The position numbers and the translations under genes were made by a program. From NCBI GenBank assembly GCA_001769125.1, contig MEOG01000122.1, forward strand, positions 1 through 32,805: a stretch of 32,805 bases of DNA, read 5' to 3'. This DNA is from Bacteroidetes bacterium GWF2_35_48. Its GTDB lineage: Bacteria; Bacteroidota; Bacteroidia; Bacteroidales; GWF2-35-48. The notes under the pieces were generated by a model. It saw nothing but the letters and a program-made list of their open reading frames with translations. It was not told the DNA's origin and ran no database searches. Of this stretch, positions 1 through 32,805 are shown one piece after another; position 1 is the stretch's first letter; the number at the start of each line of letters is the position of its first letter.

Positions 1-214
1 TAGCTCTGCTGTCGAAGTATATCTTGCATGAATTGCTGTTAACAATTGTTTCTAATTACAAAAATTATTAGTTCTTTTTCATGCGAAAGTTCAGTATTTA
101 ATACTTCTATGTATTTTTCTTTGCATGTTTTTCGCTTGTGATGTTGTTCTTGATTATTGATGTATATTAAGGGGCGCTGACTATCTGAAAAAAAATTGAG
201 AATAAAAAAGTCGA
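1..214. other. AT-rich flank, no supported gene
   Basis: No open frame here has both a start codon and recognisable content. A minus-strand frame of about 45 codons lacking ATG runs through part of it, and a plus-strand frame of about 22 codons ends near position 67. Either could be the end of a neighbouring gene, but neither shows a motif. Confidence 0.4.
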
Positions 215-1732
215 CTAATATTCTTTGATGATTTTTATTATAGAAACTTTATTTTCACTAATTACCTTTACAAAATATATACCTGAATTAATTTCTGTAA
301 GATCAATTGTGGCTTTAGTATTTACAGGATGAGCCTTCTGTAAAATCCGCCCTTGAAGGTCTAAAATTTCAATACAGGAATTTAAAGGAGCGTTAACAAA
401 TGCTTTATCCGATGCAGGGTTCGGGTAGATAAAAACATTTTCAGTCGGAAAAGGTTCTCTGACGAAATTGGGAGAAGAGCCCAGAAATCTTGCAATGGCC
501 AGATCAATATTCGAACCATTCCATGCGCTTCCTACAAGAACAATATTTCCATCGTTTTGCAATGCGACTGCAAACACATCCTCCCCAAAATTGCAAATGG
601 GATTAGAAGCAATTCCGTCTGCAGAAAAAGTATTATCAAGTGTACCATCCGGGTTATAACGAAAAACTGTAAAATCGCAATCTACTCCATTACTCGTGGT
701 TCCGGCTACAACAATTTTTCCATCGGGTTGAAGTGCCAGTGCATAACCGACAGGGCTACTGATTTCACTTGCAGTTGTTACAATTCCTCCGGAAAATGTG
801 AGGTCAAGAGATCCGTCCGTATTATAACGAATCACGGTAACCGAAGAAAATGTACCATTAGCAGCAATACCAGCGGCCACAATTTTCCCATCAGGTTGAA
901 TGGCCACAGAATAGGCTACATCATTGGTAGTGGATACAATAGTGGAAACGATACCATCTGAAGAAAAAGTTGAATCTGGTGAGCCATCCGTATTAAACCG
1001 GGCAACAGCAAAATCAGAATACATGCCATCATCTGCTTGACCCGCTACAACAATTTTTCCATCTAGCTGTAAAGCCATTGAAAAACCGATATAATTGGTA
1101 CTTGTTCCTGTTGTAACAAATCCGTCCGAAGAAAAAGTATTGTCCAATGATCCGTCAGGATTATAACGGACAACAACAATATCGGGATTTCCACCAATAT
1201 TTGAACGACCCGCAACCACAATTTTTCCGTCCGGCTGTATAGCAGCAGATAAACCATAATCACCATAGCCAGCAATATCTGTTCTTACAATTCCGTCTGA
1301 AGAAAACGATGTATCCAGAGAGCCATTTGCATTGTAACGAATCACTGTAACATCATCATTAAATCCGTTGTATGAGACCCCGGCAGCAATAATTTTTCCA
1401 TCCGACTGAAGGACTACCGAGTTGATTTTATCACCCGCTTCCGTAGTAACAATTCCATCATCTGAAAAAGTATTGTCAAAAGAACCGTCAGGATTAAAAC
1501 GGATCAAAGCAAAATCATAGCCTGATCCTATAAAAGAATACCCTGCTACAATAATTTTTCCGTCAGGCTGGATCACAACAGAAAGACCAGAATCATCTCC
1601 AGTACCGATAGCAGTTATTACTGACCCGTTGGTTCCAAAAGTAGAATCAAGATCCCCTGAAGATTGGGACATTGTCTGAACGGTAAATACACAAATAAGT
1701 AAAAACAGTAAAAATAATTGGTTGGTTTTCAT
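215..1732 (-). CDS. Delta-60 repeat protein with T9SS sorting domain
   Basis: This is a secreted 505-residue protein of unknown ligand. An N-terminal signal peptide (about residues 1-22) is followed by seven repeats of about 60 residues. Each repeat carries a Q-x-DGKI-x-x-AG strand and an RFNPDGS-x-D-x-TF-type strand, the signature of the delta-60 repeat family. Seven units suggest a seven-bladed beta-propeller (inference). The last roughly 75 residues begin with FIYPNPASD and form a typical type IX secretion C-terminal domain, so the mature protein is probably exported across the outer membrane and then released or attached to the surface. The seventh repeat is degenerate (QNDGNIVLVG). The ATG start is supported by an AGGAGG sequence just upstream. 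The next gene upstream, on the same strand, is a MuiA-like protein 61 bp away. Confidence 0.9.
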   Translation of the reverse strand: MKTNQLFLLFLLICVFTVQTMSQSSGDLDSTFGTNGSVITAIGTGDDSGLSVVIQPDGKIIVAGYSFIGSGYDFALIRFNPDGSFDNTFSDDGIVTTEAGDKINSVVLQSDGKIIAAGVSYNGFNDDVTVIRYNANGSLDTSFSSDGIVRTDIAGYGDYGLSAAIQPDGKIVVAGRSNIGGNPDIVVVRYNPDGSLDNTFSSDGFVTTGTSTNYIGFSMALQLDGKIVVAGQADDGMYSDFAVARFNTDGSPDSTFSSDGIVSTIVSTTNDVAYSVAIQPDGKIVAAGIAANGTFSSVTVIRYNTDGSLDLTFSGGIVTTASEISSPVGYALALQPDGKIVVAGTTSNGVDCDFTVFRYNPDGTLDNTFSADGIASNPICNFGEDVFAVALQNDGNIVLVGSAWNGSNIDLAIARFLGSSPNFVREPFPTENVFIYPNPASDKAFVNAPLNSCIEILDLQGRILQKAHPVNTKATIDLTEINSGIYFVKVISENKVSIIKIIKEY

Positions 1733-1736
1733 AAGT

Positions 1737-1742
1737 CCTCCT
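1737..1742 (-). promoter_or_regulatory. Strong Shine-Dalgarno AGGAGG
   Basis: A perfect AGGAGG lies 4 nt before the ATG at 1732. Bacteroidota genes usually lack a Shine-Dalgarno sequence, and most starts in this window have none, so this one stands out and supports the chosen start. Confidence 0.6.
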
Positions 1743-1793
1743 TTTTTATTGTTGGTTGTTGGTTAAAACAAGTTGTAATAATTCATAAAGTTT

Positions 1794-3416
1794 CTACAAA
1801 AATCTCATGCTTTTTTGCGTTTGTCGTGATTTTCTTATTTTAATATTTTTAGATTTCGGGTATTGAATGCTGTATGCAATTTTAATAATTTTACTTTCAG
1901 ACGGAGCAATTTTATAATTGTATTTTAATATTCCGCTTTGTTCATCTGCTTTAATTCCTGATGTTTCAATAGCTTCTACTTTTATGTCGCTTTCCTGTGA
2001 AACTGGTAACTGATCTTGTATTTCAATTTCAATCGAAACCTTGTTGTTGTTTCTAATAGATATTTCGTAGAGGAAACTTTCTTTTTTATTTGTTCCAAAG
2101 AATTTTTTATCTGCAAAATCTTGTTTTTTTGTACGTGTAATAGCAACTTTTTTATCTCTTCCCATTGAAATATCAAGCGTATCATTTGCAAAACGTGTAT
2201 CAATATATGATTGCCCTACGTATGTTCCGGCAAAATAAATATTTGCTGGTCCCTCAATAAGATTCAACGCTTCCCAACCTGTTATGCTTGCTATAAGAAA
2301 TGCTTCTTTTTCAATTTTCGGAACAGAGAAATAGGTGTAGGAAGCAGGAATTTCTATTGTTTGTATATCTACAATATAAATTTTATTGTTTGAAGGTATC
2401 GTATATTTTGCTTTGATTTCAAAATCTACTGTTAATTCAGATACCTCAACAGAGGATGCTTCCTGTTTGATACTCATTTTCCCTTTTTTATCTTCATTGA
2501 GTGATTCTGAGCGCAGATAGCCTTGTTTGTTAAGTTGTCCTTCAAAGTCATCTGTAGATTTATAATTCAGATTCCACGGATCGAGTTTTGGTTTTTGAGC
2601 AGACAAAGAAGGATCGGCTGTAGAAAGGGTTAGTTTAACATCATTCCAATCAAGTCCGCAATTATTATAAATTTTTGCTTTATAATCAAATGAAATGGGA
2701 GTGCTCACATCAAGTGCGCGAATATCGTAATAAGGATCCCATCCTGCATCTTCAATAAGGTATTTGAATTCTATGTTTGCGTTAACAGGCGCTTCTGCAT
2801 TTACAGATATCATAATATGAAATGAAGCTTGATTTTCTTTCGCATTTTGTTCGTCGAGTTGTTTCGTTGTTTTACTAAAAGATTCAGAAACGACCATTCT
2901 GGCTTCTTCCAGTTTTAACATTTGTGTGTTAATTTCACGTAAACGCGTTCTGAAAAGATCGGCCATTTTTATCAGCTCTGCTGCGCTCACTCCGTTTGTT
3001 TGCCCTGCTATTGAATTATTCTTTGTAAGCAATTTTTTTTCTTCTTCCCATGCATTTATTTCTGCATTTATTTCTGCAATTTTTTTACTCTGTTTTTTTA
3101 ATGAATCCTGAATATTTTTTATTTTAACACTCACCGTTTTATCTTCCAGATAATCCATTTCATAAGTAATGGCAATAATTTTGACATCAGCGCCTGCAGA
3201 TGCACGAATACTTTTTTCATCAATTGTTGAGGCAATTCCTGAGAAGATTAAATTTGAACGACCTTTCCCTAAAGCTACCTGCGCAGTATGGGTAACTTCT
3301 GCTCCGTTTAAAAACAGTGTTACAGAAGAAACTTTCGATGCAACAGGTTTTTCTTTTTCCTGTGAAAATGCAATAAAATAAAATATGGATAGTAAAATTA
3401 TAAAAACTGCTTTCAT
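1794..3416 (-). CDS. MuiA-like DUF4140/DUF4139 protein
   Basis: This 540-residue protein belongs to the mucoidy-inhibitor MuiA family, whose biochemical role is unknown. A signal peptide (about residues 1-19) is followed by a DUF4140-type N-terminal region (SSVTLFLNGAEVTHTAQV, about 30-125). A charged helical coiled-coil stretch covers about 95-205. The DUF4139-type beta-rich region runs from about 215 to the end and includes the family-typical Y-L-I-x-x-A-G-WDPYYDIRA segment. There is no T9SS tail and no lipobox, so a periplasmic location is likely (inference). Length fits the family. A TAnnTTTG-type box lies 36 bp upstream of the ATG. The adjacent delta-60 gene follows on the same strand after 61 bp and may be co-transcribed. 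Confidence 0.85.
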   Translation of the reverse strand: MKAVFIILLSIFYFIAFSQEKEKPVASKVSSVTLFLNGAEVTHTAQVALGKGRSNLIFSGIASTIDEKSIRASAGADVKIIAITYEMDYLEDKTVSVKIKNIQDSLKKQSKKIAEINAEINAWEEEKKLLTKNNSIAGQTNGVSAAELIKMADLFRTRLREINTQMLKLEEARMVVSESFSKTTKQLDEQNAKENQASFHIMISVNAEAPVNANIEFKYLIEDAGWDPYYDIRALDVSTPISFDYKAKIYNNCGLDWNDVKLTLSTADPSLSAQKPKLDPWNLNYKSTDDFEGQLNKQGYLRSESLNEDKKGKMSIKQEASSVEVSELTVDFEIKAKYTIPSNNKIYIVDIQTIEIPASYTYFSVPKIEKEAFLIASITGWEALNLIEGPANIYFAGTYVGQSYIDTRFANDTLDISMGRDKKVAITRTKKQDFADKKFFGTNKKESFLYEISIRNNNKVSIEIEIQDQLPVSQESDIKVEAIETSGIKADEQSGILKYNYKIAPSESKIIKIAYSIQYPKSKNIKIRKSRQTQKSMRFL

Positions 3417-3451
3417 TTTGTAGAATATTTTTTTGTTAAAGAAGTAAACAA

Positions 3452-3459
3452 CAAAAATA
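3452..3459 (-). promoter_or_regulatory. Bacteroidota -7 box (TATTTTTG)
   Basis: The minus strand reads TATTTTTG, matching the consensus TAnnTTTG, 36 bp before the ATG of the MuiA-like gene. No clear -33 TTTG was seen. Confidence 0.5.
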
Positions 3460-3558
3460 CATATTCATCCTGAAGTATCATAATTTTCTTACTTCACTTT
3501 TTGAAAATATTTTTATTGCATCCAGTTAAAATTCGGAACACAGAAATCGGAAATCAGG

Positions 3559-3602
3559 TTTCGGTTCCGCTCAGTCTACGGCTGCAACCTGCAACCTGCA
3601 AC
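3559..3602 (+). repeat. GCTCAGTCTACGG element plus GCAACCT heptamers
   Basis: A short TTTCGGTTCC-GCTCAGTCTACGG block is followed directly by two GCAACCT units and a partial third. The same block-plus-heptamer arrangement recurs at 11670-11730. It lies between two minus-strand genes. Confidence 0.75.
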
Positions 3603-3616
3603 TCCCAACTCCCCCC

Positions 3617-5038
3617 TCAATCAACATTCTTTACCAACAACTTCGACTCCATCATTTCAAAAATAGCATACTTAATTCCTTCTCGACCAACGCCTGAATT
3701 TTTCACTCCTCCATAAGGCATGTGATCTACACGAAATAATGAAACTTCATTTATCATAACCCCTCCCACATCAAGGTTATTAAATGCATAGTTCATCTCA
3801 TGAATACTATCTGTGAAAACACCAGCCTGCAAGCCATATTCCGTGTTATTTACCCATTCCACAGCTGTATGAAAATTATCAAATTTTTCTAAAGTAACAA
3901 CCGGTCCGAAAACTTCCTGACAGCAAACATTCATTTCATGTTTTGTTGAAGTAAAAACTGTTGGTTCAACAAATGCACCTGATCTTTTCCCACCACAAAT
4001 AATTTTTGCGCCTCCAGCAACTGCTTCTTTTATCCACAGCTCGACACGTAAAGCATTTTCTTCATTAATCATAGCAGAGATATCCGTATCAGACTCTGTA
4101 GGATGCCCGACTTTTAAATTTCTCACAGCTTCTACAAACTTTTCTGTAAAAACATCAAATATTTTTTCATGAATATAAATACGCTGCACATGAATACAAA
4201 CCTGTCCCGAATAAGCAAAAGCACCGACTGCGCATTTTCTCACAGCAAGGTCAATATTAGCAGAATCTGAAATAATCACACCTGCATTTCCACCAAGCTC
4301 CAGAGACACTTTTTTCTTTCCTGCTTCTGCTTTCATTTTCCAGCCAACAGAAGAAGAACCTGTAAACGTGAGCATTTTAATACGTGGGTCTGTTACAAGA
4401 TGATTACCTGCTTCACGATCCATAGGCAATATGCTCAATGCTCCCTTTGGCAACTCTGTTTTATCAACAATTTTTGCAAGCTCCAACACTGATAATGGTG
4501 TTGTCCGGGCAGGTTTTAAAATAATGGGGTTACCCGCTGCTATAGCAGGAGCTATTTTATGAGCAGCAAGATTTAGCGGAAAATTAAAAGGCGAAATTCC
4601 TGCAATCAGACCCATCGGAAAATATTTCACAAGTCCTTCTTTCCCCTCTCCTACAGCCATCCAGTCAATAGCCATATATTCTTTTGGCAAACGTTTTGAC
4701 TCCTCCGCTGCGACTAAAAAAGATTGTACGCCCCGATCAATTTCACCAAGCGCATATTTTAAAGGCTTTGCAGATTCCATTGCCAGCACTTTTCCCAAAT
4801 GCTGACGATTTGCTTTTAGTTCATTTGCAATCTGCATTAGAATCTCATATCGCTTGTACAGGGGCATCTCTTTCATTGCTTTTTCTGCTGCAAGACCTTT
4901 TTCTATTGCTTCCTCAAGCTCCGCTTTTCCCGCAAGAAATGTCTGCGCAAAAATTTTATAATCATACGGACATACAACATTCAAAACAGTTCCTGTTTTT
5001 TTAAATATTCCGCCTACATAAATTTCATAAGTATCCAT
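3617..5038 (-). CDS. NAD(P)-dependent aldehyde dehydrogenase
   Basis: This ALDH-superfamily enzyme oxidises an aldehyde to its acid in the cytoplasm. Counting from the ATG at 5038 it has 473 residues, the usual length. Visible motifs are the PFNFP oxyanion Asn (N152), LKPA (K175, cofactor), the LELGG general base (E247), GQVC with the nucleophile C281, and the C-terminal EVFGPV and PYGG-K-S-G-x-GREG segments. The overall pattern resembles the lactaldehyde or non-phosphorylating glyceraldehyde-3-phosphate branch, but the substrate cannot be read from sequence. A longer frame beginning at a TTG (5065) adds nine unlikely residues, so I prefer the ATG. A -7 box sits 29 bp upstream. It is divergent from the EamA exporter and has no pathway partner next to it. 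Confidence 0.93.
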   Translation of the reverse strand: MDTYEIYVGGIFKKTGTVLNVVCPYDYKIFAQTFLAGKAELEEAIEKGLAAEKAMKEMPLYKRYEILMQIANELKANRQHLGKVLAMESAKPLKYALGEIDRGVQSFLVAAEESKRLPKEYMAIDWMAVGEGKEGLVKYFPMGLIAGISPFNFPLNLAAHKIAPAIAAGNPIILKPARTTPLSVLELAKIVDKTELPKGALSILPMDREAGNHLVTDPRIKMLTFTGSSSVGWKMKAEAGKKKVSLELGGNAGVIISDSANIDLAVRKCAVGAFAYSGQVCIHVQRIYIHEKIFDVFTEKFVEAVRNLKVGHPTESDTDISAMINEENALRVELWIKEAVAGGAKIICGGKRSGAFVEPTVFTSTKHEMNVCCQEVFGPVVTLEKFDNFHTAVEWVNNTEYGLQAGVFTDSIHEMNYAFNNLDVGGVMINEVSLFRVDHMPYGGVKNSGVGREGIKYAIFEMMESKLLVKNVD

Positions 5039-5066
5039 AATATCAAAAAATAAATTTTTAATCAAA

Positions 5067-5074
5067 CAAAATTA
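5067..5074 (-). promoter_or_regulatory. -7 box (TAATTTTG) for aldehyde dehydrogenase
   Basis: The minus strand reads TAATTTTG, matching TAnnTTTG, 29 bp before the ATG at 5038. The box lies inside the TTG-initiated frame extension, which further argues against that longer start. Confidence 0.5.
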
Positions 5075-5249
5075 AAAAATCAATCATAAGAAAAAAATAT
5101 TTTCATCAACGCACTGCTATGCATCCCAAAATGCCTGACAATGCATATCATTCGGATCTGTACAATCGTACCTCGGCTCAATTCATTAATCAAATCATAA
5201 TTCATTCTATAAAAAAGAAAAAATCATAAGCTACAACGTATCATTTTTA

Positions 5250-5257
5250 TACATTTG
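5250..5257 (+). promoter_or_regulatory. -7 box (TACATTTG) for EamA exporter
   Basis: TACATTTG matches TAnnTTTG and ends 8 bp before the ATG at 5266. Transcription would begin within a few bases of the start codon, so the mRNA may be leaderless or nearly so (inference). Confidence 0.5.
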
Positions 5258-5265
5258 CCCCCCAA

Positions 5266-6162
5266 ATGATTAACCGAAACAGCAAAATATTGCCCATGGT
5301 GTTACTGCTTGTATTATCTATGATATGGGGCACTTCATTTATTCTTACCAAGCGTGGTCTTGAATCCTATTCCAATTTTCAGTTAGCTGCTTTCAGAATG
5401 CTTATCTGTTCAGTTGTTATGCTGCCATTTCTTTTTCGCGCAGTTAAATTAATAAACAAAAAAAATATCGGACCAATACTTATAATGAATATTATTGGGA
5501 ATGGCATTCCCGCATTACTGTTTGCTACGGCACAGACCAAAGTCGAAAGTTCTTTAGCAGGAATTTTGAATTCTTTAACCCCTCTTTTTACAATGATAGT
5601 CGGAATGTTCTGGTATAAAATAAAAACACATTGGATTGGTGTTCTTGGAATCTTTATTGCTTTTGCAGGTGCTGTAGGATTATTCTCGGAAAATCTCAGT
5701 ACTTTTTTTTCAGGACAAAACTGGTATGGATTGCTCATTGCTTTAGCAACTTTTTTTTACGGAATTAACTCAAATAATGTAAAACAAAATCTAAAGGATA
5801 TGGATAGCATTTCCATTACAGCGCTAACATATTTTATTATCGGCCCCGCTTGTGGAATATACTTACTATTTTCAGATTTCTCATACGCTCTTTCTACGCC
5901 TCATTATGTGCAAAACTTTTTGAGTATTGCAGCACTTGCTGTTTTTGGCTCTGCACTTGCATCTTTAGGATGGAATGTTTTATTGAAAAGAACTACCGCC
6001 GTCGCAGCATCAAGCGTTACGTATATTATTCCGCTTTTTGCTATCGTTTGGGGAATGCTTGATAACGAAAAAATTTCTGTGATTCAACTTTCTTCTATGG
6101 GTGTAATTTTGCTTGGCGTATTTCTTGTAAACAAAGGGAAAGAAAACTCATTGAAGCAGTGA
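5266..6162 (+). CDS. EamA/DMT-family transporter
   Basis: This inner-membrane exporter of the drug/metabolite transporter superfamily has 298 residues, with about ten hydrophobic helices arranged as two EamA repeats of five. Typical features are the N-terminal SMIWGTSFILTKRG motif in helix 1 and the LNSLTPLFTMIVG motif in the first repeat. The second repeat contains the related T-Y-I-I-P-L-F-A-I-V-WG segment. Family members export amino acids, metabolites or drugs; the substrate is not predictable here. Length is standard. It is transcribed alone, divergently from the aldehyde dehydrogenase, with its own -7 box. Confidence 0.92.
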   Translation: MINRNSKILPMVLLLVLSMIWGTSFILTKRGLESYSNFQLAAFRMLICSVVMLPFLFRAVKLINKKNIGPILIMNIIGNGIPALLFATAQTKVESSLAGILNSLTPLFTMIVGMFWYKIKTHWIGVLGIFIAFAGAVGLFSENLSTFFSGQNWYGLLIALATFFYGINSNNVKQNLKDMDSISITALTYFIIGPACGIYLLFSDFSYALSTPHYVQNFLSIAALAVFGSALASLGWNVLLKRTTAVAASSVTYIIPLFAIVWGMLDNEKISVIQLSSMGVILLGVFLVNKGKENSLKQ

Positions 6163-6226
6163 TTTATGCGATTGTGAAAATAATACCGATAAAAGTATTA
6201 TAAGAAAAAAATCTGCTTTATTTTTC

Positions 6227-6234
6227 TATTTTTG
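6227..6234 (+). promoter_or_regulatory. -7 box (TATTTTTG) for T9SS repeat protein
   Basis: TATTTTTG matches TAnnTTTG, 65 bp before the ATG at 6299. No clear -33 element was seen. Confidence 0.45.
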
Positions 6235-6298
6235 TAAAAAAGAAAACTCCAGTTAGAATTTTATAAAACAGTATAATAAATTTTAATGATAAAAAAAC

Positions 6299-7867
6299 AT
6301 GAAAACATTTTTTTACTTAATAGCAATTTTATGTGTTTCTATATCTGCAACAGCTCAGCCCGAAATTCAATGGCAGAAATCTATAGGTGGAAATAATGCA
6401 GAATATGCGAATCATATTAAGGCCTTAAGTGATGGAACTTTTATTGCTGCAGGATACTCCGAGTCAAATGACGGAGATTTTTCCGGCAATCATGGCAATA
6501 GTGATTTTGCTGTTGTAAAATTAAATTCATCTGGACAAATTCTTTGGCAGAAATTATATGGTGGATCAGAGGATGATGAGTGTACTTCATTTGTTCAAAC
6601 AGCAGATGGAGGCTTTGTTTTGGCTGGTTACACTTATTCCTACGATGGCGATGTTACAGGAAATCATGGTTCCTATTCATCCGATTTCTGGATTGTGAAA
6701 ATTGATGCAAGTGGTACAATTGTATGGAAATATGCTTATGGTGGTTCTTATGAAGATGAAGCAAATGCGATTGCATTATGCAGCGATGGTGGCTTTATTG
6801 TTGCAGGAATAACATATTCTTCCAATGGAGATGTTTCCGGTAATCATGGAGATACTGATTATTGGGTAATCCGCTTAAACAGTTCGGGTCAGTTACAATG
6901 GCAAAAATGTCTGGGTGGTTCAAATCATGAAGAAGCTTATTCTGTTATACAAACTTCTGATGATGGATTTATTGTTTGTGGAAGATCCAGTTCCAATGAT
7001 GGAGATGTAACAGGAAACAACGGAGGCACTGATTGCTGGGTTGTAAAATTAAACGCATCTGGAGCAATTGAATGGCAAAAATCTTATGGAGGAACTGATA
7101 CGGAAGAAACAAATTCGATCATTCAACTTGCTGATGGAAATTATATATTTTTTGGTTATTCCTGCTCAAATGATGGAGACGTTTCCGGTCAACATAATCC
7201 CGGCTCAGGCAATGATGATTACTGGGTTGTGAAAATAAACAGCACAGGTACATTGCTATGGCAAAAATGTCTGGGTGGTTCTCTGAGTGAACAAGGACAA
7301 AAAATAATGCCTCTAAATGATGGGGGATTTTTGCTGACAGGTCTCTGTACATCAAACGACGGTGATGTTTCCGGAATTCATTCAGGCTTTTACAGCCCTG
7401 ATTATTGGGTCGTAAAAATTAATTCTACCGGAGTTCTTGCATGGCAAAAATGTTTGGGTGGTTCAGATCAGGACGAGGCACTTAGTATTGCTGTTACAAG
7501 TGATGGAGGATGCATTATCTCCGGATTTTCATATTCAACGAATGGCGATGTAACCGGTCATCACAGCCAAACAGACTGGTGGATTGTTAAACTTGCATCT
7601 TTCTCTGGAATAGAAAATATTTTAACTAAAAATCATCTGGAAATATATCCGAATCCTTGTAAAAATAAATTATATTTATCACAACCTGACTTTCCCCAAA
7701 CACCTTTATTATGCAATATATATTCTGCCAATGGAAAACTTATTGCATCTTTTATTATTAACAACTTTAATTCAGAAATTGATATTAAATCCTTTGATTC
7801 GGGACTATATCACATTTCATTAACCTCTGATAAAATTAATTTTTCAGGAAAATTTATTAAAGAATAA
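6299..7867 (+). CDS. Seven-repeat secreted protein with T9SS sorting domain
   Basis: This 522-residue secreted protein has unknown function. A signal peptide (about residues 1-20, ending ATAQ) precedes seven repeats of about 60 residues. Each starts WQK-x-x-GG-S and continues with a DGG-x-I-x-x-G strand, an SNDGDVSGNHG loop and a D-x-WVVK-L/I strand. Seven copies again suggest a beta-propeller (inference). The acidic SNDGDVSGNHG loops could bind Ca2+ (inference). The C-terminal roughly 80 residues, starting LEIYPNPCKN, are a type IX sorting domain. Codon use and AT content look like the neighbours. It converges on the lipoprotein gene 41 bp away. Confidence 0.88.
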   Translation: MKTFFYLIAILCVSISATAQPEIQWQKSIGGNNAEYANHIKALSDGTFIAAGYSESNDGDFSGNHGNSDFAVVKLNSSGQILWQKLYGGSEDDECTSFVQTADGGFVLAGYTYSYDGDVTGNHGSYSSDFWIVKIDASGTIVWKYAYGGSYEDEANAIALCSDGGFIVAGITYSSNGDVSGNHGDTDYWVIRLNSSGQLQWQKCLGGSNHEEAYSVIQTSDDGFIVCGRSSSNDGDVTGNNGGTDCWVVKLNASGAIEWQKSYGGTDTEETNSIIQLADGNYIFFGYSCSNDGDVSGQHNPGSGNDDYWVVKINSTGTLLWQKCLGGSLSEQGQKIMPLNDGGFLLTGLCTSNDGDVSGIHSGFYSPDYWVVKINSTGVLAWQKCLGGSDQDEALSIAVTSDGGCIISGFSYSTNGDVTGHHSQTDWWIVKLASFSGIENILTKNHLEIYPNPCKNKLYLSQPDFPQTPLLCNIYSANGKLIASFIINNFNSEIDIKSFDSGLYHISLTSDKINFSGKFIKE

Positions 7868-7894
7868 GTTGAAATTTGGGCTCGGAGAAAAATT

Positions 7895-7915
7895 TGATTA
7901 ATAAAAACTTAATCA
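7895..7915. terminator. Weak bidirectional hairpin between convergent genes
   Basis: TGATTAA and TTAATCA form a 7-bp AT-only stem with a 7-nt loop. It lies between two convergent genes and overlaps the stop codon of the lipoprotein gene. A terminator role is plausible but the stem is weak. Confidence 0.3.
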
Positions 7916-8406
7916 CTATATTTTATTTCATACGTTGAATCCACATTACTTTTATGAAAAGCTCTGTCCATAATATAAAACTTATATTTTATCGTTTTAT
8001 ATTTATCCGGGTCTGTAAATGTGAAATCAACTTTAATATCTCCTTTTATGGTTTTATTTTGCCCTTGCTGTTCGTCTAAATAAGGTATCCGGTAATTAGG
8101 ATTTACAATATGAATTTTTTCAAAAACAGAATCTTTTTTCTCATAAAGTTCCGTGAAAAGATTATAGCGCAGCGTGTCATAAGGCGGAAAAGTATCTCCC
8201 TGTCTCAATCCTATATCTCCATCCCCATCAACAAAATAAAACAAAAGAGTCCCAACTTTAGCATTATCGCCCAAAGCATCAATTGTATCTCTTAAATAAA
8301 ATGACTTGAATTTTATCTCAGGTATATCTGAATACTTAACAGGTTTTCTACAGGCAACCCCAAAAAAAACAAGCATAATAATAGAGATAAAAATTAATCT
8401 TTTCAT
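7909..8406 (-). CDS. Small lipoprotein with DGDGDIG motif
   Basis: This is a 165-residue hypothetical lipoprotein. The first 18 residues are hydrophobic and end in GVAC, a plausible lipobox with C19 as the lipidated cysteine. The rest is soluble and beta-rich, with a YFVDGDGDIGL segment often seen in Bacteroidota lipoproteins, where such an acidic loop may bind a cation (inference). I recognise no catalytic motif. It is monocistronic and converges on the preceding T9SS gene. A -7 box lies only 5 bp upstream of the ATG, suggesting a nearly leaderless transcript. Confidence 0.8.
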   Translation of the reverse strand: MKRLIFISIIMLVFFGVACRKPVKYSDIPEIKFKSFYLRDTIDALGDNAKVGTLLFYFVDGDGDIGLRQGDTFPPYDTLRYNLFTELYEKKDSVFEKIHIVNPNYRIPYLDEQQGQNKTIKGDIKVDFTFTDPDKYKTIKYKFYIMDRAFHKSNVDSTYEIKYSD

Positions 8407-8410
8407 GCTG

Positions 8411-8418
8411 CAAATATA
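8411..8418 (-). promoter_or_regulatory. -7 box (TATATTTG) for lipoprotein gene
   Basis: The minus strand reads TATATTTG, matching TAnnTTTG, with its last base 5 bp before the start codon. If it is used, the transcript would start at or next to the ATG. Confidence 0.4.
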
Positions 8419-8462
8419 TTCAATCTTATTTCGTATTCAAAAAGTTTTATAAAACCCTTCGT

Positions 8463-8507
8463 AATTCATCATTCGGCATTCAACATTCAGCATATAGCAT
8501 TCAACAA
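8463..8507 (+). repeat. Heptameric CATTCNN repeats, left block
   Basis: CATTC followed by two variable bases recurs every 7 bp (CATTCGG, CATTCAA, CATTCAG, CATATAG, CATTCAA). It flanks the 21-bp array on its left and matches the pattern on the right side at 8648-8738. Confidence 0.7.
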
Positions 8508-8519
8508 CAGAAAACCTGT

Positions 8520-8641
8520 TAATCATTGTTTATTTGATGTTGATCATTGTTTATTTGATGTTGATCATTGTTTATTTGATGTTGATCATTGTTTATTTGA
8601 TGTTGATCATTGTTTATTTGATGTTGATCATTGTTTATTTT
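8520..8641 (+). repeat. 21-bp direct repeat array, about six copies
   Basis: A 21-bp unit (TGATCATTGTTT through TTTGATGT) is repeated head to tail five times after a first copy with one or two changes; the last is cut after 17 bp. Full copies are identical, and each later copy contains the palindrome TGATCA, giving five GATC sites exactly 21 bp (two helical turns) apart. There are no spacers. The array lies 190 bp upstream of the SNF transporter gene. Confidence 0.9.
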
Positions 8642-8647
8642 TAACGA

Positions 8648-8738
8648 TTAATATTCAATATTCAACATTTAATATCCAACGCTCAACATTCCACATTCCG
8701 CATTCATCATTCCGCATTCGTAATTCATAATTCGTAAT
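8648..8738 (+). repeat. Degenerate heptameric TTCNNCA repeats, right block
   Basis: About 13 consecutive 7-bp units follow the consensus TTCNNCA or TTCNNAA (TTCAATA, TTCAACA, TTCCACA, TTCCGCA, TTCATCA and so on). The period stays at 7 although the bases drift. Confidence 0.65.
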
Positions 8739-8764
8739 TTTCTTTAATTTCTTGTTGTTTTTTT

Positions 8765-8772
8765 TATTTTTG
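8765..8772 (+). promoter_or_regulatory. -7 box (TATTTTTG) for SNF transporter
   Basis: TATTTTTG matches TAnnTTTG, 59 bp before the ATG at 8831, downstream of the repeat arrays. Confidence 0.45.
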
Positions 8773-8830
8773 TATGATTTAATTTCAATAAACAAATCAA
8801 ACCATTGTAAACACAAAAATATTTTTAATT

Positions 8831-10189
8831 ATGGCATTACCTCAAAGAGACGGATTCTCCGGAAGATTCGGAGTTCTCGCAGCAGCAGCAGGATCCGCAG
8901 TAGGGTTGGGAAATATCTGGAGGTTTCCCTACATTACCGGAGAAAATGGTGGCGGAGCATTTTTATTAATATATTTATTCTTTATTTTAGCAATAGGAAT
9001 TCCGGTCATGCTTTCTGAATTTGTTATTGGCAGGCGCTCTCAAAGCAATGCTCTTGGTTCTTTCAAAAAATTATCTCCCGGCTCATCATGGTGGCTGATA
9101 GGACTGATGGGCATTATCGCTGCTTTTGTAATTCTTTCATTTTATAGTACTGTATCAGGTTGGACTCTTGAATATATTTTCCAAGCTGCTGCAAGTGGCT
9201 TTGATGGGAAAAACATGGAACAGTTAAACACAGAATTTGTTGCATTTACCTCTGGCAGCTTCAGACCGGTTTTTTGGCAGATTATTTTTATGGCACTTAC
9301 TGCTGTTGTTGTTCTTGCCGGTGTTCAAAAAGGAATTGAAAAATATACTAAAATTCTTATGCCTGCATTACTAATACTTATAATTATTATTTGCATACGA
9401 AGTTTAAGCCTTCCCGGGGCTAAGGCTGGTTTAGAATTTCTTTTTGTACCCGATTTTGATAAAATAACCGGACAAAGTATATTGCTTGCACTTGGTCAAG
9501 CTGCATTTTCTCTCAGTATTGGCATGGGTGCTCTGATAACTTACGGTTCCTACATTCGCAAAGACACTCCGCTACTAGGCACTGCAGTTCAGGTTGCAAC
9601 TGTTGATACACTGATTGCTGTTTTAAGTGGTGTGATGATTTTTCCTGCCCTGTTTGCAATGGGTGAAAGCCCAGCTGGTGGTCCGGGTCTTGTTTTTGTT
9701 ACTTTACCCAAAATTTTTCAATCCATGCCGGGAGGATATTTTTTCTCTATAGCATTTTTTATTCTTCTGTCTGTTGCTGCACTTACAAGCACTATATCAG
9801 TACTTGAAGTAGTAGTGGCTTATATGAAAGAAGAACTTAAAATGTCAAGACTAAAAGCGACTTTAATTGGAGGAATTTCAATAACTGCAATTGGAGTATT
9901 GTGTACGCTTTCTTTCGGTCCGCTTAAAGATTTTACCATTTTCGGAAAAACTGTTTTTGACCTGATGAATTATATGTCGGCAAATATTTTCCTTACATTT
10001 GGTGCTTTATTTATTGTTATTTATACCGGTTGGAAACTCGGAAAATCAAACTTTATTAATGAAATTAATGAGGGAGGAAAAGTACACCCGCTTATTGCAA
10101 CAATACTCGTTTTTATTATTAAATTTATAGCCCCGATTGCTGTTGGCGCTGTTGCTATTGGTGCATTTTTCATCGAAGGCTTAATGTAA
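8831..10189 (+). CDS. SNF-family sodium-dependent amino-acid transporter
   Basis: This inner-membrane Na+ symporter belongs to the neurotransmitter:sodium symporter (SNF/NSS, LeuT-fold) family. It has 452 residues and about 11 hydrophobic helices, as in short bacterial members such as TnaT and MhsT. Helix 1 carries the diagnostic G-S-A-VGLGNIWRFPY segment followed by GENGGGAFLLIY, which forms the Na1/Na2 and substrate sites in the family. Family knowledge points to neutral or aromatic amino acids as substrates; specificity cannot be read here. It is the first of three Na+-coupled amino-acid transporters transcribed in the same direction, 57 bp before the AGCS gene. Its promoter region contains an unusual 21-bp array. 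Confidence 0.93.
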   Translation: MALPQRDGFSGRFGVLAAAAGSAVGLGNIWRFPYITGENGGGAFLLIYLFFILAIGIPVMLSEFVIGRRSQSNALGSFKKLSPGSSWWLIGLMGIIAAFVILSFYSTVSGWTLEYIFQAAASGFDGKNMEQLNTEFVAFTSGSFRPVFWQIIFMALTAVVVLAGVQKGIEKYTKILMPALLILIIIICIRSLSLPGAKAGLEFLFVPDFDKITGQSILLALGQAAFSLSIGMGALITYGSYIRKDTPLLGTAVQVATVDTLIAVLSGVMIFPALFAMGESPAGGPGLVFVTLPKIFQSMPGGYFFSIAFFILLSVAALTSTISVLEVVVAYMKEELKMSRLKATLIGGISITAIGVLCTLSFGPLKDFTIFGKTVFDLMNYMSANIFLTFGALFIVIYTGWKLGKSNFINEINEGGKVHPLIATILVFIIKFIAPIAVGAVAIGAFFIEGLM

Positions 10190-10202
10190 TTTATCAACGT
10201 TA

Positions 10203-10240
10203 AACTTGCAACCTGCAACTTAAAACTTAAAACTTAAAAC
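10203..10240 (+). repeat. ACTTGCA/ACCTGCA/ACTTAAA heptamer block
   Basis: Five consecutive 7-bp units (ACTTGCA, ACCTGCA, then ACTTAAA three times) fill most of the 57-bp gap between two transporter genes. The sequence changes from the GCAACCT family to ACTTAAA without breaking the 7-bp phase. Confidence 0.75.
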
Positions 10241-10246
10241 ACCAAA

Positions 10247-11650
10247 ATGGACCTTCTCGCAAATTTTGAAAACATAATAAAAGCATACAACGAATACGTA
10301 GGAAATTATGCTATTTTATTTTTATTAGTTCCAACTGGAATATATCTTACCATAAGATTAAAATTTATTCAGATATTTAAATTCAAACACGCATGGCAGC
10401 TTGTTGCAGGGAAATTCGATAAAAAAGACGAGCAGGGCGATGTAAGTCATTTTAAAGCACTGACAACCGCGCTATCCAGCACCGTGGGAACAGGAAATAT
10501 TGTTGGAGTTGCTTTGGCTATTTATTACGGTGGTCCTGGTGCTGTATTCTGGCTCTGGGTCTGCGGTTTCTTCGGAATGATGCTGAAATTAGTTGAATGT
10601 ACACTCGCTTTAAAATATCGAAAAATTAATGAAGATGGCACTGTTTCTGGTGGTCCAATGTATTACATGGAAATCGGCTTGAAAGAAAAACTCGGAAAAT
10701 TTGCAAAAATTCTTGCGCTTGTTTTTGCTTTTGCAGCAATGCTTTGCAGCTTCGGTACTGGAAATATGGCGCAGGCAAACTCTATGTCTGATGTTTTATT
10801 TACTAATTATGCGATACCGACTGTAGTAACAGGTGTTGTTACTGCATTAATAACAATGGTTATTATTATTGGAGGGATTAAACGTATTGGAGATGTAACA
10901 AGCAAATTAGTCCCTTTTATGGCAATTTTTTATTTCATTGGATCCATAATTGTTTTAATTGTTTTTGCAAAACAAATTCCAGGCGCTTTTAAAATGATAC
11001 TTCACGATGCATTTACAGGAAGTGCTGCTGTTGGTGGTTTTGTGGGCTCTACTTTTATGATGACAATGATTTGGGGAATTCGTCGCGCATTGTTTTCCAA
11101 TGAAGCAGGGCAAGGCTCTGCTCCAATGGCGCATGCAGCAGCTAAAACAAAATATCCCATGCGTGAAGGGCTGGTTGCTTCTCTGGAACCTTTTCTCGAT
11201 ACAATTGTTATTTGTACATTAACAGCATTAGTTGTTATCGTTACAGGAGCATGGAGCTCGAGTATCAAAGGTGCTGCAATGACAGTAAACGCTTTCGAAG
11301 CTGGTTTTGCAGAAATTGGAATTGTTGGTTATGCAAGACATTTTATTGCCATAGCTCTTGTTCTTTTTGCTTTTTCTACAATTGTAGGTTGGTCGTACTA
11401 TGGAAGCCGCGCTGCTCAATATGTTTTCGGTGATAAAGCGATCAAACCCTATTACTTTGTTTATTGCGGATTTATTATACTTGGTTCTGTGTGGGGCATT
11501 GACCTCGTCTGGCACTTTGTAGACATGGTTATTACCTTTATGACAATACCAAATCTTATTGCTTTATTCCTTCTTACTCCTGTTATCGTAAAAGAGTCCA
11601 GAGAATACTTTGCTATGATGAAAGAAGAAAAAAAATTCAACAAAATGTAA
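10247..11650 (+). CDS. AGCS-family sodium:alanine/glycine symporter
   Basis: This 467-residue inner-membrane protein of the alanine/glycine:cation symporter family has about 11 helices. Family-typical motifs are ALSSTVGTGNIVGVALAI-x-x-GGPGAVFWLW near residue 85, GGPMYYME near 140, and RRALFSNEAGQGSAPMAHAAA near 280. The family uses Na+ or H+ to import alanine, glycine or serine. It is the second of three tandem Na+-coupled amino-acid transporters; the gaps on both sides contain heptamer repeats and no promoter I can see, so read-through from the SNF gene is possible. Confidence 0.94.
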   Translation: MDLLANFENIIKAYNEYVGNYAILFLLVPTGIYLTIRLKFIQIFKFKHAWQLVAGKFDKKDEQGDVSHFKALTTALSSTVGTGNIVGVALAIYYGGPGAVFWLWVCGFFGMMLKLVECTLALKYRKINEDGTVSGGPMYYMEIGLKEKLGKFAKILALVFAFAAMLCSFGTGNMAQANSMSDVLFTNYAIPTVVTGVVTALITMVIIIGGIKRIGDVTSKLVPFMAIFYFIGSIIVLIVFAKQIPGAFKMILHDAFTGSAAVGGFVGSTFMMTMIWGIRRALFSNEAGQGSAPMAHAAAKTKYPMREGLVASLEPFLDTIVICTLTALVVIVTGAWSSSIKGAAMTVNAFEAGFAEIGIVGYARHFIAIALVLFAFSTIVGWSYYGSRAAQYVFGDKAIKPYYFVYCGFIILGSVWGIDLVWHFVDMVITFMTIPNLIALFLLTPVIVKESREYFAMMKEEKKFNKM

Positions 11651-11731
11651 CAGCAACCTGCAACCTTGACTTCGACTCCCTGCCTACCGGACAGGCAGGC
11701 GCTCAGTCTACGGCTGCAACCTGCAACATTA
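11651..11731 (+). repeat. Heptamers with an inserted palindromic element
   Basis: Two GCAACCT units are followed by TTGACTTCGACTCC, then by a 21-bp imperfect palindrome (arms CCTGCCT and AGGCAGG around a CCGG core, about 11679-11699), then GCTCAGTCTACGG and further GCAACCT units. The copy at 3559-3602 has the same flanks but lacks the palindrome. Confidence 0.8.
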
Positions 11732-11747
11732 ACAAACACCCCCAACC

Positions 11748-13217
11748 ATGACAACAATGCTTATAGTTTTCGTCCTTTATCTGCTGGCACTACTTGTTAT
11801 AACTTTTTATACTGCACGCAAGTCGCAAACAGCGTCTGATTTTGTTTTAGGCGGGAAAAAAATATCCGGATTCTCTCTTGCATTATCAGAAAGAGCAACC
11901 GGCGAATCAGCATGGCTGATACTTGGACTTACAGGTGCTGCATTTTATAAAGGGATGCACGAAATATGGACAGCCCTTGGTTGTGTTTTAGGGGTTATTT
12001 TTATATGGTTGTTTATGAGCAATCGCCTACGTCTTGAAACAGAAAAAACAGGAGCACTTACAATCAACAGCCTCCTCTCCAGAAAATTTCCGGGCTCTGA
12101 AAAACTGATTGGAACCCTCTCCTCACTTATTGTTATCTTCTTTTTACTTTTTTATATTGAAGCACAATTTTACGGTGGTGGAAAAGTTTTACACGATACA
12201 TTTGGTCTCGATCCAATCTGGGGACTTATCATCGGTTCTTTGATTGTAGTTATTTACTGCATGATTGGTGGATTTATCACTGTAGTCGCTACAGACGTTC
12301 TTCAGGCTGTTCTCATGATTATCTCACTAATTATCCTTCCTGTAATATTACTTTATATTGCGTCAAAAAGCGATATAAACATTGCTGTATCGCTTGAAAA
12401 AGCTGGAGAATCCTATAATTCTATAACTGCAGGAAAAACCGGAGTACCCGCAATTCTGCTTGCTTTAAGCGGTTTGAGCTGGGCTTTCGGATACACGGGA
12501 CAACCGCATTTACTCACAAGAATGATGGCTATTAAAAACGAGAAAGATGTTAAAATAGCAAAATGGGTAGCCATTATTTGGACATTAATCGCATACACCG
12601 GAGCAATTTTAATAGGTTGGATTGGATATGCATTTGTTACAAACGGACTCATCCCTGCTGATGCTGCTACAAGACTCGCGGATGTTGATCACAAAGGCTT
12701 TGAATTAATTTTTCCGGTGCTGGTTAATGCTTTTGTTTTTCCTGTTATAGCAGGGCTATTACTTTCTGGCTCTATCTCTGCGATGATGTCAACGGCTTCT
12801 TCTGAAATAATTCTTTGTTCCTCTGCTGTTACTGAAGATTTGTACAGAAATTATTCTAAGAAAAAACTATCAGCAAAACAGGAACTTTGGCTTAACAGAA
12901 TTATGACTCTGATTGTAGGACTTGCGGCTTTCCTAATGGCATTAACTGTAAAAGATTCTGTTTTCGGGCTTGTATCTTACGCTTGGTCGGGAATTGGCTC
13001 CTCTTTCGGTCCTGCAATTTTGCTTCTGCTTTTCTGGAAAAAAATTTCCCGCGCAGGGATTGTCGCTTCTTTGATATCAGGAACTGTTGGAACAATTATT
13101 TGGAAAAATTTCTTAGAAAAAGATACAGGCATTTCTGAACGTCTTGCAAGTTTTATTTTTGCTTTTGCAATGGCAATGCTGTTTTCACTCCTGATTCCTG
13201 AAAAGAAAAAAAACTAA
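11748..13217 (+). CDS. SSS-family Na+/solute symporter, PutP-like
   Basis: This 489-residue inner-membrane Na+ symporter is of the solute:sodium symporter family, with about 13 helices. The segment LLSGSISAMMSTASSEIILCSSAVTEDLY closely follows the helix 8-9 region of the proline permease PutP, and the first helices include the S-ERATGESAWLILGLTG segment typical of the same branch. Proline import is therefore the best guess, though other substrates occur in the family. Length is close to PutP. It is the last of three tandem Na+-coupled transporters and is followed by a repeat-filled gap of 210 bp. Confidence 0.92.
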   Translation: MTTMLIVFVLYLLALLVITFYTARKSQTASDFVLGGKKISGFSLALSERATGESAWLILGLTGAAFYKGMHEIWTALGCVLGVIFIWLFMSNRLRLETEKTGALTINSLLSRKFPGSEKLIGTLSSLIVIFFLLFYIEAQFYGGGKVLHDTFGLDPIWGLIIGSLIVVIYCMIGGFITVVATDVLQAVLMIISLIILPVILLYIASKSDINIAVSLEKAGESYNSITAGKTGVPAILLALSGLSWAFGYTGQPHLLTRMMAIKNEKDVKIAKWVAIIWTLIAYTGAILIGWIGYAFVTNGLIPADAATRLADVDHKGFELIFPVLVNAFVFPVIAGLLLSGSISAMMSTASSEIILCSSAVTEDLYRNYSKKKLSAKQELWLNRIMTLIVGLAAFLMALTVKDSVFGLVSYAWSGIGSSFGPAILLLLFWKKISRAGIVASLISGTVGTIIWKNFLEKDTGISERLASFIFAFAMAMLFSLLIPEKKKN

Positions 13218-13260
13218 TTTCGATCCTATTTCTCTTTTTTACTAATGGTAAATCTACTCT

Positions 13261-13363
13261 GCAACCTGGGTTTCCCTGCAACATGCAACCTGCAACCAAC
13301 AACCTGCAACCAACAACCTGCAACCTGCAACCTGCAACCTGATAGGTTGAGCTTGTCGAAACC
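13261..13363 (+). repeat. GCAACCT heptamer array plus GGTTGAGC...GAAACC element
   Basis: Roughly ten GCAACCT-type units (variants GCAACAT and GCAACCA-ACAACCT) form an array up to 13341. It is followed immediately by the dispersed element GGTTGAGCTTGTCGAAACC at 13345-13363. Related TTGAG...GAAAC sequence occurs in the terminator loop at 29975-29992. Confidence 0.8.
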
Positions 13364-13427
13364 AACAACTCACTCCCATTTTCATATTTTCGTAAAAAAA
13401 ATTAATTTTAGAAAAAATTTTTCATCT

Positions 13428-14012
13428 ATGAGATTACTTTTTATTTCATTGTTTACACTTTGTTTTAGCGTAACAATTGTCGTTGCTCAGACGGGCAAAA
13501 TATTTTCTGATGAGGAAAAAAAAGTGCTTAACTGGTACAATCTGGATCCGGTTAATGATAAGATATGGGGCGCAAGTACAGAAAAAGCCTACAAAGATTT
13601 TCTTTCTGAAAAGAAGCTCAAAATTGTTGTAGTGGCGGTTATTGATGGTGGTGTAGATACAAAACACGAAGACCTTGAAGGTAAAATGTGGGTAAATGAA
13701 AAAGAAATTCCCGGTAATGGAGTTGATGATGACAAAAATGGATTTATTGATGATATTCATGGATGGAATTTTCTTGGCAATTCAAAAGGAGAGAACATTG
13801 ATTATGAAACGCTGGAAGTAGCGCGTTTGTTTAAGAAATATTCAGACATTGTAAAAGAGGCAAAAGCATCGGGTACTGTTCCAGAAAATCTTCCGGATAT
13901 GGCTTTACTAAAGAAAATTGACGAAGTGTTCAGAGAAGAATTTGAAAAAGCAAAAAAGATTACGATGATGTCATGCAGTTTAATCTTGTTTATCATATTG
14001 CAGACAGTTTGA
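13428..14012 (+). CDS. S8 subtilase, N-terminal part (frameshifted)
   Basis: This is the first half of a subtilisin-family serine protease. A signal peptide (about residues 1-20, ending VVAQ) is followed by VVAVIDGGVDTKHEDL, which contains the catalytic Asp (D73), and by the subtilase-type loop NGVDDDKNGFIDDIHGWNF. The frame ends 18 codons after an A AAA AAG heptamer (13952-13958); moving to the -1 frame there continues smoothly into the next entry. I chose the ATG at 13428 because upstream in-frame codons are only translated GCAACCT repeats. A near-match to the -7 box (TATTTTCG) lies about 35 bp upstream. Alone, this fragment would lack the catalytic His and Ser. Confidence 0.85.
   Translation: MRLLFISLFTLCFSVTIVVAQTGKIFSDEEKKVLNWYNLDPVNDKIWGASTEKAYKDFLSEKKLKIVVVAVIDGGVDTKHEDLEGKMWVNEKEIPGNGVDDDKNGFIDDIHGWNFLGNSKGENIDYETLEVARLFKKYSDIVKEAKASGTVPENLPDMALLKKIDEVFREEFEKAKKITMMSCSLILFIILQTV
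13952..13958 (+). other. A AAA AAG slippery heptamer at the frameshift point
   Basis: In the zero frame the codons are GCA AAA AAG ATT, so the heptamer is in the correct X-XXY-YYZ phase. A -1 slip reads AAA AAA GAT TAC and enters the downstream protease frame. The same heptamer drives programmed -1 frameshifting in E. coli dnaX. I saw no strong downstream hairpin. A one-base loss in the A-run, by mutation or sequencing error, explains it equally well. Confidence 0.6.
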
Positions 14013-15043
14013 TTGCAAAGTTTCTTAATAAAAACGAATATACAACTGATGATTTGAAATCAATAAAAACAAGCGATGAAAGAATAGGTGCATCACAAAG
14101 ATTTCTTATTGGTACAATCAACAGCGGCTTTTCAAAGGAGTCTCATAAAGAACTTACATTAGATATGACAGAAAAATATTTATACCATCTTAACTTTGAT
14201 TTTAATCCTCGTGAGATTATTGGCGATGATCCTGAAACAAATGCAGATTCTTTGTATGGAAATAATGATGTAGCAGGTCCGCGGGCAGATCACGGAACTT
14301 TTGTAGCCGGAATTATTGCAGCGGTTCGTAATAACAACATAGGTTGTGATGGCGTTGCAGAAAATGCGAAGATTATGGCGCTTCGTGTTGTACCTAATGG
14401 AGACGAGAGAGACAAGGATGTAGCAAATGCAATTCGTTACGCAGTGGACAATGGTGCGAAAATTATTAATTTAAGCTTCGGAAAAGATTTTTCTCCGCAA
14501 AAAGAATTAGTAGATCGAGCTTTAAAATATGCAGGGCAGAAAAATGTTCTGGTAGTTCATGCCGCAGGGAATGAAGGCGACAATAATGATGTTGAAATCC
14601 GATATCCTACCAACCGGGATTCGCAGAATAAACCGCTGCTCCAAAGCTGGCTTGACGTAGGAGCTTCATCAATGAAAAAAGGGAAAAATTTTCCTGGTTT
14701 TTTTTCAAATTATGGCAAGATAAATGTTGATTTGTTTGCGCCCGGTGTTGATGTATTTTCTTTAACCCCCGGAAGTAAATATAGCGTGAAAAGTGGTACC
14801 AGCTTCGCGGCTCCTGTTGTTTCGGGAGTTGCTGCTCTTATTATGGGTGCTTATCCTGATTTATCTGCTGATGCAGTTCGCGACATTCTCCTTAAATCTG
14901 TTCAGAAATACAATAAAAAAGTTTTCCTTCCGAGTATAAAAGATAAAAAAAGCAAAAAAGTGAAATTTGAAAACCTATCCGTAACAGGAGGTGTGGTAAA
15001 TGCGTGGAATGCCCTGAAAATAGCTGCATCTTACAAAAAATAA
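13973..15043 (+). CDS. S8 subtilase, C-terminal part (frameshifted)
   Basis: This is the second half of the protease. It carries the catalytic His in DHGTFVAGIIAA (H107 of this frame), the oxyanion-hole Asn in VVHAAGNEGDN, and the catalytic Ser in SGTSFAAPVVSGVAAL (S277). The ATG at 13973 is only the first Met after the shift; the homologous frame is open further upstream to the heptamer. Joined by a single -1 shift, both parts give one 538-residue exported protease with a complete Asp-His-Ser triad. The Asp-His gap is unusually long (about 200 residues). No T9SS tail is present, so the periplasm is the likely location. Protease output would suit the amino-acid transporters upstream (inference). 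Confidence 0.88.
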   Translation: MQFNLVYHIADSLIAKFLNKNEYTTDDLKSIKTSDERIGASQRFLIGTINSGFSKESHKELTLDMTEKYLYHLNFDFNPREIIGDDPETNADSLYGNNDVAGPRADHGTFVAGIIAAVRNNNIGCDGVAENAKIMALRVVPNGDERDKDVANAIRYAVDNGAKIINLSFGKDFSPQKELVDRALKYAGQKNVLVVHAAGNEGDNNDVEIRYPTNRDSQNKPLLQSWLDVGASSMKKGKNFPGFFSNYGKINVDLFAPGVDVFSLTPGSKYSVKSGTSFAAPVVSGVAALIMGAYPDLSADAVRDILLKSVQKYNKKVFLPSIKDKKSKKVKFENLSVTGGVVNAWNALKIAASYKK

Positions 15044-15361
15044 TTCTTTGGAGGACTCTTTTCTCATTAAAATTTATAAAAAAAAACTGCTGTTAACCTG
15101 CAACATCTCTCAACCTGCAACAACTTGTCAACCTTAGTGAATCTTAGTGTCCTTAGTGGCTTAGTGGTAAAATATAACATGCAACATGCAACAACTTGTC
15201 AACCTTAGTGAATCTTAGTGTCCTTAGTGGCTTAGTGGTAAAATATAACATGCAACATGCAACATGCAACAACTTGTCAACCTTAGTGAACCTTAGTGAA
15301 CCTTAGTGTCCTTAGTGGCTTAGTGGTAAATATAACATTCAACCTGCAACCTGCAACCCCC
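15044..15361. other. 318-bp gap between convergent genes, filled by repeats
   Basis: No gene is supported. The gap separates the convergent protease and sortilin-like genes and consists almost wholly of the 71-bp satellite and GCAACCT/GCAACAT heptamers described in the next entry. I saw no clear terminator hairpin. Confidence 0.75.
15095..15357 (+). repeat. Nested satellite: 71-bp unit with CTTAGTG and GCAACAT subrepeats
   Basis: Three copies of a unit beginning CAACTTGTCAACCTTAGTG start at 15121, 15192 and 15270. Inside each, CTTAGTG recurs at spacings of 8-10 bp, and each copy is joined to the next by GCAACAT heptamers. The second-to-third spacing is 78 instead of 71 because one extra heptamer is present, and the third copy has an extra 10-bp CCTTAGTGAA. 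GCAACCT heptamers bound the array on both sides. Confidence 0.9.
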
Positions 15362-18300
15362 TCAATACACAAAAATCTTCTCCCAACAAATTCTCCCTTC
15401 TGTTTCAACTTTTATAAAATATACACCTGCCTTCAAGTCTTTCAAAGAAATTTCCGAAAAAGAATTTTTACTTTTCACAATTTCCTGATACAAAATTTTG
15501 CCCGATACATCATACACTTTAATAATTTTTTCCGAGCTGTTTAATTTTGAAGAAACATAGAAATTTCCGTTATTTGGATTGGGAAAAATTGTAATCATTT
15601 CTTCATGAAAATTGATTTTATTTTCTGAAACCAAACACGACCATGTCAACTCAAATCCTTCTCCTGTAACGCCGGGATCAGAATATTGTTCAATTGTAAT
15701 TGCAGAACCGGTAGATTGAATTGTATTCGGTGGAATCGTATTATTGCAATACAAACCTATAACAGGCGCATTAACATCTGCACCGTCGTAAATGGCAAGA
15801 TAATCATAATCGCAGCTACCATTCGAACCCGGTTCAAAATCGAAGAGATTAAAATTAAGTGTAACATTTTCTGCATCATTAGGAGCAATGGTAATAATGC
15901 TGTGTGTGTTATTCTGATAAACTCCCTGCCCTCCGCTGTCATAGAGCGTTCCCGAGCAACATATCTGTGTTGGCGATATTCCAGACATCAGCATACTTTG
16001 AACTGCGGAATTTCCTGAATTTATATTTACCGCCTCATTTTGTGTAAGCGAATCATCAGAGCAAAATCCGCCATAAGCAACAAGTTTCACATTGTATACA
16101 CCTGCATTGTTATACGTGTGATAAGGGTGTAATTCCGTGCTTGTAAAGCCGTCTCCGAAATCCCATGAATAGGTGTAGTTTCCATTCGCACTTTCATTTA
16201 CAAAATATACGAAAGCCGGCGCATCACATGTAATGCCACTCTCCATGCGGAAATCAGCAGTTACAGGCAGTGATTGTAATGTTAAATTTTGTGTTACAGA
16301 ATCAGTTCCAAATGCATTCGATACAATTAATTTTACAGGATATGCTCCGGTTGCAGGAAATGTATGTATCGGGTTCATTTCAGATGCGCTTGTCCCATCT
16401 CCGAAGTCCCATAAATAACTGGTAGGAACTCCTGTAGAAACGCTGAAAAAATTAACATCTCCGGTACAGGAATTTACAATCTGACTATTAAATGCAGCAA
16501 CAGGTACTGCGGGTTCTTCATACAAATGCGACTCCCATAATCCACGACCATAAGTACCGGCGCGTAGTTTTCTGCTCATGTACTGAATTTCCAATTCATT
16601 TACTATCACATTCGGAAGCCCTGTGTTAAATGAAATCCATTGACTCATGAATGCGTTCCTGTAGAATACACCTGCATCTGTACCTGCATAAAGCGCATCA
16701 TTTGTGTTTTTTTCATACACAATGCAATTAACAGGTAAATTAGGCAACCCTTGTGAATAATTTGTCCAGCTTAGGCCGCCGTTTGTACTCATATAAATTT
16801 TTTCTCCATCAGAAAACCCAGATTGTGTAATCCATATTTTTTGAGGATTATCGTAACAAAACGCTACTGATTTAATTGCATTTCCGGCCAATCCAGAGCC
16901 TACATTATTCCACGTGTTTCCACCATCTGTAGATTTGTAAATTGAAGAATAATCTCCTGTTATTATAATATCAGGATTAGAAGGTGCAACAGCTAGAAAA
17001 CGTAATGAACCCGATGCATTCGGCCCTCCCAGATTTTGCCAGTCTGCACCTCCATTTGTCGTTTTATAAAGTTGTGAATAGGCTGCAAATAATATATTCG
17101 GATTTGTCGGATGCATCACATAAGGCGTAATCCATGCTCCTGATGCTCCAGATGGCTGAATGTTGTGCCAGTTGTATCCACCGTCTGTTGATTTATGTAT
17201 TGCGCCATAATAATATTCCGAATATAAAATATTTTCATTCGAATAATCCACAATGCACTCCATACCATCGCCTCCAATAGTAGCCATCCACAAACCGTCA
17301 TCGTATTTCATACTACCGTTATCCTGCGTTCCTGATAAAACAATGTTTGGATTCGATGCAGAACTTCCTATTCTATAAATTTGTAAAATCTGCAAGCCAT
17401 CACTAATATCTATCCAGTCAGTACCATTTATTGTTTTATGAAGACCTCCGTCATTTGCAGAATACACAACATTATTCAGCGGATTTATTGCAAAGAAATG
17501 CTGGTCTGCATGAACATAAGCAACTCCATTATCGCCATACCAGTGCGCGTTGATACTCCAATTACTCCCTCCGTCCGTAGATTTCCAGATGTTTACTCCT
17601 CCCACGTAAATCGTATTTGCATCCGTAAGAGAAACAGTCATTGCCAGATCATACGAACCTTGTCCGCCTGAACCTGCGCCTGTTGACGACCATGTAAGCA
17701 GGTTTGCAGAAGATACATTAAATGTTTCTGTCCAGTTGTCCCCGCTATTTGTGGATTTATAAATTGCATGAAACCCATTGTCAGATGCCGCACTGCATAA
17801 TACATACACGATTTCAGGATTAGCCGGTGAAGTGCCGAGAACAATTCTGTTTACTTCGCTGCTGTTGATGCCAGTTGTAAGCTGTGAAAATGTATTTCCC
17901 CCGTTTAATGACCTGTAAATATCTGCGCCACCCCAGCGATTGTACGATGCCGCGTAAATAATATCGGGATTCCCAGGTTTGAATTGTAAATCTTTGAACT
18001 CTCCTGTTTGAATTTGTGTCCAGCTCAATCCACTGTCTGTAGTTTTAAAAATTCCATAACTTCCGGCTGCAATCAATACAGAGGGGTTTGATGGATGAAT
18101 AATTATTCTTCTGTAAGTAATTCCATCCTGAACAGCAAGGTTATTTCCTGCAATCTGCCAGTTTATCCCACCATTTGTTGATTTTAATATTCCGATACTA
18201 TATGTATTTCCTCCATCTCCATCTCCTGTTGCAAGATAAATAATATCAGGATTGATAGGATTTACAGCAATGTCAGACACACCTATACTACTAAGCTGAT

Positions 18301-18790
18301 CGGTTGTAGTAGTCCACGAATTGCCTCCTGTTGTTGATTCCCAGAATCCCCCCGATGGAGAACCAGCGTACAAAACATTCGGATCACTTGGGTGAAATGC
18401 AATAACGTTCAGCCTTCCCGAGCCCTGACGAAATGTTGTTGTATTTATATCAGTTGGCGTTTCCCATGGTCCGAGAGAAATCCAGTTTGCACTTGTGTTT
18501 TTTTGAGAAAAAACTTTTTTCTGTTCTTCCCAAAGGAGTGTATTGAGTAATTCTCCTGTAGAAAACACGCGGGCTTCCATAAATTCTTCCCAGCGTTTAA
18601 ATTGTTTATATCCGCGACTTCGTTCAATTTTTTTCCCCTGCCAATATTCATAAAAAGCTTTCTGCTCATCATGGAAATTTATTTTTTTAGAATTCTTTTT
18701 GTCTTCCGGGATGAGGTGCATCCATGGCTGCGCGATTGTTCCTGTTAAGAAGAACACAATCATCGCAAGGGTATTTAGTGCTTTTTTCAT
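15362..18790 (-). CDS. Sortilin/BNR-like protein with PKD, CUB and T9SS domains
   Basis: This 1142-residue secreted protein has, in order, a signal peptide (about 1-20), a charged region, and a long BNR/sortilin-type propeller region (about 100-750). The propeller region has many Asp-box-like S-x-D-GG-x-x-W and STNGG-x-W motifs and FHPSDPNVLYAG-type strands. Two PKD domains follow (about 763-840 and 842-920), each with a Y-x-WDFGDG motif. A CUB-like domain (about 925-1050; FEPGSNGSCDYDYLAIYDG) and a T9SS tail starting ITIFPNPNNG complete it. The Asp-boxes are structural; no glycosidase catalytic residues can be assigned, so enzymatic activity is doubtful. A role in surface adhesion or polymer binding is likely (inference). 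It lies 77 bp downstream of hisF2 and may be co-transcribed with it. Confidence 0.9.
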   Translation of the reverse strand: MKKALNTLAMIVFFLTGTIAQPWMHLIPEDKKNSKKINFHDEQKAFYEYWQGKKIERSRGYKQFKRWEEFMEARVFSTGELLNTLLWEEQKKVFSQKNTSANWISLGPWETPTDINTTTFRQGSGRLNVIAFHPSDPNVLYAGSPSGGFWESTTGGNSWTTTTDQLSSIGVSDIAVNPINPDIIYLATGDGDGGNTYSIGILKSTNGGINWQIAGNNLAVQDGITYRRIIIHPSNPSVLIAAGSYGIFKTTDSGLSWTQIQTGEFKDLQFKPGNPDIIYAASYNRWGGADIYRSLNGGNTFSQLTTGINSSEVNRIVLGTSPANPEIVYVLCSAASDNGFHAIYKSTNSGDNWTETFNVSSANLLTWSSTGAGSGGQGSYDLAMTVSLTDANTIYVGGVNIWKSTDGGSNWSINAHWYGDNGVAYVHADQHFFAINPLNNVVYSANDGGLHKTINGTDWIDISDGLQILQIYRIGSSASNPNIVLSGTQDNGSMKYDDGLWMATIGGDGMECIVDYSNENILYSEYYYGAIHKSTDGGYNWHNIQPSGASGAWITPYVMHPTNPNILFAAYSQLYKTTNGGADWQNLGGPNASGSLRFLAVAPSNPDIIITGDYSSIYKSTDGGNTWNNVGSGLAGNAIKSVAFCYDNPQKIWITQSGFSDGEKIYMSTNGGLSWTNYSQGLPNLPVNCIVYEKNTNDALYAGTDAGVFYRNAFMSQWISFNTGLPNVIVNELEIQYMSRKLRAGTYGRGLWESHLYEEPAVPVAAFNSQIVNSCTGDVNFFSVSTGVPTSYLWDFGDGTSASEMNPIHTFPATGAYPVKLIVSNAFGTDSVTQNLTLQSLPVTADFRMESGITCDAPAFVYFVNESANGNYTYSWDFGDGFTSTELHPYHTYNNAGVYNVKLVAYGGFCSDDSLTQNEAVNINSGNSAVQSMLMSGISPTQICCSGTLYDSGGQGVYQNNTHSIITIAPNDAENVTLNFNLFDFEPGSNGSCDYDYLAIYDGADVNAPVIGLYCNNTIPPNTIQSTGSAITIEQYSDPGVTGEGFELTWSCLVSENKINFHEEMITIFPNPNNGNFYVSSKLNSSEKIIKVYDVSGKILYQEIVKSKNSFSEISLKDLKAGVYFIKVETEGRICWEKIFVY

Positions 18791-18813
18791 GATATTTTTT
18801 TATATGGTTTTTT

Positions 18814-18846
18814 CATGTGGTTTTTCATGTGGTTTTTGGCATGTGG
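18814..18846 (+). repeat. Three CATGTGG repeats
   Basis: CATGTGG occurs at 18814, 18826 and 18840, each of the first two followed by TTTTT. The repeats lie just upstream of the sortilin-like gene start and abut the palindrome at 18847-18866. Confidence 0.6.
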
Positions 18847-18866
18847 ATACGTTGCATACAACGTAT
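18847..18866. repeat. Perfect 8-bp inverted repeat after hisF2
   Basis: ATACGTTG and CAACGTAT flank a 4-nt CATA loop. It directly abuts the hisF2 stop codon. No T-run follows on either strand, so it is not a typical intrinsic terminator. It could be an RNA stability element or a protein or recombinase site. Confidence 0.6.
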
Positions 18867-19646
18867 TTACATCCCAAGCATCCCAAACATCCCAAGCATA
18901 TCCAACTCCCCTCTCTCCGGATAATTAATCAAAACCCCTTTATTCGAGCCATAATAAACAAACAAACTTCCTGCTGCAAGTCCATTTGCGTAGCCATTCT
19001 GATATGCTTCTTTCAGATGTGCTGTAGAGCCGGCTCCTCCCAATGCGACTACTGGTATATGAACTGCTTCTGAAATACTTTTTATTAATCCGATATCATA
19101 GCCATTCATCATACCGTCTCTTTCTATTGATTGAATGATAATTTCTCCGGCGCCTTTTTCTTCCATCAGTTTTGAAAAATCAACGGGTGTGTAGCCCGTG
19201 GCTTTTGTTCCATTCATTACCCATGTCTGAATTCCTCCTATAAATTTTTTCTTAACATCAACACACACCACAATAGTGGACGATCCGAATGTATCAGAAG
19301 CTTCTTTAATAAAATCAGGATTTTCATAAGCATAGGTTCCGATAACAACTTTTTCAGCACCTGCATTTATTATTTTACGAATATCATCTATTGAGCGAAT
19401 TCCTCCTCCTGCTGCAAAAGGCATGTTTGATTCTTCTCCAACATCCTTAATAAAATCTAATGAAATAAGCCGCTTTTCTTTACTTGCATTGATATCTAAA
19501 AACACAAGCTCATCTGCTTTCAAATCATTAAATAATTTAACAGCATTGATGGGATCCCCTATATATTTGAAATTTTTAAACTGAACCGATTTTACAAGCG
19601 CAAGGTTTCTTAAAAGTAATACAGGTATTATTCTGGGGCGAAACAT
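18867..19646 (-). CDS. HisF2/AglZ-type cyclase-like protein (acetamidino sugar modification family)
   Basis: This 259-residue TIM-barrel protein is related to the cyclase subunit HisF, but it matches the HisF2/AglZ/WbpI-type branch tied to amidino sugar modification of surface glycans. The start RPRIIPVLLLRN has Leu at position 11, where histidine-pathway HisF has its catalytic Asp11, while the second Asp (D130 in VVCVDVKKK) is kept. Other matches are NFKYIGDPINAVKLFN, F-A-A-GGGIRS, II-x-SIERDGMM-x-GYD and VVALGGAGS. In characterised systems this protein and a HisH partner supply ammonia to a sugar amidotransferase. Such an amidotransferase is absent from the window. The last 11 residues (DMLGMFGMLGM) come from a 9-bp DNA repeat and look like a recent tail addition. 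Confidence 0.85.
   Translation of the reverse strand: MFRPRIIPVLLLRNLALVKSVQFKNFKYIGDPINAVKLFNDLKADELVFLDINASKEKRLISLDFIKDVGEESNMPFAAGGGIRSIDDIRKIINAGAEKVVIGTYAYENPDFIKEASDTFGSSTIVVCVDVKKKFIGGIQTWVMNGTKATGYTPVDFSKLMEEKGAGEIIIQSIERDGMMNGYDIGLIKSISEAVHIPVVALGGAGSTAHLKEAYQNGYANGLAAGSLFVYYGSNKGVLINYPERGELDMLGMFGMLGM
18869..18899 (+). repeat. 9-bp CATCCCAAG repeat inside the hisF2 3' end
   Basis: CATCCCAAG, CATCCCAAA and CATCCCAAG follow one another before a final CAT. Read on the minus strand in frame they encode Gly-Met-Leu, Gly-Met-Phe and Gly-Met-Leu at the protein's C-terminus. Confidence 0.75.
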
Positions 19647-19696
19647 AATTTTCAGTACTGTTTTAAAAAATATTCGTTAATTGTGTATGAAATTAT

Positions 19697-19704
19697 TATC
19701 TTTG
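19697..19704 (+). promoter_or_regulatory. -7 box (TATCTTTG) for the MNT-HEPN pair
   Basis: TATCTTTG matches TAnnTTTG, 25 bp before the ATG at 19729. It would drive the MNT and HEPN genes as one transcript. Confidence 0.5.
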
Positions 19705-19728
19705 TAATACGAAAAAGAAACAACGCAA

Positions 19729-20022
19729 ATGAGACTTAAAAAAGAAATCATTGAATTCCTGAAACAAAAAAAAAATGAATTGTTTCCCGAAAACACAAAG
19801 ATATATCTTTTTGGCTCGCGTACAAAAGATTCATTAAAGGGTGGAGATATTGATATTCTCATTCTTTCAGAAAAAAAGCTCCCGAATAACCTCATACGAA
19901 AATTAAGAACCTCTTTTTATAAAAAATTTGGATGGCAAAAAATTGATATTGTAAATTTTTCTTTTTTTGAGGAGCATCCATTCAAAAATATTATTATGCA
20001 AGACTGTATTGAGTTGATTTAA
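19729..20022 (+). CDS. mntA: MNT-family nucleotidyltransferase antitoxin (MntA-like)
   Basis: This 97-residue minimal nucleotidyltransferase has the motif F-GSR followed by nine residues and D-I-D (G29-S30, D40, D42), with a third carboxylate at D73 in KIDIVNF. This is the full metal-binding set of active MNT proteins. In known type VII MntA-HepT systems the MNT protein neutralises the HEPN toxin by transferring AMP to a tyrosine near its active site. The gene ends 9 bp before the HEPN partner and has its own -7 box. The pair lies on the strand opposite to, and between, hisF2 and hisH, suggesting insertion into that locus (inference). Confidence 0.88.
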   Translation: MRLKKEIIEFLKQKKNELFPENTKIYLFGSRTKDSLKGGDIDILILSEKKLPNNLIRKLRTSFYKKFGWQKIDIVNFSFFEEHPFKNIIMQDCIELI

Positions 20023-20031
20023 TGAAAATAT

Positions 20032-20493
20032 ATGATGAAGCAGCAAAAAGATTATATTGAATTACTGAGTAACGAATTAAAACTTCTTGAAAATTCCGTA
20101 GCGACATTTGTTGCTTCTTGTGAGAAATGTAAAAAAATTGGATTGAAAAAGGATTACAATTTTGAAGAACTTGAATCTTTCGACTCTCTAACCTCTAAAT
20201 TTGCGCGTACTTCAGATATTTTTACTCAAAAAATTTTAAAAACGATTTTTTTTATATTGAGGGAAAATACAATTACATTTATAGACAAAGTAAACCTTGC
20301 AGAAAAGTTGTGTCTGATAACTTCAGCAGACGATCTTATAGAGATAAGGGATTTAAGAAATTTAATAGCTCATGAGTACATCCCTGAAAATATTATTGGT
20401 TTGTTTCAGGATATTTTTAACCTTTCAGAATCTTTGCTAAAAAGCATTGAAATGACCAAAACGTATTGCTTAAGCTTCTTTTCTGAAAAATAA
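20032..20493 (+). CDS. hepT: HEPN-domain RNase toxin (HepT-like)
   Basis: This 153-residue all-helical protein carries the HEPN active-site motif R-x4-H-x-Y at R109-NLIA-H114-E-Y116. In the family the motif forms a metal-independent RNase site at a dimer interface. The Tyr is the residue AMPylated by MntA in characterised systems. The preceding MNT gene is the expected antitoxin. The start is the first of two adjacent ATG codons; an ATG overlapping the MNT stop opens only a dozen codons in another frame. The gene ends 2 bp from the convergent hisH stop, so there is no room for a separate terminator. Confidence 0.87.
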   Translation: MMKQQKDYIELLSNELKLLENSVATFVASCEKCKKIGLKKDYNFEELESFDSLTSKFARTSDIFTQKILKTIFFILRENTITFIDKVNLAEKLCLITSADDLIEIRDLRNLIAHEYIPENIIGLFQDIFNLSESLLKSIEMTKTYCLSFFSEK

Positions 20494-20495
20494 TT

Positions 20496-21119
20496 TTATA
20501 TCTCTACAAAATTTCTTAATAGTCTTTCTCCTTCATCATGGCTCTTCTCCGGATGATACTGAACTCCAAAAATATTTTCTTTTTCAACTGCTGAAACAAA
20601 ACAATGTTCATACGCTGTTTCATTTAAAATATCTGTGGGTACATTTGTTTTGAAATGATACGAATGCACAAAATAAAATTCAGCGTTTGCTGCAATATCT
20701 TTCATTAAAAAACTTTCGTTTTTCTTCATAATTTGATTCCACCCTGTATGCGGTACTTTATATTTTAATGTATTTTCAATATTGAATCTGATAACTTCTG
20801 CATCAAACCAGCCAAATCCTTCTGCATTTCCTTCTTCACTGCTCTTTGCCATTAATTGCATTCCAAGGCAAATTCCCAGAATAGGGGTTTTTTTCGCTAA
20901 CACAGCTTCATTAAGAGTATCCAGAAGATTCAGCATTTTTATATTTTGCATTGCTTTTAAAAAATGTCCTACTCCAGGCAGAATAAGTTTATCTGCTTTT
21001 AGAATTTCCGCAGGGTCTGATGATATAACAGGATTTGTCTTTATTCGCAATAATTTTTTCTTTACAGAATGCAGATTTCCCATTCCATAATCTACTATAA
21101 TGATATTTAATTTTTTCAT
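20496..21119 (-). CDS. HisH-type glutamine amidotransferase (probable HisF2 partner)
   Basis: This 207-residue class I glutamine amidotransferase hydrolyses glutamine to release ammonia. The triad is complete: nucleophile C84 in GICLGMQLM, H189 and E191 in VQYHPEKSHDEG. The N-terminal IIVDYGMGNLHSV and LPGVGHF segments are typical of HisH. Because the nearby HisF-like protein is of the HisF2 type and no other histidine genes are present, this copy probably feeds ammonia to HisF2 and a sugar amidotransferase rather than to histidine synthesis (inference). It sits 39 bp downstream of the giant T9SS gene on the same strand and 849 bp upstream of hisF2, with the toxin-antitoxin pair between. Confidence 0.88.
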   Translation of the reverse strand: MKKLNIIIVDYGMGNLHSVKKKLLRIKTNPVISSDPAEILKADKLILPGVGHFLKAMQNIKMLNLLDTLNEAVLAKKTPILGICLGMQLMAKSSEEGNAEGFGWFDAEVIRFNIENTLKYKVPHTGWNQIMKKNESFLMKDIAANAEFYFVHSYHFKTNVPTDILNETAYEHCFVSAVEKENIFGVQYHPEKSHDEGERLLRNFVEI

Positions 21120-21158
21120 GCGTTAATGAATATTTTTACCTGCAAAAAAGAATTTCAG

Positions 21159-24100
21159 CTAACGGTCAATTACAATTTTTCTATGAATGCTTGCTCCACT
21201 GACTCTAACTCTTAAATAATATATACCCGAAGATAATTTTGAAATATCTTCAGAGGCAAAATAGCGGGATGTTTTTTCAACTTCAGAAACTAAAATAGTT
21301 TTTCCAAGATAATCTGAAATTTCAAAATTAAATCCTATAGGATATTTAAACATGATATCAAGAAAAACAAGATCAGTAGCGGGATTTGGATAAATTTTTA
21401 CAGATTCAAATATTGATAATTCTTCAACACCATCTATTTTGGAAAGATAAACAGAGTCGCTTGCAGTGCAGCCTGCTTCATTGAAAACAGTACAGGAATA
21501 CCATCCCGCGGCAGTTACAGTAATGTTCTCTGCACTCGATCCATTATTCCATAAATATGCTGAAAAGCCTTCTCCTGCATGAATCGTGTATGGAAAATTA
21601 ATTTTTAAAGAATCAGTCGTAAATGAAAATTCAGGATTTTCTTCAATGGTAACTTCTGAAACTGTAGTGTCAGAGCAATTATAACTGTCCGTATAAAAAT
21701 AAAAAATGGAATAATTTCCGGCATCTAACAATTCTGGTTTAAAAATATTTTCATCCATTCCCTGACCTGAAAATGTACCACCGTCAGGGTAACCTGAAAG
21801 TAATACAGGTGGTGCTCCTTCGCAATACGAGGAATCAATTCCTTCAACATAAGTTACAGGTTGCGCATAAACATTTGTGCTTTTTGTTTCACTTCCTGAG
21901 CATCCGAAAGTATCTGTATAAATATACGTAATACTAATCGTCCCGCTTCCTGAAATTGATGGAATGAAAACATTGCCCGACATGTTTCCTCCACTATAAA
22001 TACCACCGGCAGGAGAACCGTTCAGTACAGATGCTTCTCCATTGGCGCAATAACTGCTATCAAGCCCTGTATAAGATGCTTCGGGATTTTCATGTACCGT
22101 TGTATAATGCGTCATCGTATTTGTGCAATTATTCGAATCCGTGTATGAATACAATATTCCCGTGAAACCTGTTCCTGCAACATCCGGATGAAACACTGTT
22201 CCTGAAATACCATTACCTGTGAACGCCCCATTTTCGGGTATTCCTGTTAAATTTATCGTGTCGGAATTTAAGCAATAATTATCTGCTAATCCTGTAAAAT
22301 TTACATACGGAATATCATATACAATTGTTTGCTGTGTGTCTGAATTGCTGCAATTATTGTTGTCTGTGTAATGATATGAAAAAGTATAATTACCAATTGC
22401 AAGTGGCGCGAAAATAGTACCGTTTAAGCCGCTTCCTGCAAAGAACCCTCCGGTTGGAAATCCGATTAACGTATCTGCTTCTTCCTGCAAACAATAACTT
22501 GTATCAAGTCCTGTAAAACTTACAACAGGAGCTGTATAAACACTTGTTTGTTGTGTGTCAGCATTTATACAACCATAGTTGTTTGTGAAAGAATATATTA
22601 TTTCGTATATTCCATTCATTAATGATGATGGGGAAAACAACGTTCCGCTTATTCCCTGTCCTGTAAAAATTCCACCGGAAGGAATGCCAAATAAGTTTAC
22701 ATCCGCAGAGTTTGTACAAAATGAAGCGTTCAACCCAGTAAATTGTACATCCTGTTCAGCAAGTACAAGTGTTGTGTGACTCTCACTGCTTGAGCATCCA
22801 TCGTTGTTCGTGTAAACATACGTGATGCTTTGCATCCCTGTATCTGCGAGCATTGGAGAAAAAACAGTGTCTGTGATTCCATTGCCGGAAAAAATTCCTC
22901 CAGCCGGAAAGCCGCTAAGAGTGTCGGGTTCTGCTCCCGGACAATAGTGAGGCGCTAAGCCTGTAAAAGAAGCAACGGGCGTTTCATAAATATTTACAGC
23001 TTGTGTGTCAGCATCAGAGCAGCCGTAAATATTCGTATAGAAATAGCTAATTTGAAACGAGCCTGCTTGCGTGGGAGTGAAAATGGAATCACTGAAAGAA
23101 AGCCCTGAAAATGTCCCTCCTGTGGGTATTCCTGTTAGTGTGTCAGAAATTGTGCTTGTACAATAGGAGCTTTCTAAACCTGAAAAGAAAACATCAGGAA
23201 CAGGATAAATAGTTGTCGTATTTGCAGCTTCTGATGAACAGCCATTCGTATCTGTATAATTGTAGAAAACAGTATGAGCCCCTGCGTCTGCAATTTGAGG
23301 ATTAAATTCATTTGTGTTGACAATTCCGCTCCCGCTGAAAATGCCTCCTATAGGACTTCCTGTAAGCACTGAACTTGCTTCATTCATACAATAGTCAACT
23401 TCTAATCCTGTGAAATTTACAGCAGGAAGCTCAAATACAGTTACATTCTGAGAGTATGTATTCGTGCAGTTTTCGGGACTTGTGTACGTATATTGTATTA
23501 AATGTACTCCTTCTGTAGCAGGTGTAAATTCATTGTTGAAAATATCAGTTCCTGAAAAAGTACCACCCATCGGCGTTCCGGTTAATTCTACTATGTCCGT
23601 TGATTTACAATAGGACGCATCTAAGCCGGTAAAAGAAACCAATGGCAAGGGATATATTATTGTTGTGTCAGATGCAGTAGCAGAGCAATTATAAATATCA
23701 GAAAAGGAATAAGATATTACATGTTGTCCGGTTTCTGCAACAGAAACATAAAATGTGTCGTTCTGAATTCCTGTTCCATTAAAAATTCCACCTGCCGGAA
23801 AACCGCTCAGCACGCTAAAGTCTGCATCTTCACAATATGCTTCTGAAAGTCCGCTGAAAGAAACTATCGGTAAAGGATGAACAGTAACCAATTGCGTGTC
23901 GGAATTTGTACAGCTTTCTGTACTCGTAAACGTGTAGATTATAGAATAGGAGCCAATTATCGAAGGATGAAAACTGTTTCCCGTTATTCCGTTTCCAATA
24001 AAATTTCCGCCAGCAGGAGTACCGGAAAGGATGTAGGGAAGCATCGCAGTACTATGAAAACAATATTCTGCATCAAGACCCGCGAAACTCACATCAGGTG

Positions 24101-27077
24101 TTTCATAAATTTCAAAATAGGCTGTATCAGTGGAGCTGCAACCAAAGCCATCTGTGTAGGAATATGAAATAAAATAATTCCCGGCATTAAGGAAAGAGGA
24201 TGGAGAAAAAATAGTTCCGGAAATTATTCCATCACCATCAAAAGTACCTCCGATAGGTGTTGCTGTAAGATTTTGATTCGGTAAATTATTGCAGTAAGAT
24301 GCGCTTATGCCCTGTATTGAAACGGTTGGAAAACCATAATTAGCAATCGTAACACTAAATAGATTATTCGTGTTATTCGCATCACCGGAAAGAGAAGTGT
24401 AAAAATCAAAATTGTAATTGCCCGGCGCCTGCATATTTATATTATTTGAAAAAATATGCGTGATTTCTGATCCGGGTAAAAACGCAGTGGGAAGAATTAT
24501 AGAATCAGTGCATTGCAATGTGCCGTTTAGCAGCATTGTTACTAGTAGCGTATCTCCAATATTAAAAATGCTTGTACCAAAATTTTCAATTGTGATGCTT
24601 ATTGATTCAGCATTAGATAGAGAACATGCAGAAATCGGAGTATTTTGCGATGCAACTCCAATGTCGGGAATATTATCATAAATTGCAACATCGTCGAAAG
24701 CAAATCCTTCATTGACGCTTATTTCATTACTTCCAAAAACAAGCCTGAAACGTACATCCGGATTATTTGCAATAACAGGAGGCAGCGCATGTTTTACTTT
24801 TTTCCATCCCTGATTAAGGTAACTCCATCCTGCAACAGCGCCAAATTCAATATGGTTACTTGAAATTGTATCGAAATTATACCAGTTAACAGCATCATTA
24901 TATGCACCAACATTGCCCCAGCTCGTTCCGTTATTTGTAGAATACTGAAGCGCTGCTCCATCAAAATCGGGCTCTGACAGATACCAGAGTTTAAATTCTA
25001 TAACGGGATTTGCAATTCCTGTAAAATCAAAGCAGGGGCTGTACAGCGCTGATAATTCATTGTTGTTATAATTTCCCGACAAATTCGTACACCATACATT
25101 TACCCCGGAAGCTGCACTGTTAATAACGCTTCCCGATGGTAAGCCCATTGCCCACGAAGTATTTACGCCGTACCCATACCAACCATCCTGTCCGCTTTCA
25201 AAATCTGAAAAATACGGAATCGAAAATTGCGGAGAGGAAGTAATGGTCGTTCTTAACGTATCATTACTTGTGTTTTTATCATCGGGTGCAAGAGTAGCAA
25301 CAATAACATTGTGGGTCGCGGGATTAGAAAGGTCAACCGTTTGTCTGAATGTAAAAATAATGCTGTCTCCCATGGGTATTGATTGAAAAAGGGTATCGTA
25401 AACATAATTAATACCTCCATCGAAAGAATAGCAAAGTCGCAGACTGTCTTCTGTAGGAGCTCCTGCAAAATTCAGAATTTTAATTTTAACAGTATCCGTA
25501 CTTGTATGAAAACAGCCATTTGTAGGGGAAACTAATTGTGTAACGGCTACCTCAGGGGAATAAAAATTACCGGTTAAAATTACATCGTCAATATTCCATC
25601 CGGAGCAATGATTCGTTCCATCTGTAGTCCCAAGAGCGAATCGTATTTTTATCTGGTCTTTTCTGTCTGCATAATAGGAAAGGTCGTATTCCTGCAAGCC
25701 CCATGTTTCATCAACAATCTGACCGGGATTCATCCATATTGTATTCCAGTTTGAACCGGCATCATTACTGATTTCAATATATGCCTTATCCCAGTTTTCT
25801 ATATTCAGAAATCTGAAAAATCGAAGTTTAACATTCGTGTAAAAAGAACAGTCAATAAGCGGAGACGTTGCTGTGTAGGCTTTGCTAACAATCCAGGGTT
25901 CGTAATCGCCGGGATAAAATCCAATTCCGCTCAGGTCTGTGCCCAACACATTCATGCCACTGTATGCAAAATCAGGATCCGGATTTATATAATTTCCTCC
26001 AAGACCAAGTGGGGCAGAGCGTTCAAACTCCCCTGTAAGTGTCCAGCCATTGTCTGTTTCAAAGTTATCCTGAAAAATTGTTTCTATTAAAATGCGGTTG
26101 CCAACAGGCGATGTAATTACGGAAGGAAAGGTGCTACCTCCGATATCAACAGCATTTGCATCAAAATAAGCATCGAAAACCGATTCGTCAGGTGCAGTAG
26201 CAGACACATCGTAAGTAATCCATAAATAAGATTGTCCTGCCGGTAAATCGTAAGTTAATGAAGAAAATGTACAAACACCTGCAATAAAATTTTGACCGAT
26301 GCCAATTTGAGTAACAGGAGAAAAATCGGGTGTAGTCGTAAAAAATAATTTCACACCGTTTGTAATGATCGTGTTGTCGTTTGTGTTCAATGATTTTATT
26401 GTAACATTGTTCAGGTTAAGTATGCCCGAATTTCCTTCCACATTAAGCTTTATGCGAAATACAGGATTTGTAAAAGAGCCCTGCAATACATATTGTTCTG
26501 ATGCTTGTTCAAATAAAATTGAAGTGAGATTTTTTGGAATTGCGGGTGTTTGTTCAATGCTAATTTTATCAATGCAAACACCGTATCCATAACCTGTTTG
26601 TGCTTCAAAAGCCAGATAATACGTAGCAGATGGATTGGGCAGCGAAATTATTTCTTCAGTCCAGTTAATAATTTCATTTGTATAAGAAGCTAATAAAACC
26701 CACTCTCCTCCGGCAGATGTTTTGTAATACACATTTAATTTATCCTGATCAACGCCCCATGCGTCCTGTGTATGCCAAAATTTAAGTACAGGAAAGGTAA
26801 CAGAACTTAAATCAACAGGAGGCGTAACAAGCTTTGTTTTTTCGCTTCCATAGCTGCCATAAAAGAACAGTGCATTTTTTATTCCGTCATAAGCCGTTGC
26901 CGGATGCCCTGAATTTCCTCCTGTTGTATAACTCCAGTTAATTGCTCCGGAAACCGGAACATTACTCCACCCCGAAGGCAGAGAACCACTTTCAAATCCT
27001 TCTGAAAAAACTATTTGCGAATAAACAGGGGATGAAAGGAATATGATATAAATAAGTATAATAAATACATTTTTCAT
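21159..27077 (-). CDS. Giant adhesin-like T9SS protein with 12 Ig-like repeats
   Basis: This 1972-residue secreted protein begins with a signal peptide. Next come a choice-of-anchor/MAM-like domain (about 25-175, FSEGFESGSLPSGW), a BNR-neuraminidase N-terminal-like segment (about 180-330), two more MAM-like domains (about 335-500 and 625-800) and CARDB-like stretches. From about 915 to 1812, twelve tandem repeats of about 75 residues follow the pattern FTGL-x-x-SYC ... G-x-P-x-GG-x-FSG-x-GI ... F-x-P ... Y-x-YT-x-x-x-GCS ... T. Each repeat has a Cys near its start and one near its end, giving a likely disulfide per repeat. The C-terminus (VKIYPNPATD) is a T9SS domain. The open frame extends to a TTG at 27083, but the ATG at 27077 gives a clean signal peptide. 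A surface adhesin or stalk is likely (inference). Confidence 0.92.
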   Translation of the reverse strand: MKNVFIILIYIIFLSSPVYSQIVFSEGFESGSLPSGWSNVPVSGAINWSYTTGGNSGHPATAYDGIKNALFFYGSYGSEKTKLVTPPVDLSSVTFPVLKFWHTQDAWGVDQDKLNVYYKTSAGGEWVLLASYTNEIINWTEEIISLPNPSATYYLAFEAQTGYGYGVCIDKISIEQTPAIPKNLTSILFEQASEQYVLQGSFTNPVFRIKLNVEGNSGILNLNNVTIKSLNTNDNTIITNGVKLFFTTTPDFSPVTQIGIGQNFIAGVCTFSSLTYDLPAGQSYLWITYDVSATAPDESVFDAYFDANAVDIGGSTFPSVITSPVGNRILIETIFQDNFETDNGWTLTGEFERSAPLGLGGNYINPDPDFAYSGMNVLGTDLSGIGFYPGDYEPWIVSKAYTATSPLIDCSFYTNVKLRFFRFLNIENWDKAYIEISNDAGSNWNTIWMNPGQIVDETWGLQEYDLSYYADRKDQIKIRFALGTTDGTNHCSGWNIDDVILTGNFYSPEVAVTQLVSPTNGCFHTSTDTVKIKILNFAGAPTEDSLRLCYSFDGGINYVYDTLFQSIPMGDSIIFTFRQTVDLSNPATHNVIVATLAPDDKNTSNDTLRTTITSSPQFSIPYFSDFESGQDGWYGYGVNTSWAMGLPSGSVINSAASGVNVWCTNLSGNYNNNELSALYSPCFDFTGIANPVIEFKLWYLSEPDFDGAALQYSTNNGTSWGNVGAYNDAVNWYNFDTISSNHIEFGAVAGWSYLNQGWKKVKHALPPVIANNPDVRFRLVFGSNEISVNEGFAFDDVAIYDNIPDIGVASQNTPISACSLSNAESISITIENFGTSIFNIGDTLLVTMLLNGTLQCTDSIILPTAFLPGSEITHIFSNNINMQAPGNYNFDFYTSLSGDANNTNNLFSVTIANYGFPTVSIQGISASYCNNLPNQNLTATPIGGTFDGDGIISGTIFSPSSFLNAGNYFISYSYTDGFGCSSTDTAYFEIYETPDVSFAGLDAEYCFHSTAMLPYILSGTPAGGNFIGNGITGNSFHPSIIGSYSIIYTFTSTESCTNSDTQLVTVHPLPIVSFSGLSEAYCEDADFSVLSGFPAGGIFNGTGIQNDTFYVSVAETGQHVISYSFSDIYNCSATASDTTIIYPLPLVSFTGLDASYCKSTDIVELTGTPMGGTFSGTDIFNNEFTPATEGVHLIQYTYTSPENCTNTYSQNVTVFELPAVNFTGLEVDYCMNEASSVLTGSPIGGIFSGSGIVNTNEFNPQIADAGAHTVFYNYTDTNGCSSEAANTTTIYPVPDVFFSGLESSYCTSTISDTLTGIPTGGTFSGLSFSDSIFTPTQAGSFQISYFYTNIYGCSDADTQAVNIYETPVASFTGLAPHYCPGAEPDTLSGFPAGGIFSGNGITDTVFSPMLADTGMQSITYVYTNNDGCSSSESHTTLVLAEQDVQFTGLNASFCTNSADVNLFGIPSGGIFTGQGISGTLFSPSSLMNGIYEIIYSFTNNYGCINADTQQTSVYTAPVVSFTGLDTSYCLQEEADTLIGFPTGGFFAGSGLNGTIFAPLAIGNYTFSYHYTDNNNCSNSDTQQTIVYDIPYVNFTGLADNYCLNSDTINLTGIPENGAFTGNGISGTVFHPDVAGTGFTGILYSYTDSNNCTNTMTHYTTVHENPEASYTGLDSSYCANGEASVLNGSPAGGIYSGGNMSGNVFIPSISGSGTISITYIYTDTFGCSGSETKSTNVYAQPVTYVEGIDSSYCEGAPPVLLSGYPDGGTFSGQGMDENIFKPELLDAGNYSIFYFYTDSYNCSDTTVSEVTIEENPEFSFTTDSLKINFPYTIHAGEGFSAYLWNNGSSAENITVTAAGWYSCTVFNEAGCTASDSVYLSKIDGVEELSIFESVKIYPNPATDLVFLDIMFKYPIGFNFEISDYLGKTILVSEVEKTSRYFASEDISKLSSGIYYLRVRVSGASIHRKIVIDR

Positions 27078-27214
27078 CGTCAATTATTTTGCTCACAAAA
27101 TAAAGAGAAATTTAGTATTTATTACGGAAGAAAGGGAAAAAAGTTTAACGTTTCTATTCAATAATTATTTTGGCATTGAATATATGCTCAGAAGAAATAT
27201 ATGCATTATTGATT

Positions 27215-27547
27215 TCAGTCGCAGTAATCCAATACAGTTCCGTTTTGAATATAAAAATCAAGATTATTTCCCAATGCGTCTGTTTCATTTACATTAGCAC
27301 CATTTTTTATCAGTAAATCCGAAGCATTAGGCGAGCATTAAAGGAGTACGACCCTTGTTATCTTTAGCGTTTACCTGCGCTTTGTATTTTAAGAACAGTT
27401 TTATTATTTCAAAATTTCCTTTGGTGGCAGCCCAATGCAAAACAGTAGTACCATGAACAATTTTCAAGGCAAACGCAAGTCCTTTCCATTCCAAACGATA
27501 AAACGCTCCTCGCCCAAAGCCGGATAGGCATGGATGATGTTTTCCAT
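27215..27547 (-). pseudogene. Ankyrin-repeat protein remnant
   Basis: Translation of the minus strand gives clear ankyrin sequence spread over shifted frames. One frame reads TTVLHWAATKGNFEIIKLFL followed by KYKAQVNAKDNKGRTPLMLA and then a stop at 27327-27329. One base away, the next repeat continues as ASDLLIKNGANVNETDALGN and ends at 27215. An ATG at 27547 opens a short frame that stops after 27 residues and would need another shift to join the ankyrin frame. The ankyrin consensus (TxLHxAAxxG-N-x-EIIKLFL, GA-x-VN-x-x-D-x-x-G) is unmistakable. The frame breaks suggest a decayed gene, though sequencing errors could explain one of them. Confidence 0.75.
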
Positions 27548-27615
27548 AAGAGATAAATATTTCTGTCTTTAACCCATAAATATTATTTCAATAAATTTTT
27601 ATTTCATTTTTTTTA

Positions 27616-27623
27616 TACATTTG
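27616..27623 (+). promoter_or_regulatory. -7 box (TACATTTG) for FISUMP gene
   Basis: TACATTTG matches TAnnTTTG, 25 bp before the ATG at 27648, and is identical to the box upstream of the EamA gene. Confidence 0.5.
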
Positions 27624-27647
27624 TAATATCACAAAATAAAAATATGT

Positions 27648-28211
27648 ATGAAAGGATTAGGATTTTTTTTATTGCTGGCTTTTATTGCAATAAATCTTTT
27701 TTCTCAAACCAAAGGAACTATGACTGATTCCCGCGATAAGAAAACATATAAAACTGTTACTATCGGGACACAGACATGGATAGCAGAAAACATGAAATTC
27801 AATACCGGAAAAAATTTCTGGTGCTATCAAAATAAATCAGAAAATTGTGATAAATATGGAGGATTGTATGGCTGGGAAGCATCTAAAACAGTATGTCCTC
27901 CCGGTTGGCATTTGCCATCAAAAACAGAATGGGAGAAACTTTTTGAAGCAGCCGGAGGCGAAGGACCGAAAGCTTACAGCAATCTCGTAGAGGGAGGTAA
28001 AATGGGATTTAATGCAAGCTTTATCGGATCACTCGGAGACAGTATAAAATTTTATGATTTTGGCATGTACGGTTACTACAGAACTAAAACCGAAACAGAA
28101 AAATATGCCGATTATTCTTGGTACGTGAGCTTTGGAAAAAAAAATAAAATGGCGGTTGTGTATAATGATTATAAAGCAGATGGAGTTGCAGTACGGTGCG
28201 TGAAAGATTGA
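27648..28211 (+). CDS. FISUMP-domain protein
   Basis: This 187-residue secreted protein is of the Fibrobacter succinogenes major paralogous (FISUMP) domain family. After a signal peptide (about 1-20) it shows the family pattern: DSRDKKTYKTVTIGTQTWIAENM, an aromatic GWY-type segment (YGGLYGWEASKTVCPPGWHLPS), EWEKLFEAAGG, GFNAS, and the C-terminal DGVAVRCVKD. The domain is found in surface or extracellular proteins, often lipoproteins, and its function is unknown. There is no lipobox and no T9SS tail. The four Cys residues (CYQNKSENC, VCPPG, VRC) may form disulfides. It is transcribed alone from its own -7 box. Confidence 0.87.
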   Translation: MKGLGFFLLLAFIAINLFSQTKGTMTDSRDKKTYKTVTIGTQTWIAENMKFNTGKNFWCYQNKSENCDKYGGLYGWEASKTVCPPGWHLPSKTEWEKLFEAAGGEGPKAYSNLVEGGKMGFNASFIGSLGDSIKFYDFGMYGYYRTKTETEKYADYSWYVSFGKKNKMAVVYNDYKADGVAVRCVKD

Positions 28212-28411
28212 CTCTGTAATTTGGTAAAAATAAATTTTTATTTCTTTATGTTTTCGTGGCAATATATAGACTTTTAAAGTGTACTCAAGCACATTTCCAC
28301 AATAAAATATTTGAAAAATTTCTCAATTACATTCTTTTTTCTCTAAAAAAACTCTATTTTAGCCCTTCGATTTTTTGAAAATTAACCTTAAAAATTAAAA
28401 AATAAATAATC

Positions 28412-29950
28412 ATGGCAATAGTAATGAACGGCAATGGTCTGACCATTGAAAATTTAGTAAAAGTAGCCCGTTTCGGTGAAAAAGTAGAACTCCATCCCGA
28501 TGCTGCGAAACGCATTCAGGCATGCAGAGATATGCTTGAGAAAAAAATAGCAAATCATGAAATCATGTATGGAATCAATACCGGAATCGGTGAATTTTCT
28601 GAAATAGTTCTGAACGACGATCAGGTTAAAGATTTTCAAAAATATCTGGTATATAATCACGCTGCTGGTATCGGAGATCCATTTCCAGAAGAAATTGTTC
28701 GCGGTGCGATGCTTGGGCGTATTAATGTTCATGCACATGGAAATTCAGGTTGTCGTCTTGTAATCACTCAAACTTTAGTTGACATGCTGAACAAAGGCGT
28801 TACACCTTTTGTTTGCCAGAAAGGCTCAGTTGGTGCATGTGGCGATTTGGCTCCCATGTCTCAGATTGCTTTGTTGATGATGGGTGAAGGTCATGCCTAT
28901 TATAAGGGAGAACTTCTGGACGGAAAAGTTGCGCTGGAAAAAGCTGGTATTCCTGTCCCGGGATTAGAAGCGCGTGACGGATTAGCCACAATCAATGGCT
29001 CGAATGTATTAACAGCAATTGGCGCATTGATGATTTATGATACCAACCGTTTTCTGAAACAGGCAGAAATTGCATGCGCCATGTCGCTTGAAGCTTTAAA
29101 GGCAAATCTAAAACCCTATCATCATAAAATTCTTGAAGTGCGTGGCTTTGCCGGTGGAATTCGCAGTGCTGCTGCTATCCGTAAAATTACAAAAGGCGGC
29201 GATCTTTCAGAAGGAAAATTAAAAGTAAAAGTTCAGGATGCTTATTCTATGCGCTCTACTCCACAGGTTATTGGTGCTGCACACGACGCTGTTGCCTGGG
29301 CAAGAACACAGGTAGAAATTGAATTAAACGGTGTTGGCGATAACCCAATTTTCTTTGCAGAAGAAAAACTTGCACTTTCAGGAGCTAATTTCCAAGGGTC
29401 ACCGGTTGCTTTACCAATGGATATGGTTGGTATTGCGGTAACGATGGTATGTGTATTATCTGAAAGAAGAATGAACCGCCTCAATAATCCTGCATTAAGT
29501 GTCGGATTGCCACCTTTCCTCACTGCAAAACCGGGAATGTTTTCAGGTTTGATGTTAAGCCAGTATACTGCCGATATGCAGATTGTTGAACAGCGTATTC
29601 TCAGTGCTCCTGCTTCTATTCAGTCAATTCCAGCTGCCGCAGATCAGGAAGATTTTGTTTCTATGGGAATGAATGGTGCTTTAAAAAATCTTCAGATTAT
29701 TGATAATGCATACGGAATTGTTGGCATAGAACTGATGGCTGCCGCACAGGCTCTCGATCTACGCACCAAACTTGAAACACCGTATAAATTCGGAGATGGA
29801 ACAGCCATCGCGCATAAAGTTATCAGAAAACATGTTGAATATTTAGATATTGATCGTCCGTTATATCCAGACCACAATAATATGAAAGCCCTTGTTAAAT
29901 CTGGCGAAATTCTTGATACGCTGGAAAAAGAAATTGGCAGTATAGAATAG
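28412..29950 (+). CDS. MIO-family aromatic amino-acid/histidine ammonia-lyase
   Basis: This 512-residue cytoplasmic ammonia-lyase resembles histidine ammonia-lyase. Conserved features are Y53 in MYGINTGIG, the MIO-forming loop GSVGACGDLAPMS, INGSNVLTAIGAL, QDAYSMRSTPQV, GDNPIFF, and the late SIQSIPAAADQEDFVSMG segment. The MIO triad is Ala142-Cys143-Gly144 instead of the usual Ala-Ser-Gly. The substrate-selectivity pair is Asn82-His83 (LVYNHAAG), where HAL has Ser-His, TAL His-Leu and PAL Phe-Leu, so His is possible but not certain. No hutU, hutI or regulator is adjacent; it is monocistronic with a strong terminator. The product would be trans-urocanate or a cinnamate-type acid plus ammonia. 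Confidence 0.9.
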   Translation: MAIVMNGNGLTIENLVKVARFGEKVELHPDAAKRIQACRDMLEKKIANHEIMYGINTGIGEFSEIVLNDDQVKDFQKYLVYNHAAGIGDPFPEEIVRGAMLGRINVHAHGNSGCRLVITQTLVDMLNKGVTPFVCQKGSVGACGDLAPMSQIALLMMGEGHAYYKGELLDGKVALEKAGIPVPGLEARDGLATINGSNVLTAIGALMIYDTNRFLKQAEIACAMSLEALKANLKPYHHKILEVRGFAGGIRSAAAIRKITKGGDLSEGKLKVKVQDAYSMRSTPQVIGAAHDAVAWARTQVEIELNGVGDNPIFFAEEKLALSGANFQGSPVALPMDMVGIAVTMVCVLSERRMNRLNNPALSVGLPPFLTAKPGMFSGLMLSQYTADMQIVEQRILSAPASIQSIPAAADQEDFVSMGMNGALKNLQIIDNAYGIVGIELMAAAQALDLRTKLETPYKFGDGTAIAHKVIRKHVEYLDIDRPLYPDHNNMKALVKSGEILDTLEKEIGSIE

Positions 29951-29960
29951 ATTATTAGTG

Positions 29961-30006
29961 AAAAAAGTCCGGTGATTGAGCGAAGTTGAAACCACCGGAC
30001 TTTTTT
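29961..30006. terminator. Strong intrinsic terminator after the ammonia-lyase
   Basis: AAAAAA-GTCCGGTG pairs perfectly with CACCGGAC-TTTTTT (14 bp including the A/T run) around an 18-nt loop. It starts 10 bp after the stop codon and is usable in both directions. The loop contains TTGAGCGAAGTTGAAAC, similar to the dispersed element at 13345-13363. Confidence 0.88.
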
Positions 30007-30081
30007 ATGTCATAATGGCACGTGTTGCCCCTTGGCAGATTATTTGATGTATGCAATCCACTAAATTTAAAAATAGATACT

Positions 30082-30771
30082 ATGTTTTACGGAGAATTAA
30101 TTATTGCGGGAATTTTTATGCTCATCAGTTGGGCTGTGGGAGCAAGGCTGAAAGCAAAATTTAAAGAATATTCCAATACCCCATTAACACGAAATTTTAC
30201 GGGAAAAGAAATAGCAGAACGAATGCTAAGGGAGCACGGAATATTAGATGTAACTGTAATTTCAACAGAAGGAGAATTGACAGATCATTATAATCCGATG
30301 AAGAAAACAGTAAACCTCAGCGCTTCTGTTTACAATGGATCCAGCGTTGCAGCGGCAGCAATAGCTGCTCACGAATGCGGACATGCAGTGCAACATGTAA
30401 AAGCATATCGTTTTCTTCAAATGCGCTCTGCTTTAGTTCCTATTGTTAGTGCTACATCAAAGTGGATGCAATGGGTTTTGCTTGCAGGAATATTATTGTT
30501 GCATTCTTTCCCCTATCTTTTACTTGCTGGTATCGCATTGTTTTCTTTAACTACTATTTTTAGTTTAATTACACTGCCTGTAGAATTTGACGCAAGCAAG
30601 AGAGCACTGGCATGGGTGAGCCGCTCTGGACTTACAACATTCGAAGCACAAGGCAAAGCAAAAGATGCACTCAAATGGGCTGCATTAACTTATGTTGTGG
30701 CTGCGTTGGCTTCTATTGCAACACTTTTGTATTATATCTCAATATTTACAGGTGGAAGAAGGAGCGATTAA
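30082..30771 (+). CDS. YugP-like membrane zinc metallopeptidase
   Basis: This 229-residue membrane protein has the zincin motif HECGH in AAHECGHAVQH. An N-terminal transmembrane helix is followed by a soluble region with TDHYNP-x-x-KTVNLS, then the zinc site, then hydrophobic helices and a final EFDASKRALAWV segment that includes a plausible third metal ligand. This matches the YugP/DUF2268-like predicted neutral zinc metallopeptidase family, for which substrates are poorly known. An in-frame GTG at 30022 would add 20 residues without features, so I chose the ATG at 30082. Short intrinsic terminators flank it on both sides, marking a single-gene unit. Confidence 0.88.
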   Translation: MFYGELIIAGIFMLISWAVGARLKAKFKEYSNTPLTRNFTGKEIAERMLREHGILDVTVISTEGELTDHYNPMKKTVNLSASVYNGSSVAAAAIAAHECGHAVQHVKAYRFLQMRSALVPIVSATSKWMQWVLLAGILLLHSFPYLLLAGIALFSLTTIFSLITLPVEFDASKRALAWVSRSGLTTFEAQGKAKDALKWAALTYVVAALASIATLLYYISIFTGGRRSD

Positions 30772-30790
30772 ATTATTTCAGCATCAAAAT

Positions 30791-30822
30791 AAAAAAGCGT
30801 AGTACTTTCACTGCGCTTTTTT
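30791..30822. terminator. Intrinsic terminator after the zinc peptidase
   Basis: AAAAAAGCGTAGT pairs with ACTGCGCTTTTTT (one U-G wobble) around a 6-nt ACTTTC loop, 20 bp after the stop codon and ending in a T-run. Confidence 0.85.
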
Positions 30823-30833
30823 ATTTTCAGGTC

Positions 30834-30863
30834 TTGCTTTTTATCGCATTCTTACTATTTTTG
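30834..30863 (+). promoter_or_regulatory. Promoter: TTG, 19-bp spacer, TATTTTTG
   Basis: TATTTTTG (30856-30863) matches the -7 consensus, and TTG at 30834-30836 lies 19 bp upstream, the classic Bacteroidota -33/-7 spacing. The ATG at 30882 is 19 bp downstream. This is the most complete promoter in the window. Confidence 0.6.
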
Positions 30864-30881
30864 TTTTTATATAATCATGCA

Positions 30882-32805
30882 ATGAAATTTTTTTCTTCTA
30901 TTATTTTGCTGTTAATTCCATTTTTCCTGTTTTCGCAGGGAGACACAAACCTTGTGAATTCGCTTATCAGTAAAAGCGATGCGCTTTCTTCCGAAAATTT
31001 TCAGGGAGCAGAAAAAATTGCATTTCAGGCGCTTGAAGAAGCATTGAAAACTACCGATTATATATGTCTTGCAAAAGCTAATAACAACATTAGTGAACTA
31101 TATAAGCAAAAAGGAAATTTTTCTAAATCCGCACATTATTTATATTTAAGCGGAGAAAATTATCTGAAAGGAGGGAACGACCTTAAAGGTTTTCATTCTA
31201 TGAATTATGCCGGATATTTTTATACGGTTACCGGAAATTTTGATAAGGCGAGTGAAATTTTATTGTTAGTACAAAAAAAAGCAGAGCAGAAACAATTCAA
31301 AAAAGCGCTTCCCATGAATTATCTGGCATGGGGTTTTTTATACCGCGATATGAAAAAACAGGAAAAAGCCATGGAGTATTTTATGAAAGCGCATAAAATA
31401 GTAAAAGATTCTTTGGGGTATTATACAGTTAAATTTACCTCCTTAAATGAAATCGGCAACATATATAATGGTCAGAAAAACTATAAATATGCGCTGAAAT
31501 ATCAGTTGCAATCATTGAAAATTAAAGAAGAAATAAGAGATTCGGTTTCAATAGGATATTCATTTAATGACATTGGAATTTCTTATATGTTACTTGGTAA
31601 GCTTGACAGCGCAAAATATTATTACGGGAAAACGTTACAGCTTGCAATTGAAACAAAAAATAAACATATAGAATCTTCGGCGAATATTAATTTTGCGGAA
31701 TTATGCAAGCAGGAAAAAAAATATAAAGAGGGCATTGAATATGCAAATAAAGGGTATGTTTTAGCAAAAGAAATTCAGGATGCAGGAATGATTCAAGGTT
31801 CAATACAGCTTCTTGGATATTTCTATGAAAAAACAGGAGATAAAGATCAATCTATTTCCTTTCTCCGGCAATACATTGATTTTACAGATTCTTTGCACAG
31901 GCTTGAGTCTGTCAAACAAACAGCAGAGCTACAGGAGCGATATGAATCTGAAAAAAAAGAAAAAGAAATTGAGGTTTTAACCCTCGACAAACAATATAAA
32001 GAAAAAGAAATTCGACAGCAGCAAATTATTAAATACACTATATCCGGAATAGCAATTCTTCTTGTATTCTTTTTCTTTTTTGCTTTCCGCGCTTATAAGA
32101 TTAAGAAAAAATCTGCAGCTATTCTTGCAGAACAAAAGGAAGAAATCATAATGAAAAATGAAGAGTTGCAGCAACAAAAAGAAGAAATTCTGGGACAAAG
32201 AGACCAGTTGCAGGTGCAGTCAGAGATAATTTTCGCAAAGAGTAAGGAAGTGGAAGACAGTATTCGTTATGCGCTGAAAATACAGGAAGCAGTTTTGCCA
32301 TCGCAATCATTACTGACAGATGTTTTTTCCGATTCATTTATTTTATACCTTCCTAAGGATATTGTCAGTGGCGATTTTTATTATTTTTTCAGAAAAGAAA
32401 ACCTTCTGTACATAGCTGCTGCTGATTGTACCGGTCATGGCGTACCCGGTGGTTTTATGAGCATGCTCGGTATTACTTTTCTGAATGAAATAATCGCGCA
32501 TAATCCTAATTTTTCTGCCGCTGAAATTTTAGATCGTCTGCGCGAGGAAATAATACGTTCACTGAAGCAGACCACGCAAATGAGCTGCCTTGTTTCTGTT
32601 TTTTCTAATATTCGTGATGGAATGGATATTTCATTTTGCATTATAAATACCGATACCCTCGAAATGCAATTTGCTGGGGCTAATAATCCCACATGGGTTG
32701 TACCATCGCCCCATGGGGCGATGCCACAATCCCATGGGGCGATGCCACAATCCCATGGGGCGATGCCACAATCCCATGGGGCGATGCCACAATCCCATGG
32801 GGCGA
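30882..32805 (+). CDS. TPR / coiled-coil / SpoIIE-type serine phosphatase (partial)
   Basis: The gene is open to the window end, with 641 residues visible. After a signal peptide (about 1-19, ending LFSQ) there are several TPR-like helical repeats (about 25-350), a coiled coil, one transmembrane helix (about 385-405, IAILLVFFFFFAF) and a second coiled coil. A SpoIIE/PP2C phosphatase domain follows from about 480. The motifs IRYALKIQEAVLPS, PKDIVSGDFYYF and AAADCTGHGVPGGFMSMLG show the conserved metal-binding Asp residues. The plan is a periplasmic TPR sensor controlling a cytoplasmic phosphatase, common in Bacteroidota partner-switching systems. Just after FAGANNPTWVV the protein enters PQSHGAM heptapeptide repeats encoded by a 21-bp tandem repeat, and the window stops there. 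The missing end should contain the last core strands. Confidence 0.88.
   Translation, partial: MKFFSSIILLLIPFFLFSQGDTNLVNSLISKSDALSSENFQGAEKIAFQALEEALKTTDYICLAKANNNISELYKQKGNFSKSAHYLYLSGENYLKGGNDLKGFHSMNYAGYFYTVTGNFDKASEILLLVQKKAEQKQFKKALPMNYLAWGFLYRDMKKQEKAMEYFMKAHKIVKDSLGYYTVKFTSLNEIGNIYNGQKNYKYALKYQLQSLKIKEEIRDSVSIGYSFNDIGISYMLLGKLDSAKYYYGKTLQLAIETKNKHIESSANINFAELCKQEKKYKEGIEYANKGYVLAKEIQDAGMIQGSIQLLGYFYEKTGDKDQSISFLRQYIDFTDSLHRLESVKQTAELQERYESEKKEKEIEVLTLDKQYKEKEIRQQQIIKYTISGIAILLVFFFFFAFRAYKIKKKSAAILAEQKEEIIMKNEELQQQKEEILGQRDQLQVQSEIIFAKSKEVEDSIRYALKIQEAVLPSQSLLTDVFSDSFILYLPKDIVSGDFYYFFRKENLLYIAAADCTGHGVPGGFMSMLGITFLNEIIAHNPNFSAAEILDRLREEIIRSLKQTTQMSCLVSVFSNIRDGMDISFCIINTDTLEMQFAGANNPTWVVPSPHGAMPQSHGAMPQSHGAMPQSHGAMPQSHGA
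32703..32805 (+). repeat. 21-bp in-frame tandem repeat with palindromic first unit
   Basis: Five units of 21 bp are present: a first variant (32703-32723), three identical copies and a 19-bp partial cut by the window end. Each encodes seven residues, PQSHGAM (first copy PSPHGAM). The first contains the perfect 20-bp palindrome CATCGCCCCATGGGGCGATG; later copies keep only CCCATGGG. Confidence 0.92.

Follow-up and report, generated by a model that had tools for sequence, protein, structure and literature searches.

Period-7 intergenic arrays in a Bacteroidales genome as probable arms of dispersed hairpin repeats

Introduction

Why should many intergenic gaps of one genome carry short tandem repeats that differ in sequence and yet share a unit length of seven bases? 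The question is raised by a contig of Bacteroidetes bacterium GWF2_35_48 (MEOG01000122.1, 32,805 bases, hereafter the window), and it can be divided into whether the period is real, whether the words are oriented with respect to genes, replication or one another, and whether they descend from common elements. According to the portions of the literature available to us, heptamer repeats have been published for cyanobacteria, Xanthomonas, Beggiatoaceae and some Bacteroidetes (PMC4679880, PMC4692102), and Mrazek et al. (2007) found seven to be a favoured repeat unit that is sporadic between species (cited in PMC4679880; reference 33 of PMC4692102), proposing slippage set by polymerase contact (as cited in both papers).

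Results

Heptamer arrays in the window

An earlier note on this DNA had placed GCAACCT and GCAACAT on the plus strand of at least five gaps, and in five gaps the words are indeed found: GCAACCT at 3584, 3591, 10208, 11653, 11660, 11716, 13261, 13285, 13320, 13327, 13334 and 15346, and GCAACAT at 11723, 13278, 15100, 15181, 15252 and 15259. The flanking genes differ in strand, as the note had also said, being minus/minus at 3584, plus/plus at 10208, 11653 and 13261, and plus/minus across 15095-15358. The rest of the window contains two further copies of GCAACCT, both on the minus strand (9591 and 21858), and five of GCAACAT, all on the plus strand (15956, 22177, 24685, 30390 and 31456). The note's observation that other gaps use other heptamers at the same 7-bp period holds for ATTC-type arrays (8458-8500 and 8650-8739) and AACTTAA units (10217-10240), as well as in the genome sample described below, and the block that changes word without losing phase is the passage from AACCTGC to AACTTAA at 10203-10240.

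Table 1. Repeat features of the window.
Feature	Positions	Strand	Context
AACCTGC array passing in phase to AACTCCC	3582..3613	+	gap between two minus-strand genes
ATTCNNN degenerate 7-bp array	8458..8500	+	
Tandem repeat of a 21-bp unit (3 x 7), 5.9 copies at 99% identity	8517..8640	+	flanked by ATTCNNN arrays
ATTCNNN degenerate 7-bp arrays	8650..8739	+	
AACNTGC units passing in phase to AACTTAA units	10203..10240	+	takes up most of a 57-bp gap that separates two symporter genes
AACCTGC units	11653..11665	+	start 2 bases past the stop of the Na_Ala_symp gene
Hairpin core, TGAGC...GTCGAA family	11671..11705	-	between two AAC arrays of like orientation
AACCTGC/AACATTA units	11716..11730	+	upstream of the SSF symporter gene
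AACCTGC/AACATGC/AACCAAC array	13261..13341	+	gap before the likely ATG at 13428
TTGAGCTTGTCGAAA hairpin core	13344..13363	+	immediately 3' of the 13261..13341 array, with a weak inverted match to it (score 7.5)
AACCTGC/AACATGC arrays alternating with CTTAGTG blocks	15095..15358	+	composite units of ~71-78 bp in a convergent gap

The first of these arrays lies 3 bases from the stop of an aldehyde dehydrogenase gene (Pfam Aldedh). None of the nine arrays in the window is faced by a heptamer arm. Weak inverted matches exist for two, that of 10196-10240 (score 8.0) being A+T-rich and within the upstream gene, and that of 13261-13341 being the hairpin core on its 3' side. No Rfam family was matched in the window at the gathering threshold.

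An excess of period 7 across the genome sample

The heptamer repeats are real and go beyond chance. A genome sample of 824,805 bases (~14% of the genome, window included) held 78 intergenic degenerate period-7 segments against a shuffled mean of 3.2, compared with 10 at period 6, 12 at period 8 and 1 at period 9, and with 1-12 at each of the periods 4-13 other than 7. Exact runs of at least 12 matches numbered 42 at lag 7, 5 at lag 6, 7 at lag 8 and 1 at lag 9, while one shuffle gave 0-2 per lag. Like long simple sequence repeats, the arrays are longer than chance would give and their unit length of 7 is in excess over the neighbouring lengths, and several unrelated words have the period in common; a lack of excess, which the earlier note had named as evidence against its view, is not what the sample contains. 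The 792-kb part of the sample consists of nine long contigs chosen as known array carriers, so that array densities are not genome averages. Genes were called by a crude longest-ORF scheme, which counts some gaps, such as 13218-13427, as coding; 21 of the 70 AAC arrays under the main definition fell in such 'coding' stretches and were omitted from the orientation counts.

Orientation relative to genes and replication

The constant orientation that the earlier note had seen stands for the five gaps of the window and fails as a rule, since AAC arrays outside it run both ways: the 49 intergenic AAC[ACT]TG[CT]AAC arrays of the sample comprise 29 on the plus and 20 on the minus strand. Of those in co-directional gaps, 17 share the strand of the genes and 11 do not (p = 0.34), neighbouring arrays in different gaps agree in 9 cases and differ in 12, and local GC skew shows no difference between orientations (p = 0.91), contrary to a strand bias by replication. 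The AAC arrays therefore show no significant tie to gene strand, GC skew or neighbours, the random orientation that the note itself had listed as a refutation. A three-unit definition allowing any spacer gave the same picture for 45 arrays in the sample (27 plus, 18 minus; 17 on the gene strand and 10 opposite, p = 0.25; neighbours 8 agreeing and 15 differing; GC skew p = 0.35). Over the whole genome, four AAC at 7-base spacing matched 150 times forward and 193 times in reverse, and a backward control (CAA at 7-base spacing), which the GCAAC arrays themselves also match, 63 and 80 times. Gap types of the 49 arrays were 28 co-directional, 15 divergent and 6 convergent, where 33, 9 and 7 would be expected (p = 0.09).

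Fixed order of inverted arms

Where the AAC word is inverted at short distance, it always reads GTTGCAG...CTGCAAC. Genome-wide, GTTGCANGTT-N15..45-AACNTGCAAC has 32 matches at 26 loci (merged by eye) and the opposite order none. In the sample, neighbouring arrays separated by less than 250 bp formed 20 minus-plus pairs (AAC 10, GACT 6, CTTC 4) and none plus-minus, with 6 plus-plus and 6 minus-minus pairs running in the same direction. An inverted partner was present on the 5' side of 31 of the 49 AAC arrays and on the 3' side of 2, on the 5' side of 9 of 20 GACT arrays and on the 3' side of 1; these counts include both arms of a pair, so that loci are fewer, and their cut-off was set from base-shuffled flanks. 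Seventeen of the 49 AAC arrays had no inverted partner on either side, and partners are seldom found for the AATTC word (1/19) and the ATCC word (3/9). With words pooled, pairs of similar arrays within one gap of our own genome's sample were direct in 23 cases and inverted in 21, and 3 of 21 array-core neighbourhoods had the other geometry.

Some of these loci are predicted to fold into long hairpins. With RNA parameters and without a shuffled control, the 141 nt of C5:6140-6280, which has TGATGTTACGCAAATTG-like ends outside its heptamer arms, gave -55.8 kcal/mol, C97:38458-38553 gave -38.8 and C41:110280-110340 gave -33.8. Correction of one arm by the other was rejected, since the two arms within a locus resemble each other no more closely than arms taken from separate loci do (AAC, p = 0.39; GACT, p = 0.99). 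So was a general rule that the G-rich arm stands on the left: our own sample gave 13 for, 5 against and 3 ties (n = 21, some pairs sharing a gap), selected stretches 6 and 0, and others 2 and 0, while the congener G001 gave 0 for and 2 against, and with this failure arm polarity seems to depend on the word.

Congeners and other genomes

The relatives found included no other strain of this species. The congener G001, in which eight contigs give 9 matches to the window with identities of 65-84%, has 18 period-7 segments against 4 at period 8 and none at 6 and 9, its words being mostly other ones; the AAC word is nearly absent there (1 site, compared with 125 in our genome). G025 also supports the period. 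In 18 named stretches pooled (14 of them Bacteroidota by title), only 3 of which carry any segments, there were 10 at period 7, 6 at period 14 and at most 2 at any other period.

The CAACNTG/AAC word occurs in 14 of 247 genomes and 11 of 173 genera, our own genome included, and its backward control in 2 of 247 genomes. GACTGNN occurs in 21 of 118 genera (22 of 119 genomes), and its backward control is so frequent (13 of 119 genomes) that its recurrence is weaker evidence than that of CAACNTG. The AAC arm order is the same in other families of the order (L102, L107 and G174:C38), as is that of GACT (L174 and L183); stretches L099-L117, having been selected for carrying CAACNTG, are uninformative on frequency. 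Words can drift in phase, as in L105:7596-7687, where TGAGTAT passes through CAAGTAT, CAAGTAA and CCTGTAA to CCTGCAA. In two genomes of one genus, G103 and G202, the heptamer arrays of one orthologous gap are confined to G202 and the AAC array of another is confined to G103. Carriage by phages was set aside, as the exact 23-base pattern is rare, occurring in only 2 stretches of 2.9 million viral contigs.

Discussion

On balance, with somewhat better than even confidence, we read the arrays as the arms, whether paired or single, of hairpin (foldback) repeats that are dispersed through intergenic DNA and are lengthened and shortened in 7-base steps, probably by slippage. Each word family would consist of related copies, most clearly AACNTGC, GACTGNN/AGTCGGC and CTTCNNN, spread as a repeat family; slipped-strand replication between direct repeats of 3-5 bp seven bases apart (AAC....AAC, GACT...GACT) would alter arm length, and the 7-base step would belong to the lineage and not to any one word. 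The window's arrays, which run in the same direction, may then be single arms. The earlier note had inferred a common mechanism rather than descent from one element. The shared period with different words bears out its first half, and the AAC order kept at 26 loci leaves the second, as worded, without support, as this order and the recurrence of the AAC word fit related hairpin copies or a sequence-specific process and are unexpected under independent slippage. Both seem to hold: the word families are separate, each of them being probably a dispersed repeat, and they have one 7-bp mode of growth in common.

A possible, though unlikely, alternative is that these are ordinary long simple sequence repeats, arising by polymerase slippage on any word with a short repeat seven bases away. 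The length of polymerase contact would favour seven, and the repeats would involve no element and be oriented by accident. Many words with one period, their drift in phase, orientation that is random with respect to genes and skew, direct pairs as frequent as inverted ones once words are pooled, and the lack of an inverted partner for most AATTC and ATCC arrays all agree with it. Against it stand the inverted AAC order (26 loci to none), the order kept in other families too, and identical words in unrelated genera, more tellingly for CAACNTG than for GACTGNN. This alternative coincides with the view of the earlier note and with the 2007 proposal of Mrazek et al.

We think it rather doubtful that hairpin repeats are built by a dedicated Bacteroidales process which adds seven-base steps, in one polarity, to hairpin seeds of specific sequence (such as AACCTGCAAC and GACTGNNGACT); if they are, the heptamer words would bear the mark of a polymerase or nuclease that advances in 7-nt steps, rather than that of passive slippage.

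It is very unlikely that the arrays are binding sites for a protein or RNA regulator beside genes, as has been proposed for the TAACTGA repeats of Beggiatoaceae. Several arrays in the window are indeed only tens of bases away from a start or stop codon, and the seven positions differ in how much their bases vary (27 arrays; none of 2000 simulations was as uneven, under a null that ignores slippage copying of variants), but array strand is unrelated to the genes, gap types are not far from expectation and the window's flanking genes are of varied kinds. We found no sign of a role in regulating flanking genes. A terminator role was also rejected, with 15 of 49 AAC arrays in divergent gaps and inspected hairpins that, by eye, seemed to have no T-run after the arm.

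Least credible is that the heptamer-armed hairpins are REP-type repeats moved by Y1 (HUH) transposases, as Bacteroidetes TnpA_REP substrates resembling subclass 2.6, for although the repeats are intergenic, dispersed, palindromic and patchy and the genome has 10 Y1_Tnp matches (6 above 80 bits), the 300-base flanks of the Y1 genes at 8 of the 10 loci (L079 and L087 left out) hold no AAC or GACT heptamer array, several having other palindromes such as atcggtgcaaccgat and tctcggatttgtaatccgaga and one an N-masked stretch, and in the whole loci of 2.4-3.4 kb the gene is several hundred bases away from the only matches, which are one AATTC array and two distinct AAC matches of two units each.

Returning to the hairpin-arm reading, these period-7 repeats are a clear variant of a known bacterial repeat type, as the available portions of the relevant papers describe it. 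Dispersed intergenic hairpins, in Bacteroidetes among others, are familiar as REP/BIME with TnpA_REP (PMC6006769, PMC3733652), where subclass 2.6 has atypical secondary structures (PMC6006769); unlike those, the arms here are tandem heptamers in variable number and do not adjoin the examined Y1 genes. Seven is favoured both here and in the heptanucleotide repeats of Mrazek et al., but here the units are degenerate, with several words per genome and inverted arrays in fixed order. MacGregor (2015) reports TAACTGA direct repeats in Beggiatoaceae, Cyanobacteria and five Bacteroidetes, other intergenic heptamer repeats in Gramella, Aequorivita and Elizabethkingia, and close relatives whose intergenic regions are shorter and without obvious repeats (PMC4679880). 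The TAACTGA repeats are intergenic tandem heptamers like ours, but as described they consist of a single exact word, which mostly stands directly before start codons, and the main genome is reported to have one indirect repeat, in contrast to the many words, many inverted pairs and absence of a fixed relation to genes found here. The 17 to 11 split in co-directional gaps likewise shows no fixed orientation to start codons. The 'A. sublithincola' of that work we take to belong to the genus Aequorivita. Rehm et al. (2015) describe GGGNATC heptamers of Xanthomonas and Nostoc as abundant and intergenic, varying in length between related organisms, and mention stem-loops formed by inverted repeats (PMC4692102). 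Those are G-tract quadruplex words with a gene-strand preference that avoid divergent gaps, which are not avoided here. A run of three G is absent from the AAC, GACT and AATTC words. Mazel et al. reportedly described STRR heptamers of cyanobacteria in 1990. By description, and not by sequence, these are alike in being tandem heptamers of several words. Three tandem heptanucleotides are recorded for Calothrix (PMC4692102).

In the literature covered, as far as its available portions go, bacterial tandem repeats with units of more than four bases are often seven long, and no explanation beyond a proposal was found. What makes the present case significant is the many unrelated 7-bp words in one genome, a congener with mostly other words and the same period, and the strict order of inverted arms. 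Any mechanism must meet two facts, namely that the step is independent of the word and that polarity is fixed within it, and closely related array-bearing Bacteroidales would be well suited to a direct measurement of the step size.

Seven-base periodicity in intergenic DNA

Heptamer repeats exceed chance in the intergenic DNA of this organism, whose genome is a 5.98 Mb draft of 142 contigs. Our sample comprised the window and 792,000 bases of nine other contigs, with 87,690 intergenic bases by crude gene calls; because these contigs were picked as long and array-bearing, densities are biased and not genome-wide. Exact runs of at least 12 matches in this intergenic DNA numbered 42 at lag 7, compared with 5, 7 and 1 at lags 6, 8 and 9, and 0-2 per lag after one shuffle. 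Degenerate period-7 segments (78 vs a shuffled mean of 3.2) were spread over 55 of the 378 gaps of at least 30 bases; neighbouring periods gave 10 segments at 6, 12 at 8 and 1 at 9, and multiples of seven were likewise raised (42 segments at period 14, 20 at 21). Period 16 is also in excess there (21 segments vs 1.2 shuffled).

That different words share the 7-bp period, as the earlier note had proposed, holds across the sample, where they include AACNTGC (hereafter the AAC word), GACTGNN with AGTCGGC, GAATTAN, TTAATCC, CTTCNNN and ATTCNNN. GCAACCT and GCAACAT, forms of the AAC word, were found again on the plus strand in all five window gaps that the note had named, and the ATTC-type arrays and the change of word without loss of phase were also recovered (see table). 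Genes beside the window repeats include an aldehyde dehydrogenase, three consecutive sodium symporters, a subtilase and a long PKD/CUB protein carrying a Por secretion tail. A frameshift may interrupt the subtilase gene. An Rfam search of the window returned no family at gathering score.

Coordinates of repeats and neighbouring features
Sequence	Position	Feature	Remarks
Window	8458-8500, 8650-8739	ATTC-type 7-bp arrays	
Window	10203-10240	In-phase word change	AACCTGC to AACTTAA
Window	11671-11705	Dispersed hairpin	Tip TGAGCNNAGTCGAA constant; stems vary between copies yet remain complementary
Window	13245-15043	Two overlapping ORFs	Subtilase (Peptidase_S8) domain in second only; first (likely start 13428) matched no Pfam family
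Window	15130-15326	Composite units, 71-78 bp	CTTAGTG blocks (8-10 bp) with AAC arrays
Contig C69 (in stretch L024)	145616-145733	CTTAGTG/AAC composite	Resembles window 15130-15326
Window	32710-32805	Perfect 21-bp tandem repeat, 4.6 copies	Truncated at window end; seemingly an in-frame 7-residue repeat within a coding region (frame by eye)
Contig C5 (in stretch L032)	6140-6280	Foldback	GACT/CTTC heptamers inside arms; TGATGTTACGCAAATTG-like inverted ends
Viral-collection contig L194	1-400	Long GTTGCAG/CTGCAAC heptamer walk	
Viral-collection contig L195	8420-8580	Long GTTGCAG/CTGCAAC heptamer walk	Directly before an ATG; DNA looks G+C-rich

Orientation and order of arrays

The constant orientation described in the earlier note is a local feature of the window: the 49 intergenic AAC arrays of the sample divide into 29 plus and 20 minus. 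In this sample, array strand was not significantly associated with the direction of the genes (same in 17, opposite in 11; p = 0.34), with local GC skew (p = 0.91) or with the strand of the neighbouring array across gaps (same in 9, different in 12). It does vary with place within the gap: the right and left halves hold 16 and 13 plus arrays, and 4 and 16 minus arrays, respectively (p = 0.019; p = 0.006 under a three-unit definition).

Inverted AAC pairs keep one order. Neighbouring AAC arrays within a gap of the sample were minus-plus in 14 cases, plus-minus in none, plus-plus in 4 and minus-minus in 1, and for six words under a three-/four-unit definition the sample counts were 20, 0, 6 and 6, respectively. 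Over the whole genome, coding and intergenic, GTTGCANGTT with AACNTGCAAC 15-45 bases downstream gave 32 matches at 26 loci, while the opposite order gave 0. An inverted partner lies on the 5' side of 31 of the 49 AAC arrays and on the 3' side of 2; these counts take in both arms of a pair, so loci are fewer than arrays. Other Bacteroidales families show this same arrangement, both for the AAC word (G174:C38, L102, L107) and for the GACT word (L174, L183). With the word ignored, similar arrays within one gap were direct in 23 cases and inverted in 21. A rule on G-rich arms in inverted pairs was tested and failed.

Some inverted-pair gaps, C5:6140-6280 among them, are predicted to form long hairpins, using RNA parameters and without a shuffled control. 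Ends like those of the C5 foldback were seen by eye at several more GACT or CTTC gaps of this genome and at none of the examined GACT arrays of other genomes (L174-L186). Two further stretches, L187 and L188, carry a MITE-like foldback repeat of the C5 kind, with TGATGTTACGCAAATTG-like inverted ends and GACT/CTTC heptamer arms.

Of the 26 loci with inverted AAC pairs, 6 enclose (by eye) a hairpin core, TGAGC...GTCGAA, and 18 of 62 AAC arrays of at least two units lie no more than 120 bases from such a core, vs 6.4% of random intergenic positions. The core TGAGCNNAGTCGAA has 169 sites in this genome, where its backward control has 0; of 247 genomes from the order, 99 have at least one site, many of them only one or two, and the control has single sites in some tens of the 247. 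Stem pairs around the tip include GGTGGC/GCCACC, GGTGTC/GACACC and GCTGAC/GTCAGC.

Distribution and turnover

CAACNTG arrays occupy 125 sites in this genome and 1 in its congener G001. Counting this genome, they are present in 14 of 247 genomes, representing 11 of 173 genera; the backward control occurs in 2 of 247 genomes and at 0 sites here. GACTGNN arrays (437 sites here, 33 in G001; 22 of 119 genomes) form a less specific pattern, because the backward control also matches widely (43 and 21 sites; 13 of 119 genomes by our count) and outnumbers it in G023.

In 254,943 sampled bases of the congener, period 7 accounts for 18 segments, period 8 for 4, and periods 6 and 9 for none; judged by eye, the words mostly differ from ours (e.g., ATTACYG, AAATCGT, CTTGGGA). 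G025 (80,000 bases) has 12 segments at period 7, yet 10 at period 10. The excess is not universal, since G103 and G132 have 2 period-7 segments each in about 55 kb, G021 has 1 in 42 kb and G028 has 0 in 59 kb. Eighteen named stretches (241,909 bases) gave 10 segments at period 7, confined to three stretches, and 6 at period 14; no other period exceeded 2. In G132, one array (L105) passes gradually from TGAGTAT to CCTGCAA without losing phase.

Arrays come and go, as presence differs between orthologous gaps of G103 and G202, two genomes of one genus. Between aligned blocks, the interval in G202 spans 1,545 bases and contains heptamer arrays plus a putative PIN-like ORF, read from translation, while that in G103 spans 184 bases and contains no arrays; in a second gap of the same stretch, an AAC array is present in G103 only.

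Discussion

Heptamer tandem repeats as such are already known. They are described by MacGregor 2015 (PMC4679880), which includes Bacteroidetes with other heptamer repeats, and by Rehm et al. 2015 (PMC4692102); both cite Mrazek et al. 2007 for an excess of length 7 and for the proposal that polymerase contact explains it. In the literature searched, which covers few subscription journals, MacGregor 2015 was the sole match on tandem and inverted intergenic heptamers of Bacteroidetes, and neither a many-word lexicon in one genome nor a fixed order of inverted arms was found.

Most likely, related hairpin repeats occupy the intergenic gaps. Their arms would lengthen and shorten by seven-base steps, probably through slippage between short repeats spaced seven bases, and both arms would be retained in some copies and one direction only in others, as in the window. 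Several observations count against such hairpin repeats: none of the nine arrays in the window is faced by a heptamer arm, and the only inverted matches there are two weak ones; AATTC and ATCC words seldom have an inverted partner; no matching between the arms of one locus was found; and the present data give no sign of movement. A rival account, plain slippage without any element, may also hold, and we rate it as less likely.

The nearest class to the proposed hairpin repeats is the REP-type hairpins of Bacteroidetes (PMC6006769). The examined Y1 genes of this genome, however, are flanked by palindromes other than heptamer arrays. Several of its Y1_Tnp genes (L079-L088) have repeated palindromes of their own type alongside (atcggtgcaaccgat, tctcggatttgtaatccgaga and others), in a REPtron-like arrangement. 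For the heptamer arrays themselves, the seven-base step is most likely common to all words, and polarity specific to each word.
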